IMG/VR virus record: IMGVR_UViG_3300022074_000074
Location: 1 to 49,350 of that record
Direction: 5' to 3' (one strand)
DNA from: a virus
Length of the DNA stretch: 49,350 nt
Part shown: positions 1 to 49,350 of the stretch, in pieces
Layout: each line of letters starts with the position of its first letter
How positions within the stretch are numbered: position 1 is the first letter of the stretch
Notes under the pieces: model-generated
What the model saw: the letters and a program-made list of their open reading frames with translations, nothing else
Told to the model about the DNA's origin: nothing
Databases searched by the model: none
Program-made: the position numbers and the translations under genes

Positions 1-159
1 AAGACGAATCTTACCGTCCCAAATTTTGTTGCGATATGCGGGCATGAATTTATACCCGTCCACGTAGAAAGTAAACGCCTCGGCCAAATCCATTAGTGCG
101 CCACTGTCGTCGCTGTCTAATCGAATAACCGATTCATCTATCTTTTCTACAGTAAACAT
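1..159 (-). CDS. uvsW: UvsW-type recombination helicase, N-terminal fragment
   Basis: The gene runs off the left edge; only its first 53 codons are present. They read as the small N-terminal domain of T4 UvsW, with the family pattern of an aromatic, D-G-Y-(K/R)-F and then a W-D-G-(K/R)-I-R-L ending (FYVDGYKF followed by KIWDGKIRL). In T4, UvsW is an SF2 ATP-dependent helicase that unwinds R-loops and recombination intermediates and moves the phage from origin-dependent to recombination-dependent replication. The helicase motifs lie outside the window. The start codon is one base past the uvsY stop, so the two genes are probably co-translated, the same pairing as in T4. Identification is from family resemblance and the uvsY neighbour. 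Confidence 0.85.
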   Translation of the reverse strand, partial: MFTVEKIDESVIRLDSDDSGALMDLAEAFTFYVDGYKFMPAYRNKIWDGKIRL

Positions 160-160
160 A

Positions 161-607
161 TTACGTACCACTTTGGAATCGTCGCCAGTCAATTATGTTT
201 TTAATCTGGGTGTGTCTCCACTTAATGTTATCAAGTATTTCTTTACACACTTCAACATAAGTTTTCTGATATTCAATTTGCATACTTGCATCCATTATAT
301 CTTTATCAGAATCGTAAAATTGTTGAAGATCAGTTTTAAGTGGTTTATTCATACCGTTAAATGGATCATAAGCCCAGCCGTGCTTATCAATTTCTTCTTT
401 ATCCATTTTGCCATTAAACCACAACCATTTGTCTTTTTTAAGAATGGAAAGGTCCTGTTCTTTCTTCTTCAATCTTAACTTGGCTACCGAATGAAGCTCA
501 AGATATTTGCTGTGTAATACTGCACCACGAATGGTTGTATCGTCAAGATTGTGCTCGTCAATTTTGGAGTCTTCACCCCACATCTCCAGAAGGTCTTCAA
601 TATTCAT
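161..607 (-). CDS. uvsY: UvsY recombination mediator
   Basis: A 148-residue protein, close to the 137 residues of T4 UvsY, with matching features: an acidic N-terminal stretch, a basic helix (KLRLKKKEQ) followed by a W-x-Y/F-N-G-K segment, an acidic linker, and a C-terminal helix ending in I-I-D-W-R-R-F like the T4 I-Q-D-M-R-A-F ending. UvsY loads the UvsX recombinase onto single-stranded DNA covered by gp32 during phage recombination and recombination-dependent replication. It sits directly upstream of uvsW, as in T4 and cyanophage relatives. A TATATATA box 11 bases before the ATG suggests expression from its own late-type promoter. Family assignment is by remembered sequence pattern and synteny. 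Confidence 0.85.
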   Translation of the reverse strand: MNIEDLLEMWGEDSKIDEHNLDDTTIRGAVLHSKYLELHSVAKLRLKKKEQDLSILKKDKWLWFNGKMDKEEIDKHGWAYDPFNGMNKPLKTDLQQFYDSDKDIMDASMQIEYQKTYVEVCKEILDNIKWRHTQIKNIIDWRRFQSGT

Positions 608-618
608 AAACTATACTG

Positions 619-626
619 TATATATA
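619..626 (-). promoter_or_regulatory. late-type promoter octamer before uvsY
   Basis: TATATATA on the minus strand, one base off the T4 late consensus TATAAATA, with 11 bases to the uvsY ATG. T4 late promoters are essentially this octamer, read by gp55-programmed RNA polymerase. Confidence 0.45.
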
Positions 627-634
627 GCTTTCTT

Positions 635-1096
635 TTAATCAATAAATTCAAAGTCGTCAAATCTAAAGCTGATATCAAAGGTTGCAAATCCAACTTCTGA
701 ACCCTGCGCGTCAAATTCAATAGAACCAATACCAATGGGAAATGCGTTGGTACATCTTACATTGCGACTAACGTTATTATGGCTTGTCAACAAATTAATG
801 ATAATGTCATCTGTTTGTAAAGTAGACGATGTGGTATTGTTTTTCATCCAATCGTAAAGCTCGTCATATACTTTCATCTTTTCATCGCAAAGAAAAGTTA
901 TTGAAAGAGGGTCGTAAGTTAAACTTTCAGACGGAACAAACCCAGGCTCATTTCTGTATTGCGTAGAAACTTCAGCATTATTTACAGATGGAAGGGTAAG
1001 CTTAACTGCAAATGTATTTAACTTTGGATATTCTTGGGTTCCTCCAATAAGAACCTTAAATCCATTTGTTGGTAATAAGTTATTGTCAACACTCAT
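635..1096 (-). CDS. gp19-like tail-tube-fold structural protein (gp3 position)
   Basis: A 153-residue protein with the layout of the T4 gp19/gp54 tube fold: an N-terminal strand (LPTNGFKVLIGG), a target-like strand (YDPLSITFLCDEKM), a Y-D-W-M-K helix, and a C-terminal strand ending in a T/S-F-D-I-S-F-R-F pattern. It lies between gp23 and uvsY. In T4-like cyanophages this slot holds the tail completion protein gp3, so this may be the terminator of the tail tube; it could also be a second tube subunit or a minor tube protein. The sequence pattern favours a tube fold, and synteny favours gp3. A perfect late octamer lies five bases before the ATG and an intrinsic terminator separates it from gp23, so it is a separate transcription unit from the capsid gene. 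Confidence 0.7.
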   Translation of the reverse strand: MSVDNNLLPTNGFKVLIGGTQEYPKLNTFAVKLTLPSVNNAEVSTQYRNEPGFVPSESLTYDPLSITFLCDEKMKVYDELYDWMKNNTTSSTLQTDDIIINLLTSHNNVSRNVRCTNAFPIGIGSIEFDAQGSEVGFATFDISFRFDDFEFID

Positions 1097-1101
1097 GTTT
1101 T

Positions 1102-1109
1102 TATTTATA
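1102..1109 (-). promoter_or_regulatory. late promoter TATAAATA, five bases before ATG
   Basis: A perfect T4 late octamer on the minus strand. Its last base is separated from the ATG of the tube-fold gene by only AAAAC. If transcription starts about ten bases from the octamer centre, as in T4, the message starts at or next to the A of ATG. The box directly follows the T-tract of the gp23 terminator. Confidence 0.75.
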
Positions 1110-1112
1110 AAG

Positions 1113-1144
1113 AAAAAAGGGGGTTACCCTTTCGAGTAACCCCC
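1113..1144 (-). terminator. intrinsic terminator after gp23
   Basis: On the minus strand a perfect 9-bp stem (GGGGGTTAC at 1136-1144 read in reverse, pairing with 1119-1127) closes an 8-base loop and is followed by six T (1113-1118), then C and more T. This is a textbook rho-independent terminator. It lies 46 bases past the gp23 stop and would end the capsid transcript before the tube-fold, uvsY and uvsW genes. Confidence 0.92.
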
Positions 1145-1190
1145 AGTGGTGTCGTCCTAAGGTGTTTGGACAACGTTTAGCTATTTAATA

Positions 1191-2459
1191 TTAGCTGTGC
1201 TCAACATTCAGTCCTGTAACAAGGAACTTACGGAAGTAAGGGTTGCTGTTAGCACCAGCTGCTCCAGTAGTAACAGCGTCGTTGTTAACAAGAGGATTAC
1301 TTACAAGACCGTAACGAGTCTTGAAACCAATCTTCGGCTGGAATGTATTTTCAGCAACTGCACGCACCATCGTGAGAGGAACGTAAGGGCAGTAGAAAAT
1401 ACCAGCGTCATAAGCGCTTGAACCTTTGTAACCAACAGTAGCATAATCGACAGTCGTGAAAGGATCAACATAAACCTTAAGTCGGCCGTTGATAAGACCT
1501 GCGAAGGTATTACCAGTGTCGTCCACGTTAAGATCCGTGCTAAGAGCAGGTGTGTAATCAAGAACACCAGCAGCTGCAAGAGCAGAAGCAACGTTACTTG
1601 TTACAACAACGTAGTTACCTTTACCACGGCGAGTTCCTTTAGCAATCTCGTTAGATTCGATTTCGATCTGGAAGAGAAGAGACTTGAACTTCTCAACAGC
1701 CCATCGGCCATCGGCGTCAGTGTCAAGATCGAACGTACCAGCAGAAGCGCCTTGAGCGGCACCGTGGATAGCCTCACTGTTGATCTTAGCAATAACCTCA
1801 CGGTTAATTTCAGCAAGGATCTCAGTAGAGAGGATGTTAGCAAGCTCAGCTTCAGCATCAAGGCCGTGAACGGCTTTCAGATCCTGAGCAAGTTCCATTG
1901 TGTACTCAGCCTGAAGTTGGCGAGTATTCGCAGTAACAGTTTGCTTCTCGATAGTGAAACCCATGCTAGCAGGAGGAGCACCTTCTGCAGTTGCAGTAGT
2001 AGCACCAGTTGCAGTGTTAGAGTCTGTTTGGTTGTGAGCGTTATCGGATCCAGCACCAGAAAATGCGTCTTTAACTGTACTAAAGAGAGCTTCTTGGTCG
2101 TCTTTATTAATACGATCAGTAGGGCTATCGGTATCAGTACTGTAACGAGCCTTCATCGCGAAGATGAGACCAGTAGGTCCAGTCATTGGCTGAACACCAG
2201 CGATGTCATAAGCAACGAGGCTTGGCATTGCACGGCGAACCAGGGAAACCAAAACAGGATCCCATGTCTGGATTGAAGAGGTTTCAGTTGCGGTTTCTGT
2301 AAGGAAGTTAGCCTGAGCGGCAGTTTCACGAGCAGCGATTTCTTGGTTTTCAAGGAGGACTGCAGTCACGGACTTACGGTAGTTGTCCACGAAAGCAGGA
2401 GCGTCGGCAGACTCCAGAATGGGCTGCCACTTCTTTTCTAATTCTTCTGATTTAAACAT
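1191..2459 (-). CDS. 23: major capsid protein gp23
   Basis: A 422-residue HK97-fold major capsid protein of the T4 gp23 family (T4 is 521 residues, so this one is compact). Typical family segments are visible: the A-x-P-S-L-V-A-Y-D-I-x-G-V-Q-P-M-x-G-P-T-G-L-I-F region at about residues 77-100, and a C-terminal P-K-I-G-F-K-T-R-Y-G motif followed by a segment ending N-P-Y-F-R-K. In T4 the first 65 residues are removed by gp21 after (I/L)-x-E; here L-T-E at 53-55 is a good candidate cleavage site and gives a delta piece of similar size. It lies downstream of scaffold gene 22 and protease gene 21, as in T4. The ATG has no Shine-Dalgarno; an AT-rich leader with TATAAAAA lies immediately before it. 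An intrinsic terminator follows the stop. Confidence 0.97.
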   Translation of the reverse strand: MFKSEELEKKWQPILESADAPAFVDNYRKSVTAVLLENQEIAARETAAQANFLTETATETSSIQTWDPVLVSLVRRAMPSLVAYDIAGVQPMTGPTGLIFAMKARYSTDTDSPTDRINKDDQEALFSTVKDAFSGAGSDNAHNQTDSNTATGATTATAEGAPPASMGFTIEKQTVTANTRQLQAEYTMELAQDLKAVHGLDAEAELANILSTEILAEINREVIAKINSEAIHGAAQGASAGTFDLDTDADGRWAVEKFKSLLFQIEIESNEIAKGTRRGKGNYVVVTSNVASALAAAGVLDYTPALSTDLNVDDTGNTFAGLINGRLKVYVDPFTTVDYATVGYKGSSAYDAGIFYCPYVPLTMVRAVAENTFQPKIGFKTRYGLVSNPLVNNDAVTTGAAGANSNPYFRKFLVTGLNVEHS

Positions 2460-2499
2460 TTTTTTATATGATGTTATAAGTTATAGTTGGGAAATGTAA

Positions 2500-3786
2500 T
2501 TAGTTCGCACTCTTTTTGAGGCGTCCAAGTGTTTCCATGTAAGAGGCCATTGTTTTATCAACAGGAGCATCGGAAGTTTCTTCCTCAACATCTGCACCTT
2601 CAACAATGGTTTCAACAGTTTCTTCTTCAGTTTCCTGAGCTTCTTCTGTTAGTGTTTCGCCTTCACCCGTGAAGTAGAACTTTTTAAGGGTTTCCACATT
2701 CTTTGTGAATTCCTCATCAAATTCAACTCCTTCAGCAAGCTTAATAAGCTTAGCAGCTTGAGTTTCGGCTAGATCGGCTGTAGCTTCAGCAAGAATCTTT
2801 TCCTTATTAAGATCGTCAACACGATCTGCAAGGGTATCAGCGATATCTTTAAACTTGGCCAAATCATCTTTAAGTTGAGTGGTTTCTTCTTCAAGTTCTC
2901 CGTAAAGATCAACTTTACTTTCAGGAACCTCAACGTAGTTTTCTTCGAATAGAGTCTTAAGAGACTTCATGAAGTTTTCAGCAATAGAAGTACGAAGGGA
3001 GCTTTCAACAGCAACCTTGTTTTCACCAATCCATTCTTCAACAGCATAAGTCAGATAAGCGTCAACTTGATTAGCGAGTGTCTCGTTAATCGCTTCAACT
3101 TCTTCACTGAGCTTAGCTTCATGTTCAGCTTTAAGTTGTTCTGTAATTTCATCAACCTTAGTACGAACTTCGGCTTCAAAAATCAGAGCAGCTTTTGCTT
3201 TGAACTCAGGTGTTAAACCTTCTTCATCTTCAACAAGACGAGTAAGATCTTCAGATGTAACAACATCTTCTTGTACTCCAGAACCTTCAGCTTCTTCAGA
3301 ATCACTTGCTTTAGCAATTTTTTCTAGTTCTTTTGCATCAAGGCCTTCGCCTTCACCGGATTCAGCATCTTGAGATGTTTCACCCTTCTTCTTTTTCCGG
3401 CGATCTTTAAGGTAAGAATCAGCATCACCACCCTCAGCAGGCTTATTAGCAACTACTGGATCAGGTTGTGCGTGAGCATTTTCAGCCACAGTTTCTTCTT
3501 CTTCTTCTTCCTCTTCTTCGTCTTCTTCGTCTTCGTCTTCATGCGCGCCTTCAGCTTTTTTAGCTTTTTTAGGCTTGGGAGCAGCTTCTTCATCTTCTTC
3601 GTCTTCGTGAGCATCTTCAGCTTTTGCCTTTTTCAGCTCAGATTCTTCAGAAGTAGTTTTGCCACCCTCTGCAATCTCTTCTACGTCTTCAGAGACGGAT
3701 TCCTCCACCTCTCCTTGTTCAAGAGAAAGCAAGTCGGACTCAACGATATCCTCGATAATATCTTCTTGGTTATCTGTATTTTCCAT
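2500..3786 (-). CDS. 22: prohead scaffold (core) protein gp22
   Basis: A 428-residue protein in the gene 22 slot between the prohead protease and the capsid gene. It has the composition expected of a scaffold: very acidic, rich in Glu, Lys and Ala, mostly helix and coiled coil. The N-terminal third has an acidic run of nearly twenty Asp/Glu around residues 85-100 and an imperfect repeat built on K-K-A-K-A-E-(D/G)-A-H-E-D-E, with a third A-E-N-A-H copy. The middle (about 180-370) is long helices, and the C-terminal L-x-R-L-K-K is a plausible capsid-binding tail as in other scaffolds. T4 gp22 is 269 residues, so the acidic N-terminal region is an extension. gp21 should digest it to small peptides during head maturation. 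No clear Shine-Dalgarno precedes the start. Confidence 0.85.
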   Translation of the reverse strand: MENTDNQEDIIEDIVESDLLSLEQGEVEESVSEDVEEIAEGGKTTSEESELKKAKAEDAHEDEEDEEAAPKPKKAKKAEGAHEDEDEEDEEEEEEEEETVAENAHAQPDPVVANKPAEGGDADSYLKDRRKKKKGETSQDAESGEGEGLDAKELEKIAKASDSEEAEGSGVQEDVVTSEDLTRLVEDEEGLTPEFKAKAALIFEAEVRTKVDEITEQLKAEHEAKLSEEVEAINETLANQVDAYLTYAVEEWIGENKVAVESSLRTSIAENFMKSLKTLFEENYVEVPESKVDLYGELEEETTQLKDDLAKFKDIADTLADRVDDLNKEKILAEATADLAETQAAKLIKLAEGVEFDEEFTKNVETLKKFYFTGEGETLTEEAQETEEETVETIVEGADVEEETSDAPVDKTMASYMETLGRLKKSAN

Positions 3787-3888
3787 GTTTGTTTTCTATT
3801 ATGTTTGGAGAGGGGTATGTTACCCAGTCTCATATTAGTCAGTAATTTCCCATGCTATAATCAAAACATCCATAATGTAAAAAATTCT

Positions 3889-4533
3889 TTACGATATCTT
3901 CTTCAAGAAATCTGTAAACAAGCTTTCTTGTAAAGAAGTTAGTTTGGCGGCAGTAAGCTTTTCCATTTCAGCTTTAGCTTGCTCAGCCGCACGGGAAACA
4001 ATTTCGTTTCCTTCAAAAAAGTATTCAACACCTTCCATAATTCCGTCAACAAAGGCGGAAGGTGCACTAGGATCTTGAACGATATCCACCGTTGCAAGAA
4101 TAAAGTCTTTATTAACAGTTGTTACACCATCTTTATTTGATACCGAACCCATGCCTCGCGAGCTAACACCAAGTTGGCATCCACCCTCAAGAAGTCCTTT
4201 TGTTATATTACCCATTGGAGTATCAAGAATAAGCGCTTTACCCATAACATCAGAATCATTCCAGCTAAGTTCGGTAATGCGGTGAGATACTTTATCAAGA
4301 TTAATTGTAGGTCCTTCGGGATGGTTAAGTTCACCAACCGCACGACCAGTTTTCACATAATCTTTATTATATTTCTCAACTGCAGCTTTTAGTGTGTCTT
4401 TTGGATAAACCCTTTTATTACGATTTAACTTATCGGCTTGCATAAAGATACCTTCAATAAAGGTTTCTTTTTTACCATTCTTTTCCTCGGTAATATATTG
4501 GAGATCTTCTAAATGTTCGGTAATAAGTTTCAT
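3889..4533 (-). CDS. 21: prohead maturation protease gp21
   Basis: A 214-residue serine protease of the T4 gp21 family (MEROPS S80), the usual length. The N-terminal strand (FIEGIFMQADKLNRNKRVYP) is typical of phage prohead proteases. His71 in G-E-L-N-H-P-E and Ser124/125 in G-V-S-S-R-G match the catalytic His and Ser motifs. A V-Q-D-P-S-A-P segment follows the active-site region at about 152-158. The enzyme acts inside the prohead, cutting the scaffold, the core proteins and the N-terminus of gp23, and then itself. It lies between the core protein genes and gene 22, in T4 order. No Shine-Dalgarno is visible, so translation may depend on the close upstream gene, whose stop is 16 bases away. 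Confidence 0.95.
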   Translation of the reverse strand: MKLITEHLEDLQYITEEKNGKKETFIEGIFMQADKLNRNKRVYPKDTLKAAVEKYNKDYVKTGRAVGELNHPEGPTINLDKVSHRITELSWNDSDVMGKALILDTPMGNITKGLLEGGCQLGVSSRGMGSVSNKDGVTTVNKDFILATVDIVQDPSAPSAFVDGIMEGVEYFFEGNEIVSRAAEQAKAEMEKLTAAKLTSLQESLFTDFLKKIS

Positions 4534-4548
4534 AGTGGGTAATTGGGA

Positions 4549-5463
4549 TTAGTCAACTTGAATCATAGCGCCTGCTTTCTCAAGAGCAGAATCTAAAGAA
4601 GCTTTATCATTGGTATCAATGTAAACTTTAGCGCCATCTTTTCTTTTCATAACTCTAACTTTAATTTTTGCCTTTGCGTCATGAATTGATTTTTTTAACT
4701 GTGCTGCCATTTCATTATCTATAGTAATGATGGCTCGAGTATCGCCGTCTCTTTTAATGTCGCCAGCAGCAGCTTTTGGTTTTACATTGGCTTTAGTCCA
4801 TTTTTCAACATCTTTGGCCAAGTCAGACAATTTTATATTGAGCTTCATGCCGGCGATTGTTTTATTTGTTCTTTTATCAACAATTTCATTGCCGTCCATA
4901 TACACTGCAGCTAAAACCTTTTTAGCTTCAGGAGAAACTATTTTTCTAAGTCCTCGAAGTATTTCTTGTGGTTTAAACATCAAGGTCGGGCGTTGTCTAC
5001 TTGAATCAAATTTGTCTTGTTGCTTTTTAACCAAAACATCATTCGGTCTTATTGCTTCAACAATCTCTTCACCATTTGATATTGCTTTAGCCGTTTCTTC
5101 TTCGAGATCGTTAAACAATTCGTAAGCAAGTGTTCCTCTATCAAAAGGATTTCTTCCTCCACGTTCTGCCGCACGGTATTTAGGGTTGGCCGACTTTAAT
5201 TTATCCAGTGCACCACTTTTATCAAGCTGCGGAGCAATCTTATCGTATTCTCTTGGTGTAATTTTTTCGTTTTCTGCTTTATCCAAAAGTTTTTTAAGCA
5301 ACATCTTACCACTAGCAATAGCCGCGGCTTTTAAAATAGAAAGAACTAAAGGATGAATCGCTTCGTCAAGTTCTTCACTTTCTGAACTCTCTAAAGTATT
5401 CCCTTCAAGAATTTTCTTAGCGTCGGCAGCCAGGCTATCGTATGAGTTATTAAAGTCTTTCAT
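4549..5463 (-). CDS. probable prohead core or internal head protein with N-terminal targeting-like peptide
   Basis: A 304-residue protein not recognised by overall sequence. It lies between the prohead core genes and the protease. Its first 22 residues (with S-Y-D-S-L-A, A-K and I-L-E-G-N) closely match the N-terminus of the next gene upstream, although the rest of the two proteins differ. The shared piece ends in I-L-E, a good fit to the gp21 cleavage rule (I/L)-x-E. By analogy with the capsid-targeting peptides of the T4 internal proteins and Alt, this looks like a packaged prohead protein whose leader is removed. The remainder is Lys-rich and mixed helix and strand, with a basic C-terminal half, which fits DNA or core contact. 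No enzymatic motif is seen. Confidence 0.7.
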   Translation of the reverse strand: MKDFNNSYDSLAADAKKILEGNTLESSESEELDEAIHPLVLSILKAAAIASGKMLLKKLLDKAENEKITPREYDKIAPQLDKSGALDKLKSANPKYRAAERGGRNPFDRGTLAYELFNDLEEETAKAISNGEEIVEAIRPNDVLVKKQQDKFDSSRQRPTLMFKPQEILRGLRKIVSPEAKKVLAAVYMDGNEIVDKRTNKTIAGMKLNIKLSDLAKDVEKWTKANVKPKAAAGDIKRDGDTRAIITIDNEMAAQLKKSIHDAKAKIKVRVMKRKDGAKVYIDTNDKASLDSALEKAGAMIQVD

Positions 5464-5469
5464 ATTAAA

Positions 5470-5901
5470 TTACTTAATACCGGCATCTGCATAAGAAAGA
5501 GGAACGGGTTTCCCTTGCCTTTTAGCCTGCTTTTGTGCTCTACGCAATGCTTTTTGTTTTTTGAGAGTTTCTTTTGCTTTAGCCAATTTTTGTCTATCAG
5601 CTATTTTCTTCTCGCCTTTTTCCACCTTTTTTGCGGCACGATCGGCTCGCCCAGAAACAGTGACAAGAGAACCGATCTTCTTTATCTCACTTAATGAATT
5701 AAATTTATCTTCAAGAATCTTTTCGATTTCTTCATCGGACATCTCAGAGATATCAGCACCTTCGTCTTCAAGAATAGAATCAATTGCTTCTTCGTAAATT
5801 TCTTCTTCGGTACTATCAACCGAATTGGTATAATTACCTTCAAGCATTTGTTTTGCTAGAAACGCCAAGCTGTCGTATGATTTTTCGTGGTTTTCTTGCA
5901 T
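5470..5901 (-). CDS. probable prohead core or internal head protein, basic C-terminus
   Basis: A 143-residue protein in the gene 67/68 region. It has three zones: a leader (residues 1-21, with S-Y-D-S-L-A and M-L-E-G-N) shared with the next gene downstream; a strongly acidic middle (about 28-75); and a very basic C-terminal half with repeated K-K/R-K runs and few hydrophobic residues. The shared leader ends in M-L-E before Gly, similar to a gp21 cleavage site. This architecture fits an internal head protein or core protein that is cut on maturation and leaves a basic DNA-binding fragment. The T4 counterparts would be gp67/gp68 or the IP proteins, but no direct homology can be claimed. The purine-rich AAAAGAG before the ATG is at best a weak ribosome site. 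Confidence 0.7.
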   Translation of the reverse strand: MQENHEKSYDSLAFLAKQMLEGNYTNSVDSTEEEIYEEAIDSILEDEGADISEMSDEEIEKILEDKFNSLSEIKKIGSLVTVSGRADRAAKKVEKGEKKIADRQKLAKAKETLKKQKALRRAQKQAKRQGKPVPLSYADAGIK

Positions 5902-5955
5902 CTCTTTTAATTAATACGCATTAACTTCGTAATGGGGTACTTCTTTTTTCAACGA

Positions 5956-6393
5956 TTAACGCAACAGCTCTGGAAAAAGATCTTTAATATCTCTATCTTC
6001 CATTCCGTAATCATCTGATTGCAAGAATGCAATGATGTCTTTCTTTTCACCAGCTATATCAGCTGTTGAACTACTAGTTGGTTTGATTTTAAGATTGAAC
6101 TGGCGCTGAGAAACGTTTGTAAAAAAGCGGTCACCGATATAATCCGCATCGACGGTTGTTTTACCCTTACCTGCGCGAAGCTCGGTCAGCAGAGCTGCAA
6201 AATCTACAGAAATGGTAACTTCAGCAGATTCTTCAATCGTTTCTTCCGAATTATAGATCTTTTCAGCAACTTCAATATTTTTAACATCAATTGCGTGCCT
6301 TACTTTATCTTGCATAACTTCAGCGAACGCTTTATTAGTCTCTTCTTTATCACCTAAAGAAAGGGCATTAACGAGTTGTTGAATATTATTCAT
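5956..6393 (-). CDS. prohead core protein, gp67/gp68-like
   Basis: A 145-residue protein directly downstream of the portal gene, the place of genes 67 and 68 in T4. Its N-terminal half has the pattern common to these small core proteins: a short Leu-rich helix, L-G-D-K-E-E-T-N-K-A-F-A-E-V-M-Q-D-K-V, then a helix with N-I-E-V-A-E-K-I-Y, similar to the N-x-F-x-x-I/V-M-x-x-K-V and x-V-A-x-x-L/F motifs of T4 gp67 and gp68. The C-terminal half is a small domain not assigned, which ends in D-I-K-D-L-F-P-E-L-L-R. Its likely role is in the prohead core that sets head shape. A perfect late octamer lies exactly five bases before the ATG. No Shine-Dalgarno is present. Confidence 0.7.
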   Translation of the reverse strand: MNNIQQLVNALSLGDKEETNKAFAEVMQDKVRHAIDVKNIEVAEKIYNSEETIEESAEVTISVDFAALLTELRAGKGKTTVDADYIGDRFFTNVSQRQFNLKIKPTSSSTADIAGEKKDIIAFLQSDDYGMEDRDIKDLFPELLR

Positions 6394-6398
6394 GTGTT

Positions 6399-6406
6399 TA
6401 TTTATA
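6399..6406 (-). promoter_or_regulatory. late promoter TATAAATA, five bases before ATG
   Basis: A perfect T4 late octamer on the minus strand with spacer AACAC to the ATG of the gp67/68-like gene, the same geometry as at 1102, 15925, 32459 and 45064. Confidence 0.75.
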
Positions 6407-6446
6407 TGTTTTAAAGTTTTAGATATTGTTTAAACCATTATTATTT

Positions 6447-7943
6447 CTAAAATCCGTCGTCTTCAGGTGGAGGTTCTTCTTCTATCTCCGCCTGAATTCT
6501 TTCGTAGTCTTCATCAGAGAGATTAAGAACGTTACTTCTTACCCATTTATTTGAATAGTACTTGCCAATGTAAGGTTCCACTTCTCCAAGCATTGAAACA
6601 CGTTCACGAAGAATTTCAAAGTCTTTGAGCTCTGAAAAGAAGTTATCTTCAATATAGTCTACCGAAATTGATTCACGAATTTCAGGCCATTCGGATTCGG
6701 TACAAATGTTTTTTAACAAGCATTGCACCTTGAGCATTTCAATAAAGAGAATAGAGAACTTTTTTCTTAAACGGTTAATGAACTTCTGAAATTTAACTTC
6801 TTCTCTGCTAATCTCACTTGCTCGTCCAACTTGATACTGCGCGCCTTCAACGTCAAGGCGACCAACAGGAACGTTTAGCGAGCGATAAAGTTTCTTTTGA
6901 AAGAAAACAACATCATCAATTTGACTTAAGTTTTCACCACCTGGAAGAGTTGTAATTTCAGTTCCACGTCCACCTTCTCGTCGTGGAAGCCAAAAGTCTT
7001 CCAGCATACTCATTGCTTTACGGTCATCTTTGACTTCACCACTTGTGGCGTCATAAACAAGTTTGTTTCGGTACCTGCTCATAATACCTTGAACATATTG
7101 TTCAGCTTTTCCTTTTGGAAGGTTACCAATGTCAATGTAAAAGATTCGGCGTTCGGGAGCTCGCGAAATACGGTAAATAACTAACGCATCCTCCATGATA
7201 CGAAGTTGGTTTACAAGTTTAACGCTTTTGTGAAGATATGAAACGGCATATTTACCGCCATCGTCAAGGTTGCCGCTTGGAACATAAACAATACTTGTTG
7301 GATCAATTTTAATTGCGTTTGTACTTGATCCTAAACTATCGCTGTAAAGAAAGTATTCTTTTGCAACGTAATGGCTTTTAACACCAGTTTCTGTATCGGT
7401 TTTACTTTTAACCTCTTTAATCTTTTTAATCTTCAGAGGGTCAATCATTCGCACTTCTTGAATACCCCTTTTAATGTTATCAGGATCAATAAGCAGATGA
7501 TAATAAAGCTTACCATCAATATACCATCGGCGAAAAATATCTTGCCCATTAAAGTTAAACGAAAGAAGTTTGCAGATGTTAGCAAATTCTGCTCGAATCA
7601 AATCCTTAACATTATCAGGAATATCGAGATTATCTGTTGAAAGATTAACCGGAACGCTGGAGCTATCTGCTACAATAGCTCCATTAATAATATCTGAAAT
7701 AGCGTTATCGCATTCAGGTTGAACAGCAGCTTGGCGATACTTAATAATAGCGTCTCTTTCGTTACCAACGCTAGCGTCATCTAGATCAAGCACTTGACCA
7801 TAGTATCCGCTTGTACTGTTTCCAGAAATGACCTGACTTCCGTCGGTTTCCACGGGAGGAGCAAACGATGGTAAAATCTTTTCCTCCTTTTCGTTATTTT
7901 CGTCTTTAATCCTTCGTGAAATGTCAAGTCCAAATATCTTCAT
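6447..7943 (-). CDS. 20: portal vertex protein gp20
   Basis: A 498-residue portal protein of the T4 gp20 family (T4 is 524). Recognisable segments are the N-terminal R-Q-A-A-V-Q-P-E-C-D-N-A-I-S-D-I-I-N motif near 68-85, D-P-L-K-I-K-K-I, the stretch around A-P-E-R-R-I-F-Y-I-D-I-G-N-L-P-K-G-K-A, then an R-N-K-L-V-Y-D motif, and a W-L-P-R-R-E-G-G-R-G-T-E-I-x-T-L-P-G-G segment near 330. The dodecameric portal starts prohead assembly, forms the DNA channel for the gp16/gp17 packaging motor, and later joins the neck. A TATATATA box lies seven bases before the ATG, and a hairpin lies between it and the gp19 stop, so it may be a separate late unit. Confidence 0.97.
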   Translation of the reverse strand: MKIFGLDISRRIKDENNEKEEKILPSFAPPVETDGSQVISGNSTSGYYGQVLDLDDASVGNERDAIIKYRQAAVQPECDNAISDIINGAIVADSSSVPVNLSTDNLDIPDNVKDLIRAEFANICKLLSFNFNGQDIFRRWYIDGKLYYHLLIDPDNIKRGIQEVRMIDPLKIKKIKEVKSKTDTETGVKSHYVAKEYFLYSDSLGSSTNAIKIDPTSIVYVPSGNLDDGGKYAVSYLHKSVKLVNQLRIMEDALVIYRISRAPERRIFYIDIGNLPKGKAEQYVQGIMSRYRNKLVYDATSGEVKDDRKAMSMLEDFWLPRREGGRGTEITTLPGGENLSQIDDVVFFQKKLYRSLNVPVGRLDVEGAQYQVGRASEISREEVKFQKFINRLRKKFSILFIEMLKVQCLLKNICTESEWPEIRESISVDYIEDNFFSELKDFEILRERVSMLGEVEPYIGKYYSNKWVRSNVLNLSDEDYERIQAEIEEEPPPEDDGF

Positions 7944-7950
7944 ACAATTC

Positions 7951-7958
7951 TATATATA
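7951..7958 (-). promoter_or_regulatory. late-type promoter octamer before gp20
   Basis: TATATATA on the minus strand with seven bases to the gp20 ATG. It differs from TATAAATA at one position. Confidence 0.5.
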
Positions 7959-7963
7959 ACAGA

Positions 7964-7998
7964 AATTATTCCGGAGGGATTGGACCTCCGAAATAATT
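7964..7998 (-). other. hairpin between gp19 and gp20 genes
   Basis: CGGAGG (7972-7977) pairs with CCTCCG (7985-7990) across a 7-base loop. After one C/A mismatch the stem continues for seven A/T pairs (7964-7970 with 7992-7998). In the minus direction it is followed by TTTCTGTTA rather than a clean T-tract, so it could be a weak terminator, an attenuator or an RNA processing or stability element just ahead of the gp20 promoter box. Confidence 0.55.
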
Positions 7999-8025
7999 CT
8001 TTAATTGAGTTACACTGAACGATGC

Positions 8026-8598
8026 TTAAGAAGTAATTTCTTCTCCGCCTTCGCCACCGGAAAATGCTCTCCAGTATTGATATTGAAGCTCAACTGTAAA
8101 TTCTTCAACAGCGTCGTTTGTCTCGTAATTTAATTCAATTGCGCTAACGTTTGTTGGAAACGCATCAATGAAGGTATATGCTTTGATACCTCCTTCATCA
8201 CCATCGCGGTCAAGTTGAATTACTTCCATTTCGCGAAAATAATTTAAGTGTTGACCGACAACTGCATCATCAGAAACATTCGCTTCATGATTGTTAACAC
8301 GGTTCATCCATTTTTCAAACGCATCACGAAGATTGAAATTAACATCGTTAATAACAGTAATGGTCCAAGGCTCAAATGTACGGTCTCCCGCAATTTTTAG
8401 TTTTTGGCCTCGAAAAGGAACTTCAATCGGAGCAATAACACTTGCTGGAATTGAGCCGCCTTTAATAAGGAACCTAGCTTCATTCTGTAGCTGAGCGTTG
8501 TCATCCGGAAATTGAATTCTGCATTCAAAGAGGTTTGGTCTCGCTCCACCGCTAAAGTTTGACTTGAATTTTGAAATACCTGTATTGGTAGTAGCCAT
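8026..8598 (-). CDS. 19: tail tube protein gp19
   Basis: A 190-residue protein of the T4 gp19 family (T4 is 163 residues). It has the classical motifs: F-S-G-G-A-R-P-N-L-F-E near residue 16, a K-G-G-S-I-P-A-S-V-I-A-P-I-E-V-P-F-R-G-Q segment, G-D-R-T-F-E-P-W-T-I-T-V-I-N-D then F-x-x-R-D-A-F-E-K-W-M-N near 75-97, and a C-terminal strand with V-E-L-Q-Y-Q-Y-W. It polymerises as hexameric rings inside the sheath to form the DNA channel. It follows the sheath gene as in T4. A true Shine-Dalgarno (AGGA, nine bases from ATG) and an upstream TATAAATA at 25 bases make this a conventional late promoter with a leader, unlike several neighbours. The Gly- and Glu-rich C-terminal tail is an extension. Confidence 0.95.
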   Translation of the reverse strand: MATTNTGISKFKSNFSGGARPNLFECRIQFPDDNAQLQNEARFLIKGGSIPASVIAPIEVPFRGQKLKIAGDRTFEPWTITVINDVNFNLRDAFEKWMNRVNNHEANVSDDAVVGQHLNYFREMEVIQLDRDGDEGGIKAYTFIDAFPTNVSAIELNYETNDAVEEFTVELQYQYWRAFSGGEGGEEITS

Positions 8599-8623
8599 AA
8601 TTTTTTATCCTAACTATTTGTTA

Positions 8624-8631
8624 TATTTATA
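8624..8631 (-). promoter_or_regulatory. late promoter TATAAATA with normal leader, before gp19
   Basis: A perfect late octamer 25 bases before the gp19 ATG on the minus strand, followed by AGGA nine bases before the ATG. It has the typical T4 late promoter plus ribosome site arrangement and serves as an internal control for the leaderless examples. Confidence 0.75.
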
Positions 8632-8641
8632 TTCTTATTGC

Positions 8642-10507
8642 TTATCTTCCGATTAATTCTTCAAAAGATATACCAGTTCTAGTAGCAACGAAATTCAACG
8701 TTACAAAGTTAATCGAACGTGTAGGCTTGATAAAGATATCAGCCACGAAACGATTTCCGTCAATTACTTCTGCAGTATTATTTGTTTGATCACAAATAAC
8801 GCGGAAGTCTGTAATACCTCTTCGCCCTTGAACATCCCTGAGGAATGGCTCAATAGCATTGCGGAAAGCAGAGCGGGTGAAAGTATCATTAAGTTCAAAC
8901 AATTGGAACTTACTTGCAGTAGCAATCGCTTTCTCAATAGTAATAAAGAGACGGCGAACATTAATGCGGTCAAACGCACTTGGCTTGGTCAATGCGGTCT
9001 TATCACCAAAAAGAACCGTTCCTTGACCCGGTAGGGTAACAACAGGGTTGATTCGATTTTGGTAAAGATCGTCACGATCAGCTTGCTTGGGGTTATACGC
9101 AAGTCGCGTAATGCCTCGCAATTGGCCACGATTAAGACCAGCAGGAGAGAACCATGAATCGGCTGCATCATCAGTAGCTGCACAAAGACCAGCAATGTGG
9201 CCATGAAGCTGAACGAAAACAAACCTATCACGATACTTGTTGTAAACATAAGCTGGACCACTATCAAACACAATATAGCTGCTTGAGCCAAATTCAGTAA
9301 AGTGATTTTTGACTTCAGTCTTTCGATCAGCATCAGTTGTTTTATCTTTAACCGTAAGAGGAGCAGAGATAAATCCAACAATATCTTTACGCGAATTTGC
9401 AATTGTTTCAAGCTCTTTATTAACTGTTGCTAATGCACCAGTATTTTCTTCAAAGGCAAAAAGCAAGTTAACGTCTACAGTTTCGGCATCTTCAAACAAT
9501 TGAAGCGCTGTGATAACCGCGTCAGATTGACCGGTAAAGGTTCCATCTAGACCACCGCCAAGATCTACGTATGTATCATTTAGGTCAGTTGGGCTTTCAA
9601 TAACGCTGTCAAGCCAAGGGATTGCTCCTAAATCATCTGGTGAATTATCAGCAACATCCGCTGCAAGCAATGGATCGCCAGTAATTGTATCTGTATCCGT
9701 AACACCAAAGATAAGTGCGGAATTATTGTTAACAAAATCTGCCCAATAATTTGACTCGCCAAATTGGTTTTTAGCGTTACGTGCAATGGAAAGACCTTCG
9801 TGAACTTCAAGAATTTCTCCTTTTACGCCAGTAAATTCTCCACCTTGGTCAACGACAACGACTGAAACTTCGTCATTGATTGCAGAAGAACCTGTAAGAT
9901 TCGCTGCCCAATCACTTGTACCGGGCTTAAACTGAAGAGAACCTTTAATGCTTGCCGGAGCAGAGTCGTAATTATTGTTATTAATAACGTGAACCCTGAG
10001 TGAGTTACCAAGAGATCCTGCACAGCGAGCAACAATGTGCGCGTCAAGTGCATTAAGTTCTGCTTGATTACTTTCAAGTTCCGTTACTGTGCTAATGGTG
10101 AATTTACCAATTTCAGATGCGGGAGAATCAAAAAATGCTCCTGCAGGAGAATTGGCAAGAAAACGATTGAGTGGAGAATCGTCAAAATCACCAGTTGGTG
10201 AGTCATCAGCAAAATCTCCTATAGCGTTAAATGCTCCGGTTGTTTTCGCGCGAGAAATTTTCAGGTTATTGCTATACTTCAAAAATGAAGCAGCTTCCAA
10301 AAAGCTTCTTTCGAGTGTTGCGTCTTCTGTTGAGGGTGCTCCGAATATTCTCGCGAGGTCCTTCTCCGAACTGACGGTAACCAATTCTCCAATTGGTCCC
10401 CATCTGAAGTGACCAGCATATCCACCAACAGAGGTAGACTGTGCCGGAATGATGTCTGTAAGGTCTGTTTCTTTGACCTCGACACCTGGTGATACTAAAA
10501 ATCCCAT
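8642..10507 (-). CDS. 18: contractile tail sheath protein gp18
   Basis: A 621-residue sheath protein (T4 gp18 is 659). It starts with the diagnostic S-P-G-V-E-V-K-E-T-D-L-T region at residues 6-17, followed by G-G-Y-A-G-H-F-R-W-G-P. The C-terminal domain carries typical sheath segments (L-N-R-G-Q-L-R-G-I-T-R-L-A-Y-N-P near 457-472, G-Q-G-T-V-L-F-G-D-K-T near 495-505, and D-x-x-N-V-R-R-L-F near 521). The sheath surrounds the gp19 tube and contracts at infection. Residues about 98-130 hold four near-tandem 8- to 9-residue units with D/N-S-P, in a variable outer region. A real Shine-Dalgarno (AAAGGA, eight bases from ATG) is present. The gene lies between gp17 and gp19 as in T4. Confidence 0.97.
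   Translation of the reverse strand: MGFLVSPGVEVKETDLTDIIPAQSTSVGGYAGHFRWGPIGELVTVSSEKDLARIFGAPSTEDATLERSFLEAASFLKYSNNLKISRAKTTGAFNAIGDFADDSPTGDFDDSPLNRFLANSPAGAFFDSPASEIGKFTISTVTELESNQAELNALDAHIVARCAGSLGNSLRVHVINNNNYDSAPASIKGSLQFKPGTSDWAANLTGSSAINDEVSVVVVDQGGEFTGVKGEILEVHEGLSIARNAKNQFGESNYWADFVNNNSALIFGVTDTDTITGDPLLAADVADNSPDDLGAIPWLDSVIESPTDLNDTYVDLGGGLDGTFTGQSDAVITALQLFEDAETVDVNLLFAFEENTGALATVNKELETIANSRKDIVGFISAPLTVKDKTTDADRKTEVKNHFTEFGSSSYIVFDSGPAYVYNKYRDRFVFVQLHGHIAGLCAATDDAADSWFSPAGLNRGQLRGITRLAYNPKQADRDDLYQNRINPVVTLPGQGTVLFGDKTALTKPSAFDRINVRRLFITIEKAIATASKFQLFELNDTFTRSAFRNAIEPFLRDVQGRRGITDFRVICDQTNNTAEVIDGNRFVADIFIKPTRSINFVTLNFVATRTGISFEELIGR
10118..10207 (-). repeat. four degenerate 8-9 residue repeats with D/N-S-P in gp18
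   Basis: Sheath residues 101-130 carry S-P at 103-104, 111-112, 120-121 and 128-129, each preceded by Asp or Asn and followed by T, L or A, with an upstream Gly/Phe pattern (G-D-F, G-D-F, N-R-F, G-A-F). The units are about 24-27 bases long and diverged at the DNA level. Confidence 0.65.
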
Positions 10508-10575
10508 GTGTGTTATCCTTTCAGTGTAATTTAATTAATAAGTTAAAACATAATAAGGTTATATTCAATACAATC

Positions 10576-10583
10576 TATTTATT
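10576..10583 (-). promoter_or_regulatory. possible late-type promoter before gp18
   Basis: AATAAATA on the minus strand, one base off consensus, 68 bases before the gp18 ATG in the 88-base gap after the gp17 stop. The match is weak because the gap is AT-rich. Confidence 0.3.
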
Positions 10584-10595
10584 ATTTTTGGGTTT

Positions 10596-12185
10596 TTAAA
10601 GTGACTTCCAACGACGTATATCTTGTACCATCTCTTCATATTTTTCAAATGATTTTGGAGTTTCGTTGCCTGAATCTACAAAACCAAAAGGCGGTAAATC
10701 TTCTTCCATTTCCAGTAGCTTTTCCTGATAAAGAAGGTCTTTAAGTTGCATGTTACTCATGCTTTCAAATATATCGGTACTGACAAACCAAGCAAAAAGA
10801 ACAAAGTTCATTACAGAGTCGTCATGTGTACCATCCTTACCAGCATAGCTATCACCTTTGGGCTCGAATGAGCTTAACTCTGAAATGGTTTCGGGATCTA
10901 TTATATGAAGCTTTGAATCTTCGATAAGGTCCTTTAAGTTAGAGCAACCAATTCTTTTAACTTTGCGGGACATGGTTACTCCAATTCCATTACTTTTAAC
11001 AGTACTTGTAGTAAAGGTATTTTCGTATTCGTGATCGTAATAAACCGAGTTACACACAACCATCCCAGCGTCATTGTTTTCAATAATCACAAGTGCTTCA
11101 TCATAAACTTTGGCTGCACGAATAATCATATTAGGAAAAAGCAGCGGGGAAATGGTGTTGTTTCGATATGTACAAACTTGCTTGAATGGATTTTGAGAGA
11201 TATCAATCACAGAGAATGTACTATAGTCCTGACCCCGACCCTTTGATACATCAGCACAAAGAATGTATTCGTGTCCTTCAATAGGCTCTTCATAATAGTT
11301 AATTTCATGTTGGACTTTAACAGGTGATTGAGCTTGCATTCCCAGCAATACATCTGAATCAATCAGTGTTTCAGAGCTACCAATAAAAGAGCACTCAAAT
11401 TCCTGCTTGAATTGCAACTCGCTTGTATTAGAAATAGTTTCTTGTTTCCATTTTTCATCACGGCCGGGTACGTCCCTCCACTTAATAGTAAAAGGTTTAA
11501 ATTCATTTGCGCCTTGAATTGCACCTTCCCATATTTTGTAAAACATATTTCCCACACCATTTGGCGTGCTGGTAATAATAACCTTTGTGTCTTTACCGCT
11601 TGAAATAACAGGATAAGTTGAAGTGTAAAACTCATTCGCCCTGTTGACGAATCCAAACTCGTCAAGAAAGATACAGTTCAGTGAAAGACCTCGAATTGAA
11701 TCACCGCTTGTTGCAGAAGCAATAATTTCAGAGTTATTACTAAACTTGATACTACCTTTGTTCAGAACCTTACATCCCGGTTGTAGAAAGAAGGGAAGGT
11801 TCTCTAGCATTAGCGTAAGTCGGCCCAGCATTTCTCTTGCAGTCGCGCCTTTGTTTGCTAGAATGCCAACCTTTTTATCAGCGTTAAATATAACATAGTG
11901 AAGTAGCCATGCAACCGAGGTAATACTCTTACCGCTTTGTCGACAAGCAAGAATAATAGAAAAGCGATTATCATTAAGATGCTCGACCATTTTCCTTTGA
12001 TAGCCCCTAAGAACAAATGGGGTTAAACCACTATCAAGGCTAATGACTTTTACGTAGTTCTCACAGAAGTAAGCTACGTCTTTGCTGCAACGAATGTATT
12101 CATTTACTTCATGCTTGGTAAATTCCACTTGCACTCCATCAGCTTTTACATTGGGATTTCCATTATATGACAGCGGACTGGACAT
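10596..12185 (-). CDS. 17: terminase large subunit gp17
   Basis: A 529-residue packaging motor of the T4 gp17 family (T4 is 610). ATPase domain: Walker A C-R-Q-S-G-K-S at 81-87, Walker B C-I-F-L-D-E at 171-176 with catalytic Glu176, and coupling motif T-S-T-P-N-G at 205-210. Nuclease domain (RNase H fold): first acidic residue Asp312 in C-A-D-V-S-K-G-R-G-Q-D, Glu369 in V-I-I-E-N-N-D, and Asp455/Asp456 in G-T-H-D-D-S-V, matching the D/E/D triad of T4 gp17. It cuts concatemeric phage DNA and pumps it through the gp20 portal. The gene lies downstream of gp16. AAAGGA occurs about 16 bases before the ATG, an unusually long spacing. Confidence 0.97.
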   Translation of the reverse strand: MSSPLSYNGNPNVKADGVQVEFTKHEVNEYIRCSKDVAYFCENYVKVISLDSGLTPFVLRGYQRKMVEHLNDNRFSIILACRQSGKSITSVAWLLHYVIFNADKKVGILANKGATAREMLGRLTLMLENLPFFLQPGCKVLNKGSIKFSNNSEIIASATSGDSIRGLSLNCIFLDEFGFVNRANEFYTSTYPVISSGKDTKVIITSTPNGVGNMFYKIWEGAIQGANEFKPFTIKWRDVPGRDEKWKQETISNTSELQFKQEFECSFIGSSETLIDSDVLLGMQAQSPVKVQHEINYYEEPIEGHEYILCADVSKGRGQDYSTFSVIDISQNPFKQVCTYRNNTISPLLFPNMIIRAAKVYDEALVIIENNDAGMVVCNSVYYDHEYENTFTTSTVKSNGIGVTMSRKVKRIGCSNLKDLIEDSKLHIIDPETISELSSFEPKGDSYAGKDGTHDDSVMNFVLFAWFVSTDIFESMSNMQLKDLLYQEKLLEMEEDLPPFGFVDSGNETPKSFEKYEEMVQDIRRWKSL

Positions 12186-12255
12186 TAATTTTTTCTTTTT
12201 TCCTTTACAAGCCTTTTACGTTTTGATATAATTAGTTCCCGAAGGGATAAAAGGA

Positions 12256-12705
12256 TTAAACATTGATAGTCTCGCTATCTGATCCTTTAAGGAACTTCTG
12301 GAGTTCAGATGTGGTTCCAACAAAGATGGCGTTATTAGTAGTAGATCCACCTTCATTACCTTTTGGGTCATCTGATTTAACAAGAGTCTTGCGCTGCTTT
12401 TGAAGATCTAAAAGTTGTTGATTCATTTCTGCAGCCTGTTTAATCAAGGTTCCCAATACCTCAAAGGCGCGAGGATGTTCAGCGTCTGCCGCAAGACAAG
12501 ACATGGAATCAATTGCAGTCTCCGAAGTTTCTATAAGTTTCTTAATACGTTCTCTAGCATAACGATAATCTTCTTCGGTCTCGTCTACAAGTTGAGCATC
12601 GGACGGCCCTATCATTGAATCGACCACTGCAAGCTCGTCAGAAGTCTTTTTTACTTCATCTAAATTCTTTTGCAGCGCGGCGACCATGTCGTCCTTTTTA
12701 CTCAT
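12256..12705 (-). CDS. 16: terminase small subunit gp16
   Basis: A 149-residue protein of the T4 gp16 family (T4 is 164). Visible family features are the central coiled coil with D-Y-R-Y-A-R-E-R-I-K-K-L-I-E and A-E-H-P-R-A-F-E-V-L-G-T-L-I-K, then L-L-D-L-Q-K-Q-R-K, and the C-terminal N-N-A-I-F-V-G-T-T-S-E-L-Q-K-F-L-K signature. The small terminase recognises phage DNA and regulates gp17. The frame is open 14 codons further upstream, but that start would lie inside the gp15 gene; the ATG used here is preceded by a late-like AATAAATA exactly five bases away, the same spacing as several other genes of this phage, and begins M-S-K-K-D-D-M. It overlaps nothing and is followed by gp17 after a 70-base gap. 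Confidence 0.93.
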   Translation of the reverse strand: MSKKDDMVAALQKNLDEVKKTSDELAVVDSMIGPSDAQLVDETEEDYRYARERIKKLIETSETAIDSMSCLAADAEHPRAFEVLGTLIKQAAEMNQQLLDLQKQRKTLVKSDDPKGNEGGSTTNNAIFVGTTSELQKFLKGSDSETINV

Positions 12706-12710
12706 AAGTT

Positions 12711-12718
12711 TATTTATT
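12711..12718 (-). promoter_or_regulatory. late-like octamer five bases before the gp16 start
   Basis: AATAAATA on the minus strand with spacer AACTT to ATG. It is one base off TATAAATA, but the five-base spacing repeats that of perfect boxes elsewhere and supports the downstream ATG as the true gp16 start. Confidence 0.45.
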
Positions 12719-12725
12719 TGTCTTA

Positions 12726-13505
12726 TTATGTACTTGGAGAATCCCACACATTTTCTGGATCAGGCGGCTCGCCAATTTCGACTACAACTGTGTGTGAGTC
12801 TTCTGTACCGGTTTGAAATTTTGTTCTAACTCTTACACCCGCGTCTGTATACCTTCCCGAAGTATCAAAGTCATTAAAGAAAGTATCTACCGATTTGATA
12901 AGACTCTTGGGCCCTGGATTACTTATAAACTTAGTCTTAGCATTAAAGGTTAGTGTGTAAATAATCAAACGACGAGAAGATTCAAAATCTCCTTCATATC
13001 CATCTTCGCTGCTTACATCTGTTAAAGTTACAGGAACATCGGTTATACTTTCTGGACCTTCTAGTTCCTTAACGCTTAAAGTATAATTTGGATTAAAGTG
13101 AGGAATTATTTGTTCCAAAATTTGTAATGCTTCATCCTGTCCTCTTGACATAATATTCAGAGAAAAGATAATATTATAAGGAGCATTCTGATTTACTTTA
13201 ACGCGGTTACCTTCACTATCGGTCTGAACATTTCTATTCATACGATTTAATTTGGTGGCGGTATCGTATGAAAGTCCAGTCATCTCAAAGCTCATACGAG
13301 GAAGCTGTAATGCAACACTATTTTCTATACCAACTTTAATACGGGCAAGAAACTTTTCTTTTGGTGCATAAGAAAGAGGAACGCGTTTAACACCTGTTAT
13401 CTTTCCTCCAACAACTTGTGCTATTTCAATATCGTTGAATAGTTGACCAAATATTGACACCATTTTCTTAACTGTGCCATTATAAAAATACGAGTGACCA
13501 AGCAT
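12726..13505 (-). CDS. 15: tail sheath stabiliser / completion protein gp15, copy A
   Basis: A 259-residue member of the T4 gp15 family (T4 is 272). Family landmarks: N-terminal Y-F-Y-N-G-T-V-K-K-M-V-S-I-F-G-x-L-F-N-D-I, the R-V-P-L-S-Y-A-P-K-E-K-F segment, the I-M-S-R-G-Q-D-E-A-L-Q-I-L-E-Q-I-I-P-H-F-N-P region, and a D-T-F-F-N-D-F motif near the C-terminus. gp15 caps the finished tail and joins it to the gp13/gp14 neck. The start is set at the ATG one base past the stop of copy B, because M-L-G-H-S-Y-F-Y-N aligns with M-L-S-N-P-Y-F-Y-N of that copy; an ATG eight codons upstream would overlap it. About two thirds of residues are identical with copy B, so the pair is a tandem duplication. It has an extra C-terminal tail of about 20 residues ending near D-P-E-N-V-W-D-S-P. 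Confidence 0.9.
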   Translation of the reverse strand: MLGHSYFYNGTVKKMVSIFGQLFNDIEIAQVVGGKITGVKRVPLSYAPKEKFLARIKVGIENSVALQLPRMSFEMTGLSYDTATKLNRMNRNVQTDSEGNRVKVNQNAPYNIIFSLNIMSRGQDEALQILEQIIPHFNPNYTLSVKELEGPESITDVPVTLTDVSSEDGYEGDFESSRRLIIYTLTFNAKTKFISNPGPKSLIKSVDTFFNDFDTSGRYTDAGVRVRTKFQTGTEDSHTVVVEIGEPPDPENVWDSPST

Positions 13506-13506
13506 G

Positions 13507-14226
13507 TTATGAATCAGGTTTAGTTCCAATTACGGTAGTTGTTTCGGTAACTCTTACGCCAGCGTCTACATACGCGCCATTGGTGTCGAAGTCGTGAAAG
13601 AAAGTATCGACAGTTTCTATAAGGCCAACAGTTGAAGGAAAAAACGAAAATTTTGTCTTAAGATTAAATGATAAAGTGTATATAAGCAGTCTTCTAGAAG
13701 ACTCAAAGTCTCCTTCGTATCCATCTTCAAAGTTAACACCTTCAAGAGTGATAGGTATATCAGTTTTACTTTCAGGTCCTTCAAGACCTTTAACAGTAAC
13801 GGTGTAATTTGGATTAAAGTGAGGAATTATTTGTTCAAGTATTTGCAGCGCTTCATCTTGTCCTCTTGACATTATATTTAAATCAAAAGATAATGTATAA
13901 GGAGCATTTTGCCAAACTTTAACTTTATTTCCTTCATCGTTCGTTTGAACTGTTCTATTTAAACGATTTAGCTTAACCTCAGCGTCGTATGAAAGTCCTG
14001 TCATTTCAAAGCTCATGCGAGGCAGCTTTAAACCAATATCGTTTTCCACATCAGCTTCAATGCGAGCAAGGTACTTTTCTTTTGGTGCATAAGCAAGAGA
14101 AACGCGTTGAACCCCAACCATTTTCCCTGCGGAGATATTGGCTATCTCAATGTCATTAAAGAGAGTACCAAAAACCGCCACAGTCTTTTTAAGCGTTTCA
14201 TTATAAAAATATGGATTACTTAGCAT
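13507..14226 (-). CDS. 15: tail sheath stabiliser / completion protein gp15, copy B
   Basis: A 239-residue member of the gp15 family, upstream of copy A in the transcript and sharing the same landmarks (Y-F-Y-N-E-T-L-K-K-T-V-A-V-F-G-T-L-F-N-D-I, A-Y-A-P-K-E-K-Y, the identical I-M-S-R-G-Q-D-E-A-L-Q block and D-T-F-F-H-D-F). Even the DNA of the central block is nearly the same in both copies. T4 has only one gp15. The pair could form a mixed hexamer, or one copy could have taken a new role at a second ring. The two genes are almost touching, so translation is probably coupled. Which copy keeps the T4 role cannot be told from sequence. Confidence 0.9.
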   Translation of the reverse strand: MLSNPYFYNETLKKTVAVFGTLFNDIEIANISAGKMVGVQRVSLAYAPKEKYLARIEADVENDIGLKLPRMSFEMTGLSYDAEVKLNRLNRTVQTNDEGNKVKVWQNAPYTLSFDLNIMSRGQDEALQILEQIIPHFNPNYTVTVKGLEGPESKTDIPITLEGVNFEDGYEGDFESSRRLLIYTLSFNLKTKFSFFPSTVGLIETVDTFFHDFDTNGAYVDAGVRVTETTTVIGTKPDS

Positions 14227-14228
14227 GC

Positions 14229-15173
14229 TTAGAAGTTAAATGGTTCACCAAATGGATTCTCTTCGCTAAAGTCAAGGAAATCATTCGCATTAACTGTCTG
14301 ACTAAAGATAGAGTTTTGTGCGGCAGGATCACTTGGAAAAAGCTCGTCGTCATCCGCAGTACCATCATCTATTGTATTAAATCTACTCACCGTGATTGAA
14401 GCTCCGCTATTCTCTCCAATCATTATTGTTCCAGCTGTTATAGCATGGTATTTTCCATCATTAAACGTCGGTAAACCAATGTGTATTCTTTCAAGTTGTG
14501 GAGAATCAGTAATTGTTTCGTATTTAAAGAACTCGCACGAACCTGTTACTCCACTTGGAAGGGTAAAGTTTAAGGTTTCATTAGCTTCCAACTCTTGAAT
14601 CGGTGAATCATTGTTGGTATATTCTGCAACCATGTGATTACCATTATCAGCTTGAATAATATCAATCTCTGCGATCCCTGTGTCAATTTCTTGACTTTCG
14701 TATTCAAACAACTCGCAAGAAAGACGAAAAATCGGGATGTCTTGAAGTTGTCTAAATGGTTTATTGGTTTCAACAAACTTAATTTCGAATAATCCTTTGG
14801 TCAAAGGAAAATAAATAAGGTCACCTTCTAGCGGTCGAGCACTATTCTCTGAATATCCATACTGACCTATAAGTTGATTCCAGCGAAGATTAGCAATTAC
14901 TAAGTTTACGTTATCGCGAATCTCAAGACCAAACTTGGAAAGCAGCTGACCATCACCTTCAAATCCATCAACACTTTCGACATACATTTCAATCTTATAA
15001 GCTTTTTCAAACGCGCTTATAAGATCTTCATTGAGTATCAAATCTTGTTTAACGATTTTACGAGGAATGTAATAAGCATCGACACCATAAATTTGAATGG
15101 CTTCAATGATTAGTGACTCGTAAAGATCTTGCTCTTGTCGAGTTCCGTTTTGAAAGTATGGGTTGGTTGGCAT
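14229..15173 (-). CDS. 14: neck protein gp14
   Basis: A 314-residue neck protein (T4 gp14 is 256). The N-terminus (N-P-Y-F-Q-N-G-T-R-Q-E-Q-D-L-Y-E-S-L-I-I-E-A-I-Q-I-Y-G) and the following Y-Y-I-P-R-K segment are the signature of gp14. The middle has an E-G-D-L-I-Y-F-P-L motif and F-E-I-K-F-V-E, then L-x-C-E-L-F-E-Y-E-S, also conserved in the family. The C-terminal part (about 185-314) holds D-S-P loops and is longer than in T4. gp13 and gp14 form the connector that closes the filled head and receives the tail. It overlaps the gp13 stop by one base and ends just before gp15 copy B, so gp13, gp14 and gp15 are translationally linked. Confidence 0.93.
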   Translation of the reverse strand: MPTNPYFQNGTRQEQDLYESLIIEAIQIYGVDAYYIPRKIVKQDLILNEDLISAFEKAYKIEMYVESVDGFEGDGQLLSKFGLEIRDNVNLVIANLRWNQLIGQYGYSENSARPLEGDLIYFPLTKGLFEIKFVETNKPFRQLQDIPIFRLSCELFEYESQEIDTGIAEIDIIQADNGNHMVAEYTNNDSPIQELEANETLNFTLPSGVTGSCEFFKYETITDSPQLERIHIGLPTFNDGKYHAITAGTIMIGENSGASITVSRFNTIDDGTADDDELFPSDPAAQNSIFSQTVNANDFLDFSEENPFGEPFNF

Positions 15174-15919
15174 TATCCAATAAAGATGTCAAGGGGTTCT
15201 TCATATCTAAGCTGCCACGTTTCTTTAAGCTCTTTAAGATCAGCAACCGCATCGTCATATATTTTCGCTCCACTTATAGTTACACCACCTGGCAGCTGCA
15301 TACCTTCAAACTTACTAATATTTTGACCCCATTGCTTTTTGATAAGAAGCGTAAGAAGTTCCTTTAAACCCATGTCATCAAAAATGTCTGGATAACTGGA
15401 GGGGTTTATGGTTTGAAAAGTTTCAAAAATTAGAAACTCTCCTTCTGATACGTGTTCGGTAATATCAGCATGAAACTTAATAGTATTCTTATGACGATTA
15501 AAAGACAGCGATTGTCCATGACCGTTAAGAATATCTTCGACCAAACTCATGTATTGAGAAGTAAGCTCGTAATTCAACAAGCCACCTGGGTTTCGCATTC
15601 CAAAGAAATCATTAAGATACATTTGGTATTTTGCATTAAACAAAGATGTGCTGGAAAAGTCTTGAAATGCGAGAACTCTTACAACAGAAAGAACTGCATC
15701 AGGAACTTCAATTTCGTTCGTCGAAAGATCAGATGCAGTTACTTGGTGTTTAATCAGTGTCCTTACAGCAGCATCAGAATGATACTCTTGCCAGTATTGA
15801 ATAGCTTCATCAATGCGATCTTCGATTTGATCGTCGTCAATATTAATCTCAACTACCGGCGCACCTAGTGCTCTTAAACAGTAGTCAGCTAATTCGGTTC
15901 TAGTTGTTGGTTTAGCCAT
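15173..15919 (-). CDS. 13: neck protein gp13
   Basis: A 248-residue neck protein (T4 gp13 is 309). The N-terminus matches the family: T-R-T-E-L-A-D-Y-C-L-R-A-L-G-A-P-V-V-E-I-N-I-D-D-D-Q-I-x-D-R-I-D-E-A-I-Q-Y-W-Q-E-Y-H. Further family segments are M-Y-L-N-D-F-F with L-L-N-Y-E-L-T and the L-I-K-K-Q-W-G-Q-N-I-S-K-F region near the C-terminus. It forms the head-proximal neck ring with gp14. A perfect late octamer lies exactly five bases before the ATG and no Shine-Dalgarno is seen, so this appears to be the promoter of the gp13-gp14-gp15 unit. Confidence 0.95.
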   Translation of the reverse strand: MAKPTTRTELADYCLRALGAPVVEINIDDDQIEDRIDEAIQYWQEYHSDAAVRTLIKHQVTASDLSTNEIEVPDAVLSVVRVLAFQDFSSTSLFNAKYQMYLNDFFGMRNPGGLLNYELTSQYMSLVEDILNGHGQSLSFNRHKNTIKFHADITEHVSEGEFLIFETFQTINPSSYPDIFDDMGLKELLTLLIKKQWGQNISKFEGMQLPGGVTISGAKIYDDAVADLKELKETWQLRYEEPLDIFIG

Positions 15920-15924
15920 ACAAC

Positions 15925-15932
15925 TATTTATA
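15925..15932 (-). promoter_or_regulatory. late promoter TATAAATA, five bases before gp13 ATG
   Basis: A perfect T4 late octamer on the minus strand, spacer GTTGT, then ATG. Confidence 0.78.
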
Positions 15933-15946
15933 TAGTTTAATTCTTA

Positions 15947-16162
15947 TTACTTACATCTTCTTCTACCAATTTGAGAAGACAGCAGAACGGTAATAAAGAC
16001 CACAAGACCCATGAGAATATCATCAGTGGAATCCTTTAGCATTTGAGATGGCAGTTCAAGATCGTTAAACTTTTCTCTATACCAAACACAAGTTCCAAGT
16101 AAAGCTTTATATGAAAAGATACCAACGATTGAAAGCAAAAATATTCTAGTAAAGGTTTTCAT
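15947..16162 (-). CDS. small two-helix membrane protein of unknown function
   Basis: A 71-residue protein with an N-terminal hydrophobic segment (about residues 6-26, after a short basic start) and a second one (about 49-64: I-L-M-G-L-V-V-F-I-T-V-L-L), ending in a positive tail R-R-R-C-K. Two transmembrane helices are likely. It is separated by three bases from the holin-like gene upstream, so the two may work together, for example as holin and antiholin or as a lysis accessory. No family is recognised; the function is inferred only from membrane topology and position. Confidence 0.6.
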   Translation of the reverse strand: MKTFTRIFLLSIVGIFSYKALLGTCVWYREKFNDLELPSQMLKDSTDDILMGLVVFITVLLSSQIGRRRCK

Positions 16163-16165
16163 TAA

Positions 16166-16486
16166 TCATTTCCGAATAAATCGCGAAGGATTCTTTGCGA
16201 TCCTTTTAGCCAAAGTAACAATGCCTTCAATTACTTCTGGTGATATAACACCAACAATTCCATAAATCACAGCTTTATACAAACTATCAATTGATGTTTG
16301 CTCTAGTATGTACCACGCAATTCCACTTGATATAGCAGCGGCTGGAATCCGTTTACAAAGAAGCTGAGCGGTAATACTTTCCTTTGAAGAAAGAATCCTT
16401 GCGATCATACCTGCTGCGCCAATGAGTGGAACTAACCAGCCTCCATCTAAAAAGGCTTGAACTAAAGATTTTTGGGGCTCTTGCAT
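16166..16486 (-). CDS. holin-like membrane protein (LydA / holin superfamily III type)
   Basis: A 106-residue protein with three predicted membrane segments: about 15-31 (G-G-W-L-V-P-L-I-G-A-A-G-M), about 46-62 and about 68-86 (A-V-I-Y-G-I-V-G-V-I). It has a short polar N-terminus and a basic C-terminus (K-R-I-A-K-N-P-S-R-F). The size, topology and Gly-rich first helix resemble LydA-type holins, which make the lesion that releases the endolysin. No endolysin is in this window. The ATG at 16486 is chosen over a TTG six codons upstream; neither has a good Shine-Dalgarno. A perfect late octamer is 19 bases before this ATG. The holin call rests on topology and is moderate. Confidence 0.6.
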   Translation of the reverse strand: MQEPQKSLVQAFLDGGWLVPLIGAAGMIARILSSKESITAQLLCKRIPAAAISSGIAWYILEQTSIDSLYKAVIYGIVGVISPEVIEGIVTLAKRIAKNPSRFIRK

Positions 16487-16505
16487 ATTACACGCGGATA
16501 ACAAT

Positions 16506-16513
16506 TATTTATA
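16506..16513 (-). promoter_or_regulatory. late promoter TATAAATA before the holin-like gene
   Basis: A perfect T4 late octamer on the minus strand, 19 bases before the ATG at 16486, in the gap between the accessory cassette and the two small membrane genes. Confidence 0.7.
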
Positions 16514-16536
16514 CAAGCTCCTATCTTATCATTATA

Positions 16537-17307
16537 TTAAATATAGTTTTTTAGCAAATTATTTGCCTTTGTATAAACCCTTGGACACTTTACATTATCT
16601 TTACCCATGATTGTTTCTAAAATTGCAGATGCGGCAATAATTACAGAAAGTCTGTCAACAAGTACTATTTCATATTCATGAATTGCAGATTCATAAATCT
16701 TTTTTGAATATTCTGCAGATTGCCCTGTCACATAACATGCCCCCAATATATTTACTATTGCTGCAGGCCACAATTTAATATCGGCAAAAGAATGTATCTT
16801 ATTAAAAATTTTAAAAGCAGCTTCAGCGTCTCCTTCTTTTATATAACAATGAGCTAGTGCAGTCCAAATAGAAGTGATCCAACGATAAGTAAATTTACCC
16901 CAATAAGGATCATTAAATTCTTTGAAACTTTGCAGGTCTTTATAAAGACTTTCCAACTCATCGATAGATCCCATGTCATCGTAAATGTAACGATAAGCAA
17001 GAGTGCAAAAAGACTGACTTACAACTTCAAATTTATCGGGATAGATTCGAGCTAAAAGAAGAGCTCTACATCTTTGGTACCCGGCCGAATCGTCGTTTCT
17101 ACCTTTAAAGTTTCTTACAAACTTTTTAGGGTTATAACGAAGGTCGTCTAACATTTGGTTAAATTCATCAAGATCCAATCCCGGAATAATTAAATCGCTG
17201 TCTGGAAGAGATGAATATTCGAATGAAAGCTGAGTGCCCGAATAGATTATAAAAACCTTATTTTCTTTCCAAGAAATATTAGGGACTTTCGTTTCCGTCT
17301 TTGTCAT
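16537..17307 (-). CDS. helical-repeat (TPR-like) hypothetical protein
   Basis: A 256-residue protein with no recognised family. After an N-terminal strand-rich section it is mainly helix. Helix pairs around A-H-C-Y-I-K-E-G-D-A-E-A-A-F-K-I-F-N-K and N-I-L-G-A-C-Y-V-T-G-Q-S-A-E-Y-S-K-K look like tetratricopeptide repeats (the G-x-x-x-x-A spacing). The start is placed at an ATG (M-T-K-T-E-T-K) inside the end of the sulfotransferase gene, a 29-base overlap; the frame stays open further upstream into that gene. It is the last gene of the glycosyltransferase-sulfotransferase cassette. A role as a partner of those enzymes is only inferred from position. Confidence 0.6.
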   Translation of the reverse strand: MTKTETKVPNISWKENKVFIIYSGTQLSFEYSSLPDSDLIIPGLDLDEFNQMLDDLRYNPKKFVRNFKGRNDDSAGYQRCRALLLARIYPDKFEVVSQSFCTLAYRYIYDDMGSIDELESLYKDLQSFKEFNDPYWGKFTYRWITSIWTALAHCYIKEGDAEAAFKIFNKIHSFADIKLWPAAIVNILGACYVTGQSAEYSKKIYESAIHEYEIVLVDRLSVIIAASAILETIMGKDNVKCPRVYTKANNLLKNYI

Positions 17308-18274
17308 TGGGTTTCTTTGAAAGTTCTTTAACTTTATCTTCAAGCTGGTCAATACGCCCCATAGCTTCAATAGAGAAGATGATTGCCTGATCTAACAAAC
17401 GATTGTAATCATCACTTGTTAGTGTTCTTTCTTGCGGAGTAGCAGGATCTTTAAACAATCGACCGTCTGGATTGCTCAATAATACCTTCATTTTTTGTTT
17501 TATATTGGGTAGCTTAAAAAACTTTTTAGCATATTCATTAATACCACCATTCCTAAAATAGTTTCTATAAAGGTCAAACTTCTTCGGCGAAACAGGTTCT
17601 GTATAAGTGTTATTATAGATCGCTCTAGATAAAACTTCAGCAGACGTTAAAGTTTCATAAGCCCTAACGCGAGGAAGGTCAATACCAACAGCTTCGCTAA
17701 AATCGTCAATAACGTCTTCACCTTCTTGATAAATTCTAATTTTAGCAATATCTTTCCAATTTAAATAACTTCTATAAACACCCCGCCCCCAACATTGAAA
17801 CCAACGATCAAAGGCAGGTAAAATATGTCCATTCCATTTACCAACCCTTGGTCCGCGGAGAGGTTTACCAGGAAGAACTTTATGAACAAGGCCCCATTGG
17901 TCCCATGCAGATTTTAACCATTTGCCTGGTTCTCTTATGTAAATTATAATATTAACTTCAAGATCATCATCCCATTCAACAAGTTCTTTAAACAATTCCA
18001 ACATATGATCATTACTTGATATGGCTTCATTAGACCAAATAACGTGATCACATCCAGTCTTTTTTGAGTGAGCAATAATAGTATCATACAGCGCTTTGGT
18101 CTTATCAACTGTGTGGTGAATACTAAGCCACTTGTGATCAATTTTATCGCCGTTTACAAGATCTGGCCAAGCCCAGTTATCTGGCGTATTTAAAGCGCCC
18201 TTGTACTGGTGAAGACTTTTTTGAATTGCTGATGTTCCTGTTTTACCTAAACCAATATGTGCTGTAAACTTCAT
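17279..18274 (-). CDS. PAPS-dependent sulfotransferase-like protein
   Basis: A 331-residue protein with the two hallmarks of cytosolic/Golgi-type sulfotransferases. The 5'-phosphosulfate loop is at the N-terminus (H-I-G-L-G-K-T-G-T-S-A-I-Q, residues 6-18), and the 3'-phosphate motif is I-Y-I-R-E-P-G-K-W-L-K-S-A-W with Arg114 and Ser122. Such enzymes move sulfate from PAPS to a hydroxyl or amine of a sugar, lipid or protein. The C-terminal ~40 residues (I-D-Q-L-E-D-K-V-K-E-L-S-K) form a short coiled coil. Its ATG overlaps the stop of the glycosyltransferase by four bases, so the pair is translationally coupled and probably acts in one pathway, for instance building a sulfated glycan. The acceptor is unknown. 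Confidence 0.85.
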   Translation of the reverse strand: MKFTAHIGLGKTGTSAIQKSLHQYKGALNTPDNWAWPDLVNGDKIDHKWLSIHHTVDKTKALYDTIIAHSKKTGCDHVIWSNEAISSNDHMLELFKELVEWDDDLEVNIIIYIREPGKWLKSAWDQWGLVHKVLPGKPLRGPRVGKWNGHILPAFDRWFQCWGRGVYRSYLNWKDIAKIRIYQEGEDVIDDFSEAVGIDLPRVRAYETLTSAEVLSRAIYNNTYTEPVSPKKFDLYRNYFRNGGINEYAKKFFKLPNIKQKMKVLLSNPDGRLFKDPATPQERTLTSDDYNRLLDQAIIFSIEAMGRIDQLEDKVKELSKKPNDKDGNESP

Positions 18275-19407
18275 CCAATTAACCTTTCTACCTTTTTCTC
18301 CCAGACACTCTTAGAAAACTTTTCATTTACTATTTTTCTAGCAGCGTGGATTTCTGCTCTACTTTGTCCCGTAAAGTGTAGAAACAGAAGCTTGGCGTAT
18401 TCTTTGGCTTCATCTTTTATTTCGAAGTCAATTAAATAGTTTGAAGGAACAAGCTCATTCACCGCCCCAACATTGCTAACGGCCATTGGAACTGACCATT
18501 GCATTGCTTCAAAATATGTAAGAGGTATGCCCTCGTCAACCGAAGGACAAACAAGCGCACTAGCTTGTTTATAATACTCTTGCATTTGATTATAATCAAT
18601 ACCTTTTTCAAATTCTATCCAATGACTAGCTTTTAGTTCTGCCGCGCGTTTTTTAATGGCTGTATAAAGTTCTCCGTCGCCAACAAACTTAAAAACAGGC
18701 ATATAAGCAGCTGGTAAAAGTTTTGCTAATTCTGCGGCAATATCACAAACAAACTCGGGGCGTTTTTGAAAGTGAAAGCGAAAAGGACATAATACGTACC
18801 TGGGATCTTTATCTGTTTTCCTTAAAGGCCAAGTCTTTTCTATTTCAGAAAAACCAAACCAATACAGGGTTTTAATTATTTTTTTATCTACGCCTTTTTC
18901 ACCAAGCTCTCCCTTAAGCTTATCCGAAACAGTTAGTACCAAATCAAAAGGGGTTCCTTTTTGAAGGCTTTTTTCAAAGTCCCAAGGTTCCTTGAGAATC
19001 ATATGAAACAAAGAAATCAACTTTGTATTCGGCGCAGCTTCTTTGATTGACCAAGCTTGATCGTAAGCTTCGTGTGAATTGTTTACAACCGTATAAATAG
19101 GCTGTAAATTCTTGACTATCTCTACAGTATCATTATTACAAAAAACATCATCCGCTAAGTCTATAAATGCAGACTCTCTCCGGCTATCTTTATGCGGCAT
19201 GGTCCGCGTTGATATAACAACAATTCTGAATCCCCTACTTTTGTAATGCGCCATTAAATCCAAGCCGCATCTATCCGCTCCTCCGAGCGACATCCAAGGG
19301 ATGATAAGACAAAATACAGGCTTTTTCTCAACGGTATCTTCCGCTGACTTTAGAATAGCGCTACAGGAGTTTTGCAAACGTTTATTCTTTCGTGATCTCC
19401 TGGGCAT
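18271..19407 (-). CDS. glycosyltransferase family 4 (GT-B fold)
   Basis: A 378-residue retaining GT-B glycosyltransferase. The N-terminal Rossmann domain starts F-C-L-I-I-P-W-M-S-L-G-G-A-D-R (residues 32-46), a typical GT4 acceptor-side loop. The C-terminal domain carries P-V-F-K-F-V-G-D-G-E near 237-246 and the E-x7-E motif with Glu292 and Glu300 (D-E-G-I-P-L-T-Y-F-E-A-M), followed by V-G-A-V-N-E-L-V. It would transfer a sugar from a nucleotide-sugar donor. The basic N-terminal ~20 residues are an extension. It lies between the collagen-like fibre gene and a sulfotransferase, so modification of a virion fibre or of the host surface are the two main hypotheses. Donor and acceptor cannot be read from sequence. 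Confidence 0.92.
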   Translation of the reverse strand: MPRRSRKNKRLQNSCSAILKSAEDTVEKKPVFCLIIPWMSLGGADRCGLDLMAHYKSRGFRIVVISTRTMPHKDSRRESAFIDLADDVFCNNDTVEIVKNLQPIYTVVNNSHEAYDQAWSIKEAAPNTKLISLFHMILKEPWDFEKSLQKGTPFDLVLTVSDKLKGELGEKGVDKKIIKTLYWFGFSEIEKTWPLRKTDKDPRYVLCPFRFHFQKRPEFVCDIAAELAKLLPAAYMPVFKFVGDGELYTAIKKRAAELKASHWIEFEKGIDYNQMQEYYKQASALVCPSVDEGIPLTYFEAMQWSVPMAVSNVGAVNELVPSNYLIDFEIKDEAKEYAKLLFLHFTGQSRAEIHAARKIVNEKFSKSVWEKKVERLIG

Positions 19408-19423
19408 GTATTATATATTCCTC

Positions 19424-20629
19424 TTAGAAATCTGGAGCATCGAAGTAAAGTCGAACGCGAATAAAGTCAGTTACGGAACTACGGCCTCCGTATCCGCTTT
19501 CTTCACCATTAGTGTGCCCATTATCGGTACATTTTAAAACAATACCATCTCCAGAACTAACAGAAACGCTTACATTGGAAGAAGAACCGGTATAGTACTG
19601 AGGATTGGGATCAGCACTTCCACTGGGGTCATCAAAAGCTTGGGGAACCGGGGAACTAAATCCTGTTACAGTACCAAGTTCTGTTGGGCTTCCAGCATTA
19701 TATCCTGCAAGAACTTTAAATTCGGGTGTACCTTGAAGCGTATCCCACTCAGGAATGTCGATCTCAGCTCTGCGAAATGTCATGGCCATGTTGGAAGTCA
19801 TTACAAACGCGTGATCATCAATCTCTAATGTGGCTGCATCACCACCGCTGTTAGTAAAATCCTCAATAGTAATGTCATGAGTGTAAACATAAGGGCGAAC
19901 ACTAAGGCCGCCCGCTGGGCCTGTGGCTCCTGATGGTCCTGCTATACCTGTAGCACCAACAGGTCCTCTAATTCCAGAAGGACCGGTGGGACCAGTGGTC
20001 CCCGCGGCTCCGGCGGATCCTGCAGCTCCGTTTGATCCAGCGGGGCCGGTAGGACCGGTAGGGCCGGTAGGACCTGCAACCCCTGCCAATGCGCCAAGGT
20101 CAGACCAACCTTCGGGAGATGAGTCAGGTCCATTATAAACATAAAGATGCGCGGTCCCACTTGCAAATTCTGAAGGTGAATCAGTTGCGCTTCCTGGTCC
20201 AAGTTTAACGATAAAGCAAGTACCTTCCCTTTGAAGAACCGGATCAAGCGCCGGATCAGAAACAGAGGTAGGAAGATCATCGGCATAATCAACCACACCA
20301 GAAATTTCAAGACCTTCTCCCTGATCACCTTTAATATTACCAATAACTTCTGTGGTAGAATCAGAACGAGTAATGGTTAATGTTCCATCTGTGTCAACAC
20401 TAATGTCATCAATAACACCAGTGTCATTAAAGAATTGTGTAACTTCTGTAGCAACAGCTGTATCAATGTTTAGATTTAACGTAACCAATCCTGAGTTTTC
20501 GTCAAGATAAAAAAGTTTTCTGTCAGGAGCATTGATTGCAATTTCTCCTGGCCGGAGAGAATCTGTATCAGGTATCTCGCCAGGACTAAATGAATGCTTT
20601 AAAATAATTCGTGTTGGTATAGTAGCCAT
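19424..20629 (-). CDS. collagen-like tail fibre protein
   Basis: A 401-residue fibre. The N-terminus ([14 protein letters not shown] then L-R-P-G-E-I-A-I-N near 24-33, D-R-K-L-F-Y) is the attachment motif seen in many marine T4-like fibre and baseplate proteins. Residues about 183-241 are a run of Gly-X-Y triplets rich in G-P-T, G-P-A and G-A-A, which predicts a collagen triple helix; therefore the protein is a trimer. The C-terminal ~155 residues form a globular, beta-rich, Ser/Gly-rich tip likely to contact the host. It follows the collar/RCC1-like fibre gene and precedes the glycosyltransferase. A TATATATT box lies six bases before the ATG. Fibre identity is strong; the precise virion position is inferred. 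Confidence 0.85.
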
Positions 20630-20635
20630 GTTGTT

Positions 20636-20643
20636 AATATATA
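20636..20643 (-). promoter_or_regulatory. late-type promoter octamer before the collagen-like fibre
   Basis: TATATATT on the minus strand, two bases off the late consensus, six bases before the ATG. The spacing matches the other boxes; the sequence is a weak match. Confidence 0.35.
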
Positions 20644-20647
20644 TCTT

Positions 20648-23600
20648 TTATGTAGACACAATTTGTCCGTCAATCTGGTGCCAAGTATGAGTAATGGCAC
20701 TGCTTTCATTTCCGAAATAATGTTTGGATAATCCAGCACCATAAACCCTTCCTGGCTTTGCAGAAAATTCTTCTGCAGTTTCACCAGACTCTGGTGTTTT
20801 ACAAAGAGCAAAGGTAGCCGGTCCAGATGTACCTTGAATACCTTGAATTGATACGATATTTGAAGGATCTTCAGGAAATGGTACTCTTATATAATTGTCT
20901 ATAGCTACGGCAACTCCAGTGTTATCCACTCCGTGAGGAGTTCCAAATCGTTCTTTAAGGTTTTTCCCAGCCGCAAACAAAGCATAATTTCCTGCGGTTG
21001 TTTTTGATTCTGCTACAATAAAAACCGTGGATAAGTTGGTAGAATTAACTCCAGCTTGCGCAAATACTTTACTTACAGACCAGCTGGAGCTAAGAGTTTC
21101 TGATGAAATAAATCCTCCGGTATTACCAGTAATAACTCCAGTGTCGGTTAATCCGGTTGAGCTATCACCCGCTACTTTTAATGTGCGGGCTGCTGTAGAA
21201 GTATTTTCGGTAACAACAAATGAAACGTTGCTATTACTAATTGCAATAATATCAACCGGTTTATCGGTCGTATTTAATTGTATTGATATTGGAAATACTT
21301 TCTGATCACCTGATGCAGTTAATTGTCTTTGTCGATTTGATCCAAATCCCAATACATTAATCTTATCACTAGCTAAAGAACTTTCGGCCAGAGCATCCAA
21401 TTGGTTGGTATCAGAAGTTGTATCAGTTGTTCTGCGAACTAATACATAGTCATGCGCTGATTCGATACTTGATGTTCCAATAGATATATCAAATACTCCT
21501 TTAAGCTTTGGATAATGCCTTATAACCGCTTCGGTAATAGCGTCGTCTGCATACTTATTAGAATTAGCTGCAGCAATACCAGATGAATTCGGGTCTTTCT
21601 CTATAATAGCGTCAAAAGCGTCACTTGCACTTTCGAATAGTCTGAATCGGTTGCTTAAATTTCTGTTTTGGGTATCTCCGCGAACAATGTAATAAAATTT
21701 ATTACGAACTTCCAATCTTTCAAAATCTTCATATCCGTGATCGGTTGATTTTTTAAATACGCCTGACGATTGCTGAGTAATAGATCCTCCGGCAACTGAT
21801 GTACTTCCAAATACAACCGGAACATGTCGTGTAATAGCTCCTGACGTATCTCCATTACCCGATTGTCCTGTTGCACTAGAACCGGCAAACCATAATTCAT
21901 TATCGCTTTCATTTCCAGGTTTACCAACAATAAGCCAAGAACCTCGCTCACTCACAGCGGACTTTTTAACGTAATAAGAAAATTGATTAAACGTTTCAGA
22001 TCCGCTAAAACCAAGGTTGGTTTTCCATTGTGCAAGAGCTGCTGAATCATCTACACCTAAGCCGCCCGCAAGAGTAGCATTGCGCTTGTAGTAATGAAAC
22101 CGCTTGTTGATCTTATCTTTAAAAGTAGTATCAGCCGCAAGCGCTGCGCTTATTCCGCTTTCGCGTTCTGTATCAGTTGCTCCGAATGTAGCCCAAAGAC
22201 TTGCACCGGCACCTTGAATGCCAAACACACGGGGACCTGATGTCGTATATGATGTTCTTGCGTTAGTGGCAGGAACAATATTTTCAGAACTTCCCATTTC
22301 AAAAGTAGACTCTTGAAGGCCCTGTAGAATAATCTTGTCATTATAGTCAAAGGGAAACTTTTCACCTTCTTCACCATCATCATCAGTCTCTTCCTGCGCA
22401 AAATAGACAAGCTTTGCAATTGCAGGAAGGTCGCGTTCGACGCTGCTCTTCGCGGTAGGGACCCTTACTATCGGAGTAAAAGAAGAAGCCCTTGACGTCA
22501 AGGTCATCGCAAAATAGTCAAAGACCCCGTCATTATCTCTCCTAAATCCAATTTGAGGTCGAATTGAGCCACCAGTCCGTACATTAGTAATACTAATCGG
22601 AGCAACAGCAAATATGTAAAACTTATAAGCATTACCTGGCTCTGGCCCGCCGGAATCGTCCTCATCAAGAAAAGCGTAATATTGAACAGTATTAGTGTTA
22701 TTCTGAATGTTAAAGTTATTCGGGCCCTGATTCATTTGCGCCGCGGTAAAAACTTGACGCACTTCTTGGCCTCCTACAAGTATTTTTCTTCGACCTCCTG
22801 GGATTAAAATCCCTTCACTTAGAACCGAAGTGGCGGCTCCTAGTGTTATAGCAGTTCCTCGATTATGTCCATTGGAAGTGGTAGTTACTATTTCCCCGCT
22901 AAAATTGGTTCCCAACCCTATTGATCCATAAGTATTATCACTGGAACCAATTAACCATCCTCGAGTATAAGGAACACTTGAGTCTGTTTCGTATTTTTCT
23001 AAACCTTGAGTGCGGCTTCCGCTTTCGTATTCATTACCAATACCATCTTTGGTTTTAACCACGATTGTTGGATTATCAGCAGAATTTGAATATGCAACAG
23101 TATCTACAGTAACTGCGTTTGCAGACCACTCGCTCTTTTGTGGAAGAAGCGCAGGAACCGGAAGTTCAACAAAGTCATCATTATAGGGCTGTTGTCCACT
23201 TTGATGATATTGAGTATAAAAGGTTTCAAAATCTCCGGTGGTTCCCCGATCTTTTTGACCAATTTGGCCTTCGGCGTTTCTACCGGTCCCGTAAATAATA
23301 TCATCATTATCTATAAAAAAGAAATTGTTAGCAGTACAAATTGTACGTTTAAAAATTGCATCTTGATCAGTGACTGGAGAAAAAGTATTAAATCCACGAT
23401 TTGCAACCATGGTACCTTCACTTATTCGCTCCCCGTGTCGCTCAAAACGATTAATTCCTGTTGCTAATCCTCGGCCTCCTCTGCCAACTAAGCTCAATGA
23501 AAGTTCTTTATCCGCAAAAGATTGATGACCGTCCATAAGTTCGGGAAAAGAAATTGTACTGCCTCTTTCACCAACTACTTTATCAACAAAAGCCTTTGTA

Positions 23601-24856
23601 GCGGCATGGTCGTCAGCGGTTGGTTCACCAACTGCAAGAGCTCCGGTGGAATCTCTTTTAGCAATCGTGTTTGCGGTTGCAGTTGTATCAATATCTGCGG
23701 TAAGACTAAGTTCACCTCCTGAACCAAAAGTAAAATCTGCGGTGTCGATGTTTAAGCCAATTTTACCTCCTGTAATGTCGAAAGAAGAAACTGCAGCACC
23801 GGCACTGTTGTAAAGTTGTACACCGTCAGCACCACTTGCACCAGTAACAGAACTAACAGCAAATGCTGTGGCATCATCACTTTTATATTTAATAAGGTAA
23901 ACAATTGCATTACCGCCAATAGGATCTTCATCACTAGGAGAACCAATTGTATCCGGAAGAGTAGTGCTGCCACTTACAGAAGGACTGTTAAGACCTTCAA
24001 GAAGTTCAACAATTTCTTTATAAGTAATATCAGCAGGGCTTGCATTTTCATCATATGAAATAGTTTGCCCGTCGCATGGCAACCATCCTGGAGCACCATC
24101 CCATTTGGTAAATTCGGCTGGACTACCTTCTGTTGCCCAGGAATCAAGAATCCTTGCGTCCACCGCAATCATCGTTCCAACTGGAATAAGATTAACAGGT
24201 AAAGTAAAGTTTTCTGCTTGTAAAAGTGATCGAACCGAAGTAGCAATATTACCTTCAAGCGTGCTTTGAGCAAACCATTCGACATCTGGTGAACCTCCTC
24301 CACTCCATCTTAAAAGAGAAGCGGTGGTTCCAGGAGAAGTTCCAGGCAAATTCCAATCATAGTTATTAACGGTAAGGACTGGAGATGTACCTGCAAGTGC
24401 TAGTTTATTTCCAGTAGCAATTTCAAAAATTCCTGTCTCGCTTCCCGCGTAATTAAACTGAAGTTTTTCTGGGGTGCCCGCATTTTCAAATTTAAGAGAA
24501 GCAGCATTAGATGAAGCAGAAGATTTAAAACCAATACCTTTGGCACCAATTAATTGAATACCATCGCCGGTTGTAGAACTACCAGAGCTGATATTTAAAG
24601 TTGACGTGCTGATTGTTCCTGTGGTACCACCGAACGAATAATCACCCGTAATTAAAACACTGCCACTAAAATTTGTAGACTGGCTAAAAGTTTTTATACC
24701 AGTAACTGTTTGATTAGAGGCAAGGGTCATTATACCCTCTGTATTTGTAACGAAGTCGGTGGCATTAAGGCCGTCGATTATAGCATTACATTTATCCGCC
24801 CACTCTTTAAACGTGTCGGTATTGTCAATTCGTGTTAAAGTAAAGTCGTAGGCCAT
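20648..24856 (-). CDS. large tail fibre with collar domain and RCC1-like repeats
   Basis: A 1402-residue fibre. The N-terminal ~210 residues start with a segment of the form F-T-L-T-R-I-D-N-T-D-T-F-K-E-W-A-D-K-C-N then beta-rich repeats typical of fibre shafts. Residues about 223-325 are a phage tail-collar domain (P-V-G-T-M-I-A-V-D, G-W-L-P-C-D-G-Q-T-I, then T-T-L-P-D-x-I-G), as in T4 gp12. The C-terminal ~900 residues have scattered units of the RCC1 type: a hydrophobic strand, G-x-G-x-N, and G-Q-x-G-x-G (for example Y-G-T-G-R-N-A-E-G-Q-I-G at 522-533, also W-L-I-G-S-S-D-N-T-Y-G-S-I-G, F-A-G-S-S-A-T-G-Q-S-G-N-G, L-G-F-G-S-N-R-Q-R-Q-L). A beta-propeller receptor-binding tip is predicted. It lies downstream of the giant DUF4815-like gene. 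Confidence 0.85.
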   Translation of the reverse strand: MAYDFTLTRIDNTDTFKEWADKCNAIIDGLNATDFVTNTEGIMTLASNQTVTGIKTFSQSTNFSGSVLITGDYSFGGTTGTISTSTLNISSGSSTTGDGIQLIGAKGIGFKSSASSNAASLKFENAGTPEKLQFNYAGSETGIFEIATGNKLALAGTSPVLTVNNYDWNLPGTSPGTTASLLRWSGGGSPDVEWFAQSTLEGNIATSVRSLLQAENFTLPVNLIPVGTMIAVDARILDSWATEGSPAEFTKWDGAPGWLPCDGQTISYDENASPADITYKEIVELLEGLNSPSVSGSTTLPDTIGSPSDEDPIGGNAIVYLIKYKSDDATAFAVSSVTGASGADGVQLYNSAGAAVSSFDITGGKIGLNIDTADFTFGSGGELSLTADIDTTATANTIAKRDSTGALAVGEPTADDHAATKAFVDKVVGERGSTISFPELMDGHQSFADKELSLSLVGRGGRGLATGINRFERHGERISEGTMVANRGFNTFSPVTDQDAIFKRTICTANNFFFIDNDDIIYGTGRNAEGQIGQKDRGTTGDFETFYTQYHQSGQQPYNDDFVELPVPALLPQKSEWSANAVTVDTVAYSNSADNPTIVVKTKDGIGNEYESGSRTQGLEKYETDSSVPYTRGWLIGSSDNTYGSIGLGTNFSGEIVTTTSNGHNRGTAITLGAATSVLSEGILIPGGRRKILVGGQEVRQVFTAAQMNQGPNNFNIQNNTNTVQYYAFLDEDDSGGPEPGNAYKFYIFAVAPISITNVRTGGSIRPQIGFRRDNDGVFDYFAMTLTSRASSFTPIVRVPTAKSSVERDLPAIAKLVYFAQEETDDDGEEGEKFPFDYNDKIILQGLQESTFEMGSSENIVPATNARTSYTTSGPRVFGIQGAGASLWATFGATDTERESGISAALAADTTFKDKINKRFHYYKRNATLAGGLGVDDSAALAQWKTNLGFSGSETFNQFSYYVKKSAVSERGSWLIVGKPGNESDNELWFAGSSATGQSGNGDTSGAITRHVPVVFGSTSVAGGSITQQSSGVFKKSTDHGYEDFERLEVRNKFYYIVRGDTQNRNLSNRFRLFESASDAFDAIIEKDPNSSGIAAANSNKYADDAITEAVIRHYPKLKGVFDISIGTSSIESAHDYVLVRRTTDTTSDTNQLDALAESSLASDKINVLGFGSNRQRQLTASGDQKVFPISIQLNTTDKPVDIIAISNSNVSFVVTENTSTAARTLKVAGDSSTGLTDTGVITGNTGGFISSETLSSSWSVSKVFAQAGVNSTNLSTVFIVAESKTTAGNYALFAAGKNLKERFGTPHGVDNTGVAVAIDNYIRVPFPEDPSNIVSIQGIQGTSGPATFALCKTPESGETAEEFSAKPGRVYGAGLSKHYFGNESSAITHTWHQIDGQIVST

Positions 24857-24878
24857 AGATTAAATTTTTCTTGTAGAT

Positions 24879-25088
24879 CTATTTATCACTGTACATCACA
24901 GCTTCTAATTTAATAATTCTTTCTTTTAAATCGCAAACTTCTTGTTTAAGTTCTTTAATTTCTCTATTACGTTTCTTTCTAGCAAGTGCTGATTTATAAC
25001 CTTCTTTATCTGTATTGGTAATAATTCCGGTATTTAAATTTTTTACCAAATGGGGGTTATCGGCAATTTGTCTTTTTGATTCATTCAT
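24879..25088 (-). CDS. small basic coiled-coil virion-linked protein
   Basis: A 69-residue protein. The first half has the pattern N-P-H-L-V-K-N-L-N-T-G-I-I-T-N-T-D-K-E-G-Y seen in small structural-region proteins of T4-like marine phages. The second half is a basic segment (A-R-K-K-R-N-R) followed by a heptad helix with Leu/Val/Ile every seven residues, a bZIP-like layout that predicts a dimeric or trimeric coiled coil. The start is the ATG two bases before the end of the upstream gene, whose stop it effectively touches; a TTG five codons upstream is the alternative. Its position between the giant structural gene and the fibre suggests a fibre chaperone or small adaptor. No function is known. 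Confidence 0.7.
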   Translation of the reverse strand: MNESKRQIADNPHLVKNLNTGIITNTDKEGYKSALARKKRNREIKELKQEVCDLKERIIKLEAVMYSDK

Positions 25089-25089
25089 A

Positions 25090-28000
25090 TTAAACGGTTG
25101 CAACCGCTCTCAAATCTTTTGCGAATGGAGCATCTCCGTAATTTTTTCCACGCAATTCAATTTTAATTATAAACGAACTAAATTCAGTTGTGCCGGTATT
25201 AAGGTTAAATCTTACTTCATTAAAAATTGTTCTATCAACATTAATTGGAATTGACGTAGGATCTAGCGGAGAAACCGTATGCCAATCTGTATCTGTCTCG
25301 GTACTTGAGATAATTTGACCGTTTGTATCTTTAAGCTGAACATATACTTCTACATCAGATGTAGAAGAAGGTCGATTTACATCAAGGTAAATATCGATTT
25401 GATCGCTTAAATTATCAAGGGTAATTTCACGAGTAACATATTGAGAAGTATCTCCTGTTTCGGATATAAAATAGTTTCGTGTTTCAAGGGAAAGATCCCT
25501 GTTAATAACTGGAGTTAACCTTTCATCATTAGAGCTAAAGAATGTTTCAATGCGCGTATCTTTAAAATTATCTGCTTGAATTTCGTAATTTTCATTACTA
25601 ATATATTCAATTGGAAGTCCTGCTGTAACATCGTATTTAACACCAGAAAAGTAAATTTCGTTTCGAATAGATGTTTTACCGCCAAGATTAATTGCTTTTT
25701 GATTTAAAGCAAAAGCTCCGACTTTATATTTGTTAAGAGTTCCTTTTATTGTTTCGTCTGTTTTACTACTGCTGTCGCTAATAGTTATTGTCGGCGCTTC
25801 AAGATAGCCAAACCCTTTCTTTGTGATATCAATGCGGGAAATTGAATCATCTGCGGGGTTAAATACCGGAACAGCTGTTGCAGTAACTCCACCAGGGAAC
25901 GCAACTTTAGTTGAGTTACCATCTGAATCAATTACGGTTGTGAATGGCGCTTCAACAGTAACAGTACAAGTAAGTGCATCCCAACCTGTATTATTAGAAA
26001 TTATAGATGCATCAATTTCGCCAAGATGTGTTCCAACTTGTGGACAAGCGACAAGCGAAGCAGTTTCGCCGGTTGCAAACGATCCGCGTTTTAAGCTAAA
26101 TTTTAAATCCCTGTTTTGTATTGCGGTCCAAGTTGTTTTATTAGAACTTGCAAAAAACGATCCAAGTGCAGGCTGTGAAGTAATAATTTGACCTGTGATA
26201 AGATCCGTTTTATCACCTCCAAGTTCTGCGATAAAAGCAGTGTACTCTGAGCTTGCTGAGAAACAAACAATTGCGTATTCGGTGTCAGCAGACAGATAAA
26301 CTGGATAAGGGTATTTAAATGTGGTTGCAAGAGATCCATCCGCACTTGTTCCGACATCTTCCCAGTTAACGGTTGACTCACTACCTGAAACAATATCTCC
26401 AGTTGGATAACCATTAACCGTTGTTACGATGTAAGATTTAATAGGAACCTTTGTGCTCTCGCTTGGTTTCCCTGCAAAGAAAAGATCAATTGACGTGGCA
26501 AAAATACCTGTTTCATCCGTAACCCTAAAAGTCTGAGCAATTGGATCCCACCGTCGTGTACGTCTTTCAGTTCTTGTAGTTGTAGTAATTCGAGGAAGTG
26601 TGGCGCTAATGCTTATAGTCTGCTTGTTTGTTTGAAGACCATTAGAGATGTATCTTGCCAAAGCGTTGCTTGTAGATTCATCTTCCAAATTACGTGGTGA
26701 ATTTGTAATAGTAATAGTCTTTTCTCCAGAAGAGAATTTAAGGCTATCGTTATTAGGAATAATAAGCACACCTTCTACAATGCCATCTGTATCAGAAATA
26801 ACATCAGAAGTAACAAACGTCTCAAGAAGTGTTGCTTCATCAGCCCCATCATATTGTGTCAAGCTGGATTGATCAAAGCCTGGAAGTAAATCATTAATTA
26901 GTCTTTCTTTTTCAGCAGCGCTTGCGGGCCCCGCCTCAACTGTTTCAATAATTTTAGTAACATAACTCCAAAACTGTTTCCCTGCCCCAGCAATACGATT
27001 TGCAGGGTCGGTTACAAATGCACGATCAGAAGCCTTTAAGTTATACCAACGCGTTCCAAACCAAGTAGGAACCGAAAGATTGTTTGTAAGAAACTTAGTC
27101 ACTTGTGTTTCGATGTCATTTGTAAGAATTGCTGTTTCTGTGTGATCATGACTGTTTACAATATCATCACGTGTTAAAAGGTGTGCATATTCTGTAACAT
27201 CAATACCATCGATGAAGAAAAAGAACTTGGAATTTGGTTTAAGACCTTCTGCTCGGAAGTAAACTGCCTTTGAGCGTGCGTATGGACGAATCTTAACATC
27301 TGTTACAAATTCACCAAGGGATTGTTCAATTCGCTCCTGAACAATCTCTGTCTCCGTGACTGTTCTTTCTTCCACCCGCATCGTATTCCTCCTCCGGGCC
27401 CCAATGGTTCTCCATCCTCCACCAAACTGAGTATTTGTTCTTTGCTGAGTAAGACCAACACGCTCGTTAAGGTCGCGGATTGAATCAAATAAACCTGTTC
27501 CACCAAAAATATCGAAATCAATTTCTGGAGCGGTAATTGTATCATTCCATGTATCAACCTCCGGAGCAAGAATCATAGAACCAAGTGTTGCAACATATTC
27601 ATAGGGTTGAACACTTACAAATTGTGTAGCAAAAGGTTGATTGGTATACACAACCTCGTTATACGGAAGTGTTAATGCTTCATTGCTAAGGCCGCTATTA
27701 GTAAATTGAGAATCAGCATTGATATCAATCCCATTTGTTTGAGTTAATTCAAAGGGAATGCTATAAGCAGAAAATGCAGGATAAAGATGCCCTCGTTCTC
27801 TTTCATAGTGACAAATAAATTCGCTATTTAGCACATCACCAATTGTAAAGTTTCTAAATCCTTCTGCAACAAGACCATTTTTAAACCTTGCTGTTCCATC
27901 ATCATCAAAGATACTTTTATCATCCGCGCTTTTTTCAAGAAGTGAAAGAGCTGTATAATATTCAAGGTTTGACACTCGCGTATCAATTCTTCCAATATCG

Positions 28001-30468
28001 CTCATTGTATAACGCTGATGACGGAATGATTCAACATCAATATTGGTAGCTTTAAATGTATAAGCAGGAATATTTAAATTATGAAGTACTAAACCGTTTG
28101 ATGAAGCATTTGCCGCAACAGGTAAAAGACTTGGTATTCCCTTTTCAATAGAGAATTCGCCATTAGACAAAATTACTATTGAATCAACCCGCGGTAAAAA
28201 GTAATCAATATCGCCGATAATTGGACTATAAGGATCCAGTGAAAGAACATCTGTTGTAGATGGATAAGGACGAATGTCAAAGAAGTCTCCCAAACGATTT
28301 CCATTGTAAAGAGGAATATCATCAAGATCAGATTGACCACCACCAGAATTTCTATAACTATTTACCGTATAAAAATTACCTCCACTAAATTTCCAATGCA
28401 CAACATTTACATTTGTTTCACCAGCTTTAAGGCACCGCACCTTAGCAGTTTCGTATTGCGTCGATGTTTGGCCGTCGGTAACAAGTTCAAAGTTTTCGTC
28501 GGGAACACTAATCAAATGAAAGACACCAGGCAATTCAACAATATCGCCAAGAGCTGGAGTCCCAGCCAAAGTTATTGTTTCGGTAGTTTCTGTTTTAATG
28601 CCAAGAGAGTCAAGATTTTTGGCAACAGTAGCAATAATACTAATAGTATCACCTGAATCCGCAGCAGAAGGTGAATCTCCTGAAAAATCTAAAGTTAAAG
28701 TTCCCGCAGAAGTATTAGAAACAATAGTAAAATCGGTTGATTCCAGTACTTCGTCTTTGGTTGCGTTGTAAACAATAACTGAAGAAGGACTTTTATCAAA
28801 TGTTGAGCCAGTAACGCTAAAAGTTACAGTCTTATCGGAAGCGACGGTGATGGTTTCTGTATCAGGATCTTGCGGGAAGTTAACCTTTTCAGATACTTGA
28901 ATTGAGTTAAATGTTTTAACCGCGGTGTTTGGTAATTCAAAAAGAGTAGAATTGATATTTGTATCGTGCAGCTTTATTCCATTTCTTTCTTGAACTTCAA
29001 AATTAACATCACCTAAATTGGTAATCGCAGCACCTTTAATTGTAGCTACATTGTCAAAAATCTTTCCTGCATTGAGAGAAATTTCACGAAGAAACAAACG
29101 AAATCTATTACCGCTTATAAATTCAACAGAAAGAATCTTACAAGTACCAATCGTCGCGGATGTGGAATCAACTAGATTATATGTTAAAGTATTACTGTCA
29201 AGAAAAGGAAGACCACCACCGGTATGCGGTGAGCCAAGATTTCTAAAATTACCTTCAACATAGTTACCCATACTTGCAACCGTTGAACCATCTTCCAAAA
29301 CACCGTTTTGTAAATCAGCAGCAGATACCCGTGCTTTATCTCCTAAAAGAGTAAGTGGGCCGGCAAGCTCAATTCTTTTTCCACGTACGTATGCAACAGA
29401 AGGAGAAAGCGTTGCTGCGTATTTTTTATTTGCTTCTGTCTGGGAAAGATCATTGGCTGCTGTGCTATTTTTATAACGGCCGGTGTAAGAATCTTCGCTT
29501 AAAACTTCTTGAATTTCAACATTAAATTTATCAACAACATAACTTCCACTTTCTTCAAAGGTTCTTTCTGCAAGAACTTTTTCTAAAGTTGTATCGCTGT
29601 TGTCAATGGGATTTTCAATAACAATAACTTCGTTATCTTTAATCTCTAAAAGAGCTACAAGATTTTCTTTTTCACTAAAATTTTCAACAAGATCAAGTTT
29701 AAGATTTATTTGATAGCGGTCTGCGCCTGGAGCCGCAAAGTTCGGAAATCCATTTGCGTTATCAAATAAAGTTGAATCTTCGCCCGAAGTAATTTGCTTT
29801 TCATCAATTTGCAATACCGCGAAACCGTCAAAAAGCTCGTCTTCACTTAAAGCTCTACACGTATATTGTTCTGCAGTTGATGCCAAGCATCCTTTAACAA
29901 AGAAAACACCCGTTGTAAGATTCGCGCTAATTGCTTTTCCATTATTGATAACCAATCCCTCAACAATATTTTGCTGTGTAAGGCCTTGAATAGAAACATT
30001 ACCACCAACAATTTCATTTGCACTTCCAACACCCGTACTGGAATTACCAGCTCGACGATATTGAATAAAAAGACGGTATGAAAGAGAATTTAATTCTTCA
30101 ATCTTGACTAGACTTGCTGAAACAGCAGATTCCGTAGAAGTTATTGAAATACCTGTTAAATCCACAGTCAAGTTTTCAAAAGCAGTAGCATCTTCTGAAC
30201 CATTGAATTGAACGTCAATAAATCTTAATGTATTATCAAAAGTACAATCACCGCCAACAATACCGGTATTCGGCTTAAATAAACTTTGACCTAAACGATC
30301 AAGCTGGGCTTGAAGAATTGACTGGGCCTGATTTAATTCTCTGGCCTGAACAGTTCTTCCTGGCTGAAATAAAACCCTTAAATAATTTTTATCGTCCGGC
30401 GTTAAACCGGAAGTATCCGGTGTATTAATGTCGTCGAAATATTTTGATGTGTAAGCGGTGATTGCCAT
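25090..30468 (-). CDS. giant DUF4815-like baseplate/fibre-attachment structural protein
   Basis: A 1792-residue protein. The N-terminus (N-Y-L-R-V-L-F-Q-P-G-R-T-V-Q-A-R-E-L-N-Q-A-Q-S-I-L-Q, residues 28-53) is the signature of the DUF4815 family of phage structural proteins. Near residues 1320-1340 the run R-R-W-D-P-I-A-Q-T-F-R-V matches the D-P-L/I-A-Q-(S/T)-F hallmark of the large baseplate-linked proteins of cyanophages. The rest is beta-rich, with a fibronectin-like composition, and has no catalytic motif. It probably occupies the role of T4 gp9/gp10/gp11 or of a proximal fibre, which are absent here. It starts within the TAATG overlap with gp8, so the two are translationally coupled. The family name is from memory of the motif; the role is inferred from position. 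Confidence 0.8.
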   Translation of the reverse strand: MAITAYTSKYFDDINTPDTSGLTPDDKNYLRVLFQPGRTVQARELNQAQSILQAQLDRLGQSLFKPNTGIVGGDCTFDNTLRFIDVQFNGSEDATAFENLTVDLTGISITSTESAVSASLVKIEELNSLSYRLFIQYRRAGNSSTGVGSANEIVGGNVSIQGLTQQNIVEGLVINNGKAISANLTTGVFFVKGCLASTAEQYTCRALSEDELFDGFAVLQIDEKQITSGEDSTLFDNANGFPNFAAPGADRYQINLKLDLVENFSEKENLVALLEIKDNEVIVIENPIDNSDTTLEKVLAERTFEESGSYVVDKFNVEIQEVLSEDSYTGRYKNSTAANDLSQTEANKKYAATLSPSVAYVRGKRIELAGPLTLLGDKARVSAADLQNGVLEDGSTVASMGNYVEGNFRNLGSPHTGGGLPFLDSNTLTYNLVDSTSATIGTCKILSVEFISGNRFRLFLREISLNAGKIFDNVATIKGAAITNLGDVNFEVQERNGIKLHDTNINSTLFELPNTAVKTFNSIQVSEKVNFPQDPDTETITVASDKTVTFSVTGSTFDKSPSSVIVYNATKDEVLESTDFTIVSNTSAGTLTLDFSGDSPSAADSGDTISIIATVAKNLDSLGIKTETTETITLAGTPALGDIVELPGVFHLISVPDENFELVTDGQTSTQYETAKVRCLKAGETNVNVVHWKFSGGNFYTVNSYRNSGGGQSDLDDIPLYNGNRLGDFFDIRPYPSTTDVLSLDPYSPIIGDIDYFLPRVDSIVILSNGEFSIEKGIPSLLPVAANASSNGLVLHNLNIPAYTFKATNIDVESFRHQRYTMSDIGRIDTRVSNLEYYTALSLLEKSADDKSIFDDDGTARFKNGLVAEGFRNFTIGDVLNSEFICHYERERGHLYPAFSAYSIPFELTQTNGIDINADSQFTNSGLSNEALTLPYNEVVYTNQPFATQFVSVQPYEYVATLGSMILAPEVDTWNDTITAPEIDFDIFGGTGLFDSIRDLNERVGLTQQRTNTQFGGGWRTIGARRRNTMRVEERTVTETEIVQERIEQSLGEFVTDVKIRPYARSKAVYFRAEGLKPNSKFFFFIDGIDVTEYAHLLTRDDIVNSHDHTETAILTNDIETQVTKFLTNNLSVPTWFGTRWYNLKASDRAFVTDPANRIAGAGKQFWSYVTKIIETVEAGPASAAEKERLINDLLPGFDQSSLTQYDGADEATLLETFVTSDVISDTDGIVEGVLIIPNNDSLKFSSGEKTITITNSPRNLEDESTSNALARYISNGLQTNKQTISISATLPRITTTTRTERRTRRWDPIAQTFRVTDETGIFATSIDLFFAGKPSESTKVPIKSYIVTTVNGYPTGDIVSGSESTVNWEDVGTSADGSLATTFKYPYPVYLSADTEYAIVCFSASSEYTAFIAELGGDKTDLITGQIITSQPALGSFFASSNKTTWTAIQNRDLKFSLKRGSFATGETASLVACPQVGTHLGEIDASIISNNTGWDALTCTVTVEAPFTTVIDSDGNSTKVAFPGGVTATAVPVFNPADDSISRIDITKKGFGYLEAPTITISDSSSKTDETIKGTLNKYKVGAFALNQKAINLGGKTSIRNEIYFSGVKYDVTAGLPIEYISNENYEIQADNFKDTRIETFFSSNDERLTPVINRDLSLETRNYFISETGDTSQYVTREITLDNLSDQIDIYLDVNRPSSTSDVEVYVQLKDTNGQIISSTETDTDWHTVSPLDPTSIPINVDRTIFNEVRFNLNTGTTEFSSFIIKIELRGKNYGDAPFAKDLRAVATV

Positions 30469-32453
30469 TATAGTTGAATGATAAGTTTAAGCTCTTCGTT
30501 TTGACCTTCTGCACGAGTAATTGTTGCACGGTTGTCAATAAAAACAACATCCCCAGATCCTTGTTTATAAGTTGACTGGACTCTGGTAGATGGAATAAGA
30601 CTGGTAACAACCGATGAAGCTCCTAGCTCGTCATCTTTAGGTGGATTAAACGTTAAAGCAGTAGCTATATCGGTTTCAGACGATACAAGAATTGACTCGT
30701 ATCCATAAAAATGATCAGTGTAATAATAATATCTAAATGGATCTAAAGCAAGTCCATTTTCAACCGTTTGTACGTGAGAAATAACACCAACCTTTTTACC
30801 ATTTTGAACGATTTGCCACCCAGCTCCAATTGGATTTGAGCCGTCTGCAGGAATTACTTGAGTTCCTGGGAATGTAAAATACTTCAAAGGTTGAATATAA
30901 GGATCGGTAAGATTGGTATCAGAAGTTGTTAAAGGATTTCTAATAACTGAAACCTGGTGATATTCAGTAGCATTAGGAATAAAAGTAGCATTACCGGTAT
31001 CTGCAAAAAGACCAAGATAAAATGCCGGAAGGGTTTCAAACTTCTTAGACCCAAATCCATCAACCGACCCAATCTTTGGAATTGCAATTGCGTCTCTTCG
31101 TAAGCTTGCTGCGACGTATGTTGCAGAACCATCAGTAAAATCCAAAAGGCCTGTTCCACCGTTAGCTGGGCGAAGATTTTCAATATCGCTAATATCAACT
31201 CTACAGTTTTTCCATCTGCGCAATCCAATCGATCCGTCCGTGGGATCAACTAAAGTTGTGTAATGAGTATCCGTTAAACGAATTTCAGAAATGGATTTCT
31301 CTGAGATGTTTACAATATAATCAGCGTTTGTAAGAGTCAGACTGCGAGAGTTTCCAGTTTCATCAACGCCATGAACAGTTACATCAGCTTGTAAAGTAGT
31401 GGTTGTATCGCCCGCGCCAAATGTACCAGACGGCTCGTAAACGTTACCTCCGTTAATCAGGTTAAAACCGTAAAGAAGTCCACCGGTCTTTTGCTTAATA
31501 TAAGTAGGAAGATCGTTACTTCCACTTAATGTAAATAGTGAAGGGGAATCAACTAGATTTTCAATATCAGCAAGTGTACTTCCTCCAGAAATTGTAGAAG
31601 CAGTAACCAACGTAGAAGCCGGGGAAGAACTAAGTGAATCCCTAATTGCTTGAGCCAATTGATCTATTGTAAGATCAACTGTGCCGGCAGGACTATCGGA
31701 ATTTGTCGGAACTGTAATTGTAACAGCGTTTCCAACTTCGGTAACGCTAATCCCACTTATAAAGGGGCTTGTATCATCAAGATTAAATTCAACCGTAATA
31801 TTATTTCCAGATATTCCAGCTGTTACGGCTTCCAGTTTTAAAACACCGTCAGTAAATTCAACAAATGCAAATGCTGAAGAACTGTTATCTCTTGCAGAAG
31901 TAGTACTTGAACCATCACCAATATCAACAAATTGCGAACTATTAATATCACTGTTAATTTCGTATCTTCCAAGATAGGTAAATACGTAACCCGAAGAAGT
32001 TGAAAGTACTCCGTAATCAAAAAATGAATTTCCGAGTCTGCTTATCACATCCGCGTCAACCGCAGATCCATCAGCGGGGGCTTGTAAAACCAAAAAGATT
32101 TGGTCACCTGCCATAACGTAACAAGGATTAACGTTGTTAACATTATCAGCATAAAAACAAGTTGGATCAAGAGGATCGTATTGTTTATATTTTGTTGATG
32201 CTTGAACGTCGTTTCTTGGAATCACACGAGAAGTATTTGTGGAATTAATTCTAAATAGTCCAGTAATGTGATCTAAAACACGTTGATTATCTTTAAATGT
32301 TCCAACCGGAAATGGAGAAGTTGCAGAAGTACCTGCTACATCGTCCCATGTATCTTGTTGGCCGATAGCGATATAATATGAATTATTCGTAATATCAGAA
32401 TCCAAAAGATCCGTGGAATTTCTTCGGAATTGTTCTGTAATAATGGCTGCCAT
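30468..32453 (-). CDS. 8: baseplate wedge protein gp8, enlarged
   Basis: A 661-residue homologue of T4 gp8 (334 residues). The ends match the family: N-terminal F-R-R-N-S-x-x-L-L with Y-Y-I-A-I-G-Q-Q-D-T-W-D-D near 26-39, I-P-R-N-D-V near 78-83, the V-F-T-Y-L-G-R-Y-E-I segment near 157-166, H-Q-V-S-V-I-R-N-P-L near 500, and the C-terminal I-D-N-R-A-T-I-T-R-A-E-G-Q-N-E-E-L-K-L-I-I pattern like T4 E-N-R-P-P-I...E-E-I-N-I-L. Residues about 195-310 are an inserted beta domain of the type G-N-N-I-T-V-E-F and A-I-R-D-S-L...L-V-T-A-S, a module found in many phage surface proteins. A perfect late octamer lies five bases before the ATG. gp8 binds the gp7/gp10 part of the wedge in T4. Confidence 0.85.
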   Translation of the reverse strand: MAAIITEQFRRNSTDLLDSDITNNSYYIAIGQQDTWDDVAGTSATSPFPVGTFKDNQRVLDHITGLFRINSTNTSRVIPRNDVQASTKYKQYDPLDPTCFYADNVNNVNPCYVMAGDQIFLVLQAPADGSAVDADVISRLGNSFFDYGVLSTSSGYVFTYLGRYEINSDINSSQFVDIGDGSSTTSARDNSSSAFAFVEFTDGVLKLEAVTAGISGNNITVEFNLDDTSPFISGISVTEVGNAVTITVPTNSDSPAGTVDLTIDQLAQAIRDSLSSSPASTLVTASTISGGSTLADIENLVDSPSLFTLSGSNDLPTYIKQKTGGLLYGFNLINGGNVYEPSGTFGAGDTTTTLQADVTVHGVDETGNSRSLTLTNADYIVNISEKSISEIRLTDTHYTTLVDPTDGSIGLRRWKNCRVDISDIENLRPANGGTGLLDFTDGSATYVAASLRRDAIAIPKIGSVDGFGSKKFETLPAFYLGLFADTGNATFIPNATEYHQVSVIRNPLTTSDTNLTDPYIQPLKYFTFPGTQVIPADGSNPIGAGWQIVQNGKKVGVISHVQTVENGLALDPFRYYYYTDHFYGYESILVSSETDIATALTFNPPKDDELGASSVVTSLIPSTRVQSTYKQGSGDVVFIDNRATITRAEGQNEELKLIIQL

Positions 32454-32458
32454 AATGT

Positions 32459-32466
32459 TATTTATA
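32459..32466 (-). promoter_or_regulatory. late promoter TATAAATA, five bases before gp8 ATG
   Basis: A perfect T4 late octamer on the minus strand, spacer ACATT, then ATG. Confidence 0.78.
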
Positions 32467-32483
32467 CGTTAAAAAATTATTTA

Positions 32484-34907
32484 TTAAGTTTGTGTATATG
32501 TAAAAGAATTAAAAAATGGGGTTTTTGTATCATAAGTGTATCCCGCTTCAAAATCTAATCCACCCAAAAAGCTTCTTAAATTTAAAGGTGAATCATAAGG
32601 TGAAGAATCATCGGTCCAGCCAAGGTCAAAGGTTAAGTTAGTAAATCGAAAACCAGAGTTAATATGAAGTTGAGCAACAGTAGAATCATCATATACTTGC
32701 CATGCCGTATTAAGTTCATTAACTTCAGGAATATACGGAAAGATTGTCCAATTGTCATTACTGCTTTGTAAAAGTTCATCTTCTGGACTAGCGTCAGAAT
32801 CGTATAACGCCCAGTAACCTTCCGATTCAAAAAACTTAAAACAAAGTCCAGAAGATTGAGAATTAAATCTATGAACGGTATCAATAACATTAGCAGGACT
32901 ACTGTCGTCTAATATATTGGAAGATGCTGCAAGTAAAAAGTTTTCAGTAACAGTCGGAGACGCATCGGGATCAAGAAGAAGATCAAATGAAGTAAGCGAA
33001 AACGAATCAGTAAAAGACCTTGTATAAAAATCAATTAAAGTGCCGCTACTGAAGTTATTAAAATGTGTATTGAAACTAACATCAAACGCCGCCGGAACAT
33101 CAGAAAATTTTGGTGTCCCTTGTATTCTACTAAGTAAATCTGGAAGGTTAGATCTAAATTTAATAATGTTTAAATCATCTCTAGAAAACGCTTCGGGCTT
33201 ATAAAATGCTCTAAATTGCGGATCAACCCCGCCTTCTCCAGTAATTGTACCGGTTGGAAGCTTCCATTTAACTTTGATTAAAACGTGTTTCCATCCTCCT
33301 TCAGCAAGTGGTAATAGGTAATCAAGTGTTGCATCGGTATTGGAATATGCCGATTCATTACGATCAAGAACACGGTCACCGTTTACATATACATCACCAA
33401 CTTGAATCAAATCATCACCAAACTCGATACGGTCACCATAAAGATCAATAAAACTATTACTACTTGGGCTGTCTGAAGTCGAGTATTGAATTAATGTTTG
33501 ATCAAGTTGTGCCGGGGAATAATCTGAATTTCCCCCAGCAAAGAAAACAAAACTAAGCCAACCTTCTGTGTAAGTAGAACTATTTAAGTATGATGGTGCA
33601 TATACAATAGGTGAGTCGGAAGGTTCTCTAAAGTCTTCGGTAATTAAATCGTCAAGAATAAAATCCAAAAACGGTTCTGAAGACTGGTCAATTTGTTCAA
33701 ATGCAATAGGAAATCTAAATGCTCCGTCGGAATCTTTGGTATACTCTGCATCTCCTTGAGAGATTAAAAGATTTCCGTATTCACCCCAACCTGCGTTATC
33801 AACAAACTTGCCGTCTTTATTCCATGTTTGACGATACGCGGTTTGAATTGTATTTTCGTTTATTGTAGATCGTGAAAGAATAAAGTTAAAGAAAAAAGCT
33901 TTAATCAAATTTCTATCTGAAATAATATTTCCTCTTTTATCAAAAATAGATCTGACGTGAGTTAAGTAATGAAACCCACCATCTCCCATTAACACTTTAA
34001 TTAAGAACGTAAATGCAATGTTTAAGTATTGATGATTTGGCGCGTGTTGACCGAAAAACGTACTCCAGTCAATTCGGTCTGCCAAAGCAGTGACATTTTC
34101 TACTTCGTTCCAAACCGGGGGTGAAGCAGTCGCGTCGTATTGAAATACTTTCGAAATATTTCCATACGAAATAGTTGTACTGCCACTATCATCCCCATCA
34201 GTTACAAGATAAAGCGTATCATTGGCGGGGGCAGAAGAACCGGTTGGTAATTCAGAAGTAAGTTTGACAACCTTTTCAACATCAAGATAAAATTCCAACG
34301 CTTCTTTAACCCAGTCATTATCTGCAAAAATTTCAAGTGTTAGCGAGATAAAAAATTTAAGTCCAGCTGGGTGAACAAATTTAAGATATTCATTTTTCCA
34401 ATTTGCTTGATCAGATTCGGATTTGATTACATAAGAAAATTCTTGATAACGAAAACTATCACGAACCCGGTTTTCGGTTGAAACGATTCCCTTGTCGGGA
34501 TCGCCCACTGTAAATAAAACTTCTTTTGGATAAATTAAAGTTACAAACTCATCATAAAAAATACGAAAGAAAGCGTAAACACTTTCTTCTGATCCTCGGC
34601 TATTGTAATAATCTGCAATAACTTTGTAAAGCCTTACTCGATCAAGTGATCGACTTTGCGGAATTGCCGCGCCAATCATTCTTTCAATTGCATCCAAGTA
34701 CTTATCACTTGCGGTATCAACGTCATGCTGGCGAATCAAGTTATTTAACTCGAAAGAAGGAGAAAGTTCTTTATTAAGATGGCGATAATAAGCCTTAAGC
34801 AGCTTAATCAATTCCGGTGCACCAAGCTCAAAGTGCTCGGGAAGAACAGATGCAACCGTCTGTGTTTCAACCGCGGTTGCGGTGCCTGTTGCTATACTTA
34901 ACTCCAT
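32484..34907 (-). CDS. baseplate structural protein in the gp7 position
   Basis: An 807-residue protein. The N-terminal ~190 residues match a pattern common in marine T4-like baseplates: L-P-E-H-F...P-E-L-I-K-L-L-K-A-Y-Y-R-H-L-N, I-R-Q-H-D-V-D-T-A-S-D-K-Y-L, D-R-V-R-L-Y-K-V-I-A-D-Y-Y-N-S-R-G-S-E, F-F-R-I-F-Y-D-E and I-Y-P-K-E. Beta-rich segments follow, with several D-S-P loops and a short module (T-L-Y-L-V-T-D...Y-D-A-T-A-S-P-P-V-W-N-E) found in phage surface proteins. It lies between gp6 and gp8 as gp7 does in T4 (1032 residues), but direct homology to T4 gp7 cannot be shown by eye. Role as a wedge protein is inferred from synteny and the N-terminal pattern. Confidence 0.7.
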   Translation of the reverse strand: MELSIATGTATAVETQTVASVLPEHFELGAPELIKLLKAYYRHLNKELSPSFELNNLIRQHDVDTASDKYLDAIERMIGAAIPQSRSLDRVRLYKVIADYYNSRGSEESVYAFFRIFYDEFVTLIYPKEVLFTVGDPDKGIVSTENRVRDSFRYQEFSYVIKSESDQANWKNEYLKFVHPAGLKFFISLTLEIFADNDWVKEALEFYLDVEKVVKLTSELPTGSSAPANDTLYLVTDGDDSGSTTISYGNISKVFQYDATASPPVWNEVENVTALADRIDWSTFFGQHAPNHQYLNIAFTFLIKVLMGDGGFHYLTHVRSIFDKRGNIISDRNLIKAFFFNFILSRSTINENTIQTAYRQTWNKDGKFVDNAGWGEYGNLLISQGDAEYTKDSDGAFRFPIAFEQIDQSSEPFLDFILDDLITEDFREPSDSPIVYAPSYLNSSTYTEGWLSFVFFAGGNSDYSPAQLDQTLIQYSTSDSPSSNSFIDLYGDRIEFGDDLIQVGDVYVNGDRVLDRNESAYSNTDATLDYLLPLAEGGWKHVLIKVKWKLPTGTITGEGGVDPQFRAFYKPEAFSRDDLNIIKFRSNLPDLLSRIQGTPKFSDVPAAFDVSFNTHFNNFSSGTLIDFYTRSFTDSFSLTSFDLLLDPDASPTVTENFLLAASSNILDDSSPANVIDTVHRFNSQSSGLCFKFFESEGYWALYDSDASPEDELLQSSNDNWTIFPYIPEVNELNTAWQVYDDSTVAQLHINSGFRFTNLTFDLGWTDDSSPYDSPLNLRSFLGGLDFEAGYTYDTKTPFFNSFTYTQT

Positions 34908-34918
34908 ACTATTTCTTA

Positions 34919-36937
34919 TTAATAAGTTGTGCCGCCAATTGAACTTGAACTTCCACTACTACTTCCGGTGCTACCAGTGCTGCTACCCGTGTTATTTGAA
35001 CTTGAAGTATTTGAATCTATAAACGTAGGTCCGCGATCTTTATTAAACGTTGAATAGTTAACCGAACGAGAACCTCCACCACGAGCAATCTCATCTGGAA
35101 ATGCAGAGAACGTGGATTTATCAAAATCAATACTTAATAAAAGATTTCTTTTTCCAACAATATCATTACTTTGGGTATTTGCAATAAAACACATTTCAGT
35201 TGTAGTGTCTACAAATAAATTAGATAATTGCATGACACCTGTAGCAAGATTAATTTGTCCTATTTGTGAAACTTTTTGTTCTGTTCCATCTTCGTTTCTT
35301 CTGCAAGTAAAAACTGTTCTAGTAAATTTATCAATACCCGGTTCGTCTTTAATAAAAAGAGATTCACCTCCAAGAGTAAAAGATGGAGTTGCAAAAACAT
35401 CTACTAAAGTTTTACCATCATCAGGACGAAGTGGTGTACCAAAATCAACCGTAAAATCTGAAATTGAACCATCGGCAGGAACTGTAATTTCTTGACTTAC
35501 AAAAACCCGAACAAGCGAGTTCATAACAGCGCGATTAAAATTATCCACTTTCTTCTGAAACAGCGAATGTCGAAATATGGTATCAAACCCGTTAATGTCT
35601 GATTCAGCAAATGGAACAGCCACATTATCTTTAATTGCAAGCTGTAATTCAGAAGCACTTAGCGATGAAATACTAGGATCATATTTAACAAGAACGTCAA
35701 GTACGATGTTTACAAACTGCGGATCAACAATTTGTGGTGTAATGGCAAGAATCTTTTTTGATTCGAGAAAGTCAAGAATGGAAACTTTATCAGCTTCGGA
35801 AACGGTATCAGTTGTATTTTCTGAGTTTGGTTTTAATGAAATAAATGCGGAACCAAACGTCGGTGGATCATTATCTTCCCCGCCCCAAGCACTTACACTT
35901 TGAACAAAAGAAAAGTTATTTGTAATTAAATTTTTGTAATCGTCTGAAGTAACAGCACGGTTTTGAGTAGTAAAACTATTAATCGCGTTATTCTTTAAAC
36001 GCTCAACGGTTTCTTTATTACTTCCCCCACTTGATCTCGCACCGCCTTTAATAGAAAGTGAAGTTCCTGCTGCGGTGAAGTTCCCGCTTGTATCCCCGCT
36101 AATTGAAAAGGCAGTATTTACTCCATTACCTCCTGCACCACTTGTTATGAGATATTGCATTTCAATTACATTGCCTGCATCAAGCTTAGCACCGTAAATG
36201 CCATTACCAAACGTAAGTTCGTATCGACCTGCGCTGTTTTCATTAATAAAATAAACCTTTGAATCTGCAGTCACATCAATATCACTAAATTGATTAAATC
36301 GTGTAGCTGTTCCTTCGCTTTTAGCTCCGGTTGGATAAACCAAAACGCGAAGAGTACTTATGTCAACATCTTCATCAGCTAATTCGTAACGTTGACCGGT
36401 ATCAACCGCATTAGCTTCAAAGGTTGTTGTAACAAGACTTCCTTCGTATCCAATTAATGGCTGGTCTTCAGTAACGGTATAAAAATGCGATTCACCAACT
36501 GTGGTTTTACTAAGTGTAGTAACATCATCAAGAACAACAAAAGAATAGTTTTCCGAATTATAAGTTGCTGTTAATCGCGTTCCTCGTGGAACTACATAAG
36601 TACTTGCGGAATCGGCCGCGGCGCCAATGGTTCCAACAATATCTACGCGAGATGCAGAAAAACTGCGAGGAATGTAACCAAGAAGTTTCGCTGCAGAAAC
36701 TACACTGCTTCGCAACTGAGCCGAGTCAATGAAACTTTCATTCACCGCTACGTGAGCAAGCATTGCGTTATAGTGAGTATTGTATGCCAGCAGATCAACA
36801 ATATTATTAAGGTTAGAACCTTCAAAATCCCAATCTGTAAATTCTGTTTCGCTGTTTTTAAAATAGTCAATTAGATTTGCTTTGATTTGTGCAAAGTCTA
36901 ATTCAGAAACATCGAGTTGTTCTCCATTAATTGCCAT
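34919..36937 (-). CDS. 6: baseplate wedge protein gp6
   Basis: A 672-residue protein of the gp6 / phage baseplate J family (T4 gp6 is 660 residues). The N-terminus is diagnostic: F-A-Q-I-K-A-N-L-I-D-Y-F-K then T-D-W-D-F-E-G-S-N-L-N-N-I-V-D-L-L-A-Y-N-T-H-Y-N-A-M-L, then L-R-S-S-V-V-S-A-A-K-L-L-G-Y-I-P-R-S. In the middle is a short helical region E-T-V-E-R-L-K-N-N-A-I-N-S-F-T-T-Q-N-R-A-V-T-S-D-D-Y-K typical of J-like proteins. The C-terminal ~35 residues are Ser/Thr/Gly-rich and probably disordered. gp6 rings hold the wedges together around the hub. The stop and the start of its neighbours are close, so it forms one unit with gp25. Confidence 0.95.
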   Translation of the reverse strand: MAINGEQLDVSELDFAQIKANLIDYFKNSETEFTDWDFEGSNLNNIVDLLAYNTHYNAMLAHVAVNESFIDSAQLRSSVVSAAKLLGYIPRSFSASRVDIVGTIGAAADSASTYVVPRGTRLTATYNSENYSFVVLDDVTTLSKTTVGESHFYTVTEDQPLIGYEGSLVTTTFEANAVDTGQRYELADEDVDISTLRVLVYPTGAKSEGTATRFNQFSDIDVTADSKVYFINENSAGRYELTFGNGIYGAKLDAGNVIEMQYLITSGAGGNGVNTAFSISGDTSGNFTAAGTSLSIKGGARSSGGSNKETVERLKNNAINSFTTQNRAVTSDDYKNLITNNFSFVQSVSAWGGEDNDPPTFGSAFISLKPNSENTTDTVSEADKVSILDFLESKKILAITPQIVDPQFVNIVLDVLVKYDPSISSLSASELQLAIKDNVAVPFAESDINGFDTIFRHSLFQKKVDNFNRAVMNSLVRVFVSQEITVPADGSISDFTVDFGTPLRPDDGKTLVDVFATPSFTLGGESLFIKDEPGIDKFTRTVFTCRRNEDGTEQKVSQIGQINLATGVMQLSNLFVDTTTEMCFIANTQSNDIVGKRNLLLSIDFDKSTFSAFPDEIARGGGSRSVNYSTFNKDRGPTFIDSNTSSSNNTGSSTGSTGSSSGSSSSIGGTTY

Positions 36938-36941
36938 AAGT

Positions 36942-37373
36942 TTATCGTGTTCTTGTTAAAAGAAAAATAAATTCTACGTCGGTGCCATACGACATTTGAA
37001 AAGTTGTTGTAATACGGTAAGCGTTTCTTTCGTGATCATCAGCGACTTGAACCTCAAACCGCGAAATTCTTTTTTCAAATTTTGTAACTCCGCTTATAAT
37101 CTCATCCTTTATCTGAGATGCTGTTATTGGACTAGCAAGTTCAAATAAAAGATTATTTACACGAGTTCCAAATTCTGGAAAGAATGGTCGTGTACCTTGT
37201 GGTGTTAATACAATATTCTTAATGCTATTCTTAACAGCTTCAATATCAGTTGCAAGAATCACATCGCCTGTCGCAGGATGAATAAAACTAAAACTTACAT
37301 CTTTAAAAACATCACCAGCCACCACGGTTGGTTGATAATTGGGTTTATTAAAGTCTGAAAGAATACTATTCAT
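36942..37373 (-). CDS. 25: baseplate wedge protein gp25
   Basis: A 143-residue protein of the gp25 / gpW lysozyme-like baseplate family (T4 is 132). Key segments are V-F-K-D-V-S-F-S-F, the helix V-K-N-S-I-K-N-I-V-L-T-P-Q-G-T-R-P-F-F-P-E-F-G-T-R-V-N-N-L-L-F-E, and a closing strand I-T-T-T-F-Q-M. Despite a lysozyme-like name it is a structural cap; it starts sheath polymerisation on the baseplate. In T4 gene 25 lies elsewhere near uvsY; here it is next to gp6, as in P2-like and cyanophage clusters. A TATAAATA box lies ten bases before the ATG. Confidence 0.95.
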   Translation of the reverse strand: MNSILSDFNKPNYQPTVVAGDVFKDVSFSFIHPATGDVILATDIEAVKNSIKNIVLTPQGTRPFFPEFGTRVNNLLFELASPITASQIKDEIISGVTKFEKRISRFEVQVADDHERNAYRITTTFQMSYGTDVEFIFLLTRTR

Positions 37374-37383
37374 TACTTGTTTC

Positions 37384-37391
37384 TATTTATA
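37384..37391 (-). promoter_or_regulatory. late promoter TATAAATA before gp25
   Basis: A perfect T4 late octamer on the minus strand with a ten-base spacer to the gp25 ATG, longer than the five-base class. Confidence 0.7.
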
Positions 37392-37401
37392 AAGTTTCTA
37401 C

Positions 37402-38895
37402 TTAGCTTTTTTGATTTTGAGCTAAAGAATACGCAGAGTTTTCTACATATCCTTTTTGTAAAACAATTGCGCGGACACCACCCAAATTAGAATCTTTATA
37501 AGCCTTATACGATTCTTTATTAAGAAAAATCGCAGGTCTATCAAATGTAAAATTAGAATCTCCAGTATCTGCAACCACCACCGTCGCATTAGGGTTAATT
37601 CCTGCTGGATCAAACAGACTTCCATCAGAATTTTGTAATTCCAAAATTGCTCCGCCACGATACTTGGTACTTGCCGCGGTAAAGCCAGAAACCAATTTAT
37701 TACCATACGTTCCTATTCCAACAGAATCTGATTTAAGAACTCCCGGCTTTCTTCCGGATTTCTTTAATTGGTTTTCTCCTTCTTCTATTTCAAATCCACG
37801 TTCTGTCCAATAATTGGTAAGATCTTGTGGGCGTTCTTCAGGAATAATACTAAGAAACGTATCAAAATCCCAGTCAGGAGTTCCGTATATATTAATTCCT
37901 GCAGCAGGTTCGCTTTGCTGTGGAGAAGAATCGTTTATATTATTGTGCGCTCTTAAAACTCCTACATCGTTAGCAATTTGGTTAGTAACTAAACCGGCTC
38001 TTCTTCTAAATTCATCAAGTGTTTCACCCGGCCATTCATCCCGCTTGCTAGAAATAATTCTTTCAATTTCGCCGGCAGGATTTGCAGAAGAATTTTTTAT
38101 CGCAGAGTCTTTCAATCTGTAATAAAAACTTTGCAGCGCTGTAAGCATTGATTCATTTGCAGGCGTTGGATTAAGGTTAGCCTTTTCACTGATAATTTTT
38201 CCTGCATTATACGTATGAAGGTTAAACTCAGAATTAAATTCGCGCTCTTGCTGATTAAAGCGTAACAAAGGTTCAAACGGTTTCAAAGGAAGAGGAGTTT
38301 CAGTGGAAACGTTAGTCGCAGGGGAAAGAGCAACACCACTCTTATAGTTTGTCATACCACAGATATCAAAACTGTTCAGGTTAGAAATAATATCATTTAA
38401 GTTATCTACAACATTGCCAAACTTATCATTAATGTCTTTAATAATTTTAACCTTATCAAGCAGACCCGCATTTCTTGCATCCACTAGAAGTTCGGCAAGA
38501 GATTTTTCCTTTAGCTCGCCCGCCTTGCGTAATAGATTTCCTCCTTCTTTAGCAATAGCAGAAATATTACCAAGCTTTTCAACAATTTCTTGCGCCGTGT
38601 CAGTTTCTAAAATTTTGCTCATCACCTCTTGTTTAACCTTTTCAATTAAAAGGTCATCGAGATTTTTAACACAGTCGGCTATGTTTGCAATGCCTCCAAG
38701 ATTTAAGTTTGCGCCTGTTACATTACGAACAACGTTTTGGATATTTGCAACCTTACTAATATCAAGAGAATTTGTTACACTGCCGCCAAGCTGGTCTTCA
38801 AGCTGACCTAAACCTAGTTTGCCTAGATTGTTTTCTCCACTCGTGAGAGTATCAATCGCTCTTTGGATTTTTACTAATGTATTAAAATCTGACAT
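37402..38895 (-). CDS. unassigned baseplate-region protein
   Basis: A 497-residue protein not recognised. The first ~190 residues are helix-rich with long amphipathic stretches (for example L-D-D-L-L-I-E-K-V-K-Q-E-V-M-S-K-I and V-E-K-L-G-N-I-S-A-I-A-K-E-G-G-N-L-L) and a Cys at D-I-C-G-M-T-N-Y. After residue ~200 the sequence is polar, Asn/Pro-rich, then strand-rich with a final helix; the C-terminal region has D-P-A-G-I-N-P-N-A-T-V-V-V-A-D-T-G. It lies between gp25 and the gp5 needle, so it is probably a hub- or wedge-linked structural protein. No catalytic motif was found. Confidence 0.6.
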   Translation of the reverse strand: MSDFNTLVKIQRAIDTLTSGENNLGKLGLGQLEDQLGGSVTNSLDISKVANIQNVVRNVTGANLNLGGIANIADCVKNLDDLLIEKVKQEVMSKILETDTAQEIVEKLGNISAIAKEGGNLLRKAGELKEKSLAELLVDARNAGLLDKVKIIKDINDKFGNVVDNLNDIISNLNSFDICGMTNYKSGVALSPATNVSTETPLPLKPFEPLLRFNQQEREFNSEFNLHTYNAGKIISEKANLNPTPANESMLTALQSFYYRLKDSAIKNSSANPAGEIERIISSKRDEWPGETLDEFRRRAGLVTNQIANDVGVLRAHNNINDSSPQQSEPAAGINIYGTPDWDFDTFLSIIPEERPQDLTNYWTERGFEIEEGENQLKKSGRKPGVLKSDSVGIGTYGNKLVSGFTAASTKYRGGAILELQNSDGSLFDPAGINPNATVVVADTGDSNFTFDRPAIFLNKESYKAYKDSNLGGVRAIVLQKGYVENSAYSLAQNQKS

Positions 38896-38913
38896 TATTA
38901 AAATAAGTTAAAA

Positions 38914-39783
38914 TTAAGCCTGAGGCGGTTGGCCAGTGCCGGTTCCGCTTGAGCCGCCGGAGATTGGGTGATTGTGAGTACTAAGTGGAATTTCGTTACC
39001 AGTAATTTCGCCGTCAGCTGTTATGGTACTTTCGGTATTAATCTCAGGTTTAATCGAAACCGGGCCGGATTCAATCTTAAAATTCGCGGAATCAAAAACG
39101 GTGTCAGCGTCGCTTTTAACAGCAAGAAGTCCACCACTGTGAATATCAACTCCTTCACTTTCTCCACCACCAAGAATTAATTTGTTGTCTCCAGCCAACA
39201 TCGTATTGGTTCCACTGGTAATATTCGTTCCAGCTTCTGCGTGTTGAGTTGAAATACTTCCAACTTGTGTATTAAAATTTTGGCCAATAGTTAAATCATT
39301 ATCGCCGACAATGTTGGTGTCAAGTTTGGATTGAAATCGCTCATGCCCTTCACCCCCAACAGTTAAATTATAATTTGCACCGCTATTTACAGAAAAGTCA
39401 TTGGAAGCTTCCATAATAATGTTGCTACCTGCTTTAAAGTTAATACTCTGCCTTGCTTGAAAATACATTGTTTGAGCCTCGGCAAACAGGTGTGCTCCAA
39501 CATTAAGATTACAGTCACCGGTAACAGTTATATTACAATTCCCGCTAACTACAATACTTTCGTTTCCTACAATCGCAGTAAAGTTTTCGCCGTTAACAAC
39601 TAGTGTTCTTCCGCCAGTAGCATCCCATTCTTCAAATGTTCCTTTTGCGTGCGAGCGCTTTATTCTTTCATTTCCAACAGTGTCATCAGTTTCAAATTGA
39701 TGACCAGAGACAGTTTTTTCAACCTTATTAAAAGAGCTGACACCTCCGGTATTTGGTTCGGGCGGGGTTATAGATGAACTCAT
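38914..39783 (-). CDS. baseplate spike needle (gp5 C-terminal-like beta-helix, HxH tip)
   Basis: A 289-residue protein equivalent to the beta-helix part of T4 gp5 encoded as its own gene. After a polar N-terminus, residues about 60-160 contain V-x-G-x5 repeats (I-V-V-S-G-N-C-N-I-T-V-T-G-D-C-N-L-N-V-G and others), the octapeptide pattern of the T4 gp5 needle and VgrG. The C-terminal ~20 residues contain S-T-H-N-H-P with His270 and His272, an H-x-H of the type that binds iron at the tip of P2-like and other phage spikes, followed by a Gly-rich end. The trimeric needle would pierce the outer membrane. It lies directly downstream of the gp5 N-terminal gene. A TATAGATA box is six bases before the ATG. 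Confidence 0.85.
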   Translation of the reverse strand: MSSSITPPEPNTGGVSSFNKVEKTVSGHQFETDDTVGNERIKRSHAKGTFEEWDATGGRTLVVNGENFTAIVGNESIVVSGNCNITVTGDCNLNVGAHLFAEAQTMYFQARQSINFKAGSNIIMEASNDFSVNSGANYNLTVGGEGHERFQSKLDTNIVGDNDLTIGQNFNTQVGSISTQHAEAGTNITSGTNTMLAGDNKLILGGGESEGVDIHSGGLLAVKSDADTVFDSANFKIESGPVSIKPEINTESTITADGEITGNEIPLSTHNHPISGGSSGTGTGQPPQA

Positions 39784-39789
39784 ACTAAC

Positions 39790-39797
39790 TATCTATA
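39790..39797 (-). promoter_or_regulatory. late-type promoter octamer before the spike gene
   Basis: TATAGATA on the minus strand, one base off consensus, six bases before the ATG of the needle gene. Confidence 0.45.
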
Positions 39798-39802
39798 TCT
39801 TA

Positions 39803-41527
39803 TTAATCCTGCGGTAATAACCCATCCGGCCAAATGCCCCCGGCGTCGCCACCTAATTTATAATCCGGCGGAATCGAACCACTCGGGTCGCCGCTATTGG
39901 GCAGACCGATCTCTTCACCGGGCAGGTCGCCGAAGGAAGGCCCAGTGGTCGATTCAAATGGTCCGTAATATGTAAGTTCCGCTGCTTCATCGCGAGGAAT
40001 TTCCTCTTCAGTTAATCCTCCGACCGGCGTTATACCAGTGGCTCCTAAATTAAAAGAAATCCACCCACCCCAATTAACTGAATTCCACTTGATAAAGTCT
40101 GTAGGATTTGTTACGATCAACCCTCTTTGGTTTTCCGGTGATGCCCCAAACATTGACTTATTTATAAAAATGGTTCCTTCCTGAACATTATGATTACTTC
40201 CGGAATTTACCGTAATACCAGAAACACCGAGGGTTGTAGCCCAGCGATGAAAATTTTCCGCGGTTTGAATAATCCCCCCGCTCTTTGGGTCAATCGGTTG
40301 TTCAAGTTCGTTTTTATATATACCCTGACCTATGATCTGCTGAGAAATTTGGCCAATTGTAACTTCCCGAGTACCAAAGAAAATTTCTCTTGGAAGCGTG
40401 CCTGGAAGGGTTTCACCAGCTGCGTTTCGTCGGTCTCCTTTAGCAATGTAAGAATTGAAAGCGGGATTCATGCCCCAGGTTGTTTTGGACGAAAGATCAA
40501 TATGAGCACCTACCCCACCCATATATCCTGTACTTCCTGCTCCTATCCCTTGTGCCCCAAGCGCGCGAGCTTCTTCTAAAAATTTTCCTGCAAGAATAGT
40601 GTCTGAATTATTCGCACCGCCTGAAAGACTTATGCGCCTACCATCTTTATAGAGCCATATGTCTGCGGCTTGGCCGTTACCAAAGGCGTCGACATCATGG
40701 CGGGTTGTTCCTGTTCGAACTCTTTTACCGTCAAGTGTTTGATAGATTATTCCGCCCTCCGTCACCGATCCTTTTCGAGCATCTTCCTTTGAATTATATT
40801 CCGCCTCGGGCATTTGACCACCGCTGAAAATACTTACGGTAAGACCTGTTCTTGCGGCTGCAGTATTAATTATTGCTGCCAGCTTTGGATCTATCGGCCG
40901 ATTGCGAGCTGCGCCTGCTTGGTTGTTTCTGACTAAAATCGGAGCAATATTTGGATTTTCTCTTAATGAATCTTCTATGTTTTTTGCAAAGTCGCTACCT
41001 ATACCTATACCTCTGGATTCGAAAACAGTAGCCGATCCTATACTTCCACCGGATTCTCCTTGCAGAACTTGGGCCGATGCCGCTCTCGATGTTATGCGCT
41101 CATTATTTCCAACCTGTACGGTAATTCCGCTAGTATTAGATGAAGAGGGCTGATTTGCAAATGGTATTCCCTGACCGCTGGCAACATTCGCGGTACCAAA
41201 ACCAAAATTAGTGTTGGGATCATATTGTGAATCAGATAAATTTCCCCCTGGTAAAACCCCAAGAATCACCGCGTCTTGTGTATCGTTTCCATCGTAAAAA
41301 GCTCCGAAAACAATAGAATTTAGCAAAGGTGTTGAACTAGTACCAACTCCTCCAACCGCAGGGCCCGCAGTAACAGGATGAATTGTTTGCACATAAGGCA
41401 AATCTCGTGTAGGTAAAAGTTCGCGATCGGGATTGTGATAACCATAACAGCGAACCTTTACACGGCCGACGCCCTCAGGATCAAAATCATCCTCTACAAC
41501 TCCCATAAACCAGTTTTGTAAATTCAT
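39803..41527 (-). CDS. 5: baseplate hub gp5 N-terminal part with M15-type peptidase domain
   Basis: A 574-residue protein. Residues 1-95 form the OB fold of the gp5/VgrG spike base (N-W-F-M-G-V-V-E-D-D-F-D-P-E-G-V-G-R-V-K-V-R-C-Y-G, then P-Y-V-Q-T-I, V-F-G-A-F-Y-D-G-N-D-T-Q-D-A-V-I-L-G-V-L-P-G-G). Residues about 205-350 look like a zinc D-Ala-D-Ala/L-Ala-D-Glu peptidase of the M15 type: His277 in T-R-H, Asp289 in G-Q-A-A-D-I-W and His342 in G-V-G-A-H-I-D. The gap between His277 and Asp289 (eleven residues) is longer than the usual six. T4 has a lysozyme here; this phage would cut peptide links in peptidoglycan instead. A conserved-looking domain (about 385-500) and a Gly/Pro-rich tail follow. 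There is no beta-helix; the needle is encoded by the next gene. Confidence 0.88.
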   Translation of the reverse strand: MNLQNWFMGVVEDDFDPEGVGRVKVRCYGYHNPDRELLPTRDLPYVQTIHPVTAGPAVGGVGTSSTPLLNSIVFGAFYDGNDTQDAVILGVLPGGNLSDSQYDPNTNFGFGTANVASGQGIPFANQPSSSNTSGITVQVGNNERITSRAASAQVLQGESGGSIGSATVFESRGIGIGSDFAKNIEDSLRENPNIAPILVRNNQAGAARNRPIDPKLAAIINTAAARTGLTVSIFSGGQMPEAEYNSKEDARKGSVTEGGIIYQTLDGKRVRTGTTRHDVDAFGNGQAADIWLYKDGRRISLSGGANNSDTILAGKFLEEARALGAQGIGAGSTGYMGGVGAHIDLSSKTTWGMNPAFNSYIAKGDRRNAAGETLPGTLPREIFFGTREVTIGQISQQIIGQGIYKNELEQPIDPKSGGIIQTAENFHRWATTLGVSGITVNSGSNHNVQEGTIFINKSMFGASPENQRGLIVTNPTDFIKWNSVNWGGWISFNLGATGITPVGGLTEEEIPRDEAAELTYYGPFESTTGPSFGDLPGEEIGLPNSGDPSGSIPPDYKLGGDAGGIWPDGLLPQD

Positions 41528-41536
41528 AATTTGCTT

Positions 41537-43060
41537 TTAACCGTAAAGTTGGTCGAATTTAATGTCTCGAGTATTCATCGCAACAATTTCACCACTTGGT
41601 AAGTGACTGTCTTTAATAATTCTTAGCTTATTTGTATAAATTCCATTTTCAAAAATATGAATGGAAACGGCAATAACATAAACACCGGACAGGCTTTCGT
41701 CAAGCGGTCCAGCGGCATTATATTTGGATGGATCTATTGCTTTAGGAATTTCAATTTTTATTTTCTTGGCTGCAGAAAGATTTGGATCACCATATACACC
41801 AATCTCGTGAGCCGTGGATTCCATATTTGCAATATATTTTCTAGCCTTAGGAAGCGCGTTGCGTTTTACACGAGCCGGCGAAATAAAACTTTTACCTTTT
41901 ATTAAATCCCCACTGATTGGATCAATGGAATATGAAGGATACGGATCATTTGAAAGATAATAAACTTTTCGGCTTGTAGTTGGATCGCTAAGGATATTTT
42001 TAATTAACGACTTGCTTTGTCCGTTTACGAAATCCAGATTTTGCAGATAATTAAAATCAAATTCCGACGAACCTTTATCTTCTCCATTAACATTTTTCGC
42101 TTGGTCGATAATTCGTGTTTTAGGAGAAAATTCCTTAAACTCGTTATAAGATCTACGTGCAAGATCAATTTCTTCTATAACGCTTCCAGTTCCTCCGGCT
42201 ACCGCTTGTGATAATTTATCCAATGATATATCAGAGCTTAAAGAAATAATTTTAGATCGAAGTTCTCGTAAGTTTTCGGTCGTACCAACTTCTTCTTCAA
42301 TAAAAGGTTTGTATTGATAAGAATCAGCAGTAGAAGATGGTTTGTATATATCATCCTGGCTGATAATATCAATCCAGCTTCTGGCAATAATTGAATCGTT
42401 TTGTAACGTAGTATAGATGAAGAATGGAGAATCCTCTGAATCGTAACATAAACCTTTAAGATATTCAACGGCCTGCAGAGGTGTTCTTTGAGTGATTACA
42501 GCTTTAAGGTTATGTGTTAAGCACGGATGCCGCTCTTTACTTTGATAGTCAAATTTAGGATAAGCAAGATAATTTTCAAATATTTTTTGTATGGCGATAA
42601 CAGGATCTCCTACAATACTTTGAGAAATTTGTTGCAGCCTTGAAAGATATGCAAATGAACTTATTAAATTGAGTTCATATTCCTGAACATTAATACTTTC
42701 AGTTGTTTTTTCGAAAAGAGGATAATCTGTTACAACAAATTGGTATGATAAAGTTTTTAAAGACGTCCTATCTTCAGGATTAAGAAGATAATCAACTTTA
42801 ACTTTTATAATTTCCTGCCCATCTATTTTAAAGTCTTCAAAGAAATTTTCATTATCACGAATAACAATTTTTGCTGTAAGTATCGGAGAAAAAATTTCTT
42901 CAGAAACAATAAAGGAAGTAACAAGTTGTGTTATATTTTCTTTTTCACCGTATTTGTTTATCATTATGAATTCCCTAAATTCATAAACAGAAGGATAAAG
43001 AATATTACCATCTGCATCTAAATTTTTAGATGTATTTGAATTTGGTATTGTTGAATCCAT
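41537..43060 (-). CDS. 27: baseplate hub protein gp27
   Basis: A 507-residue protein in the gp27 position (T4 gp27 is 391). The N-terminal half has a tube-like barrel pattern with Y-E-F-R-E-F-I-M-I-N-K-Y-G, I-T-Q-L-V-T-S-F-I-V-S-E-E-I-F-S-P-I-L-T-A-K-I-V-I-R-D-N, then Y-Q-F-V-V-T-D-Y-P, as in gp27 and other phage hub D-type proteins. The middle has R-T-P-L-Q-A-V-E-Y-L-K-G-L-C-Y-D-S and F-F-I-Y, a second typical hub segment. gp27 forms the trimeric ring that carries gp5 and caps the tube. It lies directly upstream of gene 5. The assignment is by pattern and synteny. Confidence 0.85.
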   Translation of the reverse strand: MDSTIPNSNTSKNLDADGNILYPSVYEFREFIMINKYGEKENITQLVTSFIVSEEIFSPILTAKIVIRDNENFFEDFKIDGQEIIKVKVDYLLNPEDRTSLKTLSYQFVVTDYPLFEKTTESINVQEYELNLISSFAYLSRLQQISQSIVGDPVIAIQKIFENYLAYPKFDYQSKERHPCLTHNLKAVITQRTPLQAVEYLKGLCYDSEDSPFFIYTTLQNDSIIARSWIDIISQDDIYKPSSTADSYQYKPFIEEEVGTTENLRELRSKIISLSSDISLDKLSQAVAGGTGSVIEEIDLARRSYNEFKEFSPKTRIIDQAKNVNGEDKGSSEFDFNYLQNLDFVNGQSKSLIKNILSDPTTSRKVYYLSNDPYPSYSIDPISGDLIKGKSFISPARVKRNALPKARKYIANMESTAHEIGVYGDPNLSAAKKIKIEIPKAIDPSKYNAAGPLDESLSGVYVIAVSIHIFENGIYTNKLRIIKDSHLPSGEIVAMNTRDIKFDQLYG

Positions 43061-43063
43061 ACT

Positions 43064-43993
43064 TTAGTTGAGAAGAAGAGAGCTATACTCGCTTTCAAAC
43101 TGGCCTATTGCCGAAGGTTTTACCACAATAAGGTCCCGCTTTTTATTATTTATGATCTCTTCATATTCGTACCAAGTAATACGTTGAGTCGGTGGCTCGT
43201 CATTTTGCTCAATAACTCCGTAATGAGAAAGAGGTTGGTCAGGATCTGACTCAGAGAAAAACTGATAAGTTGAATTCTTTAAATGTGAATAAGAATAAGC
43301 GGGCAGATAGCTTAAAGGAACAACCTTTGTACTCGCACTGTCTATTGTAAATGTTTGGGTCGGATAACCTGCAGCTTCAACACTTGCAAGCCATGCATCT
43401 CCTGCATCTCCATTCTTGGGCTTTATATAAATCTTTTTTTCCGCAGGACTAGCGGTAGCTCCAAGATCAAGTGTAATCAAATCACTATTGTTTGTAGGCC
43501 GGGTTAAAATTACTCCCATTCTTGTAAAGTCTTTGCGAACAAACTTAGCATCGGTTGTACTAAAAGTAACCTCGTCATCTGATACAAGAATTTCTACAGA
43601 GTCCGCATCCGTTTCTGAAAGCGGAAGAGTTGAATAATGAAAATCCGTAGTGGCATCTTCAATAAGTGTACCACCTAAAAACATATAAGGATCATATTCT
43701 GTTTCAATGTATTCTTCAAATTCTGCGAGGCTCATAGGCCAACCACTCTTTCCTTCCTTTAAACTATCATTTAACAAAAAGAAAGTCCAGTGATATTTTG
43801 GATCACCATATAGCAAATCTGATACAAGCTCGGGTCGGTCTCGATCTTTGATTTGATACTTTGTATAGTTGACAACATCGTCGGTGTTTACCGCAACAAC
43901 TTGCTTTAAGAAGTTGGTCACCAACGCTGTGCTATTATTTCCGGTAAAATCATAAAAGGTTTTACCAAACGTATTAAAGAAATCTATAGGCAT
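43064..43993 (-). CDS. 53: baseplate wedge protein gp53, enlarged
   Basis: A 309-residue homologue of T4 gp53 (196 residues). The family core is clear: F-F-x-x-F, V-N-Y-T-K-Y-Q-I-K-D-R-D-R-P-E-L-V-S-D-L-L-Y-G-D-P-K-Y-H-W-T-F-F-L-L-N-D-S and G-W-P-M-S-L-A-E-F-E-E-Y-I, equal to the R-P-E-E-L-A-N-A-I-Y-G-N-P-Q-L-Y-W and G-W-I-T-S of T4. Residues about 130-240 are an extra beta-rich insert. The C-terminal helix (T-W-Y-E-Y-E-E-I-I-N-N-K-K-R) matches the end of the family. gp53 bridges the wedges to the hub, locking the baseplate. It lies between gp48 and gp27. Confidence 0.88.
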   Translation of the reverse strand: MPIDFFNTFGKTFYDFTGNNSTALVTNFLKQVVAVNTDDVVNYTKYQIKDRDRPELVSDLLYGDPKYHWTFFLLNDSLKEGKSGWPMSLAEFEEYIETEYDPYMFLGGTLIEDATTDFHYSTLPLSETDADSVEILVSDDEVTFSTTDAKFVRKDFTRMGVILTRPTNNSDLITLDLGATASPAEKKIYIKPKNGDAGDAWLASVEAAGYPTQTFTIDSASTKVVPLSYLPAYSYSHLKNSTYQFFSESDPDQPLSHYGVIEQNDEPPTQRITWYEYEEIINNKKRDLIVVKPSAIGQFESEYSSLLLN

Positions 43994-44014
43994 ATCTTAT
44001 CGAGTAAAATTTAT

Positions 44015-45058
44015 TTAAGTGTCTTTTAGATCACCATTTTCTTCAAGTCTTTTTATATCTTCCCTAGTAAGAGAGCGAGTTTCCTTAAAGGATATGGTAA
44101 TATCTGTATCAACTGGAAGACCGTTTTCGTGAAAAGAATTACTTCCGTTATAGGTTGTTGCAAATGATTCTAAATAACATTGCGCGATGGCCGGAACACT
44201 AGGTATACGCTCTCCTCCGATTTTTTTAAGAAGGCGAAGTTCCCATTTTGGAGGATATCTTAGAATTATTCCTCCTGTGGATCTTTCCTTCATAGGGTAA
44301 ACACCTTGGCGAAAAAAGCGGGTGATTTCATCAATTACTTTACCCTCTTTTCTACTCGAGGGAACGAGTTTATACTGAAAAGAAAAGCTACGGGTTGCAA
44401 CTCCAGTAAATTCCGTGGTTACATTTTTATTTACTGCAATCCCTAAAGCGGTGGCCACTCCAGCTGCAGCACCTTTTAACGTATCGGTCGGTATATCTTC
44501 CCTAGCAAGTCCTAAGCCAGTCAGGACCGCTCCAGCAATACCCTGTCCTATTTTTCCACCAATAGACAAATTACTATCTGCCCCATACTGGTCGCGAAGT
44601 ACATCTAAAACACCTTCCCCGGCCGTCTCGCTTCCTATAAATTTTTGAGTAACATTATTAGCGGCCTGACCAAATTGACCTAGTTCAGTATCATTATAAC
44701 TTGCGCCGTCGGTAACCCCAAATCCAATCGGGCACGGAAATGTAACCTCTTTTTCATTATTTGGGCCGCCGATGCATTTAATTTGAAGTACAGGTCTAAT
44801 ATTTTCAATGGTATTTAAGACCTCTGGAAACACCATCGCTGACGGGATACTTTCATCATTTTTAAAGTTTTGATTTTTAGCAACCGCGGAAATCACCTCA
44901 ATACCAGCATTGGCCTCCGTTTTCACCTCCTGAAGAAAGTTGCTGCCGCGCTGCGGGAGAGTCAGATCGTTTGCGGGGATCGGGTTATTCTGTTCGAAAG
45001 TGTCGTTGACAGTTACTCTGCCGCCACCGCCAGTTGTTGTTGTATCTCCGTTTGCCAT
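44015..45058 (-). CDS. 48: baseplate tail-tube cap gp48
   Basis: A 347-residue protein of the gp48 family (T4 is 364). The N-terminus has L-P-Q-R-G-S followed by E-V-K-T-E-A-N-A-G-I-E-V-I-S, then V-F-P-E-V-L-N-T-I-E-N-I-R-P-V-L-Q-I-K-C-I-G-G, matching V-F-P-L-N-I-N-F-E-N-A-R-P-C-L-Q-L-T-C of T4. The C-terminal part is of tube type (F-S-F-Q-Y-K-L-V-P-S, R-Y-P-P-K-W-E-L, then C-Y-L-E-S-F-A-T-T-Y-N-G and I-T-I-S-F-K-E-T-R). gp48 forms the first ring on the hub that starts the tube with gp54. It is the first gene of the leftward unit; a perfect late octamer lies five bases before the ATG, shared as a palindrome with the promoter of gp4. Confidence 0.92.
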   Translation of the reverse strand: MANGDTTTTGGGGRVTVNDTFEQNNPIPANDLTLPQRGSNFLQEVKTEANAGIEVISAVAKNQNFKNDESIPSAMVFPEVLNTIENIRPVLQIKCIGGPNNEKEVTFPCPIGFGVTDGASYNDTELGQFGQAANNVTQKFIGSETAGEGVLDVLRDQYGADSNLSIGGKIGQGIAGAVLTGLGLAREDIPTDTLKGAAAGVATALGIAVNKNVTTEFTGVATRSFSFQYKLVPSSRKEGKVIDEITRFFRQGVYPMKERSTGGIILRYPPKWELRLLKKIGGERIPSVPAIAQCYLESFATTYNGSNSFHENGLPVDTDITISFKETRSLTREDIKRLEENGDLKDT

Positions 45059-45063
45059 ATTAC

Positions 45064-45071
45064 TATTTATA
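45064..45071 (-). promoter_or_regulatory. late promoter TATAAATA, five bases before gp48 ATG
   Basis: A perfect late octamer on the minus strand with spacer GTAAT. It overlaps the plus-strand octamer at 45068-45075 by four bases, so the twelve-base palindrome TATTTATAAATA contains both. Confidence 0.8.
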
Positions 45072-45075
45072 AATA
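45068..45075 (+). promoter_or_regulatory. late promoter TATAAATA before gp4, overlapping the gp48 promoter
   Basis: A perfect late octamer on the plus strand, 11 bases before the gp4 ATG. Together with the minus-strand box it forms a divergent overlapping promoter pair. Confidence 0.75.
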
Positions 45076-45086
45076 AAGTTGTAAAA

Positions 45087-45533
45087 ATGAAGTATTATAG
45101 TGGTTCTTTTAAACCAAAAAATCGCGAGAAATACGCAGGGGATGTTACTGCAATAAAGTACCGCAGTATGTGGGAACGGCAAGTGTTTCGTTGGTGTGAT
45201 GATAACAGCTCTGTTGTCAAATGGAGCTCGGAAGAAATAGTCATACCTTATCGTTGCAGAACCGATGGCAAATCCCACCGATATTTTGTAGATTTATTTA
45301 TAGAGTTTAAAGGCGGGAAAAGATACCTTATTGAAATCAAGCCAAAAAGTCAAACGGTTGAACCTAAACCCCGCAGCCGTAAAACCAAAAAGTACATCAC
45401 CGAGGTAATGACATATGTCAAGAATCAAAGCAAGTGGGAAGCTGCCACTGAATACTGCGCAGACCGTGGATGGACCTTTGAAGTTTGGCATGAAGATATA
45501 ATAAAAGGCCTAGGAATTAAGCTACTTACATAG
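45087..45533 (+). CDS. 4: head completion nuclease-like protein gp4
   Basis: A 148-residue protein of the T4 gp4 (gp50/65) family, close to the T4 size of 150. It has the motif set N-R-E-K-Y-x-G-D, Y-R-S-M-W-E-R-Q-V-F-R-W-C-D-D-N, W-S-S-E-E-I-V-I-P-Y, H-R-Y-F-V-D-L, L-I-E-I-K-P-K-S-Q-T and a closing A-A-T-E-Y-C-A-D-R-G-W. The acidic Asp of Y-F-V-D and the E-I-K form a PD-(D/E)xK-like nuclease core. It completes the filled head before neck joining. The ATG at 45087 is used because it follows the late box; the longer reading frame upstream would lie antisense to gp48. It is the first gene of the rightward unit. Confidence 0.93.
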   Translation: MKYYSGSFKPKNREKYAGDVTAIKYRSMWERQVFRWCDDNSSVVKWSSEEIVIPYRCRTDGKSHRYFVDLFIEFKGGKRYLIEIKPKSQTVEPKPRSRKTKKYITEVMTYVKNQSKWEAATEYCADRGWTFEVWHEDIIKGLGIKLLT

Positions 45534-45540
45534 ATTTCCA

Positions 45541-45548
45541 TATAAATA
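45541..45548 (+). promoter_or_regulatory. late promoter TATAAATA, seven bases before gp2 ATG
   Basis: A perfect late octamer on the plus strand in the 22-base gap between gp4 and the gp2-like gene. The seven-base spacer is ATA-rich and holds a second, out-of-frame ATG. Confidence 0.7.
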
Positions 45549-45555
45549 TATATGT

Positions 45556-46158
45556 ATGCCAAGATTTCAATCATTCGAAAAGATTACTGAAGACGCAATC
45601 ACATCAGGAGTTTACGAGAAAAACGTCGCAGATTCTTTATTGTGGTTTCGTAAAGAAGTCTCTAGAATGACTGGTATTACTCCAAATCGTATGGTTAAAT
45701 CCGAAGATTTGGAACCAGTAACTCGTGCGCTAAAAGGAAGAATGTATATGTATGGATACGATCCAAAACTTAAGAAGACACTTCCTTATTACGATACGTT
45801 TCCTCTTGTCATTATGGTTGGCTCAGCAAAAGGCGGATTCTATGGACTTAATCTGCATTATATAGATCTTAAACGTCGTGCATTACTTTTTGACGCACTT
45901 ACTGAAAAGTTATTAAAAAAGGGAAGTACTGAAGAGTTTGATAGATTTATGCTTTCATTTGCAAAGCTTCAAAGAGGAGGAAACCTACGTTTCTTTGAAC
46001 CGTGCTGGAAGCATTACTTAAAAAATAATATCAAGACTCGTATTATTAAAGTTCCAACTCGATATTGGAAAACTGCTTTATTTTTACCCACTGATAGATT
46101 TCAAAAAGAAAGCAAAAGAACAGTTTGGCGAGAGTCTCGCAAAATACTTAATAAATAA
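45556..46158 (+). CDS. 2: DNA end protector gp2-like protein
   Basis: A 200-residue protein directly after gp4, the pairing of genes 2 and 4 in T4. It carries the pattern of the T4-like gp2 family of marine phages: G-R-M-Y-M-Y-G-Y-D-P-K, L-P-Y-Y-D-T-F-P-L-V-I, G-F-Y-G-L-N-L-H-Y-I, then R-F-F-E-P-C-W-K-H-Y-L and a basic C-terminus with W-K-T-A-L-F-L-P-T-D-R-F-Q-K-E-S. T4 gp2 is a structural head protein that protects packaged DNA ends from RecBCD. The basic C-terminal half (many K and R) fits DNA contact. The T4 protein is longer (274 residues), and the assignment rests on synteny and recalled family motifs. Confidence 0.75.
   Translation: MPRFQSFEKITEDAITSGVYEKNVADSLLWFRKEVSRMTGITPNRMVKSEDLEPVTRALKGRMYMYGYDPKLKKTLPYYDTFPLVIMVGSAKGGFYGLNLHYIDLKRRALLFDALTEKLLKKGSTEEFDRFMLSFAKLQRGGNLRFFEPCWKHYLKNNIKTRIIKVPTRYWKTALFLPTDRFQKESKRTVWRESRKILNK
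46150..46157 (+). promoter_or_regulatory. possible late-type box before gp54
   Basis: AATAAATA on the plus strand, one base off consensus, six bases before the ATG of the gp54-like gene. It overlaps the 3' end of the gp2 gene. Confidence 0.35.
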
Positions 46159-46163
46159 AAATT

Positions 46164-46781
46164 ATGTCAACACCACACACAAAATCGTCGATTAATAATA
46201 TAAAAAGTATTATTCAGAAACGCGGAGTTGCTAAAAGCAATAGGTTCGAAATTGATCTTACCGGCTTGCTTAATTTAAAGGGCCCGGCAATTGCAACGGA
46301 AAGCGAAATAAGAGATTTGGAATCTTTGGTTATTAGTACCACCCTACCCGGCCGTCAGCTAACAACATTTGGTTACGATCTTTTTAGACATACAACCGAT
46401 ATGCCAACTGGTTATGTCAATGAAGCTCTTGCAATGGAATTTCGTTTAACTGCAGACTATTTTGCTAAAAATATATTTGACCGATGGATTAATAAGGTTG
46501 TTCCAAAAAAAGAATATCTTATGGCGTATGCTGACACATATAAGTGTGAAATTGGTATTAGACAGCTCGACAGTAAAGACCGAATAATTTATGAAGCCAG
46601 GCTTGACGACTGTTTTCCAAAGGCAATCAGAGGTATTGGTTATAACTCCGAAACAGACACCATTTCCGCTCTTGGTGTTGAATTCGCGTATAACGATTTA
46701 AACTTTCCAACCGACCCAGATCAACGCGCCTTATTGCCTCGCGCTGAGCCGTTATTGAGGCCAGGTGAAGAGATCGTGTAA
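46164..46781 (+). CDS. 54: baseplate tail-tube initiator gp54-like
   Basis: A 205-residue protein of the tube fold (T4 gp54 is 320, so this is short). The pattern is L-V-I-S-T-T-L-P-G-R-Q-L-T-T-F-G-Y then a central strand M-E-F-R-L-T-A-D-Y with F-D-R-W-I-N-K-V-V, then C-E-I-G-I-R-Q-L and C-F-P-K-A-I-R-G-I-G-Y-N-S-E-T-D-T-I-S-A-L-G-V-E-F-A-Y-N, equal to the C-I-P-I-S-V...L-S-Y...F-D-V-T-F-A-Y-R end of T4 gp54. gp54 sits on gp48 and starts gp19 tube growth. gp48 is the neighbour on the other strand, supporting the assignment. A second choice is a minor tube protein. Confidence 0.82.
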   Translation: MSTPHTKSSINNIKSIIQKRGVAKSNRFEIDLTGLLNLKGPAIATESEIRDLESLVISTTLPGRQLTTFGYDLFRHTTDMPTGYVNEALAMEFRLTADYFAKNIFDRWINKVVPKKEYLMAYADTYKCEIGIRQLDSKDRIIYEARLDDCFPKAIRGIGYNSETDTISALGVEFAYNDLNFPTDPDQRALLPRAEPLLRPGEEIV

Positions 46782-46790
46782 TACGTGACA

Positions 46791-46798
46791 TATATATA
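46791..46798 (+). promoter_or_regulatory. possible late-type box before gp26
   Basis: TATATATA on the plus strand, four bases before the gp26 ATG; in the same string TATAAATT directly abuts the ATG. The region is AT-rich so the match is tentative. Confidence 0.35.
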
Positions 46799-46802
46799 AA
46801 TT

Positions 46803-47507
46803 ATGAATCTACCAAAATTAGAAACTCCAAAATACCAGCTAACGGTTCCTTCAACACAAAAGGAAATTGATTTCAGACCTTTTCTAGTAAAGGAAGAAAA
46901 GATTTTATTGATTGCTCAAGAATCAGGAGAAGAACCTAATTTTATTAGGGCAATGAAGGACATTGTTAATTCTTGTACCTTTGGCGAAATTGATGCAGGG
47001 AGTTTAACTTCATTTGATTTAGAATATATCTTTCTCCAGCTTAGATCTAAAAGTGTTGGAGAAGATGCTGAATTAGGATTGAAATGTGAAAAGTGCGGAG
47101 AAGTAAATTCAGTTAAAATCAACCTTGAAGCTATTGAAGTAACTAAAGAAAAACCTCTTCCAAATAAGGTTCAATTGACCGACGAAATTGGAATCATTCC
47201 GCAATACATTAAAGTAAATGATTTAATTACAATTTCGGAAATAAAACAATCTGGAGACGTTCTTACTGAATCTATCACGTCAACGATCGCAAGCATTTAC
47301 GATAAAAGTAATGTATATCCCATGGCTGAAGCTTCACCAGAAGATAAAAGGGAATTTGTTGATAGCTTGAACAACAATCAAATGAAACAGATTGAAGAAG
47401 TATTTACTTCAGTACCGAAACTTCAAGAAAAAATTTCCTTCAAGTGTAAAAGTTGCGGAGCTGATAACGAACAACTACTAACAGGAATTGAAAGTTTTTT
47501 CGTATAA
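46803..47507 (+). CDS. 26: baseplate hub assembly protein gp26 (unshifted form)
   Basis: A 234-residue protein of the T4 gp26/gp51-related baseplate assembly family. The N-terminus (L-T-V-P-S-T-Q-K-E-I-D-F-R-P-F-L-V-K-E-E-K-I-L-L-I-A-Q-E) is typical. Two C-x-x-C pairs, Cys95/98 and Cys215/218 (K-C-E-K-C-G-E and K-C-K-S-C-G-A), make a likely zinc ribbon. The end is G-I-E-S-F-F-V then stop. It precedes a tape-measure-like gene, as T4 gp26 and gp51 assist hub and gp29 assembly. The final codons run over a T TTT TTC slippery heptamer, and the -1 frame encodes a conserved-looking helical extension (see next entry), so this is probably the short of two products. Confidence 0.9.
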   Translation: MNLPKLETPKYQLTVPSTQKEIDFRPFLVKEEKILLIAQESGEEPNFIRAMKDIVNSCTFGEIDAGSLTSFDLEYIFLQLRSKSVGEDAELGLKCEKCGEVNSVKINLEAIEVTKEKPLPNKVQLTDEIGIIPQYIKVNDLITISEIKQSGDVLTESITSTIASIYDKSNVYPMAEASPEDKREFVDSLNNNQMKQIEEVFTSVPKLQEKISFKCKSCGADNEQLLTGIESFFV

Positions 47508-47671
47508 ATCTCTCTCATGAAACACTGCTGAATTATTATCAAACAAACTTTGCTTTGATGCAGCATCATAAATACAGCTTAAGCGAGTTGGAAAATATGA
47601 TACCATGGGAGAGAGAAATTTACGTAGCACTACTTTTAAATTGGATTAAAGAAGAAAAAAAGAATTCGTAA
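46803..47671 (+). CDS. gp26 plus -1 frameshifted extension (gp26-gp51-like fusion, 289 residues)
   Basis: The slippery heptamer T TTT TTC spans 47495-47501 at gp26 codons 231-233. If the ribosome slips one base back there, it reads 56 more codons (47501-47668, stop 47669-47671). The first 20 are R-I-N-L-S-H-E-T-L-L-N-Y-Y-Q-T-N-F-A-L-M; the rest includes Q-H-H-K-Y-S-L-S-E-L-E-N-M and W-E-R-E-I-Y-V-A-L-L-L-N-W-I-K-E-E-K. This is an amphipathic helical domain like the T parts of lambda G/GT tail chaperones and the C-termini of gp51/gp26-type proteins. Downstream, 47509-47519 pair with 47604-47614 (11 pairs, one G-T) beginning seven bases after the heptamer. The ribosome pause predicted by such a stem fits frameshifting. 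The family content of the extension is from memory; the slippery site and pairing are in the sequence. Confidence 0.8.
47495..47501 (+). promoter_or_regulatory. -1 frameshift slippery heptamer T TTT TTC
   Basis: The heptamer has the form X XXY YYZ in the gp26 frame (codons AGT TTT TTC), so both tRNAs can re-pair on TTT TTT. It is six codons or fewer from the zero-frame stop and seven bases from an 11-bp stem, the spacing typical of programmed -1 sites. Confidence 0.75.
47509..47614 (+). promoter_or_regulatory. downstream stem that may stimulate -1 frameshifting
   Basis: Bases 47509-47519 (TCTCTCTCATG-like arm) pair with 47604-47614 (CATGGGAGAGA arm) in eleven uninterrupted pairs, one of them G-T. 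The loop is 84 bases and contains a small TGATG/CATCA hairpin. The right arm lies inside the extension coding for the ...P-W-E-R-E... segment, so coding conservation may also explain part of the pairing. Confidence 0.55.
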
Positions 47672-47692
47672 ACCGTAGTTAATACCACCACA

Positions 47693-49350
47693 ATGAAAGA
47701 ATTGCTTGAAAAACTAAATAAGATAAACGAAGAAGGTGTTCGTGCGCAACACGATACTACGGATGCTATTATACATCAATCGAGTCACTTAGAAAGCCTT
47801 GACAAAACTGCTAAAGAAAGTGGTAAATTTACCCGCATTAATTCAATTTTAGCTTCAGAGCAGGTTAATAAAATCAATCAGCTCAATAATATTGCTTTGG
47901 CCGGTTTAACTAGCGAACAAAGAAATATTTTAGATCAACAGCGAAGAAAAAAGGCAAACGATCAACTGCGCTATCAGCAGGGCTTAAGTGAAAGATCTAA
48001 GATTAACGAAGATAGAAGACTTCAATCTGCGCTTGCAAAAGATGCGGAACGGCTCAACAAGAAAAGCATTGCGCTACTAAAAACATCCGTAGGCATTGCT
48101 GCTAATCAGTTTAATATTAGAAAACTTGAAATCTTGGCCAATCTTGCGCGTTTCAATTCTCGAACGCGAATGATGCAATTGCAGGCGACGAAAGAGAAAT
48201 TGTTACTCTCTAATGTTATTGCTATACGGGAACACATTGTAGGAGCAGTTACTCCTGAAATGGCAAAAGCGGAATTGAACGCACTTGATAATTTGGTTAC
48301 CACGGTAACCATAATGGATAGTGGTTTTACCGACCGCTTTTTATGGAGAAAGGAATTAGCGAAGAAGGAAAGAAAGGATCTTCTGGATCGAGAAAGCAGA
48401 GATCGCCAAGTAAACAAAACCCGTGATCAAAGAAAAGAGTCTATAGACAATAAGAATAGGCGTGCAGCAAAAATAGATGCGGAAGAGGCGGCGCAAGAGC
48501 AGAAGAATCAAAACGGAAAGTTGCTGAATGCTCTCGACCAAAGTAAGGGGAAAGGTTTCGCAAACTCCGTCTTGGGTGATTCGAGCGGCGGTAAAGGTTT
48601 CTTGAAAACGGCGGGTGAGAAATTTATTGACGTCGCAGAATTATTAACCGGTGCCGGTGCCGGTGCCATTGTGGCCAGACTAGGACTAGGACCAGCGCTG
48701 ATTGATGATGCCAAGCAAACCGGGAACAAGCGAACCAAGATCTCCACGACCGCTAAGAGCACACGGTTATCGCGGGTTCTTGGGAGGTTTGGATTTGGGG
48801 TTCTGGGTGGATTCGCGGCTTTTGATGGAGCTAAGGCAGCACGCGAAGAAGAAGAACGTTTGCTCGAGGAAAATGCGCGACTGAGTGAACAGTCTGGCTT
48901 CCCTATCACCCTTGATCCAGCGTTTAAAAGGCAGAGGATGAAATCAGCGTTCAATAAAGAATTTGGTATATCTTTAATTGGAGGGCAAGCGGATTTCATA
49001 AAAGAAGTAGCAGTGATGCAAAATGTGATGCCCATACCTGGCATTGAGACCGAAGAGGACCTGCAAAAAGTACTTGATTTCTCTGTTGAAGACTTCCTTA
49101 GAGAAAAGTCTGAACCTGGTACCCCTCTTGGTTTGGCCGCAGAATCGCCGGAGACCATCCCGTTGCTCTTAGCGGTCACAACTAAAGCTGCTATTGATAA
49201 GACCGTTAAGGGTATAAAAGATTTCTTGACATCACCCAGTGAAGCAGGAATGGTAGGTTTATCGCGCACTCTTACCGGCGATAGAAACTTAGTCGGAACT
49301 CAGGCGGCACAATTCGGTCCGCCAAAGGATCCCATTCCTGTTTCTGTAAA
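47693..49350 (+). CDS. tape-measure-like protein (gp29 position), incomplete at the right edge
   Basis: At least 552 codons, open to the window end, on the plus strand. The first ~300 residues are strongly helical and charged, with long coiled-coil stretches (E-K-L-N-K-I-N-E-E, and E-L-A-K-K-E-R-K-D-L-L-D-R-E-S-R-D-R). A Gly/Ala-rich hydrophobic segment follows at about residues 320-340 (G-A-G-A-G-A-I-V-A-R-L-G-L-G) and another near 368-380 (G-R-F-G-F-G-V-L-G-G-F-A-A-F). This is the layout of phage tape-measure proteins, which set tail length and carry membrane-active segments. It lies immediately after gp26 and its frameshifted form, the universal place of the tape measure after the tail chaperones. 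T4 gp29 is 590 residues. No Shine-Dalgarno or late box is visible before the ATG. Confidence 0.75.
   Translation, partial: MKELLEKLNKINEEGVRAQHDTTDAIIHQSSHLESLDKTAKESGKFTRINSILASEQVNKINQLNNIALAGLTSEQRNILDQQRRKKANDQLRYQQGLSERSKINEDRRLQSALAKDAERLNKKSIALLKTSVGIAANQFNIRKLEILANLARFNSRTRMMQLQATKEKLLLSNVIAIREHIVGAVTPEMAKAELNALDNLVTTVTIMDSGFTDRFLWRKELAKKERKDLLDRESRDRQVNKTRDQRKESIDNKNRRAAKIDAEEAAQEQKNQNGKLLNALDQSKGKGFANSVLGDSSGGKGFLKTAGEKFIDVAELLTGAGAGAIVARLGLGPALIDDAKQTGNKRTKISTTAKSTRLSRVLGRFGFGVLGGFAAFDGAKAAREEEERLLEENARLSEQSGFPITLDPAFKRQRMKSAFNKEFGISLIGGQADFIKEVAVMQNVMPIPGIETEEDLQKVLDFSVEDFLREKSEPGTPLGLAAESPETIPLLLAVTTKAAIDKTVKGIKDFLTSPSEAGMVGLSRTLTGDRNLVGTQAAQFGPPKDPIPVSV

Follow-up and report, generated by a model that had tools for sequence, protein, structure and literature searches.

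A putative second capsid-targeting leader on modular core proteins of a T4-like marine phage lineage

Background

The capsid-targeting sequences (CTSs) of phage T4 are propeptides of 10-19 residues that target internal proteins to the scaffold core and are then removed, and the gp21 protease of this phage cuts after L/I-X-E (PMC9026906). The internal proteins themselves form a diverse set in which only the CTS is conserved, and one of them, IPI, is injected and inhibits a host restriction enzyme (PMC3012670). In phage SPN3US, gp53 and gp54 display identical 15-residue N-termini together with prohead-protease sites, and were compared to CTSs by the authors of that study (PMC5694885). In the literature searched, we found no report of a second capsid-targeting leader of the kind proposed here.

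The window, namely the whole stretch of DNA analyzed, is a viral fragment of 49,350 bases that carries a cluster of T4-type genes for head and tail, and its source is a T4-like marine phage group, i.e. a virus of bacteria. Among its other genes, the neighboring ORFs 12726-13529 and 13507-14226 are clearly paralogous, with a similar pair in a relative (contig G001; 67-77% identity to those of the window), and a stretch of the tail genes (16537-19407) holds ORFs that by eye resemble a sulfotransferase and a glycosyltransferase, with G001 counterparts that are 55-86% identical.

Results and discussion

Gene order and the shared N-terminal leader

The order of the head genes on the minus strand is gp20, three ORFs encoding proteins of 145, 143 and 304 residues, gp21, gp22 and gp23; in T4 the interval between genes 20 and 21 is occupied by gp67 and gp68. 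The upstream border of this core-protein cluster is the gp20 portal gene (6447-7943, minus strand; phrog_213, E=1.1e-185), and on its other side lie, likewise on the minus strand, the gp21 prohead protease of the Peptidase_S77 family, which is the presumed cutter (3889-4533; Pfam PF03420, E=2e-40; phrog_207, E=1.4e-75), the gp22 scaffold, the presumed core partner (2500-3786; PF25623, E=1.9e-56), and the gp23 major capsid protein (1191-2459). The 145-aa protein (5956-6393, minus strand) consists of a gp67-like N-terminal leader of about 50 aa and a module, with IEE55↓S as the junction. It belongs with the gp67 prohead core family both by its match to phrog_1064 ("prohead", E=8.5e-4) and by its position after gene 20; T4 gp67 itself matches phrog_1064 at 1.7e-30, and a gene of phage C48C1 does so with an hhalign probability of 95%. 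The 143- and 304-aa proteins show no match to phrog_1064.

The latter two proteins are encoded by adjacent genes (5470-5901 and 4549-5463, respectively, both on the minus strand), and have in common the motif S-Y-D-S-L-A-x-x-A-K-x-[IM]-L-E-G-N, which occupies residues 8-23 of the 143-aa protein, starting SYDSLAFLAKQMLEGN, and residues 7-22 of the 304-aa protein, starting SYDSLAADAKKILEGN. The leaders, as delimited by alignment and HMM, comprise residues 1-21 of the former (MQENHEKSYDSLAFLAKQMLE↓G; 5839-5901, minus strand; HMM E=5e-14) and residues 1-20 of the latter (MKDFNNSYDSLAADAKKILE↓G; 5404-5463, minus strand). In the 143-aa protein the leader is followed by an acidic stretch with many [LI]xE sites and a basic C-terminal half, and in the 304-aa protein by a helical module and a C-terminal domain, with no convincing similarity between the two bodies. 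The 16-residue blocks are identical at 12/16 positions in protein and 34/48 in DNA, and the BLOSUM62 score of the two N-termini, 61, lies above those of all 5000 shuffles (maximum 40), so that the sequence-only reading, which had these genes share an N-terminal motif and then diverge, is borne out for two ORFs that both exist. The window has 39 ORFs with 90 aa or more, and when all their N-termini are compared in pairs, this pair ranks second (top pair 106, next below 37). The same reading had called for a genome search for further proteins with this leader, which came back empty for this record: a leader HMM yields exactly two matches in the whole record (E 5e-16 and 5e-14), namely the 143- and 304-aa proteins, and neither a motif search of the ORFs nor the HMM reveals a third copy in the window.

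Given that the conserved block invariably lies at the 5' end of its gene's coding sequence, it might act at the RNA level, in translation start, coupling or mRNA structure, with the peptide being incidental. However, 6 of the 12 identical residues are encoded by different codons in the two window copies, and it is therefore the peptide rather than the RNA that is conserved, which leaves an RNA-level role barely plausible.

In PHROG and Pfam, the 304-aa protein could not be assigned to any family and the 143-aa protein showed no match above chance level, and among annotated phages the former has no relatives and the latter only chance matches. An identification of the 143-aa body with T4 gp68 (phrog_1049) found no support, with no PHROG match and an hhalign probability of 0.1%. 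The AlphaFold models of the 304-aa and 145-aa proteins, built from shallow alignments, are poor (mean pLDDT 52 and 49, respectively). In the former, the leader is predicted as a helix at residues 4-20 with a pLDDT of only 33-35, and residues 233-302 are modeled as a beta-beta-alpha-beta-beta-alpha domain with block-wise pLDDT values of about 73-83. Neither this small C-terminal alpha/beta domain nor the rest of the 304-aa model gave a significant fold match.

Distribution of the leader and swapping of cargo modules

Relatives of gp21 were gathered from viral contigs, and 2.9 million viral contigs were scanned with degenerate DNA patterns of the leader. Altogether, 25 distinct proteins bear the SYDSLA leader, in front of at least nine kinds of body. 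The matches of the DNA-pattern scan are restricted almost entirely to the lineage of the window; their sole stray, in L134, was discarded as an internal chance match. All the other matches lie either between genes 20 and 21, with a gp21 that is about 90% or more identical where present, or in a second locus (see below). The leader was not found in larger relatives with a 73% identical gp21 (contigs of 170 kb and 107 kb; best HMM matches 13 bits or none), nor between genes 20 and 21 of phage C48C1, whose gp21 is the most similar (56% identity) among the isolates of the phage collection. BLAST alignments between otherwise unrelated leader proteins end at residue 19-24, and the length of the leader was set at 19-24 residues for this reason.

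In all complete gene 20-21 intervals read in the lineage (window/L003, L006, L007, L009, L011, L016, L017, L018, L020, L025, L026 and L133), the first gene encodes a protein with the gp67-like leader and is followed by one to three genes whose products have the SYDSLA leader, irrespective of the body. In L133, one leader protein (4396-5408) is apparently split into two ORFs (4396-4647 and 4659-5408), possibly by a frameshift or a sequencing error. Four modules, namely VTIS, AIDSI, ALVD and KIEVP, occur on both types of leader. The clearest swap involves VTIS, which makes up residues 59-144 of the 145-aa protein (5962-6219, minus strand): the body that stands behind the gp67-like leader in the window is found behind the SYDSLA leader in L007, L011, L020 and L038. 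Conversely, the body of the 143-aa protein, which has the SYDSLA leader in the window, follows the gp67-like leader in L007, L011, L016, L018 and L020. Judged from these sequences, the SYDSLA leader is a transferable N-terminal module, the same bodies also occurring behind the gp67-like leader.

A second locus with the leader

In L107, L114 and L116, the SYDSLA leader is directly followed by a cupredoxin-like domain, recognized by eye from the sequence (L107:1209-2015; L114:5330-6436; L116:469-1404). This region otherwise matches tail-connector or fibre-like cyanophage proteins (phrog_677), and the leader-bearing version is a possible packaged metal-binding protein. The neighboring genes of this locus start with MKRFKEFLSEA, MKSFKTYITEA, MKSFKQFKEE and MKTLKEILNES, as compared to MKTYQEFIAEA in T4 IPII and IPIII and MKTFKEF in IPI, and several of these starts are found by a small HMM made only from the starts of T4 and phage C48C1. 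The genes around the cupredoxin-like leader protein have capsid-targeting starts of the T4 type (MKSFKxYIxEA). The proposal in the sequence-only reading that the leader could identify other packaged proteins is supported by this locus, where it is carried by one more protein that is likely packaged, at another place in a relative's genome.

The 32 kb contig of L114 and the 72 kb contig of L007 derive from different samples (contigs G001 and G011) and share an overlap of 13,333 bp with a nucleotide identity of 99.7%. One phage population was therefore sampled twice, and both the second locus and the gene 20-21 locus belong to it. The L007 contig is in turn syntenic with the window, with identities of 94% for gp21, 89% for gp20 and 94% for the terminase, and the distance between the two leader loci can be estimated from contig coordinates as about 43 kb. 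The loci also have cargo in common: the FSQV (74% identity, E=2e-30) and NYDRD (55%, E=4e-20) modules of the gene 20-21 SYDSLA proteins recur in a 513-aa protein of the second locus which begins MKSLKDILNGN.

These observations bear on the simplest account of the two window genes, namely that they are old paralogues from a tandem duplication, which kept their N-terminus for ordinary reasons without any targeting role. Adjacency of the genes, and the leader being their only clearly shared part in the window, are in keeping with such an origin. However, leader swapping, as read from the sequences, already disfavors it, with homologous bodies behind different leaders, non-homologous bodies behind the same leader and junctions at residue 19-24; with the distant leader copy, placed in a relative's genome by contig overlap, also speaking against it, duplication is quite improbable.

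Two other genes of the second locus deserve mention. The first (L114:6452-7867) encodes a RimK-type ATP-grasp ligase (PF08443, E=3e-33) fused to a Zn_protease domain (PF05618, E=5e-11); it begins with MESFKTY, lies within the operon of T4-CTS-type genes, and is a possible packaged protein-modifying enzyme. The second (L114:1574-2719) contains a duplicated FEFNG module, which is also found in a protein with the gp67-like leader in more distant relatives (L028:4382-4999).

Prohead protease sites at module junctions

Strict [LI]xE↓[ASG] sites are present at 27 of 48 unique module junctions as against a shuffle mean of 4.6 (maximum 13 in 2000). The module borders were set by eye before counting, however, and homologous copies of a junction enter the count repeatedly, so that the shuffle comparison treats the junctions as more independent than they are; the numbers of these site tests therefore give the direction and size of the enrichment rather than an exact probability. 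A junction was here taken as the unique 15-residue stretch before a module, and the shuffles preserved composition (acidic linkers thus keep theirs). Outside modules as a whole, 53 such sites were observed as against 11.7 expected. The sites thus fall at positions where processing of a substrate would take place, with no comparable enrichment in module interiors (6 observed versus 8.0 expected) or in nineteen control proteins of the window, namely portal, terminase and tail proteins (21 versus 22.0).

The 304-aa protein illustrates this arrangement, with all four of its [LI]xE sites outside its one recurrent module (residues 37-120; 5104-5355, minus strand): E20 marks the end of the leader, E34 (LDE34↓A) and E122 (LEE122↓E) the edges of the module, and E136 (IVE136↓A) falls in the linker behind it, immediately before the second part of the protein (residues 137-304; 4552-5055, minus strand). 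The 145-aa protein has E55 where leader and body meet and E71 inside the module.

At the end of the leader, an [LI]xE site is found at residue 20/21 in 9 of 16 variants; in another 3/16 the only site is LAE13↓A inside the leader, and 4/16 have none. This limited conservation, together with the failure of the sequence test, is why the leader was not filed as a T4 CTS: a relationship as a CTS variant was rejected because the cross-HMM scores in either direction did not exceed about 8 bits, even though several SYDSLA variants begin with MKSF, MKTF or MKDF, as CTSs do. The earlier claim that both leader ends in the window match the gp21 cleavage rule, with cuts after Glu20 and Glu21 to be checked, stands under the published T4 rule for ILE20↓G of the 304-aa protein, a strict L/I-X-E site, and does not strictly hold for MLE21↓G of the 143-aa protein, which has Met at P3 and is one of the 7/16 variants that lack a leader-end site. 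The conserved gp21 sites lie mainly at junctions of cargo modules, with a cut at the leader end not being a general feature.

The missing leader-end site in these variants would also be expected if the leader were a permanent scaffold-building or anchoring segment, comparable to gp67 and gp68, and the proteins were degraded or expelled scaffold rather than packaged cargo. The position between gp20 and gp21, as in T4 67/68, the exchange of bodies with the gp67-like leader, and the several [LI]xE sites in the acidic half of the 143-aa protein, reminiscent of T4 core proteins that are fragmented by cleavage, all point in the same direction. This alternative sits poorly, however, with the several modules that are themselves site-free and bounded by sites, and with the occurrence of the leader on the cupredoxin-like protein of the second locus, among T4-type CTS genes and not scaffold genes; on balance, we regard it as unlikely.

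Proposed function and its implications

The preferred reading, to which we give a probability of roughly 70%, is that of a second capsid-targeting leader on modular precursors which gp21 dices inside the prohead. Under this proposal, the SYDSLA block would be a core-association leader of about 20 residues, probably forming a short helix as in the low-confidence model, that draws any body fused to it into the prohead scaffold core. The cargo would consist of interchangeable modules linked by acidic linkers, and after closure of the prohead gp21 would cut the linkers at their [LI]-x-E sites and, in some versions, would also cut at the leader end. The modules would thereby be freed as separate products, some of which may stay in the mature head and thus be present in the virion, with others leaving as scaffold fragments. 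The core of the original idea, that a different leader does the job of the T4 leader, is therefore supported by inference from the transferable nature of the module, the neighboring gp21 gene and the shared cargo pool; the part of it that required a cut at the leader end does not hold in general.

A broader version, for which we see about even odds, is that at least three interchangeable leaders, namely the gp67-like, SYDSLA and T4-type CTS versions, serve a single pool of cargo in polyproteins that are diced after entry, thereby constituting a recombining, domain-by-domain delivery system. By analogy with the T4 internal proteins, including the injected IPI, the shuffled modules may be delivered proteins; given that T4-type internal proteins include an injected anti-restriction factor, host take-over and counter-defence are candidate roles for these modules. 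If the preferred reading is correct, the leader would provide a sequence tag for spotting packaged proteins in uncultured marine T4-like phages, capsid targeting would use more than one leader within a single phage, and internal head proteins could be built as modular polyproteins whose parts are freed by the prohead protease.

Comparison with known systems

The SYDSLA proteins resemble SPN3US gp53 and gp54 in that an N-terminus is common to two diverged head proteins; the latter differ in being paralogues with 34% identity over their whole length, in belonging to a giant phage, and in their A-X-E cleavage motif. T4 gp68 is comparable to the 143-aa protein in its place between 67 and 21 and in a body that is likewise acidic and then basic, but the two bodies have no detectable homology. 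The N-terminus of the neighboring 145-aa protein is like that of T4 gp67 (PIP), and the cargo modules behind it also occur behind the SYDSLA leader; in contrast, the SYDSLA leader itself has no match to gp67, and the gp67-like segment heads different bodies, whereas T4 gp67 stands alone. The closest parallel is with the T4 CTS of IPI, IPII, IPIII and Alt, which is also a short N-terminal segment common to otherwise unrelated, variable proteins, with a gp21-type L/I-X-E site close by and, presumably, affinity for the scaffold core. Unlike the T4 CTS (MKTYQEFIAE↓A), the SYDSLAxxAKxIL sequence is different and about twice as long, its genes lie between genes 20 and 21, its cargo is multi-modular with sites at the junctions, and its leader-end site is not conserved. 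The lineage of the window has T4-type CTS proteins besides the SYDSLA ones, at its second locus.

Follow-up and report, generated by a model that had tools for sequence, protein, structure and literature searches.

The DNA analysed here (the window) is a stretch of 49,350 bases from a virus record and covers the structural region of a T4-like, Kyanoviridae-like marine myovirus. The closest matches to its major capsid protein come from two Kyanoviridae, Pelagibacter phage HTVC008M (58%) and Methylophilales phage Melnitz (56%); these identities are too low for the host of the window phage to be named from them. The genes of interest lie on the minus strand, in the order VrlC-like baseplate protein, large fibre-like protein, collagen-like fibre, GT4 glycosyltransferase, sulfotransferase-like protein (ST_A), TPR-like protein, holin-like protein, a 71-aa ORF, gp13, gp14 and two gp15 genes (Table 1). 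The ORFs for the glycosyltransferase, the sulfotransferase and the TPR-like protein were found with overlapping ends (4 nt for GT4/ST_A, 29 nt for ST_A/TPR) where a preliminary description of this DNA had placed them, i.e. between the collagen-like fibre and the neck genes, with the holin-like gene, the 71-aa ORF and gp13 following downstream. The start of the TPR gene is likely the ATG at 17307; a TTG at 17370 was rejected, as the relatives start near the former in alignments. Elsewhere in the window, the two adjacent tail sheath stabilizer genes (gp15-like, phrog_227; 12726-13529 and 13507-14226, minus strand) are ~71% identical, a tandem duplication also present in relatives, with three copies in L059. 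Two further ORFs (38914-39783 and 39803-41527, minus strand) match different parts of phrog_430 (baseplate hub/tail lysozyme), as though the gene for the hub had been broken in two.

Table 1. Features of the locus, in the order of the minus strand.
Feature	Position	Strand	Remarks	Matches
VrlC-like baseplate protein	25090-30468	-		
ATAAATA late-promoter-like motif	24880-24886	-	Ahead of the large fibre gene	
Large fibre-like protein	20648-24856	-	In relatives, too, the first gene of the inferred late unit; candidate acceptor	Pfam search: no family
Collagen-like fibre	19424-20629	-	Thr-rich, with 20 G-X-Y triplets; immediately precedes GT4; candidate acceptor	Pfam Collagen, E = 1.6e-8; phrog_819 tail protein
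GT4 glycosyltransferase	18271-19407	-	378 aa; constant member of the cassette	
ST_A, sulfotransferase-like	17279-18274	-	331 aa; swappable module	
TPR/PPR-like helical protein	16537-17307	-	256 aa; N-terminal beta strands; optional module	
ATAAATA late-promoter-like motif	16506-16512	-	Ahead of the holin-like gene; the next unit probably starts here	
Holin-like protein	16166-16486	-	Constant downstream border of the variable site; kept in the clade	Weak holin matches

The GT4 product carries both the Glycos_transf_1 domain (Pfam PF00534, E = 4.8e-16, above the family cut-off) and the E-x7-E motif (E292/E300), invariant in 6 relatives. It is apparently an intact, ordinary member of its family, and the identity first given to it stands. 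Its nearest named relatives act in LPS/EPS synthesis, and its matches in INPHARED reach 26-27% only. The gene was found in all clade relatives covering the site, with one GT4 per record among the records searched; no sugar epimerase was found in these records, and the two observations together fit the addition of a single, host-supplied sugar.

Against Pfam Sulfotransfer_4, ST_A scores 12.4 bits (E = 0.14), below the cut-off of 22.8, and it has no NCBIfam match; the curated models may simply not cover its branch. Because of these scores, a diverse alignment was built from 14 phage and cellular homologues, down to 18% identity, with the cellular ones taken from genome contigs. PAPS binding is defined in this family by two features, a Lys in the 5'-phosphosulfate loop and an R-x7-S pattern in the 3'-phosphate motif. 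Nine residues are invariant in all 14 homologues (H6, G8, K11, G13, Q18, S81, E83, R114 and S122), among which K11 lies in the 5'-phosphosulfate loop and R114 and S122 form the R-x7-S of the 3'-phosphate motif. It is these residues that sustain the PAPS-type identity proposed earlier, for which Pfam alone is weak. A Foldseek search with a weak model (pLDDT 63.5) placed sulfotransferases at the top (E = 3.7e-3, TM ~0.34), together with P-loop toxin and kinase chains at similar weak scores. Compared with solved structures, the phage-only alignment found nothing, and the alignment including cellular relatives gave only weak matches to heparan-sulfate sulfotransferases (E = 0.02). These toxin and kinase chains, like the Pfam scores under cut-off, would agree with ST_A being another P-loop enzyme, e.g. 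a kinase. We consider this highly improbable, since the PAPS-binding residues hold over such divergent homologues, a homologue from SAR11 scores above the cut-off of Sulfotransfer_1 (E = 5.1e-6), and recognised Sulfotransfer_2 and Sulfotransfer_3 genes use the same slot in sister phages. The cellular homologues adjoin GT2/GT4, other sulfotransferases, RgpF, LicD, epimerases and methyltransferases, the one in a Rhodobacteraceae MAG (L177) directly following an RgpF/GT4 protein, and this position among polysaccharide genes favours a sugar as the sulfate acceptor. Synthesis of PAPS by the phage itself was dropped as a candidate, no APS kinase being found in 10 fragmentary records.

The third protein is only loosely TPR/PPR. 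Its PPR/TPR matches are weak and below the Pfam cut-offs, with one repeat over the NCBIfam PPR cut-off (21.7 bits vs 20), and its model, of modest confidence, has three strands followed by an alpha solenoid. The gene is absent in two of the relatives, L039 and L040.

Relatives of the locus were collected from IMG/VR scans and a gene-order catalogue. Their borders are constant: the fibre, the collagen-like fibre and GT4 flank the site at one end, and the holin, the 71-aa ORF and gp13 at the opposite end. The interval from GT4 to the holin is made up of sulfotransferase genes of three families, a polysaccharide pyruvyltransferase gene and the TPR gene, in eight orders: ST_A-TPR (the window and others), ST_A-ST_B-TPR, ST_C-ST_A-ST_B, ST_C-pyruvyltransferase, ST_C-pyruvyltransferase-TPR, TPR-pyruvyltransferase, ST_A-short TPR-pyruvyltransferase-TPR and ST_A-short TPR-pyruvyltransferase. 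ST_C (Sulfotransfer_2) and the pyruvyltransferase (PS_pyruv_trans) are well over their Pfam cut-offs, and ST_B is at or just under that of Sulfotransfer_3; the predicted common outcome of these swappable enzymes is an acidic substituent. Among the named phages of INPHARED, ST_A, ST_B, the TPR protein and the pyruvyltransferase had no match, and ST_C had one (27.5%); these absences carry little weight, as near records may be missing from the set searched. The pyruvyltransferase had no match in 197 SAR11-order genomes either, in a search run without a positive control.

Nucleotide identities show that modules are exchanged at this fixed site. L036 and L040 share 100% identity in gp13 and 95% in the holin gene, yet have different cassettes, while L035 and L036 are 99% identical in ST_A and TPR and only 81%, 80% and 61% identical in gp13, GT4 and the collagen gene, respectively. 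Similarly, L040 and L043 share 95% identity in ST_C and 83% in gp13, and the ST_A gene of L056 is a mosaic, its first 200 nt being 95-99% identical to L040 and the remainder 51-74%. The comparison with marine phage relatives, suggested in the preliminary description as a check, thus shows the sulfotransferase to be one of several interchangeable modules, and this is the strongest feature of the locus. Sugar cassettes recur at the site beyond the clade. In the more distant T4-like contig L099 (2873-6516), the gap between fibre and neck contains a pair of Sulfotransfer_2 genes together with a GT2-like gene and a UDP-galactopyranose mutase, and in L088 (5775-7612) a UDP-galactopyranose mutase and a Core-2/I-branching-type (GT14-type) glycosyltransferase lie between a 1510-aa collagen-bearing fibre ORF and a holin homologue. 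The contents can also be of other kinds: in HTVC008M (L077, 16403-19682), four 2OG-Fe(II) oxygenases and a gene annotated as ferrochelatase lie just before gp13, with a tryptophan halogenase nearby, and other contigs have radical SAM, Coq4 and FkbM-type genes at the same site.

The three genes GT4, ST_A and TPR are under purifying selection as judged from median dN/dS, which is 0.13, 0.20 and 0.23, respectively, compared with 0.24 for the pyruvyltransferase and 0.06-0.08 for gp13, gp14 and the holin; for ST_B and ST_C, with one to three close pairs each, the values (0.4-0.5) carry little meaning. Together with the gene order conserved in relatives, these ratios rule out chance ORFs for the three genes. 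As to their expression, ATAAATA is the core of the T4-type late promoter. The motif is not enriched across the window as a whole; its position is conserved in relatives, where it lies upstream of the fibre at a distance of 22-23 nt, of the holin at 15-21 nt (in L056 and L061 it falls within the longer reading frame used for the latter) and of gp13 at 5 nt. Across relatives it never precedes the collagen, GT4, sulfotransferase, pyruvyltransferase or TPR genes. Because it stands before the fibre and the holin and never before the cassette genes, the cassette is probably part of the late unit of the fibre, and we infer that a single unit runs from the fibre to the TPR gene. This supports the late co-expression with fibres that had been read from the position of the genes. 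The motif also occurs ~5 nt before several minus-strand starts (e.g. 1096, 6393, 15919, 32453 and 45058), where a ribosome site is expected and unusually close for a promoter.

The enzyme classes, the constant GT4 with its swappable modifiers, the shared late unit, the selection and the recombination all support, at the level of sequence, the reading of the locus as a late-expressed, modular glycan-modifying cassette, which is very probably correct. The earlier suggestion that these genes could make a sulfated sugar is supported along with the identities of the enzymes. The activities themselves, the sharing of one sugar by GT4 and the modifiers, and a virion acceptor are inferred, and would combine as follows. 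In the cytoplasm, GT4 would draw on a host nucleotide sugar to attach a single sugar to an acceptor available in the late phase of infection. The likeliest acceptor is a Thr/Ser-bearing part of one of the neighbouring fibre proteins, collagen-like or large. Sulfate from host PAPS would then be transferred to that sugar by the sulfotransferase, and in sister phages other sulfotransferases or the pyruvyltransferase would replace or join ST_A. The common outcome would be a negatively charged sugar, with details varying between close relatives. The TPR protein, which is dispensable, may recruit the acceptor.

The nature of the acceptor is the part on which the evidence divides. GT4 lies next to the collagen-like fibre in 16/16 collagen-fibre relatives extending far enough, a count drawn from one clade with a query built from GT4 carriers. 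In wider relatives either occurs alone, and a general pairing of collagen and glycosyltransferase was rejected: there are related phages whose collagen-like fibres have no recognised glycosyltransferase beside them, and in L099 the glycosyltransferase and sulfotransferases adjoin a fibre without collagen repeats. Thr occupies 47% of the Y positions of the collagen repeats here and 40% elsewhere; Thr richness was not retained as proof of the acceptor, T4-like collagens without GT4 being nearly as Thr-rich. Very long collagen-like stretches, of up to 179 uninterrupted triplets, were seen in fibre ORFs upstream of gp13 in L101 (2-6736). Leaning towards the virion are the late expression shared with fibres, the constant presence of GT4 next to the collagen fibre and the lack of an epimerase; leaning towards the host are the habit of pyruvyltransferases to act on polysaccharides, the LPS/EPS resemblance of GT4 and the exchange of modules independently of fibre sequence. 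On balance, the fibre appears somewhat favoured over the host envelope, and the full version of our reading, a late modular glycan-tailoring cassette with a virion target, is put at slightly under an even chance. Of the virion target preferred in the preliminary description, the late co-expression with fibres held up and the choice over the envelope is made doubtful by the collagens without a glycosyltransferase and by L099; nothing points to the sheath, which had been named as another target.

The cassette could instead act, late in infection, on the polysaccharide of the host surface, either LPS O-chain or capsule, and alter it so that the receptor becomes unrecognisable and progeny are not trapped on debris, or rival phages are excluded, with the modules diversifying in step with variation of the host receptor. 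This is how the glycosyltransferases of this island have been read in PMC7029224, and it agrees with the polysaccharide loci harbouring cellular ST_A homologues, with the role of pyruvyltransferases in LPS/EPS synthesis, and with the two points on GT4 and module exchange given above. The inferred transcription, shared with the fibres and coming immediately before the holin, falls late for the exclusion of superinfection, and is compatible with receptor hiding at lysis. We regard a host target as a substantial possibility, somewhat short of probable. It is also conceivable that the enzymes are exchangeable cargo of a hypervariable island, acting on a lipid, a metabolite or another host protein, and that their position reflects a recombination hotspot with no tie to the fibre. 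The unrelated genes held by other T4-like phages at the site, such as the oxygenases of HTVC008M and the radical SAM, Coq4 and FkbM-type genes, are in line with this. In this clade, however, sulfotransferases, pyruvyltransferase and TPR are the only recognised cargo besides GT4; they invariably follow the same GT4, and the cargo is under purifying selection, which makes this explanation unlikely.

The glycan-tailoring cassette has counterparts in several described systems. The island between VrlC and gp14 is called the 'host recognition cluster' (HRC) of pelagimyophages, whose glycosyltransferases are interpreted as O-chain modifiers against coinfection (PMC7029224). The locus in the window likewise varies in content, contains fibres and lies between VrlC and gp14; it has the same position (VrlC-like gene to gp13/gp14) and the same combination of fibres with a glycosyltransferase. 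It differs in its size (~9 kb vs a reported mean of 44.6 kb) and in having a GT4 rather than a GT8, and a swappable sulfotransferase/pyruvyltransferase set did not come up in a word search of that paper (PMC7029224). The role of phage sulfotransferases is described as unclear in PMC10580990. For glycans on virions, precedent is given by the capsids of mycobacteriophages Che8 and Rita, where phage-encoded glycosyltransferases are likewise implicated in the decoration of virion proteins; there, the target is the capsid, the hosts are unrelated and sulfation is not mentioned in the text available, while a glycan on the virion is a prediction for the cassette in the window (PMC11256854, citing Freeman 2023). 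In bacteria, a cytoplasmic O-glycosyltransferase of the FlmG type owes its specificity to an N-terminal flagellin-binding domain (PMC7591256). By analogy, O-glycosylation of a filament protein in the cytoplasm with a separate substrate-recognition part would correspond to the role guessed for the TPR protein, although in FlmG the binding domain and the transferase form one protein, and the TPR protein is separate and optional (PMC7591256). Bacterial polysaccharide loci (L175, L177 and L178) resemble the cassette in carrying full-length or N-terminal ST_A homologues (~26% identity) beside glycosyltransferases, and differ in being cellular and part of larger pathways.

A constant GT4 with interchangeable sulfotransferase/pyruvyltransferase modules was not found described in a limited literature search. 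Glycosyltransferases in the host recognition cluster are known, and the new element appears to be the set of swappable sulfation/pyruvylation genes that accompanies a constant GT4. We know of no demonstrated sulfated phage virion, and suggest, tentatively, that these phages may decorate their own fibres with an acidic sugar, sulfated or pyruvylated, and that modifier modules are swapped between close relatives, which would give the virion a swappable charge pattern. A compact cassette whose modules are swapped between phages with identical neck genes is a small, tractable system for phage-encoded glycan charge, from which its possible roles in adsorption, as a decoy or in receptor hiding may be learned.
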